Assembly: GCF_034627025.1 (NCBI RefSeq)
Contig: NZ_CP141048.1
Location: 4,602,001-4,666,000 of the forward strand
Reading direction: 5' to 3'
Source: Microvirga lotononidis
Lineage (GTDB): Bacteria > Pseudomonadota > Alphaproteobacteria > Rhizobiales > Beijerinckiaceae
DNA: 64,000 nt
Below the pieces are notes generated by a model. It was not told where the DNA came from, did no database searches, and worked only from the letters and a program-made list of their open reading frames with translations. The number at the start of each line of letters is the position of its first letter. Within the stretch, counting starts at the first letter, position 1. Below are positions 1 to 64,000 of this stretch, piece after piece. The position numbers and the translations under genes were made by a program.

Positions 1-3000
1 ATTACGTGGACTACAAGACCGGCAAGCTGACGAAGTCCAAGTCGGCCTACGAGCATCCGCAGCCGCATGCCTGCTTCATCCAGGGCGTCGAGGACGACCT
101 GGTGAACGAGGGTGGCATCATGGACCTGTGGGTGCGCGAAGCGCGCCTGTTCAAGTACGGCTCCGGCACCGGCTCCAACTTCTCGAAGCTGCGCGGCGAG
201 GGTGAAAAGCTCTCCGGCGGCGGCCGCTCGTCCGGCCTCATGAGCTTCCTCAAGATCGGCGACCGCGCGGCAGGCGCGATCAAGTCGGGCGGCACCACGC
301 GCCGCGCGGCCAAGATGGTGGTGGTCGACGTCGATCACCCGGACATCGAGAGCTACATCGACTGGAAGGTGAAGGAGGAGCAGAAGGTCGCCGCGCTCGT
401 GACCGGCTCCAAGCTCGGCAACAAGCACCTGAAGGCCATCATGAAGGCCTGCGTCAACTGCGAGGCCGAGGGCGATGCCTGCTTCGATCCGGAGAAGAAC
501 CCGGCCCTGAAGAAGGAAATCAAGCTGGCCCGCCGGGTCATGATCCCGGACAACTACATCAAGCGCGTCATCCAGTTCGCGCGCCAGGGCTACACCGACA
601 TCGACTTCCCGATCTACGACACCGATTGGGATTCGGACGCCTATCTCACGGTCTCCGGCCAGAACTCCAACAACTCCGTCTCGCTCACCGACGACTTTTT
701 GCGCGCAGTGGAGAACGACGCGGATTGGCACCTCAAGGCCCGCAAGGACGGCAAGGTCCTGAAGACCCTGAAGGCCCGCGACCTGTGGGAGCAGATCGGC
801 CATGCCGCCTGGGCGTCGGCCGATCCGGGCCTGCACTTCAACACCACCATGAACGACTGGCACACCAGCCCCGCCGGTGGCCGCATCCGGGCGTCGAACC
901 CGTGCTCGGAATACATGTTCCTGGACGACACGGCGTGCAATCTCGCTTCCGCCAACCTGCTCCAGTTCTTCGACCGCCAGAACCACAGGTTCGACGCCGG
1001 TTCGTTCGAGCATGCCTGCCGCCTGTGGACGATCGTGCTCGAAATCTCGGTCATGATGGCGCAGTTCCCGTCGAAGGAGATCGCGCAGCTCTCCTACGAG
1101 TACCGCACGCTCGGCCTCGGCTTCGCCAATATCGGCGGCCTGCTCATGACCATGGGCCTTCCTTACGACTCCGACGCGGGCCGTGCCCTCGGCGGCGCGA
1201 TCACGGCGATCATGACCGGCGTGTCCTATGCAACCTCCGCCGAGATGGCGGGCGAGCTCGGGCCGTTCCCGAACTACAAGGCCAACGCGAAGCACATGCT
1301 GCGCGTGATCCGCAACCATCGCCGCGCGGCGCATGGACAGGCGGAGGGCTATGAGGGCCTCGCCGTCAACCCGGTCCCGCTCGATCACGCCTCCTGCCCG
1401 GATGCCGATCTCGTCGCCCATGCGAAGGCCGCCTGGGACCGCGCCCTGGAACTCGGCGAGACGAACGGCTACCGCAACGCGCAGGCCACCGTCATCGCGC
1501 CGACGGGCACGATCGGCCTCGTGATGGATTGCGACACCACCGGCATCGAGCCCGACTTCGCGCTCGTGAAGTTCAAGAAGCTCGCCGGCGGCGGCTACTT
1601 CAAGATCATCAACCGGGCCGTGCCCGACGCGCTGCGGACGCTGGGCTATCGCGAATCCGAGATCGCCGAGATCGAGGCCTATGCGGTCGGCCACGGCTCC
1701 ATGCGCCAAGCGCCCGCCATCAATCCCGGCTCGCTCCGGACGAAGGGTTTTACGGACGAGAAGATCGACGCGGTGGAGAAGGGCCTGAAATCGGCCTTCG
1801 ACATCAAGTTCGTCTTCAACCGCTGGACGCTCGGCGAGGACTTCCTCACCGGCACGCTGAAGGTGCCGGCGGACAAGCTCAACGATCCATCCTTCGACCT
1901 GCTCTCCTTCCTCGGCTTCTCAAAGGCCGACATCGAGGCCGCGAACATCCACATCTGCGGAGCGATGACGCTGGAAGGCGCGCCGCACCTGAAGACCGAG
2001 CATTACGCGGTGTTCGATTGCGCCAATCCCTGCGGCAAGATCGGCAAGCGCTATCTCTCGGTGGAGAGCCACATCCGCATGATGGCGGCGTCGCAGCCCT
2101 TCATCTCGGGCGCGATCTCCAAGACCATCAACATGCCCAACGACGCCACCGTCGAGGATTGCAAGAACGCCTACATGCTCTCCTGGAAGCTGGCGCTGAA
2201 GGCGAACGCCCTCTACCGCGACGGCTCCAAGCTCTCGCAGCCGCTGAACTCGGCCCTCATCGCCGATGAGGACGAGGACGCGGAGGACGCCGCCGAGCAT
2301 GTGGCCGCGCTGCCGGCCGCGGCAAAAGCCGCGCACGTGTCGGAGAAGATCGTGGAGAAGATCGTCGAGCGCGTGGTGGCCCTGCGCGACCGCGAGAAGA
2401 TGCCCGACCGCCGCAAGGGCTACACCCAGAAAGCCGTCGTCGGCGGCCACAAGGTGTACCTGCGCACGGGCGAGTACGACGATGGACGCCTCGGCGAGAT
2501 CTTCATCGACATGCACAAGGAAGGCGCCGCCTTCCGGGCCATGATGAACAACTTCGCCATCGCGATCTCGCTCGGCCTGCAATACGGCGTGCCGCTGGAG
2601 GAATACGTGGAGGCCTTCACCTTCACGCGCTTCGAGCCGGCCGGCTTCGTCCAGGGCAACGAGCGCATCAAGTCCGCGACCTCGATCCTCGACTACGTGT
2701 TCCGCGAGCTCGCGGTGTCGTATCTCTCCCGCAACGACCTCGCCCATGTGGACCCGTCGGAAGCAGGCCCCACCACCATCGGCCAGGGCGAAGCCCAGTC
2801 GAAGGCGCCGGAGCCCGCGCCCGCCACGGCCATCGTGTCCCGCGGCTTCACCCGCGGCTCCGTCGACCGCCTCATGCTGATCCCCGGCGGCGGTGGCAGC
2901 GCCACCGGCATTGTTCAGCGTACCGGCGGCCTCACGGTTGGCGCGAATGCGTTGAAGGGCGAACTCGCCCAGCCCGCCGTCGAGGTGGAGGAAAAGGTCG

Positions 3001-3185
3001 GCGAAGCCGAGATGTCCAAGCTCGCCTTCGCAGCCCCCGCCCCCTCGGTCGCCGACCGGCGCGCCGAGGCCAAGATGAAGGGCTATGTCGGCGAATCCTG
3101 CCCCGAATGCGCGAACTTCACGTTGGTGCGGAACGGGACCTGCTTGAAGTGCGATACCTGCGGCAGCACGACTGGGTGCTCGTAA
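1..3185 (+). CDS. nrdJ: Vitamin B12-dependent (class II) ribonucleotide reductase, 5' truncated by window
   Basis: Adenosylcobalamin-dependent reduction of ribonucleotides to deoxyribonucleotides in the cytoplasm. The frame is already open at base 3, so the GTG at 6 is internal and roughly the first 180-200 residues lie upstream of the window. Visible family signatures are the active-site segment [19 protein letters not shown], the [19 protein letters not shown] loop, and a Cys-rich C-terminal tail ([16 protein letters not shown]) that in this family re-reduces the active-site disulfide. A low-complexity Glu/Ala segment (around base 2270) separates the barrel from the C-terminal part, as is usual for the long alphaproteobacterial form. 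A perfect palindrome at 3194 closes the gene. Identification is secure. Confidence 0.97.
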
Positions 3186-3193
3186 TCTATTTT

Positions 3194-3223
3194 GCCTCGG
3201 AGGAGACTAGTCTCCTCCGAGGC
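3194..3223. terminator. Perfect 30-bp palindrome after nrdJ, likely terminator
   Basis: Two 15-base arms (GCCTCGGAGGAGACT and its exact complement) meet with no spacer, nine bases after the nrdJ stop. Only a weak T-rich stretch (gttcttt) follows. It probably terminates nrdJ transcription; its perfect dyad could also serve as a binding or recombination site at the border of the AT-rich island that starts directly behind it. Confidence 0.6.
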
Positions 3224-3239
3224 GATCGTTCTTTGAGTA

Positions 3240-5432
3240 ATGAGCAAAAATGATCATCGATCGGGGGCGACGGTGTCTCGTGTTCACTACATTATCGAGC
3301 AAGACACGAAGGCACTGCTCAATTTGCTACCAGAGATTCAAGCCCTAGCGGACTCTGAAAAGAATGATGCCTTAGGGTTTATTCCAAGCGGTGCTTTTGA
3401 AGATGCAATCGAGAGGCGGCGACTTATTGCTGCTTTGGTTGATTCTGATGGCGATAGGACTTTCGCAGGCTACCTTCTTCATAGTGGCGTATTCCCAAAC
3501 GCGAAGATTCAACAAATCGCTGCCACGCCACCCTTTAGAGGAAAAGGCGCAGCATCTGCTTTAATGAAAGCACTGGTCTCGGAGTTGGAGCGCGTTGGCT
3601 TCGTCTCAATTCGGGCAGATGTTGCTTCAAACCTGACGCACGCACTAAACTTCTATGCTAGAAATGGTTTTGAGCCGATACGTCAACGAGCCGGAGGAAA
3701 ATCCCGCGGGCGAACCATTATTATTCATTCACGGACGCTTGAATCTGACAACTTACTCACACTCGCCACACCCCACTCTGAATTTCAAATCGATCTTAGC
3801 CGCCGCCGCGCCTCAGTCGATCCCGTTTTTGCTTTCGACCTGAACGTTTACTTTGATCTGGTACGGGATCGCAGCCATTCTGAAAATGCTCGTCAGCTAT
3901 TCGGCGCCGCATTGGCGCATACAATTAAGCTGGCTGTTGCTGAGGAATTCGTCACCGAACTGCGAAATACATCAAGCAATCTAACGGCAGACCCGATCTT
4001 GCAGATGGCCCTCCAGCTTCCGCGCCTCCCAAAATGCGATAGAAAAGAACTGGAGGCGCTGGCAGTAAAATTATATGACGTTGTATTCAAGAAGCCTAAT
4101 GCAAAGGGCCTTGGAACCGAGCAAGCCAAAAGTGATGTGAAGCATCTGGCTCATGCTGCTTTATCGAGGGCATCTGCATTCGTTACTCGGGATGGATCTA
4201 TATTAAATGCCCGCAACGAACTACTTGAGACCTTTGATATCGACATCGCGACTATAGATGAGGTTCTAGACCTAATCCCCAACGAGGCTTCAGCACAATC
4301 CGCGATAAAACTTCAGGGAAATGGTTTTGACCTAGGACCCATAACAAGATCGGAACTCTGTAGATATTTGTCTGATGTCAACGTGGACAAGCCACTATCT
4401 AGTGAGTTCACTGATCCTGCATCTGTCAATACGATGCTTCACCAGCATGCAATACGATGTGAAGGACGAGTTGTTGCAGTAGGCATCTTAGCCATTGCAA
4501 AACGAGTTGATCCAGTCGCCCGAATGCTCATTCATGTGCGCAATGAGATTCATGATGCTGAGTTATTTGCAGATTATTTGATAGATTTCTTAATACGCTC
4601 TGCATGCGAGGGGGCAAACGCAGTAATTGAATTGGCTCATCTACCAGGGCAATCGATTGTAAACCAGGCAGCAAGATTGCGCGGCTTTCATCGCGCTTAC
4701 AACGCACCAACGTTCTCTAAGATTGCCGTAGGAAAACCAATTACAGCAGACACATGGAATGCAACGGCCCAACAGGTCAGACGTCGCGCTGGCATTGTGC
4801 TTCCACATGATTTTGACGCTTTATCCAGCGGTGTCGAAATTCCAATAAAATCATTAAATGGCCGCTTGAGCAAAATCACTGCTCAAGCGCTAGAGGATTT
4901 TCTCAGCCCAACTCTGATAGTTTGGCGCGGGCGCAACGGTGTCATCGTTCCAATCGCTCGCGAATATGCGGATGAGCTTCTCGGAACCGCAATCCAGGCC
5001 AAGTTCGATTTCATCCTTAATCGGCAGGCTGCTTTCCGCTCGCGACGAGGCTACGTCAACTCACCAAGAGCCGCGAGACTAATGTCGGCGGGTGCTCCTA
5101 TCATCTTCTATGAGTCTAAACGCACCTCGAACGGACGAGGCGCAGCTGTAGCAATCGCTAGGATCACAAACTCTGTTGTTATCTCGAAATCACAAATAGA
5201 TCCAAAATCTGACCAGAGGCTAGTTGTTGATGATTTGGACAAATTCTCAGCAAGCGAAGATGTCCTTCTTACCACATTCGACAACATCATGAGATTTCCC
5301 AACCCGGTCAGCTTCGAAATGCTGAAGAAATTTGACGCTATTGGAAGAGCGAATCTCGTTTCTGCTGTATCAATTTCAAGCGATCAGATTGAATCTATAC
5401 TCAATTATGGCTGGTCCTGTGCCAAATCCTAA
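3240..5432 (+). CDS. Multidomain GNAT-PIN-GNAT-like-PUA/EVE-like protein, candidate RNA-targeting effector
   Basis: A 730-residue protein I do not recognise as a named system. Residues about 15-165 form a GNAT acetyltransferase with the acetyl-CoA loop FRGKGAAS (99-106). Residues about 195-345 read as a PIN-type nuclease: acidic positions D200 (FAFDLNV), E235/E240 (EEFVTEL), D299 (KSDVKHLAHA) and D318 (FVTRDGS). Residues about 355-500 resemble a second, degenerate GNAT fold without the acetyl-CoA loop. Residues about 600-725 (SPRAARLMSAGAPIIFYES, then GAAVAIARIT) look like a PUA/EVE-type nucleotide-binding fold. Known GNAT toxins acetylate aminoacyl-tRNA and PIN toxins cut RNA; a role on RNA is inference. 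The gene overlaps the following ASCH gene by 26 bases and is clearly less GC-rich than its neighbours, suggesting transfer. Confidence 0.8.
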   Translation: MSKNDHRSGATVSRVHYIIEQDTKALLNLLPEIQALADSEKNDALGFIPSGAFEDAIERRRLIAALVDSDGDRTFAGYLLHSGVFPNAKIQQIAATPPFRGKGAASALMKALVSELERVGFVSIRADVASNLTHALNFYARNGFEPIRQRAGGKSRGRTIIIHSRTLESDNLLTLATPHSEFQIDLSRRRASVDPVFAFDLNVYFDLVRDRSHSENARQLFGAALAHTIKLAVAEEFVTELRNTSSNLTADPILQMALQLPRLPKCDRKELEALAVKLYDVVFKKPNAKGLGTEQAKSDVKHLAHAALSRASAFVTRDGSILNARNELLETFDIDIATIDEVLDLIPNEASAQSAIKLQGNGFDLGPITRSELCRYLSDVNVDKPLSSEFTDPASVNTMLHQHAIRCEGRVVAVGILAIAKRVDPVARMLIHVRNEIHDAELFADYLIDFLIRSACEGANAVIELAHLPGQSIVNQAARLRGFHRAYNAPTFSKIAVGKPITADTWNATAQQVRRRAGIVLPHDFDALSSGVEIPIKSLNGRLSKITAQALEDFLSPTLIVWRGRNGVIVPIAREYADELLGTAIQAKFDFILNRQAAFRSRRGYVNSPRAARLMSAGAPIIFYESKRTSNGRGAAVAIARITNSVVISKSQIDPKSDQRLVVDDLDKFSASEDVLLTTFDNIMRFPNPVSFEMLKKFDAIGRANLVSAVSISSDQIESILNYGWSCAKS

Positions 5433-5862
5433 GGAAGCGATAATTTCAATTCACCCAAGGTTTGCGGAAGCAATCCTTGCAGGATCGAAGAAGGTTGAGC
5501 TTCGACGGCGGATTCCGAATTTGGAAGCGGGGACCCTACTATGGATATACGCAACTGTGCCCGTTAAGGCTGTTGTTGGCTCCGCAATAATCGCTTCCAT
5601 TATTCGCGACACGCCAGAAGAAATTTGGAACACCTACTCGCAACACTCGGCTATAGATCGCGATGAGTTCGATCGTTACTTTGAAGGCACTACAGAAGCT
5701 GTCTGCATCAAACTTCGTGCTGTTAAAAGGGTTAGGCATGTCGGCATCGAGAGGCTTCGAAAGTGGAAAGTTGGCTTTCACCCACCACAGGTAATTTCAA
5801 AGATTGCAAATTCGGACGCCATACGCCTTCGTAAACTTATACAGCCGTTGGGCTTGAAATGA
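5407..5862 (+). CDS. ASCH-domain protein, partner of the GNAT-PIN protein
   Basis: A 151-residue, single-domain ASCH (PUA-like fold) protein. The family signature is at the N-terminus: SIHPRFAEAILAG followed by SKKVELRRR, with the typical G-x-K-x-x-E-x-R pattern (G26, K28, E31, R33). ASCH domains are thought to bind RNA or modified nucleotides; some members are nucleases or hydrolases. I chose the ATG at 5407, which lies inside the upstream gene and gives the canonical short N-terminus; an upstream ATG at 5332 is in frame but would overlap much more. The overlap implies translational coupling with the GNAT-PIN gene, and both share the AT-rich composition. It could be the antidote, a specificity subunit or a second effector. 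Confidence 0.85.
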   Translation: MAGPVPNPKEAIISIHPRFAEAILAGSKKVELRRRIPNLEAGTLLWIYATVPVKAVVGSAIIASIIRDTPEEIWNTYSQHSAIDRDEFDRYFEGTTEAVCIKLRAVKRVRHVGIERLRKWKVGFHPPQVISKIANSDAIRLRKLIQPLGLK

Positions 5863-5872
5863 ACTTGCGGCA

Positions 5873-6391
5873 ATGCACCTCCTCGCTCTCTCCGGCAGCC
5901 TGCGTGCCGCCTCGCTCAACACCATGGCTCTGCGCGCACTGCAAAAGCTCGCGCCGGAGAGTGTCGCGATCAGGCTCTATGAAAGCATCGGCGCCCTGCC
6001 CCACTTCAACACTGACGTGGAGATGAGTGCGTTGCCGGAGATCGTCGCGGAGCTGCGCCGGCAGGTGGCGGCGGTGGATGGGGTGGTGATCGCCTGTCCC
6101 GAATATGCCCACGGCATTCCAGGCTCGTTCAAGAACGCGCTCGACTGGCTCGTTGGCATGCCGGATTTTCCGGGAAAGCCGGTGATGCTCATCAACACGT
6201 CGCCCCGCTCCACGCATGCACAAGCGGCCTTGCGCGAAGTTCTCGCCACCATGTCGGCGCGCCTCGTGCACGAGGCGGATGTGGCCATCGAACTGCGCAA
6301 CAGAAGCGCCGACGAACCGGAGATCGTCGAAGCCCTGCGGGTGGGATTGCAGGCCTTCGTCCGAGCCTGCACAGAGCCTCGCGCCTTCTGA
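5873..6391 (+). CDS. NADPH-dependent FMN reductase / quinone reductase family (flavodoxin fold)
   Basis: A 172-residue cytoplasmic flavoprotein. The FMN phosphate loop is seen at residues 6-14 (LSGSLRAAS) and the flavin-ring segment at about 73-90 (CPEYAHGIPGSFKNALDW), both typical of the ArsH/ChrR/SsuE-like NADPH-dependent FMN reductases. Such enzymes transfer two electrons to quinones, azo dyes, chromate or free FMN; the actual substrate cannot be read here. GC-rich codon use returns at this gene, so it marks the downstream border of the AT-rich island. It stands ten bases behind the ASCH stop but is probably not functionally linked. Confidence 0.9.
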   Translation: MHLLALSGSLRAASLNTMALRALQKLAPESVAIRLYESIGALPHFNTDVEMSALPEIVAELRRQVAAVDGVVIACPEYAHGIPGSFKNALDWLVGMPDFPGKPVMLINTSPRSTHAQAALREVLATMSARLVHEADVAIELRNRSADEPEIVEALRVGLQAFVRACTEPRAF

Positions 6392-6402
6392 CTAACCTCC
6401 AT

Positions 6403-6492
6403 CGTCATGCCCGCGCTCGTCGCGGGTTTCCACGCCTTTTTCTGCGCAGTCGGTCAAAGACGTGGGTGGCCGGAACAAGTCCGGCCATGACG
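6403..6492. repeat. Dispersed palindromic intergenic repeat, copy 1
   Basis: Ends are CGTCATGCCCGCG and CCGGCCATGACG, an imperfect dyad of about 90 bases. The same element, with only scattered differences, occurs at 24152-24240. Such elements are common between genes in Hyphomicrobiales genomes. It separates the flavin reductase gene from the rRNA-leader-like element. Confidence 0.7.
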
Positions 6493-6532
6493 TCGAGGGC
6501 CGTGTCATAGCGAGAATGTTCTTCTTTTGTTC

Positions 6533-6561
6533 TTGACAGACCTCGGAGTGCAAGCTATATC
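6533..6561 (+). promoter_or_regulatory. Near-consensus sigma-70 promoter of rRNA-leader-like element 1
   Basis: TTGACA at 6533-6538, a 17-base spacer, then TATATC at 6556-6561. The copy at 26495 has the identical -35, spacer length and -10 while its spacer sequence differs, which supports selection on promoter function. Start of transcription is expected near 6568. Confidence 0.75.
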
Positions 6562-6841
6562 GTTGCACAGATCGGTTCCGACGAGGGGCGCTTTCGCGAG
6601 GCGTCGCAAAGAAGGGAACCGGCACGGTCCCGCGGCAGGCCTCGCAAGCTTGTCGGCGGGAGGCCCTTGGCAGCCTTGTGCTCGTCCAAGTCTAAACGCC
6701 TAAAAGTACCGTGCGCGAAGAGCGGTTCGGCTCCTAGCATTCCATAGACAATCGAGCCGGGCCGCACGACGCGCCACCCTCGATCCACCATCAAGCTCAG
6801 GGCTCAACGGCCCTGGGCCTGAAGGCGCTGGCTCTTTGACA
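6562..6841 (+). ncRNA. Orphan rRNA-operon-type leader with boxA, copy 1 (putative small RNA)
   Basis: About 275 bases of conserved sequence shared with 26524-26798. It ends in a boxA-like element (GGCTCTTTGACA at 6830-6841, two mismatches to the E. coli rrn boxA). Conserved stems include GGCCTC/GAGGCC around 6640-6670, which becomes GGTCTC/GAGGCC in the other copy (pairing kept by a G-U), and GTTCGGCTC/GAGCCGGGC around 6723-6760 with a variable loop. No 16S gene follows; a minus-strand gene ends ten bases downstream. I infer a duplicated rRNA promoter-leader or a small RNA derived from it. A protein-coding role is unlikely because open frames are not conserved. Confidence 0.5.
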
Positions 6842-6850
6842 TCCGGCCCA

Positions 6851-7219
6851 TCACGCCCCCTCCGGCCTGCGGAACACGCCCTGGACCACCGATCCGCGCC
6901 CGATCAGCTCCGGCGGCGGGTTTTCCCAATCCACCGCCTCGGGTTCGCGGCCGTGCCGATAGACCATCCAGCCGCCCTGCGGGTCCTGGTACACGCCGTA
7001 GATCAGATGGCCGCGCCGTTCGCCGTGGCCGCGCCATTCGCGGCGGGAGCGTCCAGGGACGAAGTCGCGCAATCCCCGCATCATCAGCCATGTGATGCCG
7101 ATGAGGGTCACGGGCACGCTGACGAGCCAGAGGGCCTGGATGAATTCGGGCCAGGTGTGGAACTTCGAGAGCCAATCGGCCCATGAGACGGAACCTGGAT
7201 GTCCGACTGTCGCTCTCAT
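6851..7219 (-). CDS. Small single-span membrane protein, paralogue of the 24261 protein
   Basis: A 122-residue protein of unknown function. After a short N-terminus (WADWLSKFHTWPEF) it has one hydrophobic helix at about residues 28-48, followed by a basic linker and a soluble tail (GHLIYGVYQDPQGGWMVY, later PPPELIGRGSVVQGVFRRP). Its sequence is clearly paralogous to the protein at 24261-24608, which keeps these blocks while the linker varies. Both copies lie near palindromic repeats. The soluble tail suggests a cytoplasmic domain anchored to the inner membrane. I do not recognise the family. Confidence 0.75.
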   Translation of the reverse strand: MRATVGHPGSVSWADWLSKFHTWPEFIQALWLVSVPVTLIGITWLMMRGLRDFVPGRSRREWRGHGERRGHLIYGVYQDPQGGWMVYRHGREPEAVDWENPPPELIGRGSVVQGVFRRPEGA

Positions 7220-7234
7220 GGTGTCGCCGCACGA

Positions 7235-7489
7235 CTACGAACGCTGTCCGGACCGATCGACCCGAATGGAGATCGTCACCGTAAGAATGGGCCGTCGATG
7301 CTCATCCTTCACTTCGACCCGAATGTCCTCCGCATTTGCCTCGCGCATCGTGAACAATCGATCCCGCGCGAGTTCCCCCGCCGTGCGCAGGGCCTCGATC
7401 TCGACAGCCCGGAGGCTGCCGATCTCATGCCCCTCTTCGTCGAGGTTGGATTGAGAACCGAGGAACAGGTCGAGGTAGAAGCGCGGCAT
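7235..7489 (-). CDS. DUF6894 family small protein
   Basis: An 84-residue protein starting MPRFYLDLFLGS, followed by a DEEGHE motif and LRAVEIEALRTAGELARD, the pattern of the DUF6894 proteins that are abundant in Methylobacteriaceae and Bradyrhizobium-like genomes. Function is unknown. The open frame extends 35 codons upstream, but the family N-terminus begins at this ATG. A long inverted repeat (7519-7573) lies just upstream. Confidence 0.75.
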   Translation of the reverse strand: MPRFYLDLFLGSQSNLDEEGHEIGSLRAVEIEALRTAGELARDRLFTMREANAEDIRVEVKDEHRRPILTVTISIRVDRSGQRS

Positions 7490-7518
7490 AGGTGACCAGG
7501 ACTTGAAGGGGAGAGACA

Positions 7519-7573
7519 ATCCGCCCGCCCGCCGGTGCTCTTCTCGGCGGGAGCCATCTGGCAGGCGGGCGGA
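7519..7573. terminator. GC-rich inverted repeat, possible terminator
   Basis: Eleven-base arms ATCCGCCCGCC and GGCGGGCGGAT enclose a smaller CGCCG/CGGCG hairpin. It stands between two minus-strand genes and could terminate the transcript coming from the gene at 7685. No T-run follows. Confidence 0.4.
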
Positions 7574-7684
7574 TTCGGCGCCGGTACGCAACAACCCCTA
7601 CGAGCCGATCCGCAGGGTCATACCGGGAACGGGTCCACCGGTCTTGCTGTGTTGGGCCATGGGCATAACGGATTGTGCCAACCG

Positions 7685-8035
7685 TCAGTGCAGGACCCGC
7701 AGCCGGCGGTCGGCTTGCTGCACGAACGCGACGGCGGCAGCGATTTCGTCCTCATCGAATTCATGGCAGCCGATGCGATCGATGGCCCCGCCGGTCCCCT
7801 GTGCGCGGACCTCCAGCCAAAACGGCGGCAGGCCCCTCGTCTCGGCCCCATACTCTTCGGTCAGACAGATCTCGATGGCGCCGAAACGGCCAAGCCTCAC
7901 GGTCCGGGATGCTTCCCCCTCGTCCGGCCCGACGGCGAGCTGGACGTAGGCGCGAATGATCTTCTGCTCGATGTAGTCGGGACACAACTCGGGATACGCT
8001 GCCTGGCCCGCAGGCATGGCACGCGAATGCGGCAT
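7685..8035 (-). CDS. Hypothetical protein
   Basis: A 116-residue soluble protein of unknown function with coding-like composition: MPHSRAMPAGQAAYPEL, a central IIRAYVQLAVGPDEGEAS, then RFGAIEICLTEEYG and a C-terminal helix rich in Ala and Arg. I chose the ATG at 8035 because GGAGAG stands seven bases upstream; an ATG at 8047 lacks a ribosome binding site. The frame continues upstream to 8476, but that part is antisense to the AraC-family gene and should be a shadow. Confidence 0.65.
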   Translation of the reverse strand: MPHSRAMPAGQAAYPELCPDYIEQKIIRAYVQLAVGPDEGEASRTVRLGRFGAIEICLTEEYGAETRGLPPFWLEVRAQGTGGAIDRIGCHEFDEDEIAAAVAFVQQADRRLRVLH

Positions 8036-8218
8036 TGCACTCTCCATCGGGTTAATGACATCCGGCGGCCTCAACGGACCATCGCAGCGGGGCGGCGCGC
8101 TCCAGCCCCTCGTCACCGGGATGTCGATGGCCGTGTTCATATCCGATCCCGTGCCCGAATGGATCGCCCTCATGGGACAAACCCTTGTTGGATCGGGCCG
8201 CCGGTGTACGATCGGTGA

Positions 8219-9298
8219 ATGGAAGCCCACCAGGGGAACACGCCGCAATCCAGGAGAACCCACAGCGGGGTACCGCCCAGCGCCGGCGGGGTCATGGCTC
8301 GGCTTGCAGCCGCCCGCCTCGCCGGGGTCGGCTCCGATCCCGCCCCCCTCCTCCATCAGGCGGGGATCACCTCCGCGCAGGTTGACGACGCCGAGACCGA
8401 AATGGCCGCCGACGCGCAACTCGCGTTCCTCAATCTCGCCGCGGATGCGCTCCGGGACGACCTGCTCGGGTTCCATCTCGCCCGGGAGTTCGAACTCCGG
8501 CAGGTCGCGCTGCTCTACTACGTGCTCGCCTCATCCGACACGCTCGGCGATGCCCTGGCCCGGTCCGAGCGCTACAGCGTCATCGCCAATGAGAGCATTG
8601 TGCTGAGCCGCATGCCGGACAGCCGGGCGGGTATCCGCGTCAGCTATGTCGGCGTCCCGCGGCACGCGGACCGACATCAGATGGAGTTCTGGATCACGGC
8701 GATCGTGCGGATCTGCCGTCATCTGACGGGCTCTGATCTCAGACCTGTCCGGATCGCCATGATCCATCCCCGCTGTGCCGTCTCGAATGCCATCGAAGAC
8801 TACCTCGAGTGCCCGATTGCGTTCGGAGCCGGAACGGACGAGATCGCGTTCGCACGCGGCGCGCCCCGGCTTCGGCTGGAGAATGCGGACCCCTATCTGA
8901 ACAAGATGCTGGTCCGCCACTGCGAGGAGGCCCTGGTCCGGCGCGTGCGGCCGGCAGGACCGCTCCAGGCTCGCGTCGAGAACGCGATCGCTCCCCTGCT
9001 CCCGCACGGCCGGGCCCGGGTGGACGAGGTCGCGCGCAGCCTCGGGATGAGCCGGCGGACGCTGGCGCGGCACCTGGCGGAGGAGAATCTGACCTTCACC
9101 GATGTCCTGGAGAGGGTCCGAAGGGACATGGCGCAGCACTACCTCAAGGATCCCGGCCTACCGATCTCGCGCATTGCCTGGCTGCTCGGCTATCAGGAAG
9201 CCAGTGCCTTCACGAACTCCTTCAGGCGATGGACCGGGATGACACCGACGGAGATGCGGACACGGCATCACGGCGACGCGACGGCAGCCCCGCCGTGA
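8219..9298 (+). CDS. AraC-family transcriptional regulator (OruR/ligand-binding AraC_bd type)
   Basis: A 359-residue regulator. The N-terminal two thirds match the ligand-binding domain of the ArgR/OruR-like AraC branch (LLYYVLASSDTLGDALARSE, then a conserved RHLTGSDLRP block). The C-terminal 100 residues hold two helix-turn-helix motifs (VDEVARSLGMSRRTLARHL and ISRIAWLLGYQEASAFTNSF). An in-frame ATG at 8294 (MARLAAARL) fits the family N-terminus equally well. It is divergent from the hypothetical gene at 7685 and ends at a strong inverted repeat. Ligand and target are unknown. Confidence 0.9.
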   Translation: MEAHQGNTPQSRRTHSGVPPSAGGVMARLAAARLAGVGSDPAPLLHQAGITSAQVDDAETEMAADAQLAFLNLAADALRDDLLGFHLAREFELRQVALLYYVLASSDTLGDALARSERYSVIANESIVLSRMPDSRAGIRVSYVGVPRHADRHQMEFWITAIVRICRHLTGSDLRPVRIAMIHPRCAVSNAIEDYLECPIAFGAGTDEIAFARGAPRLRLENADPYLNKMLVRHCEEALVRRVRPAGPLQARVENAIAPLLPHGRARVDEVARSLGMSRRTLARHLAEENLTFTDVLERVRRDMAQHYLKDPGLPISRIAWLLGYQEASAFTNSFRRWTGMTPTEMRTRHHGDATAAPP

Positions 9299-9341
9299 CT
9301 GACGGGTTGGCAGGTGAGCTGCCCGATGCCGGGGCTTCTAC

Positions 9342-9373
9342 AAGGCGGGTCGGGAGTCGGACCGACCCGCCTT
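9342..9373. terminator. Bidirectional terminator between araC-type gene and DUF1236 gene
   Basis: Perfect 12-base arms (AAGGCGGGTCGG / CCGACCCGCCTT) around an eight-base loop, placed between two convergent genes. The left arm starts AA and the right arm ends TT, as expected for a two-way terminator. Confidence 0.65.
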
Positions 9374-9427
9374 CGGCCGAGCAGACCCGAGGCGCGGATC
9401 ACTGTGCACGCCAACAGGCCTCGGGGC

Positions 9428-9868
9428 TCACCGCATCACGCGCATGACCCGGCGGGACTGTGGATCCACCACGACGATCTTCTGGTCGGGCGAGATGAAG
9501 TAGACGTACCGCACCCCCGGCGAAAGGCCAGGAACCGACACGCTCTGCATGGCGCCGGTGTCGATCCAGTCCGGGACCGGGCTCCCGTGCCGGAGCTTGA
9601 CGCCGCTGGGCTCGGCATAGCGTGGCCCGACGTAATGAAGGTTGTCGGCAGGCATCTTCAGCCAGCCATCCTGGGTGTAGCCCACCGGTGTCACGCCGGC
9701 CGGGAGATCCGCCGGGTTCACGGCATAACCCAGGTCCGGATAGCTGGTTCCGCCTCCCGTGGCCGGATTGACCCTGAACGTCAGCGGCTGTGCGACCGCC
9801 ACGGTCGAGAACAGGGCGGCGCCCGCCACAAGCATCAGTCGTGTCGAAGAGTTCACAGGAAAGCGCAT
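9428..9868 (-). CDS. Secreted DUF1236-like protein
   Basis: A 146-residue exported protein. A Sec signal peptide is visible (MRFPVNSSTRLMLVAGAAL, cleavage near TVAVAQP). The C-terminal block VRYVYFISPDQKIVVVDP followed by QSRRVMRV matches the DUF1236 module found in Hyphomicrobiales periplasmic proteins. The start is set by a perfect AAGGAGG about five bases before the ATG; the longer frame has none. Function is unknown. Confidence 0.75.
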   Translation of the reverse strand: MRFPVNSSTRLMLVAGAALFSTVAVAQPLTFRVNPATGGGTSYPDLGYAVNPADLPAGVTPVGYTQDGWLKMPADNLHYVGPRYAEPSGVKLRHGSPVPDWIDTGAMQSVSVPGLSPGVRYVYFISPDQKIVVVDPQSRRVMRVMR

Positions 9869-10207
9869 CGGATCCTCCTTGCCGTCATCGGATGGAACGC
9901 AGGGCACTCACACGAAGCAGAAGGATAGGTGAATCGGAGCGACGTGCTTGACCGCAGGGGACGTCCGCTTGACCTTTTCCGCTAAGCCGAACCGGAAACG
10001 ACCGGATCCAGGTACAGGCACATGCGGCCACGGCCAGCTGCTGGATCGGACGGGCGGCACCAGTCCAGTGCAGCAAAGGCTTGTCCAGCCGGAACCTCCA
10101 AAGTCCGTGTCCAAAACGGGAGTTCGGCCCACGGCCGGAGGGGGCAAATCTTGTTCTCGGGCCAACGCAACCTAGTTGACGAACTTCTTCAGACGAGGAA
10201 GTTGCTC
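9869..10207. other. Intergenic region between DUF1236 gene and dehydrogenase gene
   Basis: 339 bases between divergently transcribed genes. It should hold both promoters. A GAGGAAG ribosome binding site precedes the ATG at 10208. I see no clear operator or structured element. Confidence 0.5.
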
Positions 10208-11179
10208 ATGCGCAGCGTCGTATTCGAACGTTTCGGCGATCCGGCCCAGGTATTGACCCTTGCCGAGCGTGAGCGGCCCGTGCCCGGGCCGGGGCAGGCG
10301 CTGGTGAGGATGGTCCTGTCCCCCATCCACAATCATGACCTGATGACCGTTGCCGGCACATATGGCATCAAGCCGCCGCTGCCGGCAATCGGCGGCACGG
10401 AGGCGCTCGGCGTGGTGGAGGAACTCGGGGACGGGGTCGAGAACCTCCAGGTCGGACAGCGCGTGATCGGTGGTGGCCAGCAGACCTGGGCTGATCACTA
10501 CCTGGTCGATGCCCGGCGTGCACGCCCCGTGCCCGATGGCATCGACGACGAGACCGCTTGCCAGCTCATCGCCATGCCGCTCAGCGCCAAGATGGTGCTG
10601 GCGGCCCTTGGCCTTCAGCGCGGCGACTGGCTCGTGCAGAACAGTGCCAATGGGGCGGTCGGACGGCTTCTGTCGCGCTTCGGCGGGGAGAAGGGCATCA
10701 ACGTGCTCGGACTCGTCCGGCGCGACGCGGCGGTCGCCGAGCTAGCGGCGGCCGGTATCACCAACGTCGTGTCGACCGAGCAGCCCGGCTGGGAAGCGCG
10801 CGCCCGCGATCTTGTCGGCGATGGACCAATCAGCGCCGGGCTGGACTCCGTCGGCGGGGATGGCCCCGCACAACTGGCGCGCTTGGTGGCCGACGGCGGC
10901 GAGATCGTCATTTTCGGCGCCATGAGCGGCCAGCCGATCCGCATTGACCCGTCTGTCATGATCTTCCAACAGATCACCATTCGAGGTTTCTGGGGCGCCA
11001 AGCCGGGCCTCGCACCCGAGGTGATCGGCGGTCTTCTCGAGGAAGTCCTCGCCGCGGCCGCCGGTGGCACGCTCACGCTCCCGGTCGACGCCACCTTCCC
11101 GCTCGATCAGATCGCCGACGCCGTGCGCGCCAGCAACGAACCCGGTCGCAAGGGCAAGGTTGTCCTACGCGGGCGGTGA
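10208..11179 (+). CDS. Zinc-type alcohol dehydrogenase-like / enoyl reductase (MDR superfamily)
   Basis: A 323-residue NAD(P)H-dependent oxidoreductase of the medium-chain dehydrogenase/reductase family. The N-terminal GroES-like domain (VVFERFGDPAQVLTL, GGTEALGVVEELG) is followed by a Rossmann domain with NSANGAVGRLL and a C-terminal GRKGKVVL. It lacks the zinc ligands of true alcohol dehydrogenases and resembles mitochondrial trans-2-enoyl-CoA reductase/quinone reductase-like members. Start at 10208 is preceded by GAGGAAG; the frame extends to 10022 without a plausible N-terminus. Substrate unknown. Confidence 0.88.
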   Translation: MRSVVFERFGDPAQVLTLAERERPVPGPGQALVRMVLSPIHNHDLMTVAGTYGIKPPLPAIGGTEALGVVEELGDGVENLQVGQRVIGGGQQTWADHYLVDARRARPVPDGIDDETACQLIAMPLSAKMVLAALGLQRGDWLVQNSANGAVGRLLSRFGGEKGINVLGLVRRDAAVAELAAAGITNVVSTEQPGWEARARDLVGDGPISAGLDSVGGDGPAQLARLVADGGEIVIFGAMSGQPIRIDPSVMIFQQITIRGFWGAKPGLAPEVIGGLLEEVLAAAAGGTLTLPVDATFPLDQIADAVRASNEPGRKGKVVLRGR

Positions 11180-11277
11180 TCGAGTTCGGAGGAGTGAGGC
11201 ATGGGGAGCGCATCATGGGCACCCGCCGCTTCGAGCCGCTTCACCTGTGCGGCAAGCGCCCATCGCGGGATGAGTCC

Positions 11278-11397
11278 AGGTGACTGTGGCGGTCGGCGGG
11301 CCCGCCCGGTCTTGGCCGAGCGGCGATTGCGCGCGAGCGAGGCGCAGATGCGCTCCACGATCCAGCGCTGCGGAAGAACCGCAAACTCGGAGCGCAT
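11278..11397 (-). pseudogene. IS5-type transposase C-terminal remnant
   Basis: On the minus strand about 40 codons read RSEFAVLPQRWIVERICASL followed by ARNRRSAKT. This matches the conserved end of IS5-group transposases (typically VLPRRWVVERTFAWL then NRRLAKDFE). The remainder of the element and its terminal repeats are not seen, so it is a decayed fragment lying between the dehydrogenase and a membrane protein gene. Confidence 0.6.
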
Positions 11398-11440
11398 GTC
11401 AGGTGCGGGCGGATCGGTCGTCCTCGCGCGCACCGAGTCC

Positions 11441-11935
11441 CTACTCGCCCCGTTTGACCCGAACCCACTCGCGTTTGAGAATTGCCTGCGAGAGCTTGAT
11501 GATGTCGCGGCTGATGACGTCGATGCGCTCCTCGATGCTCCCGTCGGGCGACGGTGACCGGAGCTGCTCGACCGCATCGTTCATCAAGGACTTGAGCTGC
11601 TGATGATCCTTCTCCAGCGGGTTCAACATGAGTTCGGTCTTCGACACGGTCCCGAGCAGGCTCTCCACCCGTCGGAACAACTCGGGATCCCGGGCGATGA
11701 CGGTGCCGATGGGCTCCTCCACGGTGTGGCGCACCGCGGCCGTGGTCAGAAGCTGCGAATTGAGGCTCGCGACGAGATCGCGCATCGTCTCGATCCACCT
11801 CTGGCGGTTGACCGACAGCACGTTCGCCTTGAACTCGATTTTCGCGTTTCTCGTGCTGACCAACGCGCCCGCAACCGAGGCGATCATTGCGTTGCTGGCG
11901 AAGACCAGGGTGATCCACTGCGGGTTGATGTCCAT
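11441..11935 (-). CDS. Membrane-anchored coiled-coil protein of unknown function
   Basis: A 164-residue protein with one N-terminal transmembrane helix (WITLVFASNAMIASVAGALV), then a long polar, helix-prone region (ALVSTRNAKIEFKANVLSVN, RQRWIETMRDLVASL) that should face the cytoplasm. I do not recognise a function. The start at 11935 is preceded by AAAGGAC; the frame extends upstream but without the family-like N-terminus. A palindromic repeat block lies upstream at 12066-12234. Confidence 0.75.
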   Translation of the reverse strand: MDINPQWITLVFASNAMIASVAGALVSTRNAKIEFKANVLSVNRQRWIETMRDLVASLNSQLLTTAAVRHTVEEPIGTVIARDPELFRRVESLLGTVSKTELMLNPLEKDHQQLKSLMNDAVEQLRSPSPDGSIEERIDVISRDIIKLSQAILKREWVRVKRGE

Positions 11936-12129
11936 GATCGTTGTCCTTTTCGCATGCGATGGGAGCGTGGCCCCAGCGGCCGCGAGCCGCCGGGGCCTGG
12001 GAGGCATTCACATGGGCCGCGTGCGGGGGACAGGACCGCGGTCCGGAACGCCTGCCAATTCGGTCAGCGCCGTCTAGAGCATCGGACGTGGAATCGAACT
12101 CGCATCCGATGCTCCCCTTTTCTGGTTTG

Positions 12130-12233
12130 ACGCATTTCTCCGCGCAAAACCGGTTCTCACTTTTGCATTCGATGCTTGTGGTCCGACGCATCTTTCCACG
12201 CAAAACCGGTTCCCACTTTTGCGTTCGATGCTT
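12130..12233. repeat. Two tandem copies of a ~50-bp intergenic repeat
   Basis: Copy A 12130-12178 and copy B 12183-12233 share the frame GACGCAT..TTCC.CGCAAAAC then CGGTTC.CACTTTTGC and GATGCTT, with a few substitutions. A degenerate third part starts near 12080. The motif resembles a repeat widely scattered in Hyphomicrobiales genomes. It occupies the gap between the RND pump stop and the upstream gene. Confidence 0.7.
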
Positions 12234-15200
12234 TAGGCCAGCTCACGAAACCTCTCGGGTTCATGCATCGCCTCTGCGGCCGACTCGTCCGGCTTGGAGA
12301 GGGAGGGCGCCTTGATGCGGAACCAGGCCACGTACAGCGCCGGCAGGAACAGCAGGGTGAGCAGCGTGCCCACGATGATCCCACCCATCATCGCGTAGGC
12401 CATCGGGCCCCAGAACACCTCGCGTGAGATCGGGATCAGCGCCAGGCTGGCCGCCGCCGCCGTCAGCAGGATCGGTCGCGTCCGGTGCAGGGTGGCGTCG
12501 ACCACCGCCTCCCACGCGTCCCAGCCCTCCCGCCGGTGCTCCTCGATCTGCACGACCAGGATCACCGAGTTGCGGATCAGGATGCCGACCAGCGCCAGCA
12601 CGCCCAGGATGGCCACGAAGCCCAAGGGAGCTCCGCTGGGCAGCATCGCGGCCACCACGCCGATCAGCCCGAGCGGCGCGACCGCAACCACCAGGAACAG
12701 CCGCGAGAAGCTCTGGAGCTGAACCATCAGGATCGTCGCCATGATGAACAGCATGAGCGGGACGACCGCTGCGATCGGCCCTTGGGACTTGGCGCTCTCC
12801 TCCACGGGACCGCCCACCGCCACCCGGTAGCCGGCCGGGAGCGTGCGGACGAATTCCTGCACCTTGGGCTCGAGCTGCCGAACGACCGTGGCCGGTTGGG
12901 TCGCATCGGCGATGCTGCCCCGGACCGTGATAGTCGGCAGCCGGGTGCGGCGCCAGATCACGGGTTGTTCGAGCTCGTAATGGAAGGTCGCGACGGCCGC
13001 CAGCGGCACGGACTGGCCGTTCCGGCCCGGCAATTGCAGGTTCTGGAGCGTCTCGATCGACTGGCGCTCCGCAAAGAGCGCGCGCTCCACCACGTCGACC
13101 AGATAGATCGAGTCGCGCACCTGGGTGATGCTCGTTCCGCCCACGATGCCGTTGAGGGCGCCGGCGATGTCCTGCGAGGTGACGCCGAGCTGGCGGGCCT
13201 TGTCCTGGAGCACGTCCACCTTCACCACGCGGGCGGGCTCGTTCCAGTTGAAGCCGATATCGGTGACCAGGGGATTCTCGCCCACGACCGTCGCGAGCTG
13301 CTGTGCCAGCTTCCGCACGGTCTGGACGTCGGGCCCGCTGATCCGGTACTGCACCGGACGTCCGGCCGGCGGCCCCAGCGCCAGCAGGTCCACGTACACG
13401 TCCATGCCGGCGAATTCCTGTCGGGCCAGGGTCTTGATCCTGGTCCGGAGGCGCTCACGGGCCTCGATGCTCTTGGTGACGATGACGATCTGGCCGTAGT
13501 TGGGGTTCGCCGGCTGCGGATCGAACGAGAGGATGAACCGCACGGCGCCCTGGCCGACATAGGACGACCAGTGATCGATGTCGGGGTCACCCGCGAGCTT
13601 GGCTTCGAAGCGGTCCATCTGCGCTTTCGTCTCCGCGATCGAGGCGTTCTGCGGCAGGGTGAAGTCGACGAGGAGCTCGGTACGGTCCGAAGACGGGAAG
13701 AACTGCTGCTCGACGAACCGCAATCCGTAAAGCGAAGCGCCGAACAGCGCGACCGCCACGCCGATGGTCACCCAGCGCCAGCGCATGACGCCGTCGAGCA
13801 CGTGCGAGAACATCCTCCCGAGACGACCCGGCTCGTCGTGATGCTTCTTCATCGTCTTCGGCAGGAGCGTCACGCCGAGCAGGGGCGCGAACAGCACCGC
13901 GACGATCCACGACAACAGCAGGGAGACTGCGATCACCACGAACAGCGTGAACGTGTACTCGCCCGCGTTGCTGCTGTTGAGGCCGACCGGGATGAAGCTC
14001 GCGACGGTGACGAGCGTTCCGGTGAGCATCGGGAACGCGGTCGAGGTGTAGACGGCGGTGGCGGCCTTGCGCAGGGTGTCGCCGGCCTCCAGCCGCGCCA
14101 CCATCATTTCGACCGCGATCATGGCGTCGTCGACCAGAAGGCCGAGCGCGATGATGAGCGCGCCGAGCGAGATCCGCTGCAACGAGATGCCGAGATACTG
14201 CATCACCATGAACGTCATGGCGAGCACGAGCGGAATCGACAGCGCCACTACGAGACCGGCCCGCATGCCGAGACTGACGAAGCTGACCACCAGCACGATC
14301 GCCACGGCCTCGAACAGCGCCTTGGTGAAGCCGCCGACGGCCTCCTCGACAACGACGGGCTGATCGGCCACGAGGTGCACGCCGACGCCGATGGGCAGTT
14401 CGCCGACGATCTTGTCCATCTGCTCCTCCAGCGCCTTGCCGAATTCCAGCAGGTTCGCGCCGGTCTTCATACCGATCGCGAGCCCGATCGCGGGCTGGCC
14501 GTTGAACCGGAACAGCGCCTGTGGCGGGTCGACGTAGCCGCGGCTGATGGTGGCGATGTCGCTGAGGCGGAAGAAGCGGTCGTTGATGCGCAGGTTGAGA
14601 TTGCGCAGGCTCTCTTCCGAAGAGAACTGCCCCGTCACACGGACGCTGATGCGCTCGGGCCCGGCCTGGATGACGCCGGAGGGCGTGATGGCGTTCTGGG
14701 CCTGGAGCGTGCGCACGACGTCCTGCTGGCTGATTCCGAGGGCGGCGATCTCGCGCGTCGAGAACTCCAGGAAGATCACCTCGTCCTGGGCGCCGATCAA
14801 GTTGACCTTGCCGACATTGGGCACCGTCAGCACCTTGGCCCGCACGTCCTCGACGTAGTCGCGTAACTGCCGCTGCGTCAGGCCATCCGCGGTGAACGCA
14901 TAGACGTTGCCGTACACGTCGCCGAAATCGTCGTTGAAGAAGGGCCCCACGACGCCCTGTGGCAGTTCCCGCCTGATGTCGTTGACCATGTTCCGGACCC
15001 GCACCCAGACGTCGGGCACATCGCGGCTTTTGATCGTGTCCTTCAGGTTGACGTAGATCACGGTCTGGCCCGGCGTGGTCTGGCTGCGGGTGTAGTCGAG
15101 GGAGTCGAGTTCCTCGAGCTTCTTCTCGATCCGGTCGGTGACCTGGCGGGCTGTGTCCTCGACGGTGGCGCCGGGCCACTGGGCGGCGATCACCATCGTC

Positions 15201-15340
15201 TTGATGGTGAACGACGGATCCTCCTCGCGTCCGAGGGTCACGTAGGCGAGGATGCCCGCGATGGCGGAGACGATCATGAAGTACCAGACGAGGGAGCGGT
15301 GCTCGAGCGCCCAGTCGGACAGGTTGAAGCGGTGGTTCAT
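12233..15340 (-). CDS. RND-family multidrug efflux permease (AcrB/HAE1-like)
   Basis: A 1035-residue inner-membrane proton/drug antiporter, the usual length for RND pumps. It has an N-terminal transmembrane helix, a periplasmic PATVEDTARQVTDRIE segment, and the proton-relay aspartate pair in TM4 (ALGLLVDDAMIAVEMM). The C-terminal half repeats the fold (ILIRNSVILVVQIEEHRREG). It is the last gene of an operon with two adaptor genes (15337 overlaps its start by four bases). No outer-membrane channel gene is present, so it must borrow one. Substrate is not readable from sequence. Confidence 0.95.
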   Translation of the reverse strand: MNHRFNLSDWALEHRSLVWYFMIVSAIAGILAYVTLGREEDPSFTIKTMVIAAQWPGATVEDTARQVTDRIEKKLEELDSLDYTRSQTTPGQTVIYVNLKDTIKSRDVPDVWVRVRNMVNDIRRELPQGVVGPFFNDDFGDVYGNVYAFTADGLTQRQLRDYVEDVRAKVLTVPNVGKVNLIGAQDEVIFLEFSTREIAALGISQQDVVRTLQAQNAITPSGVIQAGPERISVRVTGQFSSEESLRNLNLRINDRFFRLSDIATISRGYVDPPQALFRFNGQPAIGLAIGMKTGANLLEFGKALEEQMDKIVGELPIGVGVHLVADQPVVVEEAVGGFTKALFEAVAIVLVVSFVSLGMRAGLVVALSIPLVLAMTFMVMQYLGISLQRISLGALIIALGLLVDDAMIAVEMMVARLEAGDTLRKAATAVYTSTAFPMLTGTLVTVASFIPVGLNSSNAGEYTFTLFVVIAVSLLLSWIVAVLFAPLLGVTLLPKTMKKHHDEPGRLGRMFSHVLDGVMRWRWVTIGVAVALFGASLYGLRFVEQQFFPSSDRTELLVDFTLPQNASIAETKAQMDRFEAKLAGDPDIDHWSSYVGQGAVRFILSFDPQPANPNYGQIVIVTKSIEARERLRTRIKTLARQEFAGMDVYVDLLALGPPAGRPVQYRISGPDVQTVRKLAQQLATVVGENPLVTDIGFNWNEPARVVKVDVLQDKARQLGVTSQDIAGALNGIVGGTSITQVRDSIYLVDVVERALFAERQSIETLQNLQLPGRNGQSVPLAAVATFHYELEQPVIWRRTRLPTITVRGSIADATQPATVVRQLEPKVQEFVRTLPAGYRVAVGGPVEESAKSQGPIAAVVPLMLFIMATILMVQLQSFSRLFLVVAVAPLGLIGVVAAMLPSGAPLGFVAILGVLALVGILIRNSVILVVQIEEHRREGWDAWEAVVDATLHRTRPILLTAAAASLALIPISREVFWGPMAYAMMGGIIVGTLLTLLFLPALYVAWFRIKAPSLSKPDESAAEAMHEPERFRELA

Positions 15341-16416
15341 GGCAAGGCCTCGTCGGCGATCTTGACTGGCTGGTTCGGGGTCAGGCTGTGCACGCCGGCG
15401 GTGACCACGCGCATGCCGGGCGCGATCCCGTCCTGGATGCGAATGGAGGATCCGTCCCGTGCGGCGACCGTCACCTCTTGGGTCGATACGGTCCCGGTCG
15501 CCGGATCGACCGTCCAGACCATCGTCCTGCCGTCCTGCTCCAGCAGGGCCGAGGACGGCAGCTCGATATCCGCAGGAGCCTGCGTCACGGCGGTGGCCGT
15601 GATCGTCGTTCCGAGCCGGAAACTCTCCGGCGGAGCATCGAGAGTGATCCGCATCCGCCGCGTCCGGGTGGCGGGATCCGCCTGCGGGGCGATCTCCCGC
15701 ACGGTTCCGGCCGCCCTCACCGAAGGATCCAGTTGCAGCGCGATTTCGAAGCGGGCGCCCGGTCGCAGGCCCTGCCCGACGTTCTCCGGCAGGTCTATCA
15801 CCGCCTCCCTGATGTCCGGGCGCGCCACGGTGACGACCGTCTGCCCCGGTTGGACCACCTCGCCGAGTTCCACCTCGGCGGCCGTGATCACGCCGTCGAA
15901 GTCGGCCCGGAGTTCGGTATAGCCGAGTTGCTCCACGGCCTTGTCGAGATCCGCCCTGGCGCGGGTGACGCCCGCCTCCGCGGTCTCGCGGGCCTGCCGG
16001 GCGGCGTCGAACTGGGCCTGGTTGGCGATCTTCTGCTCGAGCAGCGTGCGCTGGCGGGTCTCGGTCGCGGAGGCATTCTCGAGGCGGGCGGTCGCGCTGG
16101 CGAGATCAGACTGCGCCGAGCGCACCGCAAGCTGGTAGGCGACAGGGTCAAGCGTGGCCAGCCGCTGGTCCTTCCTGACCACGTCGCCCACATTGACGTC
16201 ACGGCTGACGATGCGCCCGAGCACCCGGAAACCGTGGTCGGACTTATAGCGGGGCTCGACGGTTCCGGCGAAGCCCGCGATCCGCCCGGCCTGCGGGGTG
16301 ACGACGACGGACAGGACGGGTCGAGGCGCCGGCGCCACGGCGTGCTTCTGCTCCTGGCAGGCGGCGAGCAGGCCGACCGCGCTCACGACGATGGAAGAGA
16401 TCAGGATCGGCTTCAT
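15337..16416 (-). CDS. RND periplasmic adaptor lipoprotein (second of two)
   Basis: A 359-residue HlyD/AcrA-type membrane fusion protein. A lipobox (VGLLAACQ) follows a hydrophobic stretch, so it is predicted to be lipid-anchored. Typical adaptor blocks are visible: VEPRYKSDHGFRVLGRI, a coiled-coil hairpin (LASATARLENASATETRQRT), and the barrel segment LRADFDGVITAAEVELGE. The ATG at 16416 overlaps the stop of the upstream adaptor (ATGA), showing translational coupling; the frame upstream of it is a shadow. Confidence 0.93.
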   Translation of the reverse strand: MKPILISSIVVSAVGLLAACQEQKHAVAPAPRPVLSVVVTPQAGRIAGFAGTVEPRYKSDHGFRVLGRIVSRDVNVGDVVRKDQRLATLDPVAYQLAVRSAQSDLASATARLENASATETRQRTLLEQKIANQAQFDAARQARETAEAGVTRARADLDKAVEQLGYTELRADFDGVITAAEVELGEVVQPGQTVVTVARPDIREAVIDLPENVGQGLRPGARFEIALQLDPSVRAAGTVREIAPQADPATRTRRMRITLDAPPESFRLGTTITATAVTQAPADIELPSSALLEQDGRTMVWTVDPATGTVSTQEVTVAARDGSSIRIQDGIAPGMRVVTAGVHSLTPNQPVKIADEALP

Positions 16417-17519
16417 AGGCTTGCTCCTTCGGCGAACGCGACGACCTGCCGGGGACGCAGGAACTGCGTCCCGGCGGTCACGACGACTTCGCCGGGTTCG
16501 AGGCCTTGCCGCACGATGACTCTGCCGGTCTCGTAGCCTTCGATGTCGATCGGTTTCAGCGCCACGGCCCTGGTGCGTGGGTCGACGGTCCACACGGCCG
16601 GACGCCCGTTCTCGCTGGACAGGGCGCCGAACGGCACCGTCACGAGCCTTCGTGGCTGGAAATGCCCCTCCCCGACCACGGCGGCGCCGAGCGTCATGGC
16701 AGCCGGCGGGTTCTCGATACCGACCTTGACCCTTACGGTGCCGGTGGCCGGATCCACCGTCGGGGAGATCTGGCGCACGCGGCCCTTCGCGCGCACGGTC
16801 GGATCGGACAGAAGCGTCAGCGCAACGGAAGGTTCGGCGGGTTCGTGGATGAAGATCGACTCGTGGACCTGGAACGCCGCGTCGCGCGGTCCATCCTGGG
16901 CGATCGAGTAAACGGTCTGCGCCGTCTGCACGACCTGCCCCGTCTCAGCCTTGCGGGCCGTGATGACGCCGGCGACGCCCGCCCGCAGGACGGTGTCGGA
17001 CAGGTGGTCGCGGGCGGTGCCGAGCTGGGCGTTTGCGGTATCGAGGGCGGCCTGCGCCGTCCGGTAGGCTTCTTGAGCCTGATCGTGGTCCCGCTTGGTC
17101 GTGAAGCCCTGGATGAGGAGAGCCTTCTGACGCTCGTATGTCGAGGTTGCCTCGCGGAGCACGGCCCGGGCCGCCTGGACGGCGGCCTCGGCGGCCGTCA
17201 CGGTCGCCTGTTGCTGCTGCGGGTCGAGCGTGGCCAGAATCTGGTCGGCCGCGACATGGTCACCGACATCGACGAGACGCTCGCTGACCCGGCCGGCCAC
17301 CCGGAAGGACAGGTCGCTCTCGACCTTGGCGCGGATCTCGCCGGTGAGCCGAACCGTTGGCGCATAGTCGCTCAAGGAGACGGCCTCGACCTGCACCATG
17401 GTCGGGAGGCTGGGCGGCCGGCTCGCCTCCTGTTGGCAGGCCGTGAGACTCAGGGCGCTCATGAGCGCCAGGCCTGCCGGAGCAAGGCGGCGCGTATCTG
17501 CAAGGGTGCAGGAAGTCAT
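16413..17519 (-). CDS. RND periplasmic adaptor lipoprotein (first of two)
   Basis: A 368-residue membrane fusion protein beginning MTSCTLADTRRLAPAGLA and a lipobox LSLTACQ. Adaptor features: VRLTGEIRAKVESDLSFRVA, a long coiled-coil (VTAAEAAVQAARAVLREATS) and VLRAGVAGVITARKAETG. It is the first gene of the efflux operon and is only partly similar to the second adaptor. Two adaptors with one permease suggest a mixed adaptor ring or interchangeable use. It is divergent from a TetR regulator, which probably represses the operon. Confidence 0.93.
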   Translation of the reverse strand: MTSCTLADTRRLAPAGLALMSALSLTACQQEASRPPSLPTMVQVEAVSLSDYAPTVRLTGEIRAKVESDLSFRVAGRVSERLVDVGDHVAADQILATLDPQQQQATVTAAEAAVQAARAVLREATSTYERQKALLIQGFTTKRDHDQAQEAYRTAQAALDTANAQLGTARDHLSDTVLRAGVAGVITARKAETGQVVQTAQTVYSIAQDGPRDAAFQVHESIFIHEPAEPSVALTLLSDPTVRAKGRVRQISPTVDPATGTVRVKVGIENPPAAMTLGAAVVGEGHFQPRRLVTVPFGALSSENGRPAVWTVDPRTRAVALKPIDIEGYETGRVIVRQGLEPGEVVVTAGTQFLRPRQVVAFAEGASL

Positions 17520-17685
17520 CGGTCCACTCGGTTGTCCAGGGTACGAAGTTTCGAACTCACGGGCCCCGCCCTCGAAGAAGGCTCAGGCAATCAGGAACTG
17601 TTCGTGTGCCAGGTTTATTGGCGCCTCCCATCCGCATGGCCGATGGGGCTTCCGAGCAGAAGCAGCACTCTGCCCTACTCTCGAT

Positions 17686-17717
17686 TTGAACTTTTACGTC
17701 AAATCGACTATATAGTC
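17686..17717 (+). promoter_or_regulatory. TetR promoter with overlapping palindromic operator
   Basis: TTGAAC at 17686-17691, 17 bases, then TATATA at 17709-17714. The -10 lies inside a perfect 12-base palindrome GACTATATAGTC (17706-17717). A TetR dimer bound here would block its own promoter and, being in the shared intergenic region, possibly the efflux operon. Confidence 0.6.
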
Positions 17718-17755
17718 AATATGAGATTTGAAGAATCGTGTAATGAGGATCCCGC

Positions 17756-18400
17756 ATGGCGAAGATTGACGCGGCCCGCAGGGCAGAGATTGGTCGAGAG
17801 AAGCGTGCCAGGACCCGGGCGCAGATCCTGGAAGCGGGCACGATGCTTCTCGCGGAGCGACCGCCCGAGGCGCTCACGGTGGATGCGATCGTGGAGGCGG
17901 CAGGCGTCGCAAAGGGAACGTTCTACTATCATTTCCAGAGCATCGACGAACTGGCCGCCGCAGTGGGCGCAAAGCTTGGGGAGACCTTCGACGACCTGTT
18001 GACCGCCGCCAGGCTCGAACTATCCGACCCCATCGCGCGCCTGTCCTTCGCCTTCACGCAGTTCCTGGAGAAGGCGGTTTCGGACCCGATCTGGGCTCGG
18101 CTCGTGGTCCAGAGCGCGCAGGCCCCCACGGAATTCGCTCGCGGCATTCGCGCCCATCTCAAGGCCGATCTCACCGAGGCCATCGACCAGGGCCGCCTGA
18201 GCGTGCGGGAGGTGGAACTCGCGACCGACATCGTGATGGGCATCTGGCTACAGGTCGTGCGCGGCAGTCTCGAACGACGGGCCACTCCGGACCTGGCATG
18301 CAAAACGCTTCACGCCGTGCTCCGGGCCCTTGGCGCATCCGAACCCGTCATGGAAGTCGTGCCCAACAGGGCAAATCGGTCGACCCAGGGGACGACGTGA
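17756..18400 (+). CDS. TetR-family repressor
   Basis: A 214-residue regulator. The N-terminal DNA-binding domain shows the TetR helix-turn-helix (ALTVDAIVEAAGVAKGTFYYHF at about residues 40-61). The C-terminal part is an all-helical ligand domain (IARLSFAFTQFLEKAVSDPI). It is transcribed away from the two-adaptor RND operon, the classic layout of a local drug-responsive repressor. The ATG at 17756 directly follows an AT-rich promoter region with a palindrome over the -10 box, pointing to autoregulation. Confidence 0.93.
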   Translation: MAKIDAARRAEIGREKRARTRAQILEAGTMLLAERPPEALTVDAIVEAAGVAKGTFYYHFQSIDELAAAVGAKLGETFDDLLTAARLELSDPIARLSFAFTQFLEKAVSDPIWARLVVQSAQAPTEFARGIRAHLKADLTEAIDQGRLSVREVELATDIVMGIWLQVVRGSLERRATPDLACKTLHAVLRALGASEPVMEVVPNRANRSTQGTT

Positions 18401-19186
18401 TCAAACCGCGGTCCAGCCGCCATCCATCGCGATGTTCGCGCCGGTCATCTGGCTGGCCGCGTCCGAGCACAGGAAGACGGCGAGCGCCGCCACCTGATCG
18501 ACGGTGACGAACTGCTTGGTGGGCTGCGCCTCCAGGAACACGTCGTTGATGACCTGCTCCTTGGTCATGTTACGCGCCTTCATGGTGTCGGGGATCTGCT
18601 TCTCGACCAGCGGCGTCCAGACATAGCCGGGGCTGATGCAGTTGACCGTGATGCCGTCGGCCGCCACCTCCAGGGCCACCGTCTTGGTCAAGCCGGCGAT
18701 GCCGTGCTTGGCCGCCACATAGGCCGACTTGAACGGCGAGGCGACCAGCGAATGGGCCGAGGCCGTGTTGACGATGCGGCCCCATTTGCGCGCCTTCATG
18801 CCCGGCACCGCGGCCCGGATCGCGTGGAAGGCGGACGACAGGTTGATGGCGAGGATCTGGTCCCACTTCTCGACCGGAAAATTCTCCACCGGCGAGACGA
18901 ACTGGATGCCCGCGTTGTTGACCAGGATGTCGACCCCGCCGAAGCTCCGCTCGGCCAGGCGGATCATCGCCTCGATCTCGGCCGGCTTCGCCATGTCGGC
19001 CGGCGAATGGAGCGCCTTGACGCCGAACTCGCGCTCGATGCCGGCCCGCTCCGTCTCGATGGCGTCCGCATCGCCGAAGCCGTTGAGGACCACGTTGGCG
19101 CCGGCCTGGGCGAGCGCGCGGGCGATGGCCAGCCCGATGCCGCTGGTCGAGCCCGTCACGACCGCCGTCTTGGAATGAAGAGTCAC
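18401..19186 (-). CDS. bdhA: 3-hydroxybutyrate dehydrogenase (short-chain dehydrogenase)
   Basis: A 261-residue NAD-dependent enzyme interconverting (R)-3-hydroxybutyrate and acetoacetate, a step in polyhydroxybutyrate and ketone-body use. Cofactor loop TGSTSGIGLAIA near the N-terminus, NNAG at about 90, and the catalytic Ser/Tyr/Lys in ASAHSLVASPFKSAYVAAKH. The stretch AQPTKQFVTVDQVAALAVFL is typical of bacterial BdhA. Acetoacetate decarboxylase and a patatin lipase lie upstream on the same strand, a grouping often seen in alphaproteobacteria, with a response-regulator gene between. Confidence 0.93.
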   Translation of the reverse strand: MTLHSKTAVVTGSTSGIGLAIARALAQAGANVVLNGFGDADAIETERAGIEREFGVKALHSPADMAKPAEIEAMIRLAERSFGGVDILVNNAGIQFVSPVENFPVEKWDQILAINLSSAFHAIRAAVPGMKARKWGRIVNTASAHSLVASPFKSAYVAAKHGIAGLTKTVALEVAADGITVNCISPGYVWTPLVEKQIPDTMKARNMTKEQVINDVFLEAQPTKQFVTVDQVAALAVFLCSDAASQMTGANIAMDGGWTAV

Positions 19187-19503
19187 TGAAATCTCCTTGC
19201 TGCTCTGTCAAATCGTTCAATCGCGCCCGTCTCGGGAAGAAATCATCCTGCGATCCTCGACCGTCGGGCGCGGCTCCGTTGGGAAACCGGCGTTGAGCCG
19301 TTGTCCGCGTGCGCTCGCTTCGCCCATCCTTCGGATCCCGGCGACGGACGAGCAGGTCCTGGTCAGTGAAAGAGCAACACCCACGAGACCAATGCGAGCG
19401 GGGCGACAATCCCCAGGACAAAAGACACTGCGTTGCCTGTCATGACATGGCTTTCAGAACGCGTCGGCCCTCTCGCGAGCCGTCCTGCATCCGCGATCCG
19501 GCC
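19187..19503. other. Gap between bdhA and response regulator
   Basis: 317 bases. It holds an AGGAGATT ribosome binding site for bdhA and one possible 26-codon hydrophobic ORF on the minus strand (19363-19443). Nothing else was recognised. Confidence 0.4.
19363..19443 (-). CDS. Possible 26-residue hydrophobic small protein
   Basis: Reads MTGNAVSFVLGIVAPLALVS then WVLLFH and a stop: one transmembrane helix with short polar ends. No ribosome binding site is evident. The composition is what a genuine small membrane protein would show, but chance is not excluded. It lies between the response-regulator gene and bdhA on the same strand. Confidence 0.22.
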   Translation of the reverse strand: MTGNAVSFVLGIVAPLALVSWVLLFH

Positions 19504-19908
19504 TCAGGCCGCTCGGCTCGCCTCGGCGCCATTGGGCGTGACGCTCGTCGTCTCGGCGGCCGTCAGGACCAGGCGAAGGGCATTGAATATTGCGGCCGGC
19601 GTCGGCCGCATCAGGACACGATCGCCACGCGATGAAATCCTCTGCTCCGCGCCGGCCAGGATCACGGGCCTGTTCTCGTGCAGGTCGTGATACTGATCGG
19701 CGAGAATCCATCCGTCGACCAGGCCGGGCAGGACCGCACGCGTGTACAGCCAGCCCACGGGTCGGCTCCAGTCGCGCAAGGCCGCGAGGGCGCTTTCTCC
19801 CCTACTCGCCGTGATGACGTCGTGGGCTTGGGCGCGCAGCCACTGCGCGAGCGTCTCCCGCATGATCGGGTTGTCGTCCGCGATGAGGATACGTTGCGGC
19901 GTTGCCAT
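19504..19908 (-). CDS. Single-domain response regulator (CheY-like)
   Basis: A 134-residue receiver domain without an output domain. The acidic pocket is seen in RILIADDNPIMRETLAQWL. The expected phosphoacceptor region reads RAVLPGLVDGWILAD, so the usual Asp at the end of beta-3 is not obvious (a Leu-Pro-Gly-Leu-Val-Asp stretch); phosphorylation may be altered or lost. The start at 19908 (MATPQR) gives the normal receiver N-terminus. No kinase gene is adjacent. It sits between bdhA and acetoacetate decarboxylase. Confidence 0.75.
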   Translation of the reverse strand: MATPQRILIADDNPIMRETLAQWLRAQAHDVITASRGESALAALRDWSRPVGWLYTRAVLPGLVDGWILADQYHDLHENRPVILAGAEQRISSRGDRVLMRPTPAAIFNALRLVLTAAETTSVTPNGAEASRAA

Positions 19909-20002
19909 GCTCGCGATGCCCTTTGGAGCGCGCCGAGGGCTCATGCGCCCGAGACGCGGGCAGGGAGCGGAACGGCTGGCCGCGTTCGCGCCGGGGCAAT
20001 CC

Positions 20003-20788
20003 TCATCCCAGGAATTCATAGCGCTTCTCCTTCCGATGGACGTGCTCCGACGGCGCCAGGTAGTCATGAACGACCCTGCCGAGCCCGAGCGTCAGGTCCG
20101 CCACGAGATGAGTGGCCGAGACGACCTCGAGGATCGGAAGCTCCGCAACCGGCGCAAGCGCGTGGGACCAGAGGTTCAGGGACGCCGGGCCGGTCCAAGC
20201 CCCCTTCAGCGCCACGTCCTCCAGGTGATACTCGACGAGCTCGCAGATGCGCGGCGTACCATCCACATGCGGTATGATCTTGAGAAGGAAGTTCGGTTCC
20301 GCGAGCGAGGCCTTGACGGCGGCGGCATCCACGGATCCGTGCTTGTATCCCATCGTGGCGGTCGCGACCCGAACCGGACCGTAGTCGAGCGTGCCGACCA
20401 GGGTATCGACCTCCGTGCGCAGGGTGGGGTTCGCGAGCTTCTTAGGAAAACCCCACAGCTCGCGCCCGGCCGCGATGGGCGGGTGGTCGTTGAGAAACAT
20501 GCAATGGCTGTAGCTGCCCTTGCGGCCGCGAAACGAGACGGGAATGACTTGCCCGCATTCGGTGTAGTCGCCGAAACCGGTCGAGTCCGGCATGCGGATG
20601 AACTCGAACTTCACCAGCGGCTCGTCGACCTGGAGCGGCTCGGGAACGAGTTCGCGCAGCCTCCTCGGGTCGGTGCGGTAGGTGACGATCAGGTACTCCC
20701 TGTCGCTGAAGCGATAGGGTCCGATCGGATAGGCCGGGCTGGTCAGGGGCATGGCGAATGCCCTGGTCCTGACGGTATCTTCGTGCAT
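20003..20788 (-). CDS. adc: Acetoacetate decarboxylase
   Basis: A 261-residue enzyme converting acetoacetate to acetone and CO2. Recognisable blocks are [36 protein letters not shown], and [16 protein letters not shown], where the second Lys of the FPKK motif is the Schiff-base lysine of the family; the Glu of [15 protein letters not shown] also matches. The ATG at 20788 ([11 protein letters not shown]) is chosen; the much longer open frame upstream is a shadow of the patatin gene. Together with bdhA and the patatin lipase it forms a ketone-body/PHB cluster. Confidence 0.93.
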
Positions 20789-20868
20789 GACTGGAATGTC
20801 CTGTGCTTGATGGAGCGGGCGCCACGGCCGGAGGCCCGCCCGCGTGCCGATTTCACTTTCTTCGGGCG

Positions 20869-22041
20869 CTACTCCCGCCCGTCCTTCACGAGATCGAACG
20901 TGCGGACCCCTTCCTGACCGTCGGGCCGCTGCAGGACCTCGGGATGGCGCAAGGTGCGCACCGCATCGTGGTAGCCGGCGCGCCAGTGCTCCTCCATGGA
21001 CAGGCGCGAAAACTCGTAATCCTTCGAATGGCCTTCGTAGTGTCGCGACCGGTAGATCATCTGGATGATGCTGTACGCCTTGCGGTCCGCCTCCGGGCTG
21101 AGGAGCTTCGCCTCCTCGGTGGATCGCAGGTCGTCCGGCAGGTGAGACAGGAGGCTGGCGAGCGCGTGGCGCAGGCGCTGCACGCGCTTGAACTGATCCG
21201 TGCTGGCGCGGGTCCGGCTGGAATACTGGATTTCCTTGTGCCGCGTCGCGACCTCGGCGAGGTTGCCGGGCAGTTCGCCGTGGGCGCTCCACAGATCGAC
21301 CTGGAAGGCGAGCGTGTCCTGGCGCGGGCCGGAATCGACGACCCATTCCAGAGGCGTGTTCGAGATCAGGCCGCCGTCCCAGTAGTGCTCGCCGTCGATC
21401 TCGACCGCCGGGAAGCCGGGCGGCAGCGATCCGCTCGCCATCACGTGCTCGGGGCGGATCGTGTGCGTCGTGTTGTCGAAATAGACGAAATTGCCTGTGC
21501 GCACGTTCACGGCGCCGACGCTGAAGCGCATCCCGCCCGCATTGATCCGGTCGAAATCGACCACCCGCTCCAAAGTGCTCTTCAGGTACTTGGTCTCGTA
21601 GAAGCTCGTCGCCTCGAGGGCACCGTCCGGGTGCAGCCAGGGAGCAAGCAGGCGGGGGGCGAAGAAGCTCGTGGCTCCGCTGACGAGCGCGCAGGTCGCG
21701 CTCATCTGGTTGAAGAGGGCCCGCGCGAGGTCGCCCTTGGGGGCGATCCCATGGAGGGCGGCGGTCCAGTTGAGCACGGGACTGGCCGTGATCTCCTGCC
21801 AGAACGTGCGCAGCTTGGCGACGCGCTCGGTCGGTTCGTTCCCGGCGATGATCGCGGAATTGATGGCGCCGATGGAGACGCCGGCGACCCAGTCGGGATG
21901 GATGCCGGCCTCGGCAAGGGCCTCGTAGACCCCGGCCTGGTAGGCGCCGAGCGCCCCTCCGCCCTGCAGCACCAGGGCCACGCACTCGAACGGAAGGTCC
22001 CGGGCGGCGACCATGAGATCTGGCTGGACTTGTATGTTCAT
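20869..22041 (-). CDS. Patatin-like phospholipase
   Basis: A 390-residue serine lipid acyl hydrolase. The oxyanion hole [11 protein letters not shown] and nucleophile elbow GVSIG (G-x-S-x-G) are near the N-terminus, and the second catalytic residue is the Asp of DGGLISNTP. The C-terminal region ([20 protein letters not shown]) matches the long alphaproteobacterial patatin subfamily that often neighbours bdhA and adc. Start MNIQVQPDL at 22041 lies near a GGAACA ribosome binding site. It may act on membrane lipid or on storage polymer granules; the latter is inference from the neighbours. Confidence 0.9.
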
Positions 22042-22437
22042 GACATGTGTTCCTTCGCCGCGTCTCCCCATCGGCGGGGCGGATTGCAGCACTCCGGTCC
22101 TCCCATGCGGGTGAACGGCGGCCGGTGCGTGCGATCCGGGGCCTTGGAGCCCCCTCGGCGGTCGGAGGGAACCTGCCCGAACGATCCGTGGCGCGCTTTG
22201 AGACGGCGTCCATTTCTCCCTGAGACGAGCTTGATTTTGGCGCCGATTCGAGAACGCGGATCCGGCAGCCGACCACTCCGGGCTTCGGGATGAATGGCAG
22301 CGGTGTGCGCCGACGGTTGCCATTCCAGGGCCGGCATGGCGCGATGCGGCCCGGTTTCGCGGCCCGGAGAGGATGGTTTCTGCCGGGCCTCGCTGCTGAT
22401 AACCTGCTCGCGTGTCCCTTTCGGCAGGAGCCTCGTC
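22042..22437. other. Divergent intergenic region patatin / CadC-like regulator
   Basis: 396 bases between divergent genes, presumed to carry promoters for the patatin-adc-bdhA cluster and the winged-helix regulator. A GGCAGGAG site precedes the ATG at 22438. No distinct operator was found by eye. Confidence 0.4.
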
Positions 22438-24015
22438 ATGCGCTACCTGTTCGACGACTTCGTGCTCGATCCCGACCGGCGCGAGCTCCGCCGGAACGAC
22501 GACCTCATCGAACTCGAACCCCAGGTGTTCGACCTCCTGGAGTTCCTGATCCGCACGAGGGACCGTGTGGCCAGCAGGGATGACCTGCTCGAGGCCGTGT
22601 GGCACGGCCGCATCGTGTCCGAGTCGACGCTCAGCAGCCGGATCAATGCCGCGCGCGCGGCGATCGGCGACGACGGCACCCGCCAGCGCCTGATCCGGAC
22701 GCTACCGCGCAGGGGTGTCCGCTTCGTCGGCGATGTGCGGGATGTGCAGGATCGGACACTCGAGGCAGAACCCGAGCCGGAGGTCCTGCAGGCCTCCTCC
22801 GACTCTCCCGCCAAGGTCCCGTCGATCGCCGTGCTGCCGTTCACCAACATGAGCGGAGGACAGGAGGACGACTCCTTCGCGGACGGGACGACCGAGGAGA
22901 TCATCACCGGATTGGCGCAATGCACCGGGTTGGGCGTCGTGGCCCGAAACTCCTCGTTCGCCTTCAAGGGACGACCGGTGGACGTTCGGACGATCGGGCA
23001 TGAGCTCGGCGCGGGCTACGTGCTGGAAGGCAGCGTCCGCCGCGGCAATGGACGACTTCGTATCACGGCCCAGCTCATCGATGCACGATCCGGGGTCCAT
23101 CTGTGGGCCGAGCGCTACGACGGGGACCTCCGGGATGTGTTCGAGCTCCAGGACCGGATCACCGCGAGCGTGGTCGCGGCCATCGAACCGAAGCTGCTGT
23201 TCAACGAGGCCGATCGAGTTCGCCGTCGGCCGCCGCAGAGCCTGGATGCCTACGATCTTTATCTTCGAGGTCTCTCGCTGATCAACGCATACAATGCCGA
23301 AGCCGCGACCGAGGCCTTGCAATGCTTCGACAAGGCCCTGGAATGCGAACCCGCTTACGCCCAGGCCATGGCCGCATCGGCATGCTATCGCGGCCTGTGC
23401 CAATTCCAGGGTTGGGCCGGATCGTCGGAGGAGCCAAGCTCCAGGGGCGCGAGTCTGGCGTGGGACGCGATCGCCCTCGCGCCCAACGACCCCAGCGTGC
23501 TGTGGATGGCAGCATTCGCGATCTGGGTGCTGGCCAAGGACGGGCCCCGCTCACGGGAGCTGTTCCGGCGCTCGCTGAGCATCAACCGGAACTCCGACAT
23601 CGCGATGGCGCTGGCGGGCTGGGTCGAGGCCGCGACGGGAAATCCCGCGGCGGGCCGTGCGTTGATCGAAGAGTCCAGGCGTCTCAATCCCACGCCGCCG
23701 ACGCCATGGGTCGCGCTGACCGGGATGGCATTCACGTACATCGTCGAAGGGAAATACGCGGAGGCGGTCCGATGGGCGGAGCAGGCCGTGGACCAGAACC
23801 GCCGCTTTGCTCTCGCACTCCGCAGCCTCGCAGTCGCACTGGTGGGAACGGGCGAGATGGATAGAGCCCGACTGATCGTGGACGAGATCCTGAAGATCGA
23901 GCCGGACGCAACGGTCGCCAGCCTCCCTGACCGGATGCCTCATGTCAGCGAACCGGTGCTGCGAACCTACATCGAGACGCTCGGACGAGCCGGGCTGCCG
24001 CAGGGGCCTGTTTAG
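22438..24015 (+). CDS. CadC-like winged-helix regulator with TolB-like and TPR domains
   Basis: A 525-residue protein. Residues 1-95 are an OmpR/CadC-type winged helix (LEPQVFDLLEFLIRTRDRVA, then RTLPRRGVRFVGDV). Residues about 125-250 match the TolB N-terminal/FlgO-like module seen in adenylate-cyclase-like regulators (PSIAVLPFTNMSGGQEDD, GAGYVLEGSVRRGNGRLRIT). The C-terminal half holds TPR-like helical repeats (ATEALQCFDKALECEPAYAQ). Such proteins are common soluble one-component regulators in Hyphomicrobiales; I see no transmembrane helix. The ATG at 22438 with GGCAGGAG is preferred over the longer frame. Targets unknown. Confidence 0.88.
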   Translation: MRYLFDDFVLDPDRRELRRNDDLIELEPQVFDLLEFLIRTRDRVASRDDLLEAVWHGRIVSESTLSSRINAARAAIGDDGTRQRLIRTLPRRGVRFVGDVRDVQDRTLEAEPEPEVLQASSDSPAKVPSIAVLPFTNMSGGQEDDSFADGTTEEIITGLAQCTGLGVVARNSSFAFKGRPVDVRTIGHELGAGYVLEGSVRRGNGRLRITAQLIDARSGVHLWAERYDGDLRDVFELQDRITASVVAAIEPKLLFNEADRVRRRPPQSLDAYDLYLRGLSLINAYNAEAATEALQCFDKALECEPAYAQAMAASACYRGLCQFQGWAGSSEEPSSRGASLAWDAIALAPNDPSVLWMAAFAIWVLAKDGPRSRELFRRSLSINRNSDIAMALAGWVEAATGNPAAGRALIEESRRLNPTPPTPWVALTGMAFTYIVEGKYAEAVRWAEQAVDQNRRFALALRSLAVALVGTGEMDRARLIVDEILKIEPDATVASLPDRMPHVSEPVLRTYIETLGRAGLPQGPV

Positions 24016-24151
24016 ATGGCGACCGGTTCGGGGAGCCTGACACGTCGGAGCCCCAGCTGGATCTGCGGGATCGTACCGATGCTCCACCCGGCGCGGACCC
24101 TGCCGCTCTTTCGCATGGCGCGACGATACTGATTTGCCGAGCTTCCTCCGA

Positions 24152-24240
24152 CGTCATGCCCGCGCTTGTCGCGGGTATCCACGCCTTTTCGACGCTGCGG
24201 GTTTAAGACGTGGGTGGCCGGAACAAGTCCTGCCATGACG
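24152..24240. repeat. Dispersed palindromic intergenic repeat, copy 2
   Basis: Same element as 6403-6492: begins CGTCATGCCCGCGC and ends TGCCATGACG, with the shared middle GACGTGGGTGGCCGGAACAA. It again stands beside a copy of the small single-span membrane protein gene. Confidence 0.7.
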
Positions 24241-24260
24241 GTGGAGGGTGTCATCCCCCC

Positions 24261-24608
24261 TCACCCCTCCGGCCGGCGGAACACGCCCTGCACCACCGAG
24301 CCGCGTCCGATGAGTTCGGGCGGCGGGTTGGTCCGGCCGACTTCCTGCGGCTGGCGGTCATGCCAGTAGACCATCCAGCGGCCCTGCGGGTCCTGGTAGA
24401 CGCCGTAGATCAGGTGGCCGCGCCACTCACCGTGAGCGCGCCACGCGCCGCGCGAGGAGCCGAACAGTTCGCGCAAGCCGCGCATCAGCAGCCATGTGAC
24501 GCCGAGCGCAGTGACGGGAACGGCGACGAGCCAGAGCGCTTGGATGAATTCGGGCCAGGTGTGGAACTTCGAGAGCCAATCGGCCCATGCGGAATAAGGC
24601 TGGTCCAT
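24261..24608 (-). CDS. Small single-span membrane protein, paralogue of the 6851 protein
   Basis: A 115-residue protein of unknown function. It shares WADWLSKFHTWPEFIQALWL with the 6851 protein, then one transmembrane helix and the conserved tail GHLIYGVYQDPQGRWMVY and PPPELIGRGSVVQGVFRRP. The linker after the helix differs. The upstream minus-strand region (24609-24850) contains several inverted repeats and may be a structured leader. Conservation of two copies within 17 kb suggests a real gene with a conserved soluble domain. Confidence 0.75.
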   Translation of the reverse strand: MDQPYSAWADWLSKFHTWPEFIQALWLVAVPVTALGVTWLLMRGLRELFGSSRGAWRAHGEWRGHLIYGVYQDPQGRWMVYWHDRQPQEVGRTNPPPELIGRGSVVQGVFRRPEG

Positions 24609-24949
24609 CGCTGCAACTCCCTGATTGAAGCGACCACCAGGAGCCCTGGTGGCCGGGGAGTTGAGAAGCCGCGCAAAGTCGACCGCGCTGCCCTTTAGGC
24701 TTTCGCCCTGGACATGCGACAGCGCCTCCCCGACCGTAAGGTTGGGAAGGCATCGAATGACGGCCGATGCCGGCCGCTTTACGAGGGGTTCTCACGCCCC
24801 AGAACCGGATGCGTCCGGCTCCGGTGACGAGGTAACACGCAACAGGGGTGCGGGGTCAATGGGCTCGCGGCCGAGGCATTCCCCCTCGCCCACAGGGCAT
24901 CGCGCTCCTGCTGTCACAACCTGGCAGGATGTCGTGTTAAGCTCGCCCC
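24609..24949. other. Divergent intergenic region with inverted repeats
   Basis: 341 bases. An 8-base-arm hairpin CCACCAGG/CCTGGTGG lies at 24634-24652, and further short inverted repeats (for example GGCATCG/CGATGCC around 24750-24780) suggest a structured 5' leader for the minus-strand gene. The right end carries the CTGTCA-N5-TGGCAG operator of the WYL regulator. No known riboswitch class was recognised. Confidence 0.35.
24911..24927. promoter_or_regulatory. Inverted-repeat operator upstream of the WYL regulator
   Basis: CTGTCA-N5-TGGCAG, an inverted repeat with one mismatch, ending 22 bases before the regulator ATG. The mirror version CTGCCA-N5-TGACAG occurs in front of the glutathione transferase start. 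Same half-sites, same five-base spacing. Confidence 0.6.
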
Positions 24950-26332
24950 ATGTCCCGCGCCGAACGCCTCTTCGACCTGCTGCAAATCCTCCGCCGCCAC
25001 CGCCGCCCCGTCAGCGGCGCGGTGCTGGCCCGGGAGGCCGGGATTTCGCTGCGCACGCTCTATCGCGACATCGGCTCGCTCCAGGGCATGGGCGCACAGA
25101 TCGAAGGCGAGCCGGGGCTCGGCTATGTGCTCAAGCCCGGCTTCCTGCTGCCGCCCCTGATGTTCTCCGCCCAGGAGATCGAGGCGCTGTCGCTCGGCCT
25201 GCAATGGGTCGGGCGGCGCACCGATGCCGATATGGGACAGGCAGCCCGCAACGTGATGGCCAAAGTCGCCGCGGTCCTGCCCGCCGAGCTGCGCGAGCGC
25301 ATGGAGGACGACGCGATGATCGTCGGCCACGGCTGGGAGCGGCCGCAGGCGGTCGATCTCGCGCTCCTGCGGCGGGCGCTGAACGAGAGCCGCAAGCTGT
25401 CTCTTGCCTATACCGACGAGAAGGGCGCGAGCACCGCGCGGGTTGTGTGGCCCGTGTCGCTCGGCTTCTTCGAATCGACCCGTGTGCTGGCGGCCTGGTG
25501 CGAGCTGCGCGGCGGCTTCCGGCATTTCCGCGCCGACCGGATCGAGGCGGCGGAGATCCTGCCCGAGCGCCTGCCCCGGCCACGCCGGCAGCTCATGAAG
25601 GAATGGCGGAACACGCTGCTGCCAGAATCTGACAGTGGCGTGCGCTATTCCATCTCCCGTTCACACGACACCAGGGAGATCCCCATGAGCACGGATACCA
25701 AGAGCGCAGACCTCGTCCTCTACACCAATCCGCAATCGCGCGGCGGCATCGTGCACTGGATGCTGGAGGAGATCGGCTGCCCCTACACCATCAAGGTGCT
25801 GGAATACGGGACCACGATGAAGGCGCCGGAATACCTCGCCATCAACCCGATGGGCAAGGTGCCGGCGATCAGGCACGGCAACGCGATCGTCACGGAGGCC
25901 GCTGCGATCTGCGCCTATCTGGCCGATGCCTTCCCCGAGGCGTGCCTCGCGCCTGCGCCGGAGCATCGCGGCGACTATTACCGCTGGCTCTTCTTCACGG
26001 CCGGCTGCCTCGAGCCCGCCGCCTCCAACCACGTCCTCGGCTGGAACCCCTCGCCCGACATGGAAGCCCGCTTCGGCTACGGCTCCTATGGGCGTGTGCT
26101 GGATACCCTCGACGCCTGGCTTCAGGACCGGACCTATGTGGCCGGAGACCGCTTCACCGCCGCCGACGTCCTGCTCGCGAGCCATCTGCAATGGGGCATG
26201 ACGACGGGCATGATCGAAAAGCGCCGCGCCTTCGAAGCCTATATCGCGAACCATGTCACCCGCCCGGCCGCGACGCGTGCGGACGAGCAGGCCGAGAAGC
26301 TGTCCGCGCAGCAGGCTTGGAAGGCCGCGTGA
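24950..26332 (+). CDS. YafY-type HTH/WYL regulator reading in frame into a glutathione transferase
   Basis: The open frame gives a 460-residue product with no stop between two usually separate proteins. Residues 1-60 are a DeoR/YafY-type helix-turn-helix (VSGAVLAREAGISLRTLYRD). Residues about 135-225 form a WYL ligand domain (LLRRALNESRKLSLAYTDEK, then FRADRIEAAEILPERLPRPR). A linker of about 20 residues leads to the glutathione transferase starting at residue 246. An internal ATG with its own GGAGAT site (25685) suggests the transferase is also made alone. The operator motif lies upstream and again inside the linker region, so the regulator probably controls both itself and the transferase. 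Fusion versus lost stop codon cannot be decided here. Confidence 0.75.
   Translation: MSRAERLFDLLQILRRHRRPVSGAVLAREAGISLRTLYRDIGSLQGMGAQIEGEPGLGYVLKPGFLLPPLMFSAQEIEALSLGLQWVGRRTDADMGQAARNVMAKVAAVLPAELRERMEDDAMIVGHGWERPQAVDLALLRRALNESRKLSLAYTDEKGASTARVVWPVSLGFFESTRVLAAWCELRGGFRHFRADRIEAAEILPERLPRPRRQLMKEWRNTLLPESDSGVRYSISRSHDTREIPMSTDTKSADLVLYTNPQSRGGIVHWMLEEIGCPYTIKVLEYGTTMKAPEYLAINPMGKVPAIRHGNAIVTEAAAICAYLADAFPEACLAPAPEHRGDYYRWLFFTAGCLEPAASNHVLGWNPSPDMEARFGYGSYGRVLDTLDAWLQDRTYVAGDRFTAADVLLASHLQWGMTTGMIEKRRAFEAYIANHVTRPAATRADEQAEKLSAQQAWKAA
25619..25635. promoter_or_regulatory. Second operator copy inside the regulator's 3' coding end
   Basis: CTGCCA-N5-TGACAG, the mirror form of the motif at 24911, located 50 bases before the internal start of the glutathione transferase. 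It would place the regulator at the transferase promoter. Confidence 0.6.
25685..26332 (+). CDS. Glutathione S-transferase family protein (internal start of the fused frame)
   Basis: A 215-residue soluble transferase. The thioredoxin-like N-terminal half includes LYTNPQSRGGIVHWMLEEI and the glutathione-contact motif GKVPAIRHGNAIVTEAAAI; the helical C-terminal half includes YVAGDRFTAADVLLASHLQW. The start MSTDTKSADL at 25685 is supported by GGAGAT at good spacing and by homologous family N-termini. It detoxifies electrophiles using glutathione; substrate unknown. It shares its frame with the upstream WYL regulator, which is the likely controller. Confidence 0.85.
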   Translation: MSTDTKSADLVLYTNPQSRGGIVHWMLEEIGCPYTIKVLEYGTTMKAPEYLAINPMGKVPAIRHGNAIVTEAAAICAYLADAFPEACLAPAPEHRGDYYRWLFFTAGCLEPAASNHVLGWNPSPDMEARFGYGSYGRVLDTLDAWLQDRTYVAGDRFTAADVLLASHLQWGMTTGMIEKRRAFEAYIANHVTRPAATRADEQAEKLSAQQAWKAA

Positions 26333-26420
26333 CGCCGCCCCACCCGCGCGGGCGGGCGGGCGGTGACCGCACCTGTGCCGGGCAGATCGGTTGGGAATGA
26401 CCCCGGTGGCATTCCTCCGC

Positions 26421-26452
26421 CGTCATGGCCGGCACGTGTCCCGGCCATGACG
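26421..26452. repeat. Palindromic repeat (CGTCATGGCCGG type)
   Basis: Exact 12-base arms CGTCATGGCCGG / CCGGCCATGACG with an eight-base loop. It is a shorter relative of the dispersed repeats at 6403 and 24152, again just ahead of an rRNA-leader-like element. A degenerate version follows at about 26823-26920. Confidence 0.6.
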
Positions 26453-26494
26453 GGTGAGGGTGTGAGCGCGTGATGTTATGTTCTCACTTTGTTC

Positions 26495-26523
26495 TTGACA
26501 GGGGGATGAACCTTGGCTATATC
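26495..26523 (+). promoter_or_regulatory. Near-consensus sigma-70 promoter of rRNA-leader-like element 2
   Basis: TTGACA at 26495-26500, a 17-base spacer, TATATC at 26518-26523; identical boxes and spacing to the promoter at 6533, although the spacer sequences differ. Confidence 0.75.
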
Positions 26524-26798
26524 GTTACCCATCCCCGCCTGACGAGGGGCGCGCTCGCGAGGCGTCGCAGTTGTGGGGTGGGGAACGGTCCTGCCGCAGG
26601 TCTCGCACACCTGCGACGGGAGGCCCTTGGCAGCCCTGTGCTGGTCCAAGTCGAAACGCCTAAAAGAACCGTGCGGGACGAGCAGTTCGGCTCTTCCATC
26701 TTACACTCACAAGCGAGCCGGGCTGCCCGCCGCGCCACCCTCGAACCCTGACAGGCTCGCAGCGCAAGCTGCGGGCCCCAAGGTGCTGCTCTTTGACA
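26524..26798 (+). ncRNA. Orphan rRNA-operon-type leader with boxA, copy 2 (putative small RNA)
   Basis: Homologous over its length to 6562-6841. It ends with TGCTCTTTGACA (26787-26798), one mismatch to the E. coli rrn boxA TGCTCTTTAACA. Just before boxA there is a perfect CGCAGC-GCAA-GCTGCG hairpin. The stems GGTCTC/GAGGCC and GTTCGGCTC/GAGCCGGGC are kept while loops vary. No 16S rRNA gene follows. Interpretation as a duplicated rRNA promoter-leader or derived small RNA is inference. Confidence 0.5.
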
Positions 26799-27058
26799 GG
26801 AAACCATCACCAGGCACCCACCCTGTCATGGCCGGGCCTGTCCCGGCCATCCCGATCCCGTGAGGCTCGGCGCATCAGTCCATCGGGATCACCGGGACAA
26901 GCCCTATGATGACGTGGCGGGGTGTTCCTAGCCGTGACGGCGAGGCTGTCATCCGCGGCACGAGGCCGCGCACGACGGCAGAGGGACTCTCAGATGAGCT
27001 CCCTGCCCGACGCTCAGACAAGGATCAGCCGTTCCGGAAGCCCGGGGCGGCGTACCGA
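26799..27058. other. Intergenic region with degenerate palindromic repeat
   Basis: Contains GTCATGGCCGGGCCTGTCCC and a distant partner with CACCGGGACAAGCC, a decayed dispersed repeat (about 26823-26920), then featureless sequence to the stop of the next minus-strand gene. Confidence 0.4.
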
Positions 27059-27412
27059 TCATCTGGACGGAGGCGTTCCGGGAGGAGTCCCGCCTGAACC
27101 GCCTCCCGGCGGGATCGCGCTGCGGGCCCGGTCCATCAGGGTCGTGGCCGCATCGACGCAGGACCTCATGCTGTCGCGTGGATCGCACCGGACCGCCAGG
27201 GTCGTGTCCCCGGAGCGCAGCAGGAAGCCTGCGCCCCGCTGCGATGAGGCGCGCCCCGACATGGGACCGTCGAGGCCACGCAGGAGATCCTCGAGGTCGC
27301 GATCCTGCCGACCGTAGGAAGAGCCGCGGTCGCCGGAATCGTCCGAACTCTGGCTGAAGGCAGGCAGGGCAACCAGCATCAGCCCCGCGGCCACGAGAAG
27401 GGCCTTCTTCAT
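27059..27412 (-). CDS. Small secreted protein
   Basis: A 117-residue protein with a clear signal peptide (MKKALLVAAGLMLVALPAFS, cleavage after FSQ). The mature part has one Cys pair (AVRCDPRDSMRSCVDAATTL) that could form a disulfide in the periplasm, and a Gly/Pro-rich C-terminal tail. Family not recognised. It ends near a repeat-rich intergenic zone and follows another secreted-protein gene on the same strand. An AGGAGT ribosome binding site precedes the ATG. Confidence 0.75.
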   Translation of the reverse strand: MKKALLVAAGLMLVALPAFSQSSDDSGDRGSSYGRQDRDLEDLLRGLDGPMSGRASSQRGAGFLLRSGDTTLAVRCDPRDSMRSCVDAATTLMDRARSAIPPGGGSGGTPPGTPPSR

Positions 27413-27444
27413 TCACTCCTCCTATCGGTTGAATCCAGCACGCA

Positions 27445-28005
27445 CTAATCCCGGCAGACGCGCCTGCGCACCAGGACCAGAAGGCTTCCGTCCTGATTCC
27501 TGAGGCTGCGGGTGAGGATGTAGCAGTCCCCGCTCATCCGCTCGGCGAGACGCTCCCTCAGGCGACCGCGCAAGGGGCCGCCGTCTCCCTCGTCGTTCCA
27601 ACGGGAGGCGAGGCGGTCACGCAGGCGATCCCGCAAGGCTCCGCCGCCGTCCTCGTCGTTCCAGCGCGAGGCCATCCGTTCCCGCAGGCGGTCCCGCAGC
27701 CACGGATGATCCCTTAGGAACTCCGCGACCTCGCCGCGGCGATCGCTGCGCTCCTGCAGCATGTCCATGAGCTCGTCACGCTGGTCGCGCCGCTCCTGGA
27801 CCAGATCCAGCAGCATGTCGCGCCGGTCGGCGCGATCCTGCAACCAGCTTCGCAGGAAATCACGCAGACGGCCGTCGCTCATGCCGGTCTCGCCGTTGTC
27901 CCAATCGTTCTCCTGGGCCGCCGCCGGGGTGGCCGCGGCGAGGATGAGAGAGGGCGAGGCGACGAAGGTGAACGCCGCCATCGCCAGAACAGGCCATCGG
28001 GTCAT
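27445..28005 (-). CDS. Secreted Arg/Asp-rich repeat protein
   Basis: A 186-residue exported protein. After a signal peptide (MTRWPVLAMAAFTFVASPSL, cleavage near PAAAQE) the mature part consists of charged helical repeats: two near-copies of RDRLRxRxASRWNDE with a third partial copy, preceded by repeated RRDQRDEL-like heptads. The C-terminus has a Cys pair (SGDCYILTRSLR, then RRRVCRD). It is likely a periplasmic helical protein. Start at 28005 is chosen because the longer frame lacks a signal sequence. Function unknown; same strand as the small secreted protein downstream. Confidence 0.75.
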   Translation of the reverse strand: MTRWPVLAMAAFTFVASPSLILAAATPAAAQENDWDNGETGMSDGRLRDFLRSWLQDRADRRDMLLDLVQERRDQRDELMDMLQERSDRRGEVAEFLRDHPWLRDRLRERMASRWNDEDGGGALRDRLRDRLASRWNDEGDGGPLRGRLRERLAERMSGDCYILTRSLRNQDGSLLVLVRRRVCRD

Positions 28006-28504
28006 GATGCTTCTCCAGATTCGAACCAAAACAGCTTCGACTCGAACGCACATCCGCGCTGTCCTGCGTATCTCCCTGCGTCTCGAAAAACACGAAGGAG
28101 GATGCGGCGCGGGAACGCAAGCTTCACCCTGCAAGCTTCACCCTGAGGGCCGGTGTCGAGGCGCGCGTGCCGGGACGCTTCGGCCTCGAGATCAGAACCA
28201 TCCAGGGCACCACGTTCATCAGCCCGTCCATTGTACCGTCCAAGGTGGCTTCTTTGCGTCTGAGCGCTCGTTCGGATGCATGGCGCCACTGAGCAAAAGC
28301 GGTAATCAGCTGCCTCTTATGGGCACCCCATCCGAGAACGGGACGGAGCAGTGTCCTTTGGGTACGGCACACGGCACTGCTGTCGCAAAATGTTCAGTCA
28401 TTGTCCCGCTCGATCAAGCAGCATGCGGCGCGACGTGGTTTCTTCGGTGTCCTTAAGGGCACAACAAGGAACCCATGAAGCTCAAGGTTCCAAGGAGCAA
28501 TGTC
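28006..28504. other. Intergenic region between secreted-protein genes
   Basis: 499 bases between divergent genes. A 14-base tandem duplication, GCAAGCTTCACCCT, is at 28117-28130 and 28131-28144. The right end has AAGGAG before the ATG at 28505. No other gene was supported. Confidence 0.45.
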
Positions 28505-28768
28505 ATGAAGGTTGCCATCGCTGCGTCCACCACGTTGCTGCTCGGCATTCTGATCGCGTCAGCGCCCGCGTGGTCGCAGCATCGAAACGGCCCGTTCACC
28601 AGCTCCGGAGAGATCAGGATTCCGTCTCAGCGCGACCTTGAGCGGGACGTCTTCAGCGAACCGCGGAACGACTTCTCGTCGATCGACTCGGTCGCCACAG
28701 GCGAGATGGACCGCATGGATCGCCAGATCGACAACCTGGTCGAGCGCGGCATCTGCGACGGCTGCTGA
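28505..28768 (+). CDS. Small secreted protein with C-terminal CxxC
   Basis: An 87-residue exported protein. Signal peptide MKVAIAASTTLLLGILIASA with cleavage near AWSQ; the mature part is hydrophilic and ends ERGICDGC, a CxxC pair. The start at 28505 is supported by AAGGAG seven bases upstream; an in-frame ATG at 28475 is possible. No family recognised. It heads a plus-strand group with HdeD. Confidence 0.65.
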   Translation: MKVAIAASTTLLLGILIASAPAWSQHRNGPFTSSGEIRIPSQRDLERDVFSEPRNDFSSIDSVATGEMDRMDRQIDNLVERGICDGC

Positions 28769-28827
28769 CCGCTGAGCGCGGCCGTCCGAACTCATCGACA
28801 GACACCGTTTTGTGAGGAGGTTTTCTC

Positions 28828-29415
28828 ATGTCCAACACCGCCAATATCGGAACTCCCCTTCCGGGCCGCATGGATCAAGGGCTCGAGCCGCTGCGCGTCA
28901 AATGGGGATGGATCGTAGCGCTCGGCGTCGTCTTCGTGATCGCCGGCCTCATCGCCCTCGGCAGCGTCGTCCTGGCGACCGTCGCCTCGGTCGCGATCGT
29001 CGGTGCCATGATGCTGGTGAGCGGCATCGCCGAGATCGTCAATGCGTTCAGCGTGAAGAGCTGGGGCAAGTTCTTCCTCTGGGCGCTGCTCGGCGCGCTC
29101 TATGTGGTCGCCGGTATCGTGACCTTCCGCAATCCGCTCCTGGCCGCCAGCGTCCTGACGCTCATGCTGGGCATCGCCTTGATCGTATCCGGTTGCCTGC
29201 GCATCTTCCTGTCGATGCAAATGACGCAGGGCACACCCTGGGTCTGGGTCGCGCTGTCGGGCGTCGTCACCCTTCTGGTGGGCGGCATCATCCTGGCCCA
29301 TTGGCCCGTTTCGAGCCTGTTCGCGCTCGGCATCTTCCTCGGAATCGACATGCTCTTCGCCGGCGCCGGCTGGATCGGCATGGGACTGGCCCTGAGGCAT
29401 CGGAATCGGACCTGA
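28828..29415 (+). CDS. hdeD: HdeD/DUF308 family membrane protein
   Basis: A 195-residue inner-membrane protein with six hydrophobic helices. Typical HdeD blocks are WGWIVALGVVFVIAGLIALG, LVSGIAEIVNAF, GALYVVAGIVTFRNP and LGIFLGIDMLFAGAGWI. HdeD is associated with acid resistance in E. coli and is common in stress clusters of soil alphaproteobacteria. A GTGAGGAGG ribosome binding site precedes the ATG. It probably starts a stress-related group with the two following genes. Confidence 0.9.
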   Translation: MSNTANIGTPLPGRMDQGLEPLRVKWGWIVALGVVFVIAGLIALGSVVLATVASVAIVGAMMLVSGIAEIVNAFSVKSWGKFFLWALLGALYVVAGIVTFRNPLLAASVLTLMLGIALIVSGCLRIFLSMQMTQGTPWVWVALSGVVTLLVGGIILAHWPVSSLFALGIFLGIDMLFAGAGWIGMGLALRHRNRT

Positions 29416-29536
29416 CGGGATCCTGCAGAGGACATGCCGGAGCCCGGCCCGCTCGAGGCAGGGCTCCGATGTCCGGATGCGAGGGGGCAGGATTCATGGG
29501 TCGGGGCGATGAGGACATTCGCAGGAGGAACTCCAC

Positions 29537-30046
29537 ATGAACCACATCGACAAGTCCGCCGGTCCACCGCGCAAAGGCCGCAGGCACGGCGCCCCTGCCG
29601 CGTCGGACCAGACCACCCGGCCGGATCGTTTCGCCGTGACTCTGGATGCGAAGACCGGCGCGATCATCCAGATCGAGGGCATCGACGCCACCGGCGCGCG
29701 CCATGAGCTCTCGAAGGACGAGAAGGCTACCTTGGCCAAGGACAATGGCCATGCCGGGCTGGAAGAACTGCTCGAGCAAGCCTTCGAGGCCGGGATCGCC
29801 TGCGTGCTGGGCGGAGAGGACGAGCCCGACGAAGCCAAGGAACCCAAGGCGGATGCCGACCTTCGCCGCATCCTGCTGAAGCCGCTGATCGATGAAAGCC
29901 CGGCTGCGCGCCTGATGCGGCGTGACGTGCTGGATCGGGCCATCGTCGAAACGCTGATCCATCACAGCCTCAAGTCCCGCTCCAAGGCCCCCGAGGGACG
30001 GCCGACGGAGGCGGGCCCGGAACGCGCCGCCCCTGAAGCAACCTGA
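29537..30046 (+). CDS. Hypothetical soluble protein
   Basis: A 169-residue protein with low-complexity ends and a central ordered part: FAVTLDAKTGAIIQIEGID, then LEELLEQAFEAGIACVLGG and a second helix pair DLRRILLKPLIDESPAARLM. No signal peptide or membrane helix. I do not recognise it; it lies 20 bases before the five-repeat charged protein and is probably co-transcribed. A GCAGGAGG ribosome binding site precedes the ATG. Confidence 0.7.
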   Translation: MNHIDKSAGPPRKGRRHGAPAASDQTTRPDRFAVTLDAKTGAIIQIEGIDATGARHELSKDEKATLAKDNGHAGLEELLEQAFEAGIACVLGGEDEPDEAKEPKADADLRRILLKPLIDESPAARLMRRDVLDRAIVETLIHHSLKSRSKAPEGRPTEAGPERAAPEAT

Positions 30047-30065
30047 TCAAACAAAGGAGACAATC

Positions 30066-30824
30066 ATGGCCTTGAACGCTCGTGATGATGAGCTTGCGCG
30101 CGTCCTGATCGGCAGCCGCATGCTGAAGCGCCAGCGGATGCGTCGCCTGTTGCTCGCCCATCTCCTGCGGGAGGGACGCGAGGACGAAGACGAGGATGCC
30201 GGCGAGGAGGATTTCGGCGACGAGGAGGAAGGCGAGGAAGGCGAGAGGGGCCGCATCCTGAGGCTCCCGCTCGCGGCCCGGGCCGTGAGGCGTCGGCGCA
30301 TGCGCCGCCTGCTGCTGGCCCATCTCCTGCGTGAAAGACGCGGCGAGCATGAGGATTTCGGCGAAGAGGACGAGGGCGACGAAGGCGAGGAAGGTGGGGA
30401 CGAGGAACGCCGCATCCTGCGCCTGCTGATCGCCAGCCGCCTGCTGCGGCGCAGGCGCATGCGCCGTGTACTCCTCGCCCATCTCCTGCGTGAAAGGCGC
30501 GGAGAGGACGAAGGCTACGGCGAGGAGGACGATGAGGACGAGACCGGCGTGGAGGAAGGCGGCGAAGAAGAACGCCGCATCCTGCGCCTCCTGATCGGCA
30601 GCGCGATCCTGAGGCGCCGGCGCGTCCGCCGCATGCTTCTCGCCCACCTCATGCGCGAGAAGCGCGGCGAGGACGAAGGCTTCGGCGAAGAGGACGAGGG
30701 TGAGCACGGCGATGACGAACGTCGGCTGATGCGCCTCCTGATCGGCAGCCAGATCCTGCGTCGCCGGCGTGCACGCCGCATGCTTCTTGCTCACCTCCTG
30801 CGCGAGAAGCGCGAAGCGGCCTGA
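30066..30824 (+). CDS. Five-repeat protein alternating basic amphipathic helices and acidic linkers
   Basis: A 252-residue protein built from five copies of a ~32-residue unit (about residues 11-37, 62-93, 115-146, 170-201, 219-250). The unit reads RRILRLLIGS-x-x-LRRRRMRR then LLLAHLLRERRGE, and the units are separated by acidic linkers rich in Asp, Glu and Gly (EDEGFGEEDEGE). The result is a strongly alternating charge pattern with no signal peptide and no hydrophobic membrane span. I know no family for it. The helices could bind acidic polymers (polyphosphate, nucleic acid, membrane) or self-associate with the linkers. It follows the soluble protein gene at 29537 and HdeD, and ends at a strong terminator. 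Confidence 0.8.
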   Translation: MALNARDDELARVLIGSRMLKRQRMRRLLLAHLLREGREDEDEDAGEEDFGDEEEGEEGERGRILRLPLAARAVRRRRMRRLLLAHLLRERRGEHEDFGEEDEGDEGEEGGDEERRILRLLIASRLLRRRRMRRVLLAHLLRERRGEDEGYGEEDDEDETGVEEGGEEERRILRLLIGSAILRRRRVRRMLLAHLMREKRGEDEGFGEEDEGEHGDDERRLMRLLIGSQILRRRRARRMLLAHLLREKREAA

Positions 30825-30854
30825 CCCGCACGCCTGAGGGCGGCGCGGCGTGGA

Positions 30855-30881
30855 TGGGCCGGAGATCGGCTCTCCGGCCCA
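30855..30881 (+). terminator. Terminator after the five-repeat gene
   Basis: Perfect 11-base arms TGGGCCGGAGA / TCTCCGGCCCA with a five-base loop, 31 bases after the stop. Confidence 0.65.
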
Positions 30882-30929
30882 TTCCGCATGATGCGTCAGG
30901 TTGACCTCCTCGAACGAAGGAGAGGCACG

Positions 30930-31463
30930 ATGTCCGATGCAGCGCCTCTCACCCGCAGGCAGAAGGCGATCGGCGGCCTCAAACGCTTCGGCGTAATCTT
31001 TCTCTATTTCTGGGGCCTGCTGGCCATTTCCTCCCTGCACAAGTCGCTGATCCTGGAGGAAAGCGGCCTCCCCTACCGGCAGAGCTTCGCCATCGTGAAT
31101 GCGCTCGTGCTGGCGAAGATCCTGTTCGTGGCGGAGGAGCTGAAGGTGGGCGAGCGCTACGAGCGGGAGCCGCTGATCTATGGCATGGTCTTCAAGGCGG
31201 CGATCTACTCGGGTCTGCTGGCGGCCTGCGAGATTCTCGAAGGTCTTCTCATGGGAGATTTCCGCAGCAAGACCCTGGCCGAGAGCCTGTCCGACGTCGG
31301 CGGCGGCACTCCATTCGGCATCGTGACGACGACATTGCTCCTGTTCGTCGCCCTGCTGCCCTTCTTCGGCTTCCGAGAGCTCTGCGCGGTCGTCGGCGAG
31401 CCGGAATTGCATCGCCTTCTGTTCATCAAGCGCGGGCGCCTGAAAATCATCGACGAGGGGTGA
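30930..31463 (+). CDS. Four-helix membrane protein of unknown function
   Basis: A 177-residue integral membrane protein. Hydrophobic segments: FGVIFLYFWGLLAIS, SFAIVNALVLAKILFVAEEL, GMVFKAAIYSGLLAACEIL and GIVTTTLLLFVALLPFFGF. Short charged loops contain KVGERYEREPL. The start MSDAAPLTRRQK at 30930 has AAGGAGAGG upstream; a longer frame from 30888 is less likely. No known function; it follows the stress-type gene group. Confidence 0.75.
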   Translation: MSDAAPLTRRQKAIGGLKRFGVIFLYFWGLLAISSLHKSLILEESGLPYRQSFAIVNALVLAKILFVAEELKVGERYEREPLIYGMVFKAAIYSGLLAACEILEGLLMGDFRSKTLAESLSDVGGGTPFGIVTTTLLLFVALLPFFGFRELCAVVGEPELHRLLFIKRGRLKIIDEG

Positions 31464-31495
31464 GAGTCCTGCGGCGGCGTATATGTCAACAGCCC

Positions 31496-31822
31496 CTATC
31501 GCGACATGAGATTGCGCGCGAGAGCCACCGCCGCGGCATCAAGGTTGTCTCCCTGTTTCGTCGGCATCAGGTTCCCGGCCTTGACCATGAGCTCGGTCAT
31601 GACCTGCCGGATCTGCTCGTCGGACTGGATCACGCCCGCGGCGTCGAAGTCCTGGCGAATTTTGCGGAACACGTCGCTTCGCTCTGGGTCGACCGCGTCC
31701 CTCGCGAGCGCGTCCGAGTAGATGTCGGCATCTCGTCCCGAGATGCCCAGTCTCTCGGCAGCCCATCTGCCGAGGAGCTTGTTGCGGAGGATGGTTCTTT
31801 GGGCGGCCTTTGGATCGGTCAT
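31496..31822 (-). CDS. DUF1476/zeta-like protein lacking the N-terminal inhibitory segment
   Basis: A 108-residue homologue of the alphaproteobacterial F1-ATPase inhibitor zeta. The helical core is present: RNKLLGRWAAERLGISGRDA, DVFRKIRQDFDAAGV and DEQIRQVMTELMVKA. Known zeta proteins begin with a mobile segment of about 20 residues (FxxREKAFExxFAxDEE) that inserts into F1; here the protein starts MTDPKAAQRTILRNK, so that segment is missing. An extra C-terminal tail (DNLDAAAVALARNLMSR) is added. It is divergent from a full-length zeta homologue at 32031. It may act as a non-inhibitory competitor; that is inference. Confidence 0.85.
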   Translation of the reverse strand: MTDPKAAQRTILRNKLLGRWAAERLGISGRDADIYSDALARDAVDPERSDVFRKIRQDFDAAGVIQSDEQIRQVMTELMVKAGNLMPTKQGDNLDAAAVALARNLMSR

Positions 31823-32010
31823 ACGTGCTTCTCCACCAGTGGCCTTACGCGCTCCGGTTCGTCGAGCGTCTTAATCACCCATCTGACTTCGACCATGACT
31901 GCCCCTGCAGGAGCTCCGAGCGCTCGCGCAGGATTGAGCGCGATCCAACGCGAGCCATACCCAAGGGAGCCACGTTCTCGTGTATGATGGCCTCTCGATC
32001 TTTCAGCCAT
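31819..32010 (-). CDS. Possible small protein coupled to the truncated zeta homologue
   Basis: A 63-codon frame whose stop overlaps the start of the zeta-like gene (ATGA). The C-terminal half reads naturally (MVEVRWVIKTLDEPERVRPL), the N-terminal half is Arg/Gly-rich and less convincing. It lies across the divergent promoter region, which argues against it. Reported because of the overlap. Confidence 0.3.
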   Translation of the reverse strand: MAERSRGHHTRERGSLGYGSRWIALNPARALGAPAGAVMVEVRWVIKTLDEPERVRPLVEKHV

Positions 32011-32030
32011 GATGAGCCTGGAGGTGCCCC

Positions 32031-32357
32031 ATGACGCTTTTCGAAGATCGCGAGCGGGCCTTCGAGCAGATGTTCGCCCATGACGAGGAAGCTCGGTTTC
32101 GCGCACTGGCGCGGCGCAACAGGCTCCTTGGGCAATGGGCCGCCACCCAGCTCGGCCTTAAAGGCCAGAAAGCCGACGATTACGTCAACGAAGTCGGTCG
32201 CAGTCTGGTGGCGCAGGTTGTCGACGCAGGTCTCGTCGAGAAGCTTCGGGTCGACTTCGAAGCCGGCGGTGTCAACCTTTCCGAAGAACAGATCCGCCAG
32301 AAAATGGCGGAGCTGATGGCAGTGGCCGTCACTCAGGTCCGGTCCAGTACATGGTGA
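32031..32357 (+). CDS. F1-ATPase inhibitor zeta homologue (DUF1476)
   Basis: A 108-residue protein with all family blocks: inhibitory N-terminus MTLFEDRERAFEQMFAHDEE, core RRNRLLGQWAATQLGLKGQK, then VEKLRVDFEAGGVNLSEE and QIRQKMAELM. In Paracoccus and relatives zeta blocks ATP hydrolysis by F1. A TGGAGGTG ribosome binding site precedes the ATG. The main zeta gene is usually elsewhere, so this is probably a second copy. It sits between a truncated paralogue and a duplicate atpC. Confidence 0.88.
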   Translation: MTLFEDRERAFEQMFAHDEEARFRALARRNRLLGQWAATQLGLKGQKADDYVNEVGRSLVAQVVDAGLVEKLRVDFEAGGVNLSEEQIRQKMAELMAVAVTQVRSSTW

Positions 32358-32419
32358 GCGGGCGCGCCTGCCTGATGCGGCCAAGGTCCGTCGGGCAGGC
32401 GCACAGGGCGTGGAAGCCT

Positions 32420-32761
32420 CTACCCCTTTGCACCGGCTCCGCCATTGACCGACTTGGTGCAGATGGTCATCAGCTTGCCCATTTCGTTGTTGTAATCGCG
32501 CAGGGTTTCCTCCATCCAGCGCGACTGGATGGCCGCAACATCCGTCAGGCTCTTGCTGGCCATCATCTCACGGGCGACCTCCCCGTCCTTCTCCAGCCGC
32601 ATGGAAACGAAGCCGATCATTTCGCGCTGACATTCGGCGCTTGCGGCAAACCACGCTTCCGTGACATTTGCTAGGGCCCGACCGCCGGTATCGGGCAAAG
32701 CAATCCCGGTTCCACTGCGCAATGTCTCCGACATTCCTGATCTCTTCTGCACCGTGGTCAT
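32420..32761 (-). CDS. Phasin-like protein
   Basis: A 113-residue helical protein resembling phasins, the coat proteins of polyhydroxyalkanoate granules: ALANVTEAWFAASAECQREM, ESKSLTD-type central motif (ASKSLTDVAAIQSRWMEE) and YNNEMGKLMTICTKSV. An AAGGAGG site precedes the ATG. It is the last gene of the long minus-strand array that also encodes CoA-transferase, FabI and the DUF3141 protein, which supports a link to polyester or acyl-CoA metabolism. Confidence 0.75.
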   Translation of the reverse strand: MTTVQKRSGMSETLRSGTGIALPDTGGRALANVTEAWFAASAECQREMIGFVSMRLEKDGEVAREMMASKSLTDVAAIQSRWMEETLRDYNNEMGKLMTICTKSVNGGAGAKG

Positions 32762-32790
32762 GGATCATCCTCCTTGACTGGATTCTTTCC

Positions 32791-33192
32791 TCAGAAGGAA
32801 AGGGTTGTCTTCACCTGCTCCAGGCGGCTGATGGCGAATTCCGCCTCTCGGCGCGCCTTTTCGTCACGCAACGCGTCACGCATCGTCTCGAAACGCAAAA
32901 TCTCTTCGTCGAGCCGGTCTCGCGTGAGCTCCTCCGGCGGCAGCACGCGCTCTGCCAGGACCGAGACGCCGGAATTGGTGATCTCGACGAAGCCACTCCG
33001 GACAAAGGCGCGATGTCCATGCCCTTGGGCGTCGGTCAGCGCGACGATGCCGGGATTGAGCATCACGATGGTCGGTTCATGTCCGGGCATGACGGTCATG
33101 TCGCCTTCCGTCGCCGGCAGCATGACCGCGCGCACATCGCCTGAGAACAGAACGCGCTCCGGCGATATCAGCTCGAAAAGCAGAGTGGCCAT
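32791..33192 (-). CDS. atpC: ATP synthase epsilon subunit (F1 delta/epsilon family), extra copy
   Basis: A 133-residue protein. The N-terminal beta-sandwich is clear (LISPERVLFSGDVRAVMLP, EGDMTVMPGHEPTIVML) and a C-terminal helical hairpin follows (DRLDEEILRFETMRDALRDE). Epsilon is a rotor subunit of F1 and can inhibit ATP hydrolysis through its C-terminal helices. No other atp genes are adjacent, so this is an orphan copy, embedded in an operon for acetate, CoA-transferase and membrane functions. With two zeta homologues within 1.3 kb, a role in modifying ATP synthase activity is likely. Confidence 0.92.
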   Translation of the reverse strand: MATLLFELISPERVLFSGDVRAVMLPATEGDMTVMPGHEPTIVMLNPGIVALTDAQGHGHRAFVRSGFVEITNSGVSVLAERVLPPEELTRDRLDEEILRFETMRDALRDEKARREAEFAISRLEQVKTTLSF

Positions 33193-33215
33193 GGCGCTGC
33201 TCCCAGATGGTATCC

Positions 33216-34451
33216 TCAGTGCCCGCCGAACACGAGGGTTTGGATCGGATACAACAGCGTCTGAATGCGCAGGATCATCGCATGCACCAGCCCAACTGCA
33301 TCCACCGCATGAAGGACGGTCCGCCGAACCATGCCGGTCTCGGGGGCGATGATTTCCTCATGGTGGCTGGAATAAGCATTGACGATGCAGCTGCTGCCCG
33401 GGGTGATGCCGTCGAACCCTCCCTCGTAGAGCGGCTCGAGAAAGGCCAGGACCGTTCCCGGACGCGTCACCTGTTGCGCGTCGATCAGCTGCTCGCCACT
33501 GCGGATCTGTCCGGCGGCGATGAAGTCCTGCACGCCGGTCACCACCATCGGGATTACCGTCCAGGGTTTGGACGCACAGGTGGCCTCGGCAACCATGCCG
33601 ATCGCCAGCGCCTGGGACTCGACCTGCCCGAAGCCCGCCTGCAGGCTCCCGCGTCCGGCGCCCGCCGGAATGAGCACCCCGGCCGGTCGCATGAGCGGGT
33701 TGACGATGTCGCCAACCCGAAGCGTGAACTGCTCCACGCGCCCGTCCACACCGGCCCGGATGACGGTCTTCGACAGGTCGACTTCATCCTGGGCCAACTC
33801 GGCCTCGGCGCTGGCCTTCTGAGCAGGGAGCAGCGTGGAGAGCTGCGCCTCCGCCTGCTGCTTGGCAGCGTTGGCGGCGTCTATACTGCCCTGGCGGCCC
33901 TGCACGGCTACCTGCAGCTTCTCAATATCGCGTGTAGCCACGGCGCCCGGATTGCGCCGGTAGATCTCCTGCTTGGTCGCCAGCTCGTCAACCGCCTGCT
34001 GATAGGCGCTCTTGGCCTCCTGGATCTTGCCATCGGCGGCCAGGAGGTCGGCCTGCGCCACCACCATGGCTGCATCGGTCTCGGCAATCCTGCGTCGAGC
34101 CGTTTCTGCGGCGGCCTCCTGCTTGGAGCTGTCGAGCCGGAAGATCGGAGCGCCCTGTTTGACCGGACCGCTCACGCCTTCGATATAGACCTGGGCGACA
34201 CGCCCGTTGGTCTCGGGCAGGATCGGAATGGTGCGGAAATATGCCGTCGCATTCGTGGTGGACGGATGGTTGTAGAAGACGACCGTGATCAGCCCGATGG
34301 TGAGCATCAGACAAGTAACGATGCCCCACCGTAATTCGAACCACACCGAATAGAGCGTGATCTCCTTCCCGAGCCGCTTGCCCTGGGCGTACCGGCGGTA
34401 GAGATAATCCGGGAGGATCGTCAGCATGGAGCAAAGAAGAAGCTCAAGCAT
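33216..34451 (-). CDS. HlyD-family membrane fusion protein (YibH-like)
   Basis: A 411-residue adaptor anchored by an N-terminal transmembrane helix (WGIVTCLMLTIGLITVVFY). Features: PILPETNGRVAQVYIEGVSG (lipoyl-like half), a long coiled-coil (IQEAKSAYQQAVDELATKQE), and VIRAGVDGRVEQFTLRVGDI. It overlaps the DUF3302 gene by eight bases; the E. coli pair yibI-yibH has the same combination. It may form a two-protein export or envelope-stress system; no outer-membrane partner is nearby. The start MLELLLCSML at 34451 gives the expected membrane-proximal N-terminus. Confidence 0.88.
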   Translation of the reverse strand: MLELLLCSMLTILPDYLYRRYAQGKRLGKEITLYSVWFELRWGIVTCLMLTIGLITVVFYNHPSTTNATAYFRTIPILPETNGRVAQVYIEGVSGPVKQGAPIFRLDSSKQEAAAETARRRIAETDAAMVVAQADLLAADGKIQEAKSAYQQAVDELATKQEIYRRNPGAVATRDIEKLQVAVQGRQGSIDAANAAKQQAEAQLSTLLPAQKASAEAELAQDEVDLSKTVIRAGVDGRVEQFTLRVGDIVNPLMRPAGVLIPAGAGRGSLQAGFGQVESQALAIGMVAEATCASKPWTVIPMVVTGVQDFIAAGQIRSGEQLIDAQQVTRPGTVLAFLEPLYEGGFDGITPGSSCIVNAYSSHHEEIIAPETGMVRRTVLHAVDAVGLVHAMILRIQTLLYPIQTLVFGGH

Positions 34452-34914
34452 GGGATTGCTCCTTCGGAAGGCGATAAGGCGTGACGGTCGGCGGCACTTC
34501 CACGACGTTCTCGCTCTGCGCAACGACAGGCGCACCCTCGTCCGGCACATCGTCCGCGCCCTTGCCGGGCGGAATGCCGGCAATTTTCTCGAGCGATCCC
34601 GCCATCCTGTTGAGGGTGCCCCCGAAGTCCGGAATATCGATCAGGGCGAGCAGCAACCCTGCCACCCAAAAGAGATGTACGTGCGTGAACAGGGCCAGGA
34701 GACCCAACACGGCAACGAACTCGAACTGGATCTTCTTGGACTTGTGCGCCATGCGCTCAGGCAGGGTATGCAGCCGCAGGAAGAGAAGTCCCACGGCCAG
34801 AACGACGAGCACCAGAAATATCGCTACGACCACCATGAGGACGTCGGTCCCACCAGGCGCAGTGATGAAGATCGGCAGATGATGAGGCGCGGCAGGATTT
34901 ATCGTTGCAGTCAT
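34444..34914 (-). CDS. DUF3302 inner-membrane protein (YibI-like)
   Basis: A 156-residue membrane protein with two hydrophobic helices (VLMVVVAIFLVLVVLAVGLL; VAVLGLLALFTHVHLFWVAG) and the conserved RLHTLPERMAHKSKKIQ between them. Partner of the HlyD-family gene it overlaps. Its ATG overlaps the stop of the CoA-transferase B gene by four bases, so it is part of the long minus-strand operon. Function unknown. Confidence 0.82.
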   Translation of the reverse strand: MTATINPAAPHHLPIFITAPGGTDVLMVVVAIFLVLVVLAVGLLFLRLHTLPERMAHKSKKIQFEFVAVLGLLALFTHVHLFWVAGLLLALIDIPDFGGTLNRMAGSLEKIAGIPPGKGADDVPDEGAPVVAQSENVVEVPPTVTPYRLPKEQSHA

Positions 34915-35612
34915 ATAGCCTCTCCAACGGGCGGCAGGGAAACAGGCCCCGGCGCATCCGCCGGGGGTATCGGGCTCTTGAGCTCCGGAGAAATTGCGAG
35001 ATCGGCCTCGGTTGCTGCGACGACCTCGTCCACCGTGACGCCATCCTGCGTCTCGAGAAGTGTGGCGCGCCCTTCGGGAAAGCCGATAACCGCAAGTTCC
35101 GTCACGACGAGATCGACCGGCCGGCTCGAGGTGAGCGGCAACGAGCATTCCCGCACGATCTTCGGGCGCCCCTTAGCCGTATGCTGCATGGCGACGATGA
35201 CGCGTTTGGCTCCGGCCACGAGATCCATGGCTCCGCCCATCCCCGGCACCATCTTGCCCGGAACCATCCAGTTGGCGAGAAGACCACGCCGGTCGACCTG
35301 AAGACCACCGAGAACCGTGATGTCGAGATGCCCGCCGCGGATCAGGCCGAAGGACATGGCGCTGTCGAAGGCGGACGCTCCCGGCAGGGCGGTCACGGGC
35401 TTTCCGCCTGCGTCGGTGAGCCATGGAAGAACCATGCCGGGCTCCGGCACCGGACCTGTACCGATGAGGCCGTTCTCGGACTGGAAGTAGACATGGATTC
35501 CCTTGGGCACGAAGTTCGCCACTAGGGTCGGGATGCCAATGCCCAGGTTGACCAACATCCCGTCCCGCAACTCCTGCGCGATACGTCGAGCGATAAGGGT
35601 TTGCGCATCCAT
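34911..35612 (-). CDS. scoB: 3-oxoacid/acetoacetate CoA-transferase, subunit B
   Basis: A 233-residue subunit. The catalytic Glu lies in the SENG motif (YFQSENGLIGTGPVPEPG). Other blocks: GMLVNLGIGIPTLVANFVP and VPGMGGAMDLVAGAKRVIVA. With subunit A it moves CoA between succinyl-CoA or acetyl-CoA and acetoacetate or another short acid. Start MDAQTLIARRI at 35612 lies four bases after the subunit A stop. The enzyme would feed or drain acetoacetyl-CoA next to acetate kinase and phosphotransacetylase. Confidence 0.93.
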   Translation of the reverse strand: MDAQTLIARRIAQELRDGMLVNLGIGIPTLVANFVPKGIHVYFQSENGLIGTGPVPEPGMVLPWLTDAGGKPVTALPGASAFDSAMSFGLIRGGHLDITVLGGLQVDRRGLLANWMVPGKMVPGMGGAMDLVAGAKRVIVAMQHTAKGRPKIVRECSLPLTSSRPVDLVVTELAVIGFPEGRATLLETQDGVTVDEVVAATEADLAISPELKSPIPPADAPGPVSLPPVGEAI

Positions 35613-35616
35613 GGCC

Positions 35617-36264
35617 TCAGCCTTTCGCAATGAGGTAGTCTACCACCGGAGCGGGCGTCATGACATGGTCAGGCGCGACGACGCCGACGGGGACGATGTT
35701 CTCCGCCTGCACGACGACGGTGTCGGCGGCCATCGCCATCAGCGGATTGAAGTTGCGCGCCGTCAGTGCGTATTGGAGATTGCCCAGGTAGTCGGCAATG
35801 AAGGCATGCACGAGGGCGAAGTCGGCGCGCAGGGCGGGCTCCAGCAGGTAATCGCGGCCATCGACCGTCAACCTCTGCTTCCCCTCCTCTGCAATGGTGC
35901 CGATGCCGGTCGCGGTCAGGATGCCGCCCAGCCCGAAACCACCGGCACGAATGCGCTCGGCGAGGGTGCCCTGCGGAACGAGATCCACCTGCAGCTCCCC
36001 GGCCAGCATCTGCTGCTGCGTTTCGGGATTGAGGCCGATATGGCTCACGATCACCCGGCGCAGGAGCTTGGCCGTGATCAGCTTGCCGATGCCGATACCC
36101 GGTGCCGCCGTGTCATTGGCAATAACCGTCAGATCGGATTTCTGCTGCCGTACGAGTTCGTCGATCAAGGGCTCGGGCGTTCCAACGCCCATGAAGCCGC
36201 CCACCATCAGGATCGCGCCCGCCGGGATCAGTGCAACGGCATCCTGCAGTTTGATGGTTCTCAT
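35617..36264 (-). CDS. scoA: 3-oxoacid/acetoacetate CoA-transferase, subunit A
   Basis: A 215-residue subunit with the CoA-transferase glycine motif GGFMGVGTPEPLIDELV and IGIGKLITAKLLRRVIVSHI. The start at 36264 has AAGGAGG upstream; the longer frame is spurious. Immediately followed by subunit B. Substrate pair (succinyl-CoA/acetoacetate versus acetyl-CoA/butyrate) cannot be fixed from sequence. Confidence 0.93.
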   Translation of the reverse strand: MRTIKLQDAVALIPAGAILMVGGFMGVGTPEPLIDELVRQQKSDLTVIANDTAAPGIGIGKLITAKLLRRVIVSHIGLNPETQQQMLAGELQVDLVPQGTLAERIRAGGFGLGGILTATGIGTIAEEGKQRLTVDGRDYLLEPALRADFALVHAFIADYLGNLQYALTARNFNPLMAMAADTVVVQAENIVPVGVVAPDHVMTPAPVVDYLIAKG

Positions 36265-36274
36265 CCCGTCCTCC

Positions 36275-37348
36275 TTAAGGCGCAGCGTCACCGGTGCGGC
36301 CCCAGTCCTGAAAAAGGGTGTAGGCGACGGCAAGGAGGACGGGTCCGAGGAAGACGCCGATGATCCCGAAGGCCAGCAGCCCGCCGAGCACGCCCAGAAA
36401 GATCATCACCATCGGCATCCGGACACCGCGGCTGATCAGGTACGGTCGCAGCACGTTGTCGAGACTTCCGACCAAAAGCCCGTTCCAGGCCATCACGAAT
36501 ATTGCCCACCCGGTATGTCCCTCAGACATCAGCCACAGGCCCGCCGGCAGCCAGAGCAGCAGGAGACCCATGGGCACAAGCGTGATGATTACCCCCACGG
36601 CCCCGAGCAGAATGGCGCCGGGCACGCTCGCGAGCCAGAAGCTGAAGCCGAGCAGAATGCCCTGAATGAGCGCCGTGCCGAGAACTCCGTTGACGACGCT
36701 CTTGATGGTGGCGCCTGCCGTCTTCAGCACATGGCGCGCCCGCCAGCCGCCGAGGCGCGCCATGGCCCATTGGACACGGCGCTCCACATAGGCGCCGTCG
36801 CGGTAGAAGAAGAAGGCCAGCAGGATGCCGAAGGCCACCTGGAAGGTGCCCGAGAGGAGCGTACCGCCTTGGCGCAACGCCCAATCCCGCAGCGGGACGG
36901 CATAGGGCGACAATGCCGGCCCAAGCCCCTTGCCCTGTTGGGATGCCTCGAGCCAGACCGTCTCGATCTCACGACCGACCAGGGGGATGCGCCCGAGCCA
37001 GTCGGGTGGCGGCAGCCCTTGGTCGATGGCGGATCGGACGGCGGCGGTGAGCCGGGCGACGTCGTCGGTCAGGTTCGCACCCAGCGCAAGAAGCGGGAGC
37101 ACGAGCAGGCCGGCGATCATCAGGGTCATGAGCAGGGCAGCAGCCGTCGTGCGCCGCCCCAACCGTCTGGCGACCTTCCGAAACAGGGACCATGTCGACA
37201 CGCACAGCGCGACGGCGAGGAAGATGGCTTTCAGGAACGGTGCCAGGGTGTAGATGCAGCCGATGACCAGAACCAGAAGGAGCACGAGCCCGAGCGCCTT
37301 CTCGACATAGGATGCCTCGGCAGCGGCGCTCCGCTCTCCGTTGTCCAT
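36275..37348 (-). CDS. AI-2E/PerM-family membrane permease
   Basis: A 357-residue integral membrane protein with about eight helices. Family blocks: LGLVLLLVLVIGCIYTLAPF at the start, FGILLAFFFYRDGAYVERRV in the middle, and the C-terminal GLLVGSLDNVLRPYLISRG with FLGVLGGLLAFGIIGVFLGP. Some members move autoinducer-2 or act as sodium/proton antiporters; the function here is unknown. I chose ATG 37348 (MDNGERSAAAE), since upstream codons do not resemble protein. Ten bases separate its stop from the next gene's start. Confidence 0.85.
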   Translation of the reverse strand: MDNGERSAAAEASYVEKALGLVLLLVLVIGCIYTLAPFLKAIFLAVALCVSTWSLFRKVARRLGRRTTAAALLMTLMIAGLLVLPLLALGANLTDDVARLTAAVRSAIDQGLPPPDWLGRIPLVGREIETVWLEASQQGKGLGPALSPYAVPLRDWALRQGGTLLSGTFQVAFGILLAFFFYRDGAYVERRVQWAMARLGGWRARHVLKTAGATIKSVVNGVLGTALIQGILLGFSFWLASVPGAILLGAVGVIITLVPMGLLLLWLPAGLWLMSEGHTGWAIFVMAWNGLLVGSLDNVLRPYLISRGVRMPMVMIFLGVLGGLLAFGIIGVFLGPVLLAVAYTLFQDWGRTGDAAP

Positions 37349-37624
37349 CGCATCCTGCGGGTCCAGAGTGCGCACCTTTTCCTCCCGGCGTGACGATCTC
37401 AGCAACCGGTACGGGTTCGACGGAGCGCCCGGTTCGGCCGGTCCATTTCGCGCAATCTCCGCCCCGTCGCCGAGTGCCTCTCGCAAGCGCCCATTGGTCC
37501 TTCCTCCTTGGGAAGGAATGGGAGCGCTGGCGCTGTGGAGCCTGCGGCCCATTTCAAGCACCGGAGAATGGCGGCCATTCGTACTTCCTCCTGTTTCGAC
37601 CGCATGCTCACGCACAGGGCGGGG

Positions 37625-38431
37625 TCAAGCCATGATGCTGAGTCCGCCGTCGACATAAGTGGTCGTTCCGGTCAGTCTTCTGGCGAACGGCGTCGTCAGA
37701 TAGGCTGCGGTGAGGCCGACATCCTCGATATCGACCAGTTCGCCAATAGGCGCACGTTCGACGGCCTCGGTAAGAAGGACGTCGAAATCCTTCAGGCCGG
37801 AGGCAGCCCGTGTTTTCAAGGGGCCGGGCGAGACAGCATGCACGCGGATGTGCCTCTGGCCCAGCTCATAAGCGAGGTACCTGACGGCGCTCTCCAGCGC
37901 CGCCTTTACAGGCCCCATGAGGTTGTAGTTCGGGACGACCTTCTCAGCCCCGTGATAGCTCATGGCCAACAGGGTGCCGCCTTCGGACATCAGCGGCTCC
38001 GCAAGCCGCGCCATCCGAATGAAGGAGTGGCATGAGATATCCATCGCCACCTTGAAACCCTCGTCCGAGCTGTCGACCAATCGGCCCTGGAGGTCATTCT
38101 TCGGCGCGAAGGCGATGGAATGCAGCGCGATGTCGAGGCTGCCCCACGTTGTGCGGATCTGCTCGAAGACGGATTCCAGCTGCCCTGACTGAGCCACATC
38201 GCAGGGCGCAAAGATGGATGCCCCGAGTTCCCTGGCGAGAGGCTCGACATAGGGTCTCGCCTTCTCGTTCAGGTAGGTGACGGCAAGATCCGCGCCGAGG
38301 TCACGGAAGACCCGGGCACAGCCATAGGCAATCGAATGCTCGTTGGCGATTCCGAGGACCAGAGCCCGTTTACCACGCAGAATCTTCGATTGGATGGCAG
38401 ATCTGATTAGTTCATCGGGTCGATCGTTCAT
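37625..38431 (-). CDS. fabI: Enoyl-[acyl-carrier-protein] reductase (FabI type)
   Basis: A 268-residue NADH-dependent reductase of type II fatty-acid synthesis. Cofactor motif GIANEHSIAYGCARVF and the catalytic Tyr/Lys in NYNLMGPVKAALESAVRYLA match FabI. The C-terminus (GTTTYVDGGLSIMA) is typical. It overlaps the DUF3141 gene by four bases. A housekeeping FabI is presumably encoded elsewhere; this copy travels with DUF3141, acetate kinase and CoA-transferase genes and may serve a stress or storage-lipid pathway. The gap of 276 bases after it is the largest in the array. Confidence 0.9.
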   Translation of the reverse strand: MNDRPDELIRSAIQSKILRGKRALVLGIANEHSIAYGCARVFRDLGADLAVTYLNEKARPYVEPLARELGASIFAPCDVAQSGQLESVFEQIRTTWGSLDIALHSIAFAPKNDLQGRLVDSSDEGFKVAMDISCHSFIRMARLAEPLMSEGGTLLAMSYHGAEKVVPNYNLMGPVKAALESAVRYLAYELGQRHIRVHAVSPGPLKTRAASGLKDFDVLLTEAVERAPIGELVDIEDVGLTAAYLTTPFARRLTGTTTYVDGGLSIMA

Positions 38432-40848
38432 GGATTTTCCCTCGTGCGTCTCTTGCCGCTCGCGCGACGGGACGATCCCTGCCTTACTTCGATCCCAGGG
38501 TGTTCGTCTTCCTCGCGTTCCACCAGCGTCAAAGTGATCGGCTCAGCCTTGGTCCTGCCTTGGCTCGGATCCTCGGCCAGAAGGTGTCGGATCTCGCCGA
38601 GCAGAGCGACTTGCTTGGCATTGGCTTCGATCCGACCCTCGACATGGCCGAGCATGTCGAGCAGCATGCGCCGATCGACCGATGTCCGCAGGAGCTTGGG
38701 AAGCGCCAGAAGCGCCTTCACCGGCTCGAAATCGACGATGTAGGACTGCTCGCGAATGATTTCGCGGGCCGTCTCGGTCGGCATGTCGAGCAATCCGACA
38801 TCCTGGCCGACGAGTTCTCTCGCTCGCTTCATAGCCGAGAGCCGCCGCCGGCCGGTACCGGCCTTCATCAGCAGAAGGGCGGCACGGACCATGGCTTCCG
38901 TTCGATCCCCTTCTTCGATGCGCGCCAGCGCCTCCTTCACGAAGGGAGCATTGCGGACATCGGTCGGCTCCTCCGCGACGGTACCCTTATCTTCTGCGGC
39001 CATTCCCATGCCGGCAGGACCATAGATGCGGAAGAACGTATTCTCGACCGCCGCATCGCGCAGATCGCGAAAGAGATCCCATGAGGCGGAGACCATGGCG
39101 GCGCTAGAGCGCTCCATCCTTGCTGCAGGCCCCTCATTGTCGCGAGGCGCCCGGTTTGCCTTGGCAATATCCGCGGCACCCTTCAGTGGCCAGAAGAAGG
39201 GATTGAGATCGGACACGGCCCACCGCTGAAACCTTTGAGGATTGAACGCCCTGGCAATGCCGGCTGCCGCAGGTGTGACCGTCGGTGCAAGAAAGGGATG
39301 AACGAAGGTCTCATAAGCGGCGGCGAGCATCTCCGAGGTTTTCTCGACTGCCTCGAACGGCATTTCGTCCTTACGGCCGTATTTCTGCAGCGCTTGCAAG
39401 TCTTCGACGCGCATCTCCGTCAGCGTCACATCGTAGTGCAGGCTACCATCTGGCGACTTCTGATCCTCGATCTGCATGCCGTACAGCCCCGGCGGCAGGT
39501 GCTCGATATAATCGATCAGGTCTACGATGTGGGTGTATTCCTTCTTGGCGACTGCCCCGGAGACGAAGATACCGAGATGACCTACACTCTTGTGCATCAG
39601 ACCGACGATGACCTGTCCATTGGCCTTGAGAGCCTCGGTGGTCGGATACAGGTCAGCTACCCAGTTGAAGGCCTGCTGCGGAGGCGTGATATTGTCGCCC
39701 AATGATGCGAACAGGATGATGGGCGACCTGATCGACCGAAGATCGAACGCGCGCCCCTCGGACCACTCGGCATCGCCGTCAGCCAGGTTGTTTCCGACGA
39801 ACAGATTCTCGACGATCCATTTGATCTCCTGCCGGTTCATGAGGAAGAATCCGCCCCACCAGCGCTCGAACTCCAGGAAGCGCTCGGGCTCGGTGTCGAT
39901 CTTCGAGAAGAGCGTATAATATTTGTCGAAATAGGTATTGGCAGGGTTGAGGTACTCGAAATTCTCGACCAAGGAAGCGCCATCGAATTTCCCGGCACCA
40001 AGGTCGCTGGCGAGAAGAGCCGGCCAGAGGCCGCCGAGAAGCCCGCCCGCGTAACGCATCGGGTTCTCGCCATCGTTACCGGCCCAGTACGACATGGGCG
40101 CGCCGTTGATCACGATCGGGCCGACGAGGTCCGGCTCGACGGCGCCGACCAGCATGGAGGCCCAGCCTCCTTGGCAGTTGCCGAACAGGACGGGCTTGCG
40201 CGTCTTGGGATGACGTTCTCCGACGATGCGAAGGAATTCCGCTTCTGCGCGGGAGACGTCCGCGAGGGTCTGGCCGGGCATTGGCTCGGGGAAGAAGATC
40301 ACGAAGTAGACAGGGTGTCCGGCCTTGAGCGCTACGCCGACCTGCGAAGCCTCCTTGAACCCGCCGATGCCGGGCCCGTGGCCAGCGCGCGGGTCGATGA
40401 TGACGAAGGGACGGCGGTTCGGATCAGTCCTGACGCCAGCCGGCGGGACGATGCTCACCAGAGCATAGTTCACGGGCCGTTCGAACGAGCGGGCATCCGC
40501 AACGATCTCCCATTCGAAAGCGAGCAGAGGCGGCTTTCCAGCTTTCTCATGCTCGATCCAATTGTTGCCGCGCTGGCGCAGGGTGTCCCAAAACAGAACG
40601 GAGCGCTGAGTCGCGTCGAGCCAATAGGCACTGGCATCCCGCCACAGGTCGAGGGGCGATCCCGAGCGAGCCGCCCCGTCCCTCCAAGGCTCGGTGGCAG
40701 CTCTCACGGCGTCGAAGTAGCGTTCGAATGCGGTCGCGCAGCGCTCGTGATAGACCTGCGCGACCTTGGCTTGCGCCCGGCCAAGCTCCACCACAAGCTC
40801 CGGCCTGCCGTCATGTCGTTCGTCGCTACTGGATTCGACTTGCTGCAT
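38428..40848 (-). CDS. DUF3141 protein with PHA-synthase-like alpha/beta-hydrolase core
   Basis: An 806-residue cytoplasmic protein. The core has an alpha/beta-hydrolase nucleophile elbow GNCQGGW, i.e. G-x-C-x-G, the cysteine form used by polyhydroxyalkanoate synthases rather than the serine of lipases. RAGHGPGIGGFKEASQVGVA precedes it and HKSVGHLGIFVSGAVA supplies a candidate catalytic His. The N-terminal region (ERYFDAVRAATEPWRDGAAR) resembles phasin/PhaC N-termini. Family function is unknown; a role in polyester or acyl transfer is inference. I chose the ATG at 40848 (MQQVESSS); an ATG at 40905 would overlap the previous gene. Confidence 0.85.
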   Translation of the reverse strand: MQQVESSSDERHDGRPELVVELGRAQAKVAQVYHERCATAFERYFDAVRAATEPWRDGAARSGSPLDLWRDASAYWLDATQRSVLFWDTLRQRGNNWIEHEKAGKPPLLAFEWEIVADARSFERPVNYALVSIVPPAGVRTDPNRRPFVIIDPRAGHGPGIGGFKEASQVGVALKAGHPVYFVIFFPEPMPGQTLADVSRAEAEFLRIVGERHPKTRKPVLFGNCQGGWASMLVGAVEPDLVGPIVINGAPMSYWAGNDGENPMRYAGGLLGGLWPALLASDLGAGKFDGASLVENFEYLNPANTYFDKYYTLFSKIDTEPERFLEFERWWGGFFLMNRQEIKWIVENLFVGNNLADGDAEWSEGRAFDLRSIRSPIILFASLGDNITPPQQAFNWVADLYPTTEALKANGQVIVGLMHKSVGHLGIFVSGAVAKKEYTHIVDLIDYIEHLPPGLYGMQIEDQKSPDGSLHYDVTLTEMRVEDLQALQKYGRKDEMPFEAVEKTSEMLAAAYETFVHPFLAPTVTPAAAGIARAFNPQRFQRWAVSDLNPFFWPLKGAADIAKANRAPRDNEGPAARMERSSAAMVSASWDLFRDLRDAAVENTFFRIYGPAGMGMAAEDKGTVAEEPTDVRNAPFVKEALARIEEGDRTEAMVRAALLLMKAGTGRRRLSAMKRARELVGQDVGLLDMPTETAREIIREQSYIVDFEPVKALLALPKLLRTSVDRRMLLDMLGHVEGRIEANAKQVALLGEIRHLLAEDPSQGRTKAEPITLTLVEREEDEHPGIEVRQGSSRRASGKRRTRENP

Positions 40849-40883
40849 GGCACTTGTCCCGCCGAAGGTTACTGCCGAGGCGT

Positions 40884-41396
40884 TCAGTTCTTGGTGTCGC
40901 CCCATTTAAGGAAAAAGCCGACATCACCCGGCAAGCCACCCGGCCATTCGATGATCAGGGCACTCAGCCGGAACCCCGCAGGACGGAGTTGGTCGCGCCA
41001 GAGTTCGTAAGCCTGCCGCGGGCGTCCGATCAGGGTTTCGGGCCAAGCCGGATCCGCGTTGTTGATCGCCCGGCCATGGTCGGTGCACAGGGCGTTGGGA
41101 AAGCGCATGACCATCAGCTCGGTCTGCCCGCGCTCTGCCGCCGCGCGCAGCTTCGCCTTCAGCGGCTGGAGGATGTCCCGCAACGCCTCAGGCGTCAGGG
41201 TGAGCGGCTCGGACAGGCGCTTGACTAAGTCCTGGCGTGCCTTCTCGGCACGGTCCATGCCCTCGACCGACTTGGTGGCCTTCGCCATCTGCATCTCGGT
41301 CATGTAGTTCCGCAGATCGCCCGCCGACATGAACGTCTCATCCCCAAGCTCCTGCTCGGCGCTGGACACATCCGCCTTCGTCTTCACGGTTTCCAT
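40884..41396 (-). CDS. Hypothetical protein of the acetate/DUF3141 operon
   Basis: A 170-residue soluble protein. The N-terminal half is helical and charged (FMSAGDLRNYMTEMQMAKAT), the C-terminal half has a compact domain (ELMVMRFPNALCTDHGRAIN, LIGRPRQAYELWRDQLRPAG and FRLSALIIEWPGGLPGDVGF). It sits 17 bases behind ackA and 35 before DUF3141. I do not recognise the family; its constant place between them suggests a shared role. Confidence 0.7.
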   Translation of the reverse strand: METVKTKADVSSAEQELGDETFMSAGDLRNYMTEMQMAKATKSVEGMDRAEKARQDLVKRLSEPLTLTPEALRDILQPLKAKLRAAAERGQTELMVMRFPNALCTDHGRAINNADPAWPETLIGRPRQAYELWRDQLRPAGFRLSALIIEWPGGLPGDVGFFLKWGDTKN

Positions 41397-41413
41397 GGCA
41401 TCAATCTCCGTGG

Positions 41414-42622
41414 TCAGGATGCAAGTTTGGCTTGCGCCGTGCCAAGCACGCTGCGCGTTTGCCGGGCGATCACCAGTTCTTCATTGGTCGGGATGATCCA
41501 CGCGGCCGGTCCGGATCCGCCGGAAATACGCGGCCTGCCGGAACGATTGGCGGCTTCGTCGAGCACGAAGCCCGCCCACGCAAGGCCGGCCAGCACCTCA
41601 GATCGGGTTGCTACGTCGTTCTCGCCGATGCCGCCGGTGAAGACGAGGCCATCGAGCCCGCCAAGCGCCGCCACGAGTGACCCGACTTCCCGGGTGATGC
41701 GGTATACAAAAAGGTCGATGGCGCGCTTGGCATCTGGATTGGTTTCTGCGTTCGCCCGCAGCACCCGCATGTCGTTCGACAAGCCGGACACTCCGAGAAG
41801 GCCGGACTTCGTGTAGAGCATGCGCTCTGCCTCATCCGGGCTAAGATTCATCTCTCGGAGCATGTAGAATACAACCCCTGGATCGACGGCTCCGCAGCGC
41901 GTTCCCATAGGAAGGCCGTCGAGGGCCGAGAAGCCCATCGTGGTGGCGATGCTCGCACCCTTGTGGAGTGCACAGAGACTCGCACCGTTCCCGAGATGCG
42001 CGACGACCACCCTCCCCTCCGCGAGACTTGGATCGTAATCCTTGAGCACGGATGAAATGTAGTCGTAGGACAGCCCGTGAAAGCCGTAGCGACGCACACC
42101 GCGCTCGCGCATCTCGCGCGGGAGGGCGAACATCCTGGCGATTTCGGGCTGTGCTTGATGGAAAGCAGTATCGAAGCAGGCGACTTGCGGCAACCCCGGC
42201 AAGCGCCGACGGACGATCCGGATCGGCTCCAGGTTATGGGGTTGATGCAGGGGGGCCAGCGGCACCAGCGTTTCCAAAATCTCAACCACGGCTTCGTCAA
42301 CGACGACTGGGCCGGAGAAGGTTTCGCCGCCATGGACGACCCGGTGCCCGATAGCCGCGAGCCTGCGCCCCTCCTGATGCTGCCGCAGCCATGCGATGAG
42401 ATGCATCAGCGCCTCCTCGTGGCCGAGCCGGTCACCGGAGCTCCACGTCATCTCGTCCAGGAGCTGACCGCTGGCGTCCTTGACGACGAAACGTGCCGAT
42501 CCTCCCAGCCCCTCGAACAATCCTTTGAATGCGACGCGAGGGTCAGCGCCGTCGGGCGTGTCATACACCTGGAACTTGAGGCTCGAGGAGCCGGCGTTGA
42601 GAACGATGAGGACGGGCATCAT
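41414..42622 (-). CDS. ackA: Acetate kinase
   Basis: A 402-residue ASKHA-fold enzyme forming ATP from acetyl phosphate (or the reverse). Motifs: VLNAGSSSLKFQVYD at the start, GHRVVHGG, AHLGNGASLCA, MGTRCGAVDPG and the adenosine-site FTGGIGEND. Normal length. Three bases separate its start from the phosphotransacetylase stop, making a pta-ackA pair that yields ATP by substrate-level phosphorylation from acetyl-CoA. Expected to matter under oxygen limitation, in keeping with the ATP synthase regulators nearby. Confidence 0.96.
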   Translation of the reverse strand: MMPVLIVLNAGSSSLKFQVYDTPDGADPRVAFKGLFEGLGGSARFVVKDASGQLLDEMTWSSGDRLGHEEALMHLIAWLRQHQEGRRLAAIGHRVVHGGETFSGPVVVDEAVVEILETLVPLAPLHQPHNLEPIRIVRRRLPGLPQVACFDTAFHQAQPEIARMFALPREMRERGVRRYGFHGLSYDYISSVLKDYDPSLAEGRVVVAHLGNGASLCALHKGASIATTMGFSALDGLPMGTRCGAVDPGVVFYMLREMNLSPDEAERMLYTKSGLLGVSGLSNDMRVLRANAETNPDAKRAIDLFVYRITREVGSLVAALGGLDGLVFTGGIGENDVATRSEVLAGLAWAGFVLDEAANRSGRPRISGGSGPAAWIIPTNEELVIARQTRSVLGTAQAKLAS

Positions 42623-42625
42623 GGC

Positions 42626-43603
42626 TCACACCTCCGGGACGGCGAGTTGCTTGCGCTGCACATCGGCCACGAGCGAAGCCACGGCACAGGAAGCCAGGCG
42701 CGTGATCGTCGAGTCCGCCCTGCTGGTGAGGATGACCGGGACCCGTGCCCCGAGCACGATGCCGGCAGCGTCCGCGTCGGCCAGGAAGGTCAGGCTCTTG
42801 GCAAGCATGTTGCCGGCTTCGAGATCGGGTACGACCAGCACGTTCGCCTGCCCGGCGACGGGCGACTGGATCTTCTTGATCTTCGCCGCGCCGAGATCGA
42901 TGGCGTTGTCGAGCGCCAGGGGGCCGTCCAGGATGGCACCTGTAATCTGCCCGCGGTCGGCCATCTTGCACAGGGCCGCGGCCTCGATGGTCGAGGGCAC
43001 CTTCGGGTTGACCGTCTCCATCGCCGAAAGGATTGCTACCCGGACTGGATCGACCCGCATCGCCCGGGCCAGATCGATGGCATTCTGGACGATGTGGACC
43101 TTGTCCTCCAGCGTCGGCGCGATGTTGACCGCCGCGTCCGTGATGATGAGGGCCGTCTCGTGATAGGGGACATCCATCACGAAGCAATGGCTGATCCGGC
43201 GTGCGGTCCGCAGGCCGCCCTCGCGGCGAACCACCGCGCCCATGAGCTCGTCCGTATGCAGACTGCCCTTCATCAGCGCCTCTGCCTCGCCGGCCCTGAC
43301 GATGTCCACAGCTCTCTCGGCCGCTGCATGGCTATGCGGAGCATCGACGATGCGCATCGTGGCGACCGACTTGCCTAAAGCCTGTGCGGTGCCCGTGATC
43401 TTGGCCTGCGGCCCGACGAGAATCGGATCGATCAGGCCGAGCTCGACCGCCTCGAACACGGCACCCAACGAGGCAGCATCGCAGGGATGCGCCACCGCAA
43501 CCTTCAGCTTCTGCAGGGACTGCGCCGTTGCCACCAGCCGGTCGTATTTCAGGTGCTGGCGCGTTGGCTGAGTGGAACTCTGAGTTGATGTCACAACCGT
43601 CAT
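42626..43603 (-). CDS. pta: Phosphate acetyl/butyryltransferase
   Basis: A 325-residue enzyme converting acyl-CoA and phosphate to acyl phosphate and CoA. Blocks: VEAVELGLIDPILVGP-like segment, ALMKGSLHTDELMGAVV, SHCFVMDVPYHETALIITDA and GARVPVILTSRADS. It corresponds to the catalytic domain alone; the MaoC-like N-terminal domain found in many Hyphomicrobiales bifunctional versions is absent. The start MTVVTSTQSS at 43603 is chosen; the open frame upstream is non-coding. First gene of the minus-strand array. Confidence 0.92.
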   Translation of the reverse strand: MTVVTSTQSSTQPTRQHLKYDRLVATAQSLQKLKVAVAHPCDAASLGAVFEAVELGLIDPILVGPQAKITGTAQALGKSVATMRIVDAPHSHAAAERAVDIVRAGEAEALMKGSLHTDELMGAVVRREGGLRTARRISHCFVMDVPYHETALIITDAAVNIAPTLEDKVHIVQNAIDLARAMRVDPVRVAILSAMETVNPKVPSTIEAAALCKMADRGQITGAILDGPLALDNAIDLGAAKIKKIQSPVAGQANVLVVPDLEAGNMLAKSLTFLADADAAGIVLGARVPVILTSRADSTITRLASCAVASLVADVQRKQLAVPEV

Positions 43604-44012
43604 AGTCGCCTCTGATCCCGTTGTCCTATGACCAGCCGCCGGAGTGGCTACCAGTGCCCACGCAATCGCCGACATACCGACATTGCTTAATTTGGACCTC
43701 GCGGGGTCGTCTGCTTGACCCGTTGAGCCAATGTTTTGACAATTTGGGACGAGGCCGTATCGCCTCGCGGCGAAGGTGGTGACTGGATTGCTACCGCCTT
43801 CTTCGACGACCGCTTTGACATTTCGCAAGCTGGTCGACGTCCCTCGGAAGTTCGGCTCGTGAGGGGCAGAGGTGCCACAACTTCCGCAACACCGATCGTA
43901 TTTCATCGGTCAGCCGGTAGATGCGTCCGTCATCTTGGCGCTCGGTAGAGCGGTTTGAGGCGGACGATGACACAGTTCCGCCACAAACAAAGGCGAATTG
44001 ACCTTAGCAATG
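43604..44012. other. Divergent intergenic region pta / glycine riboswitch 1
   Basis: 409 bases that should hold promoters for the minus-strand metabolic array and for the riboswitch-led transcript. Short open frames occur on both strands but none resembles a known protein. No clear promoter boxes were found. Confidence 0.4.
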
Positions 44013-44192
44013 AGCGGGAGAGAGCCAGTCCGCTGGCCGCCGAAGGAGCAACTGCCCCGGAAACTCTCAGGCACCAAGGACCGCTTCATTGTCTGACACT
44101 CTGAAAAGTGGAGCATCTTGCTCCCGCCCATGGTGAAAGTCGCCGCCGGCTCCCCTGGCTGCGATGAAGCTCTCAGGCCAATGACAGAGGGG
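44013..44192 (+). ncRNA. Tandem glycine riboswitch 1 (gcvT element, two aptamers)
   Basis: Aptamer 1 (44013-44085): P1 stem AGCGG/CCGCT, GGGAGAG, the core CCGAAGGAGCAA and AACTCTCAGGCACC. Aptamer 2 (about 44096-44192): ACTCTGAAAAG, then GATGAAGCTCTCAGGCC and ATGACAGAGGG. This is the classic cooperative glycine riboswitch with linker. It points toward the PBP1a gene at 44529, about 340 bases downstream. The gcv genes usually controlled by this element are absent. A GGCTCC/GGAGCC stem follows without a T-run, so control may be on translation or by a more distant platform. Confidence 0.9.
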
Positions 44193-44237
44193 GCTCCCGC
44201 CGTAGCATCGACAGCGGCCCATGACGGAGCCTGACAA

Positions 44238-44336
44238 ATGCCCTCCCCAGCACCCACAATCCACGACACGTCGCATCCGCCGAGACATTCGTTAAGGCAT
44301 CCAATGCGTCAAATGCTGGCGCATCTGCGCTGCTGA
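44238..44336 (+). CDS. Possible leader ORF after glycine riboswitch 1
   Basis: A 32-codon frame starting MPSPAPTIHDTSH. Its start context, GGAG-N8-ATG, is repeated exactly after the second riboswitch although the encoded peptides differ. It may be a leader peptide or a start region left from a lost gene. Confidence 0.2.
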   Translation: MPSPAPTIHDTSHPPRHSLRHPMRQMLAHLRC

Positions 44337-44350
44337 CGCGCTAAGCTTTC

Positions 44351-44584
44351 TCACTCGCGCCGATTTATCATCTCGACGGCACGCATCGCGTGCTGCGTGA
44401 ACGCGGCTGCCCGATCGCTCGGAATCCGCACGCGGTCGCGCGCGGGAAGGTTCTCAACGCCTCCTTTCATCATCGTGCGCGAGTCTTCGTGACAGCGCTG
44501 GAACTCGCTCAAAACCTCGGGGCTCGCGATGCGCTTCGTTCTCCGCTTCATCGGCTTTGCCGCAGCCTTGGCCTCACTCGCCAT
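44351..44584 (-). CDS. Possible small protein antisense to the PBP1a leader
   Basis: A 77-codon frame with GC-rich third positions and natural composition (RIASPEVLSEFQRCHEDS, then FTQHAMRAVEMINRRE). It overlaps the start of the PBP1a gene by 56 bases on the other strand (23 if an internal ATG at 44551 is used). No homologue is known to me. It may be real or a mirror of leader sequence. Confidence 0.3.
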   Translation of the reverse strand: MASEAKAAAKPMKRRTKRIASPEVLSEFQRCHEDSRTMMKGGVENLPARDRVRIPSDRAAAFTQHAMRAVEMINRRE

Positions 44585-46943
44585 GGTCAGCGTCGCGCTG
44601 GCCGTCGGATTCGTCCTATGGCACCTCTCTTCCGATCTGCCCGACCACGCAGAGCTCGCGCGCTATGAACCCGCGATGACGACGCGCCTGCATGCCGCCG
44701 ACGGAAGAATAATCGCCGAATATGCGCGCGAGAACCGACTGTACCTGCCCCTGGCAGCCATGCCGCGGCGGATCACCGCCGCCTTCCTGTCGGCGGAAGA
44801 CAGACATTTTTACGAGCACAACGGGATCGATCTCATGGGCATCGGTCGTGCACTGCTCGCCAATCTCGCGAGCAACGCAGGTCGGCCGCAAGGAGCATCG
44901 ACGATTACACAGCAGGTCGCCAAGAACATCCTCCTGTCACGCGAGCAGACCTACAGCCGCAAACTCAAGGAAATCCTGCTCGCCTTCCGGATCGAGGAGA
45001 CATTCACCAAGGACCGTATTCTCGAACTCTACCTGAACGAGATCTATTTCGGCATGGGACACTACGGGATTGCTGCGGCTGCGTTGGGGTACTTCGACAA
45101 ATCCGTCCATGAATTGAGCCTGGCGGAGATCGCCTATCTCGCCGCCCTTCCGAAGGGACCGAACAACTACCATCCGCTCCGCCGGCCCGAGGCGGCAATG
45201 AACCGCCGCAATTGGGTTTTGGAGCGTATGGCTGCCAACGGCTATATCGGGCAAGACGAGGCTGATGTGGCAATGGAAGAGGCGCTCGTCGTCAATCCGC
45301 GCACAGTATCGCCCCATGAAACTCACGCAGACTACTTCGCCGAGGAGGTCCGGCGTGAACTCGCGAACCGCTACGGTGAAGCGGCCCTCTATGAGGGCGG
45401 GATGTCCGTTCGAACGACGCTCGACCCGAAGATGCAGGCTGCAGCCCGTAAGAGTCTTGTGGATGGCTTGGTCAGCTTCGACGAGACCCGGGGCTGGCGC
45501 GGAACAGCCGTCCGACTTCCCTCGGTGGAAGGAGATTGGGGCCTGAAGCTTGCTGAGCTGCCGACATTCGAGGACATCCGCCCCTGGCGACAGGCTGTCG
45601 TTCTCTCGGTCGACGCGAAGAGCGCTCGTATAGGTCTGCGACCGGACAGGGATGCTGCCGGTGAGATCGAGGCCCCGCGCTTTATAGGGCGGATTACGGG
45701 CCAAGGGATACGCTGGACGGGAAAAAGCCGCATGGGCGACGTTCTACGCGTCGGCGACATCGTTCATGTCGAGCCCTTCAGGAAAGCTTCGAACGAGTAC
45801 CGCTTGAGGCAGATCCCCGAAATCTCCGGAGCCTTGGTCGCGCTGGAGCCCGACACGGGGCGCATCCGCGCCATGGTGGGCGGCTTCTCGTTTCGTCAGA
45901 ACGAGTTCAACCGTGCCACCCAGGCTTGGCGCCAACCAGGCTCGACCTTCAAAGCGATCGTCTATGCGGCAGCCTTGGACAACGGTTACACGCCTTCGAG
46001 CCTCGTTCTCGATGCGCCTTTGTCCATTACGCAGGGTGCTGGACAGGCCCCATGGTCCCCGGTCAACCACAACGGGCGCTACGACGGCCCGTCCACGCTT
46101 CGCATGGGGCTCGAGCGTTCCAAGAACGTAATGACAGTCAGGCTCGCACGTGACATCGGCATGCCGCTCATCGCCGACTATGCGCGCCGCTTGGGCGTCC
46201 AAGACGATCTGCCGCCGCTGCTTTCGATGGCGCTGGGCGCCGGTGAAACCACGGTGCTGCGGATGACGACGGCCTACGCGATGCTCGTCAATGGTGGCCG
46301 TTACATCCGACCGACCCTCATCGAGCACATTCAGGACCGGCATGGGACCACGATTTTCCGGCATGACCAGCGGTCATGCTCCGGCTGCTCCATACGCCCC
46401 TGGAGCAACCAGCCGGCTCCTAATCCAAATGACAAGACAGAACAGGTGATCGATCCGCTCACCGCCTATCAGGTGACCTCCCTCCTCCAGGGCGTCGTCG
46501 AGCGCACGTTGCCGCGTGTATTCTCAGGCTTCGACAGGCCGCTCGCGGGAAAGACCGGCACGACCAACGATGCTAGGGATTTGTGGTTCGTCGGCTCCAC
46601 GCCGGAACTCGCCGTTGGCGTTTTCCTAGGATCTGATCGGCCCCGCTCGATGGGGAAGTCCGCCTACGGCTCCGGATATGCAGCACCCATTGCCCGAGCG
46701 TTCCTCGAGCAGGCGCTCGCAGGCAAGCCCCACACCGCCTTTCGTGTTCCGTCTGGGATCAAACTGATCCCGGTCGATCCTTACACTGGCAAGCGCACCG
46801 CCACTCGCAATGCAATTCTTGAGGCGTTCAAGCCGGGCACGGAGCCGCCGGTGGCTGAGCCTCCAGCCGTTGCCGACGAGCTGCCGACCGGCATCTCGGC
46901 CTGGGAGGCCCACACCCCTCCCGGCTTCATCCACCTCCAATGA
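44529..46943 (+). CDS. mrcA: Penicillin-binding protein 1A (bifunctional transglycosylase/transpeptidase)
   Basis: An 804-residue class A PBP that polymerises and crosslinks peptidoglycan in the periplasm, anchored by an N-terminal helix (FAAALASLAMVSVALAVGFV). The glycosyltransferase domain shows SAEDRHFYEHNGID, GASTITQQVAKNILL and KEILLAFRIEETFTKDRILE. The transpeptidase domain shows S-x-x-K in RQPGSTFKAIVYAA, S-x-N in ERSKNV and K-T-G-T in AGKTGTTNDA. Shorter than many PBP1A. It follows a glycine riboswitch and is followed after 18 bases by an FtsI-like gene, suggesting glycine-responsive wall synthesis. Confidence 0.95.
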   Translation: MRFVLRFIGFAAALASLAMVSVALAVGFVLWHLSSDLPDHAELARYEPAMTTRLHAADGRIIAEYARENRLYLPLAAMPRRITAAFLSAEDRHFYEHNGIDLMGIGRALLANLASNAGRPQGASTITQQVAKNILLSREQTYSRKLKEILLAFRIEETFTKDRILELYLNEIYFGMGHYGIAAAALGYFDKSVHELSLAEIAYLAALPKGPNNYHPLRRPEAAMNRRNWVLERMAANGYIGQDEADVAMEEALVVNPRTVSPHETHADYFAEEVRRELANRYGEAALYEGGMSVRTTLDPKMQAAARKSLVDGLVSFDETRGWRGTAVRLPSVEGDWGLKLAELPTFEDIRPWRQAVVLSVDAKSARIGLRPDRDAAGEIEAPRFIGRITGQGIRWTGKSRMGDVLRVGDIVHVEPFRKASNEYRLRQIPEISGALVALEPDTGRIRAMVGGFSFRQNEFNRATQAWRQPGSTFKAIVYAAALDNGYTPSSLVLDAPLSITQGAGQAPWSPVNHNGRYDGPSTLRMGLERSKNVMTVRLARDIGMPLIADYARRLGVQDDLPPLLSMALGAGETTVLRMTTAYAMLVNGGRYIRPTLIEHIQDRHGTTIFRHDQRSCSGCSIRPWSNQPAPNPNDKTEQVIDPLTAYQVTSLLQGVVERTLPRVFSGFDRPLAGKTGTTNDARDLWFVGSTPELAVGVFLGSDRPRSMGKSAYGSGYAAPIARAFLEQALAGKPHTAFRVPSGIKLIPVDPYTGKRTATRNAILEAFKPGTEPPVAEPPAVADELPTGISAWEAHTPPGFIHLQ

Positions 46944-46961
46944 TGCGCGTCGGGTAAAGCG

Positions 46962-48599
46962 ATGGCAGGTTCTCCGTTCAGGCTCGCGATCGACCGCGCT
47001 CCCGGCCGTATCCGGCTGGCGACTTATGGGTTCACTGCCCTGTTTTCCATGATTGCCGTGCAGCTCGTCACCCTTGGTCTCGAACCATATGAGCCGCGCG
47101 CGGTCTCCCCGAACCCAATCGCGCAGGTGAGGCCCGAAATCATCGACCGCAACGGCATCGTTCTTGCCAAGGACCTCGACCTCTTCTCCGTCTACGCCGA
47201 ACCGCGGCGGATCATCGACATTGACGAGGCGGTGGAAGGACTGACCGAGGTGTTCAATGACATCGATCCGGGGGAGCTGCGCCGCAAGCTTATGTCGGGA
47301 TCGGGTTTCGCATGGATCAGGCGCTCGATCGCGCCTTCCGTCGCAGACCGGGTCTGGTCGCTCGGCTTAGCCGGAATTCACCTCCGGCGGGAACCGACAC
47401 GTGTTTACCCCAACGGGGCTGCCGCAGCTCATGTTCTTGGGGCTGTCGACATCGACAACCGGGGCGTGGCCGGCATCGAGACATGGATCGACGCCACTTC
47501 GAGTGCACATGAACCTGAATCCACCAAGGCAATGGGGGACGTTACCAGCCCGAGCGTCCGGCTCAGCATCGATCTCCGCATCCAGCACATCTACGCAGAG
47601 CACCTTCGCTCCGCACTTCGGACCTACGACGCTATCGGGGCGGCAGGCCTCGTCCTCGACGTCACCAATGGAGAGATCATCGCCCTTGTGTCGTTACCCG
47701 ACTTCGATCCGAATGATCCGGGGCTGGCGCTGCATCCGGACCGCATCAATCGGATGCAGGTCGGCCGCTATGAAATGGGTTCGATCTACAAGGCCCTGAC
47801 GACCGCGCTCGCATTGGACACCGGGCTGTTCACGCTCGATTCCACCTTCGATGCCAGCCGACCGCTTTCCATCGGCGGCGCCAGCATCGATGATTTTCGT
47901 GGCAAGAGGCGGGTCCTGACCCTGCCCGAGAGCTTCATCTACTCGTCGAACATCGCCATGGGCCAAATGGCGCTGGCCATCGGCGCGCCCAGGATCCAGT
48001 CCTTCTTGAAGGTGCTGGGACAATACGACAGGATCAAAACGGAACTCTCGGAGAGTTCCACTCCAATCGTACCGTCGCGGTGGAGCAACGTTACGACCGC
48101 GACGGTTGCCTTCGGCCACGGCATCGCAGTCACGCCACTTCAGGGGGCCATGGCCTTGGCTGCATTGGTAAACGGCGGGAATGTGATCACTCCTACCTTC
48201 CTGGCCGAACGCGGGCTCGGCGAGCGCCTGCGCGCCCAAGGCGTTGTCAAGCCTGAAACCGCTGCGATCTTGCGCGACCTGATGCGCCTGAATGTCGAGG
48301 CCGGATCGGCTCGCCGGGCGGCGCTTGATCCCATCCGGATCGGCGGTAAGACAGGAACATCCGAGAAGGTGGTCGGCGGTGTCTACTCCAAGGAGAAAGT
48401 CATGACGTTCTTCGTCGGGGTCGCCCCTATCGACTCGCCGCGTTACCTGTTCCTGACGATCCTTGATGAACCGAGCGGTCTGCCGGAAACCTTTGGTTTT
48501 CGCACGTCGGGATGGAACGCCGTTCCAGTAACCCGGCGCGTCATGGGCGAAGCCCTGCCCTTGCTAGGCATTCCGTCCTGGACCACTTTGGCAAACTGA
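46962..48599 (+). CDS. FtsI/PBP2-like peptidoglycan D,D-transpeptidase (class B PBP)
   Basis: A 545-residue monofunctional transpeptidase with one N-terminal membrane helix (FTALFSMIAVQLVTLGL) and a PBP dimerisation region (VRPEIIDRNGIVLAKDLDLF). The active-site motifs are S-x-x-K in YEMGSIYKALT, SSN in FIYSSNIAM and K-T-G-T in GGKTGTSEK. It is similar to FtsI but not in a dcw division cluster, so it is probably a second, condition-specific copy. Co-transcribed with PBP1A upstream and the TRIC-type protein downstream. Confidence 0.9.
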   Translation: MAGSPFRLAIDRAPGRIRLATYGFTALFSMIAVQLVTLGLEPYEPRAVSPNPIAQVRPEIIDRNGIVLAKDLDLFSVYAEPRRIIDIDEAVEGLTEVFNDIDPGELRRKLMSGSGFAWIRRSIAPSVADRVWSLGLAGIHLRREPTRVYPNGAAAAHVLGAVDIDNRGVAGIETWIDATSSAHEPESTKAMGDVTSPSVRLSIDLRIQHIYAEHLRSALRTYDAIGAAGLVLDVTNGEIIALVSLPDFDPNDPGLALHPDRINRMQVGRYEMGSIYKALTTALALDTGLFTLDSTFDASRPLSIGGASIDDFRGKRRVLTLPESFIYSSNIAMGQMALAIGAPRIQSFLKVLGQYDRIKTELSESSTPIVPSRWSNVTTATVAFGHGIAVTPLQGAMALAALVNGGNVITPTFLAERGLGERLRAQGVVKPETAAILRDLMRLNVEAGSARRAALDPIRIGGKTGTSEKVVGGVYSKEKVMTFFVGVAPIDSPRYLFLTILDEPSGLPETFGFRTSGWNAVPVTRRVMGEALPLLGIPSWTTLAN

Positions 48600-48629
48600 T
48601 CCCGGAATCTCATGATGGATTTCTGACTG

Positions 48630-49277
48630 ATGTTCGACACCTTCACCGCCTTGCTCGACTGGTTCGGGATCATCGTCTTCGCCACCACCGGAGCGCTGGT
48701 TGCCTCGCGCAAGCAGATGGATCTGGTTGGCTTCGTGCTCCTCGGCACTGCCACCGGGATCGGCGGCGGAACGATCCGGGATACACTGATCAACGCGCTT
48801 CCTGTCTTCTGGGTACGGGAGCCGGCCTACCTGATCACTTGTGTGCTCGTATCCTCCACTGTGTTCTTTCTCGCCCATGTTCCACAGTCGCGGCTCAAGC
48901 TCCTGCTGTGGTGCGACGCAGTCGGCATGGCTTTATTCGCGGTGACCGGGGCCGAGAAGGCGCTGCTGGCGGACGCAGGTGTCATCGTCGCTGTCGCCAT
49001 GGGTGTCATCACGGCCACCTTCGGTGGCATCGTCAGGGATATCCTAGGTGGCGAGAGCCCGGTCATACTCAGCCGCGAGATCTATGTGTCGGCGGCGCTG
49101 GGCGGGGCGACGATCTTCGTGACCGGGGTCTCGGTCGGCATTTCGCGTGAGTTCTCGCTCGCCAGCGGCTTCCTGGCTGCATTCACGATCCGAGCGGCGG
49201 CGCTGCGGTGGAACTGGTCTCTTCCGCGCTACCGGCCTCGGCCCGGACGCACGCGGGATGAGATCAATCGCAGTTGA
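48630..49277 (+). CDS. TRIC/UPF0126 family membrane protein (glycine-transporter type)
   Basis: A 215-residue inner-membrane protein with about seven helices and the internal duplication of this family: LVGFVLLGTATGIGGGTIRD and GVITATFGGIVRDILGG, each with the G-G-x-x-R-D motif. Members of this family are frequently placed behind glycine riboswitches and are annotated as glycine transporters or trimeric cation channels. Here it is the third gene behind riboswitch 1 (30 bases after the FtsI-like gene). It could export or import glycine. Confidence 0.9.
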   Translation: MFDTFTALLDWFGIIVFATTGALVASRKQMDLVGFVLLGTATGIGGGTIRDTLINALPVFWVREPAYLITCVLVSSTVFFLAHVPQSRLKLLLWCDAVGMALFAVTGAEKALLADAGVIVAVAMGVITATFGGIVRDILGGESPVILSREIYVSAALGGATIFVTGVSVGISREFSLASGFLAAFTIRAAALRWNWSLPRYRPRPGRTRDEINRS

Positions 49278-49396
49278 TCTGACCCGTGACGGAGCATGTA
49301 ACCTGTGCCCCTTTCGCAACAGGCTGTGCCCTTCGAGATGCCTCGTTTGAAATCTCACAATTCTGCCTCAAACTGTTTTAATGTGCGGGGCACTGC

Positions 49397-49577
49397 AAGC
49401 GGGAGAGAGCCAGCGTGCTGGCCGCCGAAGGAGCAACCGCCCCGGAAACTCTCAGGCACCAAGAACCGCTTGTTGGTGAAACACTCTGAAAAGCGGAGCA
49501 TCGCGCTCCCGCCCACGGTGTAAGTCGTCGCCGGTTCCCTGGCTGCGATGAAGCTCTCAGGCCAATGACAGAGGGGG
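49397..49577 (+). ncRNA. Tandem glycine riboswitch 2 (gcvT element, two aptamers)
   Basis: Nearly identical to 44013-44192. Aptamer 1: P1 AAGCGG (49397-49402) / CCGCTT (49466-49471), CCGAAGGAGCAA, AACTCTCAGGCACC. Aptamer 2: ACTCTGAAAAGCGGAGC, GATGAAGCTCTCAGGCC, ATGACAGAGGG. It is followed by an intrinsic terminator (49575-49608), so glycine binding probably controls read-through into the L,D-transpeptidase gene at 49836. Confidence 0.92.
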
Positions 49578-49608
49578 CTCGCTTGCGATCTGCGTGCGGA
49601 GCCCTTTT
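49575..49608 (+). terminator. Expression-platform terminator of glycine riboswitch 2
   Basis: GGGCTC (49575-49580) pairs with GAGCCC (49599-49604) and four Ts follow. The left arm touches the last bases of aptamer 2, so folding of the aptamer and terminator are likely to compete. Confidence 0.6.
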
Positions 49609-49620
49609 GGAGCCTGAAGA

Positions 49621-49698
49621 ATGCCTATCCTGCCGATTCATCTGCGGACTTTCGCCAACGACATCCTCTGTAAACCGGCGCCAATTATCGCCGCCTGA
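49621..49698 (+). CDS. Possible leader ORF after glycine riboswitch 2
   Basis: A 25-codon frame starting MPILPIHLRTFAND, preceded by GGAG-N8-ATG as after riboswitch 1. The peptides differ, so conservation of the start context, not the product, is the observation. Confidence 0.2.
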   Translation: MPILPIHLRTFANDILCKPAPIIAA

Positions 49699-49835
49699 TC
49701 CGCTGCCGCACGACGCCGGCTCCGCGCTGGTGTGACTGCGCATGCGCGCTGCCCAGGATTTATTCAGCGCAACGGCGGCCGCGGGCTTCTGTGTCTCATC
49801 CCCTCAGCTCTTATTCAAAAAAGCAACCCATCCTC

Positions 49836-50558
49836 ATGACTTCTTTCCGTCTTCTCCTCCGTCGACTTCCATCCATGCGTGCCAAGGTGATCGGTATGAC
49901 GATGCTTGCTTCGGCACTCGCGGGTTGCATCTCCACACAGACGCCTCAGAATGCGGATCTCAAGTCGCCGCATCCGACCTACGTCGCTATGTACGGACCA
50001 CGGCCGGACGAGAAGTTTCCGCTTCCTGCCACTGATATTTCGTCCGTTGACCCGCAGTTCCTCAGACAGGAGGTCGCTTACAACACCTCGGAGCGCCCCG
50101 GTACCATCGTGGTCGATACGGCCAATCGCTACCTGTACCTCGTACGGGAGAACGGACGCGCGATCCGCTACGGCATCGGCGTGGGAGCCGAGGGCATGAA
50201 GTGGGCTGGGCGGGCGGAAGTGGGCCGCAAGGCGGAGTGGCCCCGCTGGACACCCACCGCTGCAATGATCAAGCGCGATCCCGAGCGTAACAGGCCCTGG
50301 GCGAACGGGATGCCTCCGGGCCCCAACAACCCCTTGGGGCCACGGGCGCTCTATCTCTTCCAGAACGGCCGAGATACCTTGTACCGGATTCACGGCACCA
50401 CCGAGCCCCACACCATCGGCGAGGCGGTGTCGAGCGGCTGTATCCGCATGCTCAATCCCGACATCCTCGACCTCTACAGCCGCGTTCCGGTCAGCAGCCC
50501 GGTCGTCGTTCTCCCCGACACGCGAACGGCCGATATGGGCGTCGAGCAATCCAGCTAA
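49836..50558 (+). CDS. L,D-transpeptidase lipoprotein (YkuD/ErfK type)
   Basis: A 240-residue lipoprotein that makes 3-3 peptidoglycan crosslinks or attaches proteins to peptidoglycan. A signal peptide ends in a lipobox (LASALAGC). The YkuD domain starts at GTIVVDTANRYLYLVRENG and carries the catalytic motif IHGTTEPHTIGEAVSSGCIR with His, Ser-Gly and Cys. ATGs at 49836 and 49875 are both possible starts; a GTG/ATG further up at 49791 is not needed. Located behind glycine riboswitch 2, so its amount is probably tuned by glycine. L,D-crosslinks do not need the D-Ala donor bond that glycine disrupts. Confidence 0.92.
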   Translation: MTSFRLLLRRLPSMRAKVIGMTMLASALAGCISTQTPQNADLKSPHPTYVAMYGPRPDEKFPLPATDISSVDPQFLRQEVAYNTSERPGTIVVDTANRYLYLVRENGRAIRYGIGVGAEGMKWAGRAEVGRKAEWPRWTPTAAMIKRDPERNRPWANGMPPGPNNPLGPRALYLFQNGRDTLYRIHGTTEPHTIGEAVSSGCIRMLNPDILDLYSRVPVSSPVVVLPDTRTADMGVEQSS

Positions 50559-50892
50559 TCGATCGAGCAATGCCCTCATCGAAGCGCGGGTCCTCGCATC
50601 CTCTAGAGCCTGTGGTGGATCCCAAGGCATGCTTGGCCAGCGGCACGGTTCTCCTTCAAGCCAATCTTTATGGCAAGGACTAAGGCCTCTGGTCCGTCCA
50701 TTGTCCTATCCGATCAAGGGTTTGTCCCAAAGTATCAAGCAAATCGATCCTCCGGGAGCAACGATAGCTCATGCGATGCGCGGAGTTGCCGGTTGTCCAA
50801 GCGCAGCTGGCAACATTGAGAGGCTTTGCCTCCGACGGCGCGATGATGGAGTTCGGCGCAGTCGCGCGAAATGATCTCGACAGGAACCTGCC
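50559..50892. other. Intergenic region L,D-transpeptidase / PPK2
   Basis: 334 bases with no supported gene. Open frames here belong to antisense shadows of ppk2. No terminator with a T-run was identified. Confidence 0.4.
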
Positions 50893-51732
50893 ATGAGCCG
50901 ATTGGATGCCATCAAGACGAAACGAGATCCGTCCGAACCACGAAAGGATTCCGCGCCTCCCATGAAGCGGAAGGAGTTCGAGAGCGAGCTGAGAACGCTC
51001 CAGGTCGAACTCGTCCGCCTCCAAACCTGGGTCAAGGCGACGGGCGCGAGGATCATCGTGATCTTCGAGGGCCGCGACACCGCCGGCAAGGGCGGGGTGA
51101 TCAGCCGCATCACCCAGCGCGTCAGCCCCCGGGTGTTTCGGCATATAGCTCTGCCGGCGCCGACCGAGCGCGAGAAGAGCCAGCTCTACATCCAGCGCTA
51201 CATTGCCCAGTTCCCGGCCGCAGGCGAGATCGTGCTGTTCGACCGCTCCTGGTATAACCGGGCCGGAGTCGAGCGCGTCATGGGCTTCTGCACCGACGAT
51301 GAATACGAACGCTTCATGCGACTCGTGCCACCTTTCGAGCGGGAGATCGTCGAGAACGGCATCATCCTGCTCAAGTACTTCCTCGATGTGAGCCAGGACG
51401 AGCAGCGCCGCCGGTTCGCCGATCGGATCGAGGATCCGATCAAGCATTGGAAGCTCAGTCCGATGGACACCGAGTCGGTGCGTCGCTGGTGGGATTACAC
51501 GCTGGCCTACCAGGATATGCTGCGCGCGACCGACACGCCGCATGCTCCCTGGTTCGTCGTGCCATCCGACGACAAGCGCCGCGCACGTCTCAACCTGATT
51601 GCCCATCTGCTGAGCCAGATACCATATAAGCGGATCAAGCTCGACCTGCCGAAGGTCCCGAAGGCCGAGCCGCGGCCAAAGCGCGCCGAGGATGGTCTGC
51701 CGGCCAAGATCGTCGTTCCGACGCGATACTAA
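50893..51732 (+). CDS. ppk2: Polyphosphate kinase 2
   Basis: A 279-residue cytoplasmic kinase that transfers phosphate between polyphosphate and nucleoside diphosphates or monophosphates. The P-loop IIVIFEGRDTAGKGGVI, the FDRSWYNRAGVERVMGF Walker B/lid region and RRRFADRIEDPIKHWKLSP define the single-domain PPK2. The lid and length suit class I, but class assignment needs a tree. The sulfate-transporter frame starts directly after its stop. Confidence 0.95.
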   Translation: MSRLDAIKTKRDPSEPRKDSAPPMKRKEFESELRTLQVELVRLQTWVKATGARIIVIFEGRDTAGKGGVISRITQRVSPRVFRHIALPAPTEREKSQLYIQRYIAQFPAAGEIVLFDRSWYNRAGVERVMGFCTDDEYERFMRLVPPFEREIVENGIILLKYFLDVSQDEQRRRFADRIEDPIKHWKLSPMDTESVRRWWDYTLAYQDMLRATDTPHAPWFVVPSDDKRRARLNLIAHLLSQIPYKRIKLDLPKVPKAEPRPKRAEDGLPAKIVVPTRY

Positions 51733-53607
51733 GTGTCAAGACGCATAAACCGGAACGCGGCCATGGTCGGCATTCCCCCAGCAGATCGTCTCCCCTCGAG
51801 CCGGCAGGAGGCTGCGCCTGTTCCGTTCGAGCATGGAGGCAGAGCGACGGAAGGGCATGCGGCTCGAAGCCACGGCGATCCGGAAGGAGTGTCGGTTGTC
51901 CGCGGGATCAGCCATGATTCCAGCTGGTTGCGCTGGCTGCCCGGACTGAAAACTCTTCTTCGGTATGAACCCTCATGGCTCGGACATGACATCGTCGCCG
52001 GGTTGGTCTTGGCGACGATGCTCGTCCCAGTCGGGATCGCCTATGCCGTGGCATCCGGCCTCCCGGGCATCTGCGGCCTTTACGCCACGATCGTCCCGCT
52101 GTTGGCTTATGCGGTCTTTGGCCCTAGCCGCATCCTCGTCCTCGGCCCGGACTCCGCTCTTGCAGCCGTCATCCTCGGCATCGTGCTCCCCCTGTCCGGC
52201 GGAGATCCGCAGCGCGCCATTGCCCTGGGTGGCCTGATGGCGCTCGTATCAGGGACGGTTCTGATCCTCGCGGGTCTCGCACGACTCGGCTTCGTCACCG
52301 AACTCCTGTCGAAGCCAATCCGCTACGGCTACATGAACGGCATCGCACTGACCGTCCTGATCAGCCAGCTCCCCAAACTCTTCGGCTTCTCGGTCGAAAG
52401 CACAGGGCCGCTGCGTGATCTGTGGGCGATCGGCGGGGCCATCTTGGACGGCCGAACGAATTGGGTGGCACTTGCAATCGGCTTGGGGACACTGGCGACC
52501 ATCCTGCTGCTGCGGGGCAACAGGCGTGTGCCCGGTATCCTGGTTGCCGTTGTCGGCGCTGTGCTCCTCGTCAGCCTGTTCGACCTCGCAGACCGCCACA
52601 ATGTATCAATCCTTGGCTCCCTGCCCCAAGGCCTCCCCAGTTTCGCGTTTCCCTGGATCAGACTCGACGACCTTGTTCCCGTACTGATCGGCGGCTGCGC
52701 CGTGGCCATGGTATCGTTCGCCGATACCAGCGTGCTTTCGCGCGCCTACGCCGCGCGGATGCATACCGCCGTGGACCCCAACCAGGAAATGGTGGGGCTG
52801 GGTGCGGCCAATCTCGCGACCGGCTTTTTTCAGGGCTTCCCGATCAGCAGCAGCAGCTCGCGCACGCCCGTGGCTGAAGCCGCCGGTGCACGCACGCAAT
52901 TGACCGGCATCGTGGGCGCACTCGCCATCGCCCTTCTGCTGCTGATGGCCCCTGACCTTCTGCGGAACCTGCCGAATGCCGCCTTGGCCGCAGTTGTCAT
53001 CGCATCGGCCATAGGGTTGTTCGAAATAACCGACCTCAAACGGATCTATCAGATCCAGCGCTGGGAGTTCTGGCTCTCGATCGCCTGCTTTGCCGGAGTT
53101 GCGGTATTCGGCGCCATTCCTGGAATCGGCCTGGCGATCGTGATCGCGGTGATCGAGTTCCTATGGGACGGTTGGCGTCCCTATTCCGCCATCCTGGGGC
53201 GTCCGGCCGGCGTCGAGGGATACCATGACATCACACGCTATCCGGAAGCGCATCGGATCCCCGGTTTGGTCCTGTTCCGCTGGGATGCGCCATTGTTCTT
53301 TGCCAATGCGGAGCTTTTCCGCGAGCGCGTGCTTGCTGCCGTGGCGGAATCCCCCACACCAGTCCGATGTGTGGTTGTCGCAGCCGCTCCCGTCACGAGC
53401 GTTGATGTGACAGCGGCCGATGCGCTGACGGAGCTTGACGAGGCCCTGCTGGCGCAAGGCATCGAACTCCGGTTCGCCGAACTCAAGGACCCTGTCAAGG
53501 ACAAGCTGCGGCGGTTCGGCGTGTTCGATCGGTTCGGCGAGACGCGTTTTTCCCCCACAATCGACGCCGCCGTTTCGCGATTTCACCGGCAACATGGCGA
53601 GGCTTGA
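51733..53607 (+). CDS. SulP-family anion transporter with C-terminal STAS domain
   Basis: A 624-residue inner-membrane transporter (sulfate, bicarbonate or other anions). The SulP core is visible: VAGLVLATMLVPVGIAYAVA, GLYATIVPLLAYAVFGPSR and GFFQGFPISSSSSRTPVAEA, in about 10-12 helices. The C-terminal STAS domain includes VTSVDVTAADALTELDEALL. The N-terminus is unusually long (about 75 residues before the first helix). GTG at 51733 directly follows the ppk2 stop; an in-frame ATG at 51763 is an alternative. Confidence 0.9.
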   Translation: MSRRINRNAAMVGIPPADRLPSSRQEAAPVPFEHGGRATEGHAARSHGDPEGVSVVRGISHDSSWLRWLPGLKTLLRYEPSWLGHDIVAGLVLATMLVPVGIAYAVASGLPGICGLYATIVPLLAYAVFGPSRILVLGPDSALAAVILGIVLPLSGGDPQRAIALGGLMALVSGTVLILAGLARLGFVTELLSKPIRYGYMNGIALTVLISQLPKLFGFSVESTGPLRDLWAIGGAILDGRTNWVALAIGLGTLATILLLRGNRRVPGILVAVVGAVLLVSLFDLADRHNVSILGSLPQGLPSFAFPWIRLDDLVPVLIGGCAVAMVSFADTSVLSRAYAARMHTAVDPNQEMVGLGAANLATGFFQGFPISSSSSRTPVAEAAGARTQLTGIVGALAIALLLLMAPDLLRNLPNAALAAVVIASAIGLFEITDLKRIYQIQRWEFWLSIACFAGVAVFGAIPGIGLAIVIAVIEFLWDGWRPYSAILGRPAGVEGYHDITRYPEAHRIPGLVLFRWDAPLFFANAELFRERVLAAVAESPTPVRCVVVAAAPVTSVDVTAADALTELDEALLAQGIELRFAELKDPVKDKLRRFGVFDRFGETRFSPTIDAAVSRFHRQHGEA

Positions 53608-53786
53608 GCATCCCGCCGAAATCGCGCTGGAATGCGCAATAATAATTGATAGACGCGTCCGAGGGATGAATGCGTCGAAAGCAAAATTACTAAGTGGTGT
53701 TGCCTCAGAAGATTCGCGAAACAGCACACTTCGAGCATGCGGTGCAGTCGCCAACAAGGATCTTGCTCCCCATGATCCGTATTCCG

Positions 53787-54932
53787 CTATACGGCAGCTG
53801 GAAGCAGGTACAGGATGGCGGCGATGATGAGGTAGAGCGCGAGCAGTTGCGCCCCTCTGAACCAGGTGGATTGGCCTGTCGTGGTTACGGTCGCCCCGAG
53901 AAGCACAGCCCCGAACAGCATCCACATCTCGGCCTGTGAGAACACGAGCCGGAACTGCGGCTGTCCCATGGCCGGCGCGACCAAGACAAGGACCGGGGCC
54001 ACGAACAGGGCGATCTGGACGCAACTCCCCAACGCGATTCCAATGCTGAGATCCGGACGGTTCGCCCGGCCCATGGCGACCGCCGAGCCACACTCCGCCG
54101 CGCCGCCGACGAGCGCAAGCACGATCACACCCATAAACATCTGCGACATTCCCAGTGCACGACCGGCTTGCTCGGCGGCGCCGACCAGGATCTCGCTCAT
54201 CCAAGCCGCGCCAAGGGAAGCGATCAGCAACGTCGCGACGCCCCGGGCAAAACTGGGATGCTCTTCAGTTTCCTCATCCGGCGCCGGTGCGTTCAACTCG
54301 GCAAATGTTTCCGGATGGGTTCTCAGGGCGTAAAGCAGGAAAAGCGCATACAATCCCAACAGCACTAACGCGACGAAAAGATCCAAGGTGTCATGGACAC
54401 CCAAGTGAGGTTCGTCCTCGAGGGCCCGATGGAAGGCACTCGGCAGCGCCAGGCTGATCCACGCCAGGACCATCGTCGAGGAATAGGTGCGGACAGCATT
54501 CGGATTGTAGTCCTGACCATGATGGCGCAGTCCGCCGAGCAGGAAAGACAAGCCGAGCGCCACCAGCAAGTTGGCGAGGAGCGCACCGACGAGGGAAGCT
54601 CGCACCATTTCCAGAAGACCGGCCCGAAGGGCTGCCATGGCGATGATCAGCTCCGGCAGGTTTCCAAAAGTGGCGTTAAGGAGGCCGCCCACAGTGGCTC
54701 CGGTATAAGCGGCGACCTGTTCCGTTCCCTGCACGATGAGTTTGGCAAATGGCACAATGGCCAGGGCAGCACAGAAAAAGATAACGCCGGCAGGAACGCT
54801 GCCGAGATGCTCGAGAATGACCACAATAGGCGCGAGAACCAGGAGCCACAAAAGCGAAGGCCGGAATGGGATCCGCTTGAGGAGGGTGCCCTCGGCCATA
54901 ACGTGAGCATCGGGATAAGTTTTGTCCCTCAT
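53787..54932 (-). CDS. Calcium/proton antiporter (CAX family)
   Basis: A 381-residue membrane protein with ~11 helices. The two inverted alpha repeats carry the ion-binding motifs GGLLNATFGNLPELIIAMAA and LVGGAAECGSAVAMGRANRP, each with the essential Glu. An acidic loop (NAPAPDEETEEHPSF) divides the halves, as usual for CAX. It exports Ca2+ against protons. The start MRDKTYPDAHV at 54932 is preferred; the longer frame is non-coding. Convergent with the SulP gene. Confidence 0.92.
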   Translation of the reverse strand: MRDKTYPDAHVMAEGTLLKRIPFRPSLLWLLVLAPIVVILEHLGSVPAGVIFFCAALAIVPFAKLIVQGTEQVAAYTGATVGGLLNATFGNLPELIIAMAALRAGLLEMVRASLVGALLANLLVALGLSFLLGGLRHHGQDYNPNAVRTYSSTMVLAWISLALPSAFHRALEDEPHLGVHDTLDLFVALVLLGLYALFLLYALRTHPETFAELNAPAPDEETEEHPSFARGVATLLIASLGAAWMSEILVGAAEQAGRALGMSQMFMGVIVLALVGGAAECGSAVAMGRANRPDLSIGIALGSCVQIALFVAPVLVLVAPAMGQPQFRLVFSQAEMWMLFGAVLLGATVTTTGQSTWFRGAQLLALYLIIAAILYLLPAAV

Positions 54933-55298
54933 CACCTGAACCTTGCTCCTGCGAAAGTCGAGTGAAGGATCAACCCTAGCGCGACTTGCGTGCGATGCTT
55001 GATCGCCCGGGACAATCCGTTGACTGTTTGGGCCATTCCCAACTTCGGGCGGCCTTGGAGCCATGGTCAGAGGACAGGAACGACTGGACCCGGAACGCCT
55101 GCCACGGATCAATGCACACCGAAGGGTGAGAGGGTCTGACCACCCTCTCCCCCTCGCCGTTGCCGAAATCTGGATAAGGACCGCCCAAGGCAGTCTTTCG
55201 GCCTTTCGCCAATACGAGTATAGGCTGAGGGCCGCGCTGCGGCGCTCGAGACGAGCTCCTTACTCAGACGTTCTGGGACAAGCCTCTTGCCCGACCGG
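54933..55298. other. Intergenic region CAX antiporter / TIGR03118 gene
   Basis: 366 bases between two minus-strand genes. Small open frames occur but are not protein-like. Presumably carries the antiporter promoter. Confidence 0.4.
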
Positions 55299-56411
55299 TC
55301 ATACTAGCAAATCCGTTCCACCTGCATGGTGATGCGTCTGCGTGGGAGCAGCCGTAAGCGTCCCGAACAGGCCATGCGCTTCGTCCTGCACGCCTGCGGT
55401 GAAATAGATGCTGTGCGGATCACTGTTCGGACCGCGGTTTCCGGGCACAAGCGCCCAGAGATCGCCGATCACGACCTGATTGCCGCTGGGGCCGTCCACG
55501 GTGCCGAGGAAATGGAAATCGTGAGGATCATAGGCATTGATCCTCCCGTCTCCGAAGTTTCCAACCAAAAGGTCATGGGAGAACTTTCCGAACCCGGAAG
55601 GAGCGATGGCTAAGCCCCAGGGAGAGTCGAGAGGTCCCTGCGAGGCGACCCTGTGAAGAAGATGTCCGGAGAAATCGAACTCGTCGACATAACCATGACC
55701 CGGGCCGGCGACGTCGTCCTTCTTGGCCGCATCCTGGAGAGCGAAAGTCACGAACAAATGACCGTTGAGCGCCTGCACGTTGAACGGCGCATAACCATCC
55801 GGCAGGTTCGCATCGGTGAAGTGCTTCACCTGCTGAAAATGGTTATTGAAGACGTCAACGACTCCATTATGAAAATCCGATGCATACAGATATGTATGGC
55901 CACGGGTTGTTCCGATCGCCAAGCCCTTGAATACAGCCCCGGATGCAGACTTGTCGACGGCAATTACGGAGCTGGCGCTATCTACGTTTGGGTTCCATCC
56001 AGAGATGGTCCCATCTTCCGTCGCGAACAGGAAATTGGCTGACGCGGTGTGCCCGTTGCTGGAGATGGTGAATCCTTTGTGCGTGGAATTGAAGACTTGG
56101 CCCGTCGGTGCAGATGGATCCGTTTGCCCGGGAGGTGCGGCAATCGTAATCGATAGGTGACCACCGATCGAGATCGGCAATCCCTTGCCATCGTAGACAG
56201 TGGCGACCCCGGTCCCGTTGTCGGAAACCCAGAATGGACCGGTTCCGCTGCTGGCAACACCCCATGGATTAATCAAATTCGGATCGGTGTGCGCAGCAGG
56301 CAAGAAACCGTCAGATACAAGATTTGTCTGGGTATAGGAATTTTCCTGCTGCCCAGGACGTTGAGCGGATTGAGAACCCGATCCGAGCGGATCGTAGGAA
56401 TAGGCATTCAT
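55299..56411 (-). CDS. TIGR03118 family beta-propeller-like protein
   Basis: A 370-residue protein with the family hallmark YTQTNLVSDGFLPAAHTDPN followed by LINPWGVASSGTGPFWVSDN, then repeated blades (TYLYASDFHNGVVDVFNNHF, DSPWGLAIAPSGFGKFSHDL and LLVGNFGDGRINAYDPH). Such repeats form an NHL-like propeller. The N-terminus (MNAYSYDPLGSGSQSAQ) has no evident signal peptide, although most relatives are exported, so an alternative route or cytoplasmic place is possible. Function unknown. Confidence 0.85.
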   Translation of the reverse strand: MNAYSYDPLGSGSQSAQRPGQQENSYTQTNLVSDGFLPAAHTDPNLINPWGVASSGTGPFWVSDNGTGVATVYDGKGLPISIGGHLSITIAAPPGQTDPSAPTGQVFNSTHKGFTISSNGHTASANFLFATEDGTISGWNPNVDSASSVIAVDKSASGAVFKGLAIGTTRGHTYLYASDFHNGVVDVFNNHFQQVKHFTDANLPDGYAPFNVQALNGHLFVTFALQDAAKKDDVAGPGHGYVDEFDFSGHLLHRVASQGPLDSPWGLAIAPSGFGKFSHDLLVGNFGDGRINAYDPHDFHFLGTVDGPSGNQVVIGDLWALVPGNRGPNSDPHSIYFTAGVQDEAHGLFGTLTAAPTQTHHHAGGTDLLV

Positions 56412-56924
56412 CTATGCCTCCATGGCTTGAGAGAAGCCCCCACCTCCCGACACCAAAGCCAGAGGTCGTTGGAGCCCGCCTTACCCGGAAGTGGGCGAAT
56501 TGGATCCAGCGAGGCGAGGTTACCAATGTCCGACGCCAAGGTTGGACATCGGCATTCGGAAATTTATGGATACCCGCTGGTGGGCTCGATCCCGTGCAAG
56601 CCATCAAGGCAATCGTGCCGGGACAACGATAGGGGTTGGAGCATGCCGCATGCATCTCTCCCTCTGTTTCTTTGGACGGGCATGGTGCCTGTCAGGGCGG
56701 CCATCCTAGGTGCCGAGACTTAGAGCAGAATTAGGTCCACAGACCTGCAGCGCTCAAGCGACGCCGATGTCCATTGCACCCCGCGCTCGCGCAGCAGACG
56801 GATCGATCGCGCCAGCCTTATGGCGACAGCTCATTTTACATACTTCTGCCGTTCGACCGCCTCGGCTCACGTCCAGTCATCGTCCGATAGCGGGACAGGC
56901 TGCCTCATCAGTATAAAACCGGAC
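56412..56924. other. Intergenic region TIGR03118 gene / cupredoxin gene
   Basis: 513 bases. Frames on both strands are short and not protein-like; no repeats or RNA elements were recognised. Confidence 0.45.
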
Positions 56925-57329
56925 TCAGTCGACGGTGATGCTTCCGGTCATCCCGAAGCTGGCGTGCAGAAAGTGCGTACAGGTCATGCCGTAGCGTCCT
57001 GCCGCGACTGGCGTGAGTGTCACCGTGCGAGTTTCCCCCTTGCCGACCTCGATCCGCCCCCCTGAGACTGCGGCACCATCACCGGGGTTGATCTGAGCGG
57101 CGGCGAAGAATTCCGGCGCAGCCAGATTGTGCGCCCCTGAGCCCCGATTCATGAGGCGCAACTGATAGACCTGTCCGTGGTGCAGGCGCAGGTTCTGCGG
57201 CGTGAACGCAAAGTCCGACAGGACGATATCGACCGGCTGAACCCGGGTACCTACCGACAGACGCGTTGCGGCAGACGCGTTCCCGCAGAAGGTTACCGCC
57301 AAGGTCGCTATGATCAGCGCGGTTCTCAT
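56925..57329 (-). CDS. Periplasmic cupredoxin-like protein
   Basis: A 134-residue exported protein. Signal peptide MRTALIIATLAVTFCGNASA. The cupredoxin beta-sandwich keeps candidate type 1 copper ligands: His in SGAHNLAAPEFF, and the loop CTHFLHASFGM, which gives Cys, His at +5 and Met at +10 (C-x4-H-x4-M). It probably carries one electron or binds copper. It may serve a respiratory or oxidative enzyme, but none is adjacent. Confidence 0.85.
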   Translation of the reverse strand: MRTALIIATLAVTFCGNASAATRLSVGTRVQPVDIVLSDFAFTPQNLRLHHGQVYQLRLMNRGSGAHNLAAPEFFAAAQINPGDGAAVSGGRIEVGKGETRTVTLTPVAAGRYGMTCTHFLHASFGMTGSITVD

Positions 57330-57456
57330 GGAGACCTCCCGTTGTTGGCAGGCCCATAGAATAGCACTTCCGCGGGTCTATCGCGATGAAGACCGCATAG
57401 CCTTCAAGCCGAGGCTGTCCGGCTTTCGGTGGGCTTCGGTCCCATCGCAGCTTCCG

Positions 57457-57744
57457 TCAGCCTAGGGAATGTAAGGCCTTCGGGCGTCCGCGACCTGGAG
57501 GTGCCTGATGCGAGGTGCACTGGCGGAGCCAAGCGAGGGCAGCATCCAAATCGACAAAGATCGGATGGTCTTTCCCGCTGGCCAGCCCAAAGCCGGCCTC
57601 CAGATACCAGTGATCGGGAGCCACCTCGTTATCTGCGCTGAGATGGGTCAATACCGCCAGAAGGCGCTCTTGTTCGCCATAGACCAGCATGCCCTCCTCG
57701 TCCCAGCCTGTTGCCACTCGCACGGGTTGAAGCGAAAGGCTCAT
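57457..57744 (-). CDS. Small hypothetical protein coupled to the Crp/Fnr gene
   Basis: A 95-residue soluble protein (VRVATGWDEEGMLVYGEQER, then DHWYLEAGFGLASGKDHPIF and VDLDAALAWLRQC). Its start overlaps the stop of the Crp/Fnr gene by four bases (ATGA), so the two are made together. No family recognised. It may modulate the regulator. Confidence 0.7.
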   Translation of the reverse strand: MSLSLQPVRVATGWDEEGMLVYGEQERLLAVLTHLSADNEVAPDHWYLEAGFGLASGKDHPIFVDLDAALAWLRQCTSHQAPPGRGRPKALHSLG

Positions 57745-58493
57745 TGAACCGCTCCGCTATGCTGAAGATGGAGGTAGGTCGGGTCGAAGTCTCCTTCTGC
57801 CTTCAGCCATTCCCAATCAGGAACGGCCACACGGCTGCCCTTGGTCGCGATCAGACCCTCGCGCCGCATCTGCTGGAGGACCCGGTTGACATGCACCGTC
57901 GTGATCCCCAGTGCATCGGCGAACTCCGCCTGAGTAATCGGAAGATCGCAGACATGATCCTCAGCGAGTCCCACCGCCCTCAGGCGCACCAGCAGCTCAC
58001 ACAGGATATGCGCCATGCGGGGGTAGGCTTCGCGCCGCCCGACGTTGAGGACCCACTCGCGAAAAGCCGCTGCCTCCACGAGAGACTCGCGCCAGAAGGC
58101 AGCGCAGAGCCGGGGATGGCGCAGGCAGAGATCCCACAATGCGTCATGCGGGACGAACCCGACGCTGCACGGGGTCAGGGTTGCCACGCTGAGGTCCAGC
58201 ACCTTCAGATGCAGCGACTGTATGTCGGGCATGTCGCCGGGAATGCCGAACGCCACGATCTGGCGCTTGCCGTCGCCAGTCATCTTGTAAGTACAAGTCA
58301 GACCGCTCAGGATCTGGAATGAACGGCCGGGGCGGTCGCCTTCGCGCACGATGTCCTGATCCTCCTTGAGAGCCGCGATCTGCATCGGCAGGTCGAGGAC
58401 AGCTTGGCGTTCGTCAGCGGACAATGGGAAAATGCTGTCGAGCTTGCGGATCAGCGGACTGTAGTGGAACTCTTTCTCGAACGCAGCGTGCAT
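57741..58493 (-). CDS. Crp/Fnr-family transcriptional regulator
   Basis: A 250-residue regulator: an N-terminal cyclic-nucleotide-type sensor domain (DIVREGDRPGRSFQILSGLT, RQIVAFGIPGDMPDIQSLHL) and a C-terminal winged helix (LPITQAEFADALGITTVHVN). The N-terminal Cys cluster of oxygen-sensing FNR is absent, so it is not a typical Fe-S FNR; this subgroup is common in Hyphomicrobiales. An AT-rich region with a hairpin lies upstream. Effector and targets unknown. Confidence 0.9.
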   Translation of the reverse strand: MHAAFEKEFHYSPLIRKLDSIFPLSADERQAVLDLPMQIAALKEDQDIVREGDRPGRSFQILSGLTCTYKMTGDGKRQIVAFGIPGDMPDIQSLHLKVLDLSVATLTPCSVGFVPHDALWDLCLRHPRLCAAFWRESLVEAAAFREWVLNVGRREAYPRMAHILCELLVRLRAVGLAEDHVCDLPITQAEFADALGITTVHVNRVLQQMRREGLIATKGSRVAVPDWEWLKAEGDFDPTYLHLQHSGAVQ

Positions 58494-58917
58494 GACGGCG
58501 CTCCTTCTGTTTCAGGCGGGAGCACACGTCTCTCTCAGTCATCAGCGCCCAAGATCCATTGCCAATAATAAAATACAGACAATCACAAAAGTAAGCACCT
58601 TACTTTAAGCCATGTTAATATTCATAAAACTATTTCTGAGCGACCAAGATATTCTATCAAAAATTAGACAATTTCCCTGATCATGGAACAAAACCGCATT
58701 CACCTGGATTATATTGTCCCGCCCAATTCCCTGAAAAGGGGTTCCAAGCAATGCCCCACCGCGACAACTCCGCTAAGGAACATCCTTTGCCCTTCTCGGA
58801 TCTGATAAGTGTCCGACCTGTGCTGTGAAACCCACTGGAGGGACGATCCATGTGAAGGACGAGACTTTCCGGCTGGGGCTGGGTAGAAGGTCCTCTGGCG
58901 AGATCAGGGCCGGCACT
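58494..58917. other. AT-rich intergenic region upstream of the Crp/Fnr gene
   Basis: 424 bases, AT-rich between about 58560 and 58700. It contains a perfect inverted repeat AAAGTAAG-CAC-CTTACTTT at 58588-58606. No gene was supported. The strand of any promoter is unclear. Confidence 0.45.
58588..58606. promoter_or_regulatory. Perfect inverted repeat in AT-rich promoter region
   Basis: Eight-base arms AAAGTAAG / CTTACTTT with a CAC centre, about 95 bases before the Crp/Fnr start. Possible operator or small hairpin. Confidence 0.35.
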
Positions 58918-59451
58918 TCATGTGTGCCGGCTCGCCACCTTGAGTGCAATGCCTTCGACGCGAGCGAGCGCATCGTCGAGCTCCTCGTCCGATATGGTTA
59001 ATGGTGGTGAGAATCCGAAGCTGACCGCATCCTTCGCAGTGGTCGAGAGACCTTCCTCCAGAGCGCAGGACACAATCTCATGTGCGAAATCGGGACCGGG
59101 CTTGCGGCCGCACCGGGCAGGATCGAACTCGATCGCCAGGAGAGCGCCTTTGCCGCGAGCTCGCCTAATCACAGGCAAGCGAGCGCCAATCTCCGCGACT
59201 CGTGCGATGACGCGCTCCCCCTTGCTTTTCTCCGCAATGGCCCGCTCGGCAATCGGACCGGTCGATCCGGAGACGAACTTCACATCGATATTGGGATGCT
59301 TAGCCTTGAAGGCCGCGACCAACGCAGAGTTGACGCTGTCGGGCGCGTTGTAAATGACAACTTCGCCCGCAGATGCAGTAGCTGCGAGCGAGACCATCAT
59401 GGCACCTGCGAGCGCGACTTGGCCGAGCCGGATCCAGAGGGTGTTAGACAT
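58918..59451 (-). pseudogene. Deletion chimera: 2-aminoethylphosphonate-type binding protein fused to class III aminotransferase tail
   Basis: A 177-codon frame composed of two unrelated parts. Residues 1-78: signal peptide (MSNTLWIRLGQVALAGAMMV) and the start of an ABC substrate-binding protein (GEVVIYNAPDSVNSALVAAF, SGSTGPIAERAIAEKS) resembling 2-aminoethylphosphonate/iron(III) binding proteins. Residues about 80-177: the C-terminal end of a class III aminotransferase (RVIARVAEIGARLP, RGKGALLAIEFDP, FSPPLTISDEELDDAL). An in-frame deletion joining two genes is the simplest explanation. It lacks most of both proteins and should be inactive in both original roles. Confidence 0.85.
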
Positions 59452-59593
59452 TGATGTCTCCTGGGGCTTTTCCGAAACTCCACCCCTGCGCAGCGTGTCT
59501 CTCTATTCCGATCCGCCCCAGGGTATGCTATTAGTGTCGCTAAAATTTTTGACACTCGAATGAAGCGCGCCTTATTTTCACGATCGATCCGGA

Positions 59594-60475
59594 ATGAATT
59601 TCTCTCAATTGAGCGCTTTTCATGCCATCGCACAGCATCGCACTTTCTCTTCGGCGGCACAGGCACTCGGGATTACACAGTCGGCCGTCACTCAGAACGT
59701 CAAATCGCTGGAGGATGCGGTCGGAACCCGATTGTTCCACCGAAGTGCGGCCGGAGTCGAACTCACGCCGGGCGCGCTCGATCTGCTTCCGCATATCCGC
59801 CGAGTCGTCCTCATGCTCGACGATCTAGATCGGCGCATTGGTGAAGGGCGGAATCTTTCCGTTGGCCATCTATCGCTCGGCTTATGCGCTCCTTACGTGG
59901 CGATGCCAGTCCTCGAACGCTTCAGCCAGCAGTATCCAGGGATTACGCTCGATATCCGCCTCGACAACTCGCGACGTCTCCTTGAGTTGGTCACCCAGCA
60001 TCGAGTCGATACAGCGATCGTGACGCTCGGCGTGCCGGAACCCGGCCTCATGTGCGAGCGGCTCGTCGAACAGAAAGTTCTCGTACTCGTTCACCACCAG
60101 CATCCCTGGTGGGAGCGAGTTCGCGTTGACGTGACCGAGGTTGCATACGAACCGTTTATCTTGCGTGAGATCGGGTCAATGACCCGCGAATTGTTCGAAG
60201 GCGCACTGCGCCGGCACGGCATCACCATTCGGCCTCGCTTGGTCCTCGGTAGCCGAGAAGCCATGAAGGAAGCGGTCGCGGCCGGAATTGGGCTCGGCAT
60301 CGTTCTCAATCAGGAAGTTGGATCAGATCCCCGCTTGCGGGGCATCGAAGTTGATGGGCTCGAGGCCAGCGCTGCCGAATACGTTGTGACACGTCCGGAT
60401 ATCGCGCAGCATGGAGCGGTCAGGGAATTCATCTTGGCCGCTATCGGTTTATCAGGACGACCAATGTTGAATTGA
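59594..60475 (+). CDS. LysR-family transcriptional regulator
   Basis: A 293-residue regulator. Winged helix at residues 1-60 (LSAFHAIAQHRTFSSAAQAL, ITQSAVTQNVKSLE) and a periplasmic-binding-protein-like effector domain (VLERFSQQYPGITLDIRLDN, AAGIGLGIVLNQEVG). It is divergent from the chimera, 142 bases apart, and resembles regulators placed beside 2-aminoethylphosphonate uptake genes; the assignment of ligand is inference. If its target genes were lost in the deletion, it may be an orphan. Confidence 0.92.
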   Translation: MNFSQLSAFHAIAQHRTFSSAAQALGITQSAVTQNVKSLEDAVGTRLFHRSAAGVELTPGALDLLPHIRRVVLMLDDLDRRIGEGRNLSVGHLSLGLCAPYVAMPVLERFSQQYPGITLDIRLDNSRRLLELVTQHRVDTAIVTLGVPEPGLMCERLVEQKVLVLVHHQHPWWERVRVDVTEVAYEPFILREIGSMTRELFEGALRRHGITIRPRLVLGSREAMKEAVAAGIGLGIVLNQEVGSDPRLRGIEVDGLEASAAEYVVTRPDIAQHGAVREFILAAIGLSGRPMLN

Positions 60476-60758
60476 TGGAGCGCGCTCCCCCGGCCTTGCC
60501 CATGGAAGCAAGGACGAGTCGAAGCTTTGCTATAGAGCCTCTGGGAGGGGGCTATCATACGGTGCGGCCTAAGGCACGGCACGAACGGAATATGCAGACG
60601 GATGACCTGTCCCGAGGGTCGGCCTGAGCCTCTACCGCCGCTACACTCGCATATTGAGTTTTATGCAGGCGAGTAACATTTTAGCGGCACATCAACCACC
60701 GGAAGGCCAGGGCTGTACAAGGAACGCTCTGCGGCTACATTCCGGAGCACGCAGCAGC

Positions 60759-61667
60759 ATGCCCGATCGAGGTTCCAAAATGTCCCGGCCCAGTCTCTCG
60801 CCCCAGATGACTGTCCGCATCATCGAGCACATCCGCGAGAACAATCTGGCCCGCGGCCACCATTTGCCGACCCAGACCCTGGCCGATGCGCTTCGGGTGT
60901 CCCGCGCCCCCATCGCCGCGGCCCTGAAGCGGCTGGAAGAGTTGAAGATCGTCCGATCCGAGCCTTATCGCGGCTATTTTCTGGCCAAGGACGCCAGCGA
61001 ACTTTCCAAGGAGGACTCGCCTAGCCTATCCGACCAGGAGCCCGAGGACGAAGTCTATTTCCAGATCGCCGAGGACCGCCTGTCCCGCAAGCTGGCAGAC
61101 CGTATCAGCGAGAACGAATTGATGCGGCTCTATGGCATCCCGCGCAGCCGCCTGCTCAAGATCCTCCACCGGATCGCGGAGGAAGGCTGGATCGAGCGGC
61201 TTCCAGGTAACGGCTGGGAATTCCGCGCCGGCCTGACGTCGCGGGCAGGTTATGAGCAGGCTTACCAGTTCCGCGCCGCCATCGAGTCGCAGTCCCTGCT
61301 GCTTCCCTCCTTCCGGATCGACCCGAAGGCGTTCCATGCCGCCCGCGAGGAGCAGCAGGCCATCCTGGACGGCGGCTTCGAGAGGATGTCGCGCACCCAC
61401 CTCTTCCAGGCGAACTCGCAGTTCCACGAGATGCTCGTCGGTTGCTCGCAGAACGAGTTCTTCGTCGACGCAGTCCGGCGCGTGAACCGCCTGCGGCGCC
61501 TGATCGAGTACCGGATCACAGTCAACCGCAGCCGCCTGCCCCTGCAATCGCAAGAGCATCTCCACATTCTCGACTTGATTGAGGCCGGTGACCGGCAGAG
61601 GGCCGCCGAGTTCCTGCGCGTCCACATCCTGGGCGCCAGCGCGATCAAGAGCCCGCAACTGATCTGA
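60759..61667 (+). CDS. GntR-family transcriptional regulator (FCD type)
   Basis: A 302-residue regulator. An N-terminal winged helix (IIEHIRENNLARGHHLPTQT, LADALRVSRAPIAAALKRLE) is followed by a second HTH-like segment (LMRLYGIPRSRLLKILHRIA) and a C-terminal all-helical FCD ligand domain (TRAGYEQAYQFRAAIESQS-like block, HLFQANSQFHEMLVGCSQNE). Start at 60759 (MPDRGSK) or 60780 (MSRPSLS) is likely; the frame goes up to 60654 without support. It lies upstream of an aconitase gene and probably regulates it. Confidence 0.9.
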   Translation: MPDRGSKMSRPSLSPQMTVRIIEHIRENNLARGHHLPTQTLADALRVSRAPIAAALKRLEELKIVRSEPYRGYFLAKDASELSKEDSPSLSDQEPEDEVYFQIAEDRLSRKLADRISENELMRLYGIPRSRLLKILHRIAEEGWIERLPGNGWEFRAGLTSRAGYEQAYQFRAAIESQSLLLPSFRIDPKAFHAAREEQQAILDGGFERMSRTHLFQANSQFHEMLVGCSQNEFFVDAVRRVNRLRRLIEYRITVNRSRLPLQSQEHLHILDLIEAGDRQRAAEFLRVHILGASAIKSPQLI

Positions 61668-61732
61668 ATCCCGGACGGCAGGTCCTGCCATTTGGAATGG
61701 CAGGCGACCGGCAGATTCGCGGCCAGTCATCG

Positions 61733-61768
61733 TTGCATTTTATGACTATAGTATACATTGCATTTTAT
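61733..61768. promoter_or_regulatory. Direct repeat in the aconitase promoter region
   Basis: TTGCATTTTAT occurs twice (61733-61743 and 61758-61768), 25 bases apart, in an AT-rich stretch that also has GTATAC between the copies. It is a plausible GntR binding site and/or promoter. Confidence 0.4.
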
Positions 61769-61819
61769 AATGATATTATTTAATTTGTTTGGATAGAGCG
61801 TACACCCAGGGACCGGGCC

Positions 61820-64000
<2,181 letters not shown>

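Follow-up and report, generated by a model that had tools for sequence, protein, structure and literature searches.

Two paralogous tandem glycine riboswitches precede accessory cell-wall synthesis genes in Microvirga lotononidis

We analysed a window of 64,000 nucleotides of the Microvirga lotononidis genome (contig NZ_CP141048.1, positions 4,602,001 to 4,666,000). Two riboswitches in this window, RS1 and RS2, precede genes for cell-wall enzymes (Table 1). RS1 is followed by a row of three genes, PBP1A-2, an FtsI-like transpeptidase and a TRIC/UPF0126 membrane protein, with intergenic gaps of 18 and 30 nt in the list of open reading frames, and RS2 is followed by the L,D-transpeptidase gene LDT-2. 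The identities of these four genes had been proposed from the DNA letters alone (the sequence-only reading), and their Pfam domains confirm them.

Table 1. Positions in the window of the riboswitches, genes and associated elements
Feature	Position	Strand	Evidence
Element ACAGTTCCGCCACAAAC upstream of RS1, a candidate promoter or activator site	43972..43988	+	
RS1 aptamer 1, glycine riboswitch RF00504	44005..44093	+	Infernal 60.4 bits, E 5.1e-10
RS1 aptamer 2, RF00504, derived core (GCCCATGG replacing GCCGAAGG)	44091..44197	+	41.1 bits genome-wide, 35.9 alone; alignment A1
RS1 platform hairpin GGGCTCC/GGAGCCT, enclosing Shine-Dalgarno (SD) GGAG (44226-44229)	44191..44232	+	7-pair stem, shuffle p 0.016
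RS1 short leader ORF, 32 codons, opened by the GGAG SD, out of frame with PBP1A	44238..44336	+	
PBP1A-2, bifunctional class A penicillin-binding protein (PBP), accessory paralog	44529..46943	+	PF00912, PF17092, PF00905
FtsI-like monofunctional transpeptidase	46962..48599	+	PF03717, PF00905; motifs SIYK, SSN, KTG
TRIC/UPF0126 membrane protein	48630..49277	+	PF03458, two stretches
Upstream element ACAATTCTGCCTCAAAC before RS2	49357..49373	+	
RS2 aptamer 1, RF00504	49390..49478	+	Infernal 64.6 bits, E 4e-11
RS2 aptamer 2, RF00504, derived core as in RS1	49476..49581	+	43.8 bits genome-wide, 36.7 alone; alignment A1
RS2 hairpin GGGCTC/GAGCCC then TTTT, weak terminator-like	49575..49608	+	Read from sequence, under scanner threshold
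RS2 short leader ORF, 25 codons	49621..49698	+	SD GGAG and ATG
LDT-2, YkuD L,D-transpeptidase lipoprotein	49836..50558 (longest ORF from 49791)	+	PF03734

PBP1A-2 is assigned to the class A PBPs by its glycosyltransferase and transpeptidase domains with the active-site motifs STFK, SKN and KTG. It scores above the TIGR02074 cut-off and is a second copy beside the housekeeping PBP1A of the genome. The FtsI-like protein has the PBP dimer and transpeptidase domains and the motifs of a class B PBP, and no NCBIfam FtsI, PBP2 or SpoVD model scores above its cut-off. It matches at 43-44% the FtsI-like genes of two Rhizobiaceae bins, where the neighbours are, by eye, those of a division cluster; the protein in the window is probably not the division FtsI. 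Glycine transport by the TRIC protein is suggested solely by the name of family PF03458, glycine transporter; UPF0126/TRIC proteins are described as cation channels in sections of a structural paper (PMC5477506). LDT-2 scores 86.7 bits against PF03734 and has an SSGC motif with the catalytic cysteine and, by eye, a lipobox, with NCBIfam equivalogs such as LdtE below cut-off. Its start, previously placed at 49791, is more likely to be at 49836, where aligned relatives share an ATG. The absence of glycine cleavage genes holds for the window but not for the genome, where a gcv operon has a riboswitch of its own, the third of the genome, leading gcvT. This third riboswitch, the leader ORFs, the upstream element and the spare-copy status of the wall genes do not appear in the sequence-only reading.

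In searches with the Rfam covariance model RF00504 (Infernal, curated cut-off 32 bits), all four aptamers of RS1 (44005-44197) and RS2 (49390-49581) score above the cut-off, which bears out the proposal of two two-aptamer glycine riboswitches on the plus strand. The starts first proposed, 44013 and 49397, are corrected by 7-8 nt to 44005 and 49390. Each riboswitch consists of two adjacent aptamers, placed by the coordinates of the genome search, and one platform, read from the sequence. Scans of the window list aptamers 1 only and aptamers 2 appear in the whole-genome RF00504 search, probably because each overlaps its aptamer 1 by 3 bases. The two tandems, already noted as nearly identical, agree in 171 of 198 aligned columns (86%). 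We read RS1 and RS2 as paralogous tandem glycine riboswitches.

The core of aptamer 1 is canonical in both riboswitches according to Infernal. In both, aptamer 2 has a core that deviates from the consensus, with non-standard or mismatched pairs flagged by Infernal, and this derived form is common to the wall-class elements of Microvirga (alignment A1). In particular, all 22 aligned Microvirga wall elements have C in place of a core G of P3 (CCG), whereas all 15 rows of other types in alignment A2 retain the G. Aptamer 2 could therefore have changed ligand or lost binding, so that the switch reads glycine through aptamer 1 only, or reads two ligands. Five wall-type aptamers 2 nevertheless pass the RF00504 cut-off when each is scanned alone, and we regard a change or loss of binding as a rather doubtful possibility. 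Such a loss need not matter, since a mutation in the aptamer 2 pocket of the Bacillus subtilis riboswitch left regulation intact, as described in passages of PMC5666159.

We assessed the linkage of riboswitches and wall genes in a sample of 48 Microvirga genomes. PBP1A-2 is present in 13 of these and has RS1 upstream in 12, the exception being G026; in two genomes a Pal-type gene lies between riboswitch and PBP1A-2. The 11 copies of LDT-2, in 10 genomes, are all preceded by RS2, with an R1 match 0.21-0.29 kb before each. No riboswitch of the wall class lies beside the housekeeping PBP1A (n=48) or any of the 50 closest LDT paralogs listed (at 63-71%, in 47 genomes, G007 being the one without), as judged by comparing listed coordinates by eye. 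The accompanying Fisher tests ignore shared descent and used 0/48 for both paralog groups, an approximate entry in the case of LDT. The 29 high-scoring R1 matches comprise 27 wall-class loci, a duplicated aptamer 2 (G068) and one element of the PF01266 type (G062); alignment A1 holds 22 of the 27 loci, leaving out RS1 of G062 and G068 and RS2 of G064, G067 and G068. In G064 RS2 is degenerate and LDT-2 has no match. We count against control by glycine that 27 of the 48 genomes are without a wall-class element.

The pairing is also found outside the genus. Among 397 genomes sampled from the order outside Microvirga, four, from four other families, combine the wall riboswitch subclass with an L,D-transpeptidase followed by TRIC (G176 and G253), an L,D-transpeptidase (G345) or a PBP-FtsI pair (G289). 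In a riboswitch tree these four elements are placed, with modest support, nearest to the Microvirga RS1/RS2 clade and separate from the PF01266 and gcv types. The survey of related genomes thus shows that riboswitches recur upstream of accessory PBP1A and YkuD genes. The coupling of glycine riboswitches to wall genes claimed in the sequence-only reading is strongly supported by comparison as conserved linkage, for PBP1A-2, for LDT-2 and in the units of the four other families; with 192 nt between the RS1 leader ORF and PBP1A, coupling of expression is putative.

The same neighbourhoods could be read as centred on TRIC: the riboswitches would serve this presumed glycine transporter or cation channel, and PBP1A-2, the FtsI-like gene and LDT-2 would be passengers in or beside its locus. 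TRIC follows RS1 in 12 of the 15 RS1-bearing genomes and adjoins RS2 in several, in G032, where the fetched stretch contains no PBP match, RS1 leads TRIC directly, and the name of PF03458 agrees with such a role. However, the fetched stretches contain no TRIC match at the RS2-LDT units of G006 (C149) and G033, the riboswitch-LDT unit of G345 or the riboswitch-PBP-FtsI unit of G289, and in G007 RS1 is followed by Pal and PBP1A, TRIC being confined to the opposite strand. Together with the invariable presence of RS2 before LDT-2, these cases make it unlikely that TRIC is the true target.

The SD sequence of each riboswitch opens a short leader ORF and not the wall gene. The letters of the platform stem are identical across all RS1, and compensating changes come from comparison with PF01266-type elements, in which the counterpart of the RS1 stem carries other, compensating letters. 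In a stem test of 41 rows (L105 being the same element as L049), 35 rows have stems of 6-9 pairs and six have 4-5 pairs (one RS2, L123, and four wall-type elements outside the genus: L119, L120, L121 and L125). Relative to shuffled sequences the RS1 stems are mixed (p 0.004-0.126), those of RS2 do not exceed chance (p 0.23-0.99), and the helix in the four wall-type elements outside Microvirga is at chance level. The GGAGCC-ATG block corresponds to the SD-ATG found in PF01266-type riboswitches; an origin from gcvT is ruled out, as the leaders of Microvirga gcvT differ.

The RS1 leader ORF has 30-33 codons in all 13 aligned RS1, whereas in shuffled sequences an average of 1.02 of 13 falls within 28-34 codons. 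The RS2 leader ORF has 29 codons in five of nine RS2 and other lengths in four, including that in the window. The sequence of the RS1 leader peptide is not conserved among the 13 aligned RS1, so the leader is unsupported as a conserved coding sequence: its length is fixed but its peptide varies. The fixed length is suggestive, given that two nearby TGA close two of the three frames and that the sequences are related. Conservation drops past the RS1 leader start, and in L049, which is among the 13, the sequence becomes unrelated shortly beyond that point. The scanner finds no intrinsic terminator after RS1, and the terminator attributed to RS2 could not be sustained, as its hairpin is followed by only four T and fails the scanner's rule. 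C exceeds G downstream of RS1 and RS2; a Rho site there is an idea only.

Folding models leave the RS1 SD mostly paired. Forcing or forbidding P1 of aptamer 2 made little difference to SD access in RS1 or RS2, and the same control in eight Microvirga gcvT leaders shifted access both ways, showing that the method is without power. A comparison of P1 with an alternative helix in L120, L121, L125 and L134 likewise gave no direction, and our reading rests on neither. Folding therefore does not settle the direction of the switch, and we infer that it is ON. The opposite direction, in which glycine shuts the wall set down and the spare set is used under glycine scarcity, would agree with the RS1 SD staying paired while P1 of aptamer 2 is in place. 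Genomic context is also described as predicting ON or OFF, with uptake genes lowered by glycine, in portions of PMC6944388. However, the folding is identical with P1 broken and so lends no support to OFF, and the logic of an OFF switch runs contrary to the toxicity of glycine for the wall; we consider it improbable.

The 17-nt upstream element has only two matches with at most one mismatch in the 7.3 Mb genome, those before RS1 and RS2; for the window alone this is two matches against 0 expected. A similar sequence precedes the 22 aligned RS1 and RS2, 21 of which fit a loose pattern, and the element was not found before wall-type elements outside Microvirga. A direct repeat within it is best at an 11-nt shift among ten by weighted score (6.88 versus 5.37), while the plain score favours a 10-nt shift. 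Between 43700 and 44560 there are three promoter-like matches (9/12) against 0.1 expected. A strong promoter between RS1 and 44529 had been named as what would undo the operon; two weak matches lie there, inside the RS1 platform and leader (44181-44208 and 44231-44260), and an internal promoter may exist. That RS1 yields a short leader RNA or small RNA, with PBP1A-2 under its own downstream promoter, would be compatible with these matches, the 192-nt interval, the orphan RS1 of G001 (none of the wall-set genes in the fetched 15 kb) and the intervening Pal gene, but it fits poorly with the linkage in 12 of 13 genomes, the conserved element upstream of RS1 and the fall in conservation after the leader start, and we give it little credence.

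On balance we lean towards the view that RS1 and RS2 place a spare set of genes (PBP1A-2, the FtsI-like PBP, TRIC and LDT-2) under the control of intracellular glycine. Glycine, bound chiefly by the canonical aptamer 1, would free the leader SD from the platform helix; the leader would then be translated and the downstream wall genes expressed, perhaps because Rho or a terminator would be prevented from acting on the leader. The D,D-side synthases of the set would tolerate glycine-terminated precursors, and LDT-2 would add L,D-crosslinks, which, because they are formed from the fourth residue, would have no need of a fifth residue as leaving group. The set would act alongside the gcv riboswitch, which removes glycine. 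In Caulobacter, glycine supplied from outside is built into position 5 of peptidoglycan, and crosslinking falls when glycine is high, according to parts of PMC3585186. A fuller proposal is that this is a glycine-inducible alternative wall set, accessory in Microvirga and older in Hyphomicrobiales, made only under glycine threat. The riboswitch would act by way of the translation of a leader ORF whose length is fixed and whose sequence is free, and in Microvirga a dedicated promoter element, possibly a wall-stress activator site, would lie upstream. We hold this proposal only tentatively, having lowered our estimate since neither the stem test nor the upstream element carries over to elements outside the genus.

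The use of glycine to weaken bacterial walls is long established, and the response for which riboswitches are known is glycine breakdown. In the order to which Microvirga belongs, polar growth depends on PBP1a and L,D-crosslinks. Here an RNA sensor of glycine would be tied to the wall enzymes themselves, and its recurrence across Microvirga species suggests an unreported adjustment of the wall to glycine. We found no earlier glycine riboswitch with a wall regulon in the literature searched, and this would be the first. If the proposal is true, PBP1A-2, the FtsI-like protein and LDT-2 gain a testable role in the use of glycine-ended precursors, and the locus offers a natural glycine-responsive system for asking which transpeptidases accept glycine-ended stems.

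RS1 and RS2 resemble the tandem RF00504 riboswitches of gcvT operons and amino-acid symporter genes in RNA family, tandem aptamers and the canonical core of aptamer 1, but differ from them in having wall synthases and L,D-transpeptidases as targets, a derived aptamer 2 and an SD that opens a leader ORF. A survey of 324 glycine riboswitch sites gives glycine metabolism, glycine transport and serine metabolism as targets in the sections bearing on this point, and the word 'peptidoglycan' is absent from its main text (PMC3766115); another analysis, as far as its relevant sections go, covers GCV and transport contexts (PMC6944388). The closest non-wall subclass is the riboswitch before a D-amino-acid/glycine oxidoreductase gene (PF01266 homolog) in Hyphomicrobiales, which has a similar aptamer 2 and, in most cases, an SD-hiding helix. 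Unlike that of RS1 and RS2, its SD opens the enzyme gene directly (11/11), and TTGAC lies upstream in 10/11 in place of the ACARTTCYGCCNCAAAC element.

Tezuka and Ohnishi reportedly described, in 2014, glycine detoxification by riboswitch-controlled gcv in Streptomyces griseus. In B. subtilis, riboswitch-controlled gcv protects from wall-harming glycine, as passages of PMC5666159 set out. Both gcv systems remove glycine, whereas the RS1/RS2 set would change the wall enzymes themselves. Wall stress in Agrobacterium alters L,D-transpeptidase transcripts within the ChvG-ChvI regulon, according to parts of PMC9731437, and a tie between ChvG-ChvI and the element upstream of RS1 and RS2 is only a guess. 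ChvG-ChvI, from the same order as Microvirga, is a two-component system, whereas the sensor in RS1 and RS2 is RNA.

The two tandem glycine riboswitches proposed by the sequence-only reading, RS1 and RS2, were both recovered as paired RF00504 aptamers, and aptamer 2 of each exceeds the family cut-off of 32 bits even when scanned singly. Across the genome (7.3 Mb, 4 contigs), the six aptamer matches form three tandems, the third of which lies upstream of a gcvT operon.

RF00504 aptamers and flanking genes in the window
Feature	Positions	Strand	Infernal score (bits)
RS1 aptamer 1	44005-44093	+	60.4
RS1 aptamer 2	44091-44197	+	41.1 (whole-genome search); 35.9 (alone)
RS2 aptamer 1	49390-49478	+	64.6
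RS2 aptamer 2	49476-49581	+	43.8 (whole-genome search); 36.7 (alone)
PhaC-like protein (named by eye), acetate kinase and phosphotransacetylase, divergent from RS1	38428-43906	-	
PPK2 polyphosphate kinase and SulP transporter, after LDT-2 on its strand	50893-53607		

RS1 is followed by genes for a PBP1A paralogue (PBP1A-2, 804 aa), an FtsI-like PBP (545 aa) and a TRIC/UPF0126 membrane protein (TRIC, 215 aa), separated by 18 and 30 nt. RS2 starts 112 nt after the end of TRIC and precedes LDT-2, a YkuD L,D-transpeptidase lipoprotein. Both PBPs and the L,D-transpeptidase carry active-site motifs. Among named records, the relatives that share 74-85% identity with the FtsI-like protein come from Microvirga. 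Two Rhizobiaceae bins contain FtsI-like genes among neighbours that, judged by eye, look like division-cluster genes; no riboswitch of the RS1/RS2 kind was found at them, one contig (L087) beginning within the gene. The window protein is 43-44% identical to these FtsI-like genes and is thus probably a spare class B PBP.

We assessed the linkage across 48 Microvirga genomes, in part with R1, a model of aptamer 2 from the riboswitches that lead wall-synthesis genes (wall type). All 48 encode a housekeeping PBP1A (57-60% identity to the window protein), and 13 also have PBP1A-2 (77-100%; fragmented in G018, with pieces at 75-87%). RS1 lies upstream of PBP1A-2 in 12 of these 13, including Microvirga subterranea (G068); G026 has PBP1A-2 and TRIC without RS1. 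LDT-2 (at least 77% identity) is present as 11 copies in 10 genomes, every copy with an R1 match 0.21-0.29 kb upstream, and comparison of coordinates placed such a match upstream of none of the 50 next LDT paralogues listed (63-71% identity, 47 genomes). R1 scores split into 29 matches at 66-121 bits versus 33-46 bits for the others, which are mainly of the gcvT type. The high-scoring group comprises 15 RS1, 12 RS2, an extra aptamer 2 in G068 and one element of the PF01266 type, which leads an oxidoreductase homologue (G062). Wall-type elements occur in 21 of the 48 genomes and are thus absent from 27. In M. subterranea (L096, L082), a 195-bp tandem duplication doubles aptamer 2 before PBP1A-2, giving a three-aptamer riboswitch.

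The RS1 operon takes the forms RS1-PBP1A-FtsI-TRIC, RS1-PBP1A-TRIC, RS1-Pal-PBP1A (G004 and G007; OmpA family PF00691 shown for the G004 Pal) and RS1-TRIC (G032). Immediately 5' of RS1, eight genomes encode a different L,D-transpeptidase with 46-57% identity (incomplete in G032). There is also decay: in G062 RS1 is followed by a PBP1A match of 61 residues, in G001 RS1 has no wall-set gene close by, and in G064 RS2 is degenerate and LDT-2 absent. In strain VF16 (L081) the riboswitch-wall gene unit is carried on plasmid pMVF16-5. At L058, multisubunit cation/proton antiporter genes (Pfam) lie 3' of RS2-LDT-2, and L062 has ORFs of like lengths.

The linkage extends beyond the genus. In an order-level sample of 397 genomes, 36 were R1-positive at E 1e-8 or better, counting the window genome, with 37 matches outside it. 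Of these, 20 were retrieved with their surroundings, from 19 genomes: wall genes follow four, in genomes of four different families (RS-LDT-TRIC in G176 and G253, RS-LDT in G345, RS-PBP-FtsI in G289), 11 precede a homologue of a PF01266 enzyme (Pfam assignment on the reference protein) and five precede gcv genes. Ten further outside matches, viewed as short loci, adjoin gcv genes. A class-level sample (289 genomes) added one case, TRIC-RS2-LDT at 84-86% identity in G513 (82% complete). The riboswitch tree gives all four outside wall-type elements an intermediate position, with Microvirga RS1/RS2 on one side and the PF01266 and gcv types on the other, at modest support. The PF01266 enzyme whose homologue follows a Hyphomicrobiales tandem subclass (L117, L118, L122-L124, L126-L130, L132, L101) is a FAD oxidoreductase of the D-amino-acid dehydrogenase or glycine oxidase type. 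Another riboswitch, present in three Microvirga genomes (L037, L060, L061), leads targets that look similar by eye (Pfam on L060 only), and at L040 (G046) a protein resembling L-serine dehydratase by eye follows a glycine riboswitch.

RS1 and RS2 share derived features in aptamer 2 (CTCTGAAAAG, GCCCA-GGTG and GACAGAGGGGGC), invariant in all 22 aligned elements. The canonical CCG has lost one pair through a G to C change, the G being kept in 15/15 elements of other types. A B. subtilis study describes the aptamer 2 pocket as dispensable in vivo (PMC5666159), and by analogy the canonical aptamer 1 may suffice alone in RS1/RS2. At 44094-44197, the central part of the window's RS1 aptamer 2 is closer to RS2 than to the remaining RS1 copies, as though RS1 and RS2 had exchanged sequence there.

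Directly after P1 of aptamer 2, RS1 forms a platform helix with a Shine-Dalgarno site in its 3' strand. The strands co-vary between types, being GGGCTCC/GGAGCCT in RS1 and GGGCGTTC/GAGCGCCT, GGGCATTC/GGATGCCC, GGCTTCT/AGAAGCC or GGGTGC/GCACCT in the PF01266 type; the same stem test found no stem above chance in RS2 and none in the four outside wall-type elements. In the PF01266 type the Shine-Dalgarno site opens the enzyme gene. In RS1/RS2 it opens a short ORF instead, of 30-33 codons in 13/13 RS1 and 29 codons in 5/9 RS2 (the window RS2 is among the four exceptions); outside the genus the ORF has 9 (or 26) codons in G289, 5 in G345 and 4 in G176, and in G253 the site opens the LDT gene itself. 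That RS1/RS2 open a leader rather than the target suggests a relay, in which, for example, ribosomes on the leader would hold off Rho or a terminator. Speaking against coupling of the riboswitch to PBP1A, the region around RS1 has three promoter-like matches (0.1 expected), two of which sit inside the platform and leader.

Each of the two genomic copies of ACARTTCYGCCNCAAAC ends 16 nt 5' of RS1 or RS2, and no other was found in the genome with up to one mismatch allowed. Similar sequence precedes all 22 aligned RS1/RS2 (a looser pattern fits 21) and is followed in 16, the window's two not among them, by TAGATT or TAGGTT at a possible -10 box position. Upstream of the four outside wall-type elements no copy was found; G176 has a resembling sequence there, judged by eye, that differs at three positions. 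The element spans the likely -35 region, where 10 of 11 PF01266-type elements instead have TTGAC. We speculate that it is an activator site, and, more speculatively still, that the activator is ChvI.

Glycine weakens the cell wall. In Caulobacter, glycine from the medium is incorporated at stem position 5, with little effect on crosslinking when low and reduced crosslinking when high (PMC3585186). Support is strong both for the riboswitches and for their association with wall genes; that glycine induces the set, that the leader acts as a relay and that the wall gains tolerance of glycine is inferred. The explanation as a whole we hold with moderate confidence.

An open-literature search combining glycine riboswitch, penicillin-binding protein and peptidoglycan returned only a paper on another riboswitch class, and the titles and abstract openings of related open papers contained no glycine riboswitch wall regulon. 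Published surveys name as targets the metabolism of glycine and of serine together with glycine transport (PMC3766115), or GCV and transport (PMC6944388); malate synthase is one of the additions to these (PMC2211319). RS1 and RS2 belong to a known RNA family; their targets are of a new kind and their platform is altered.
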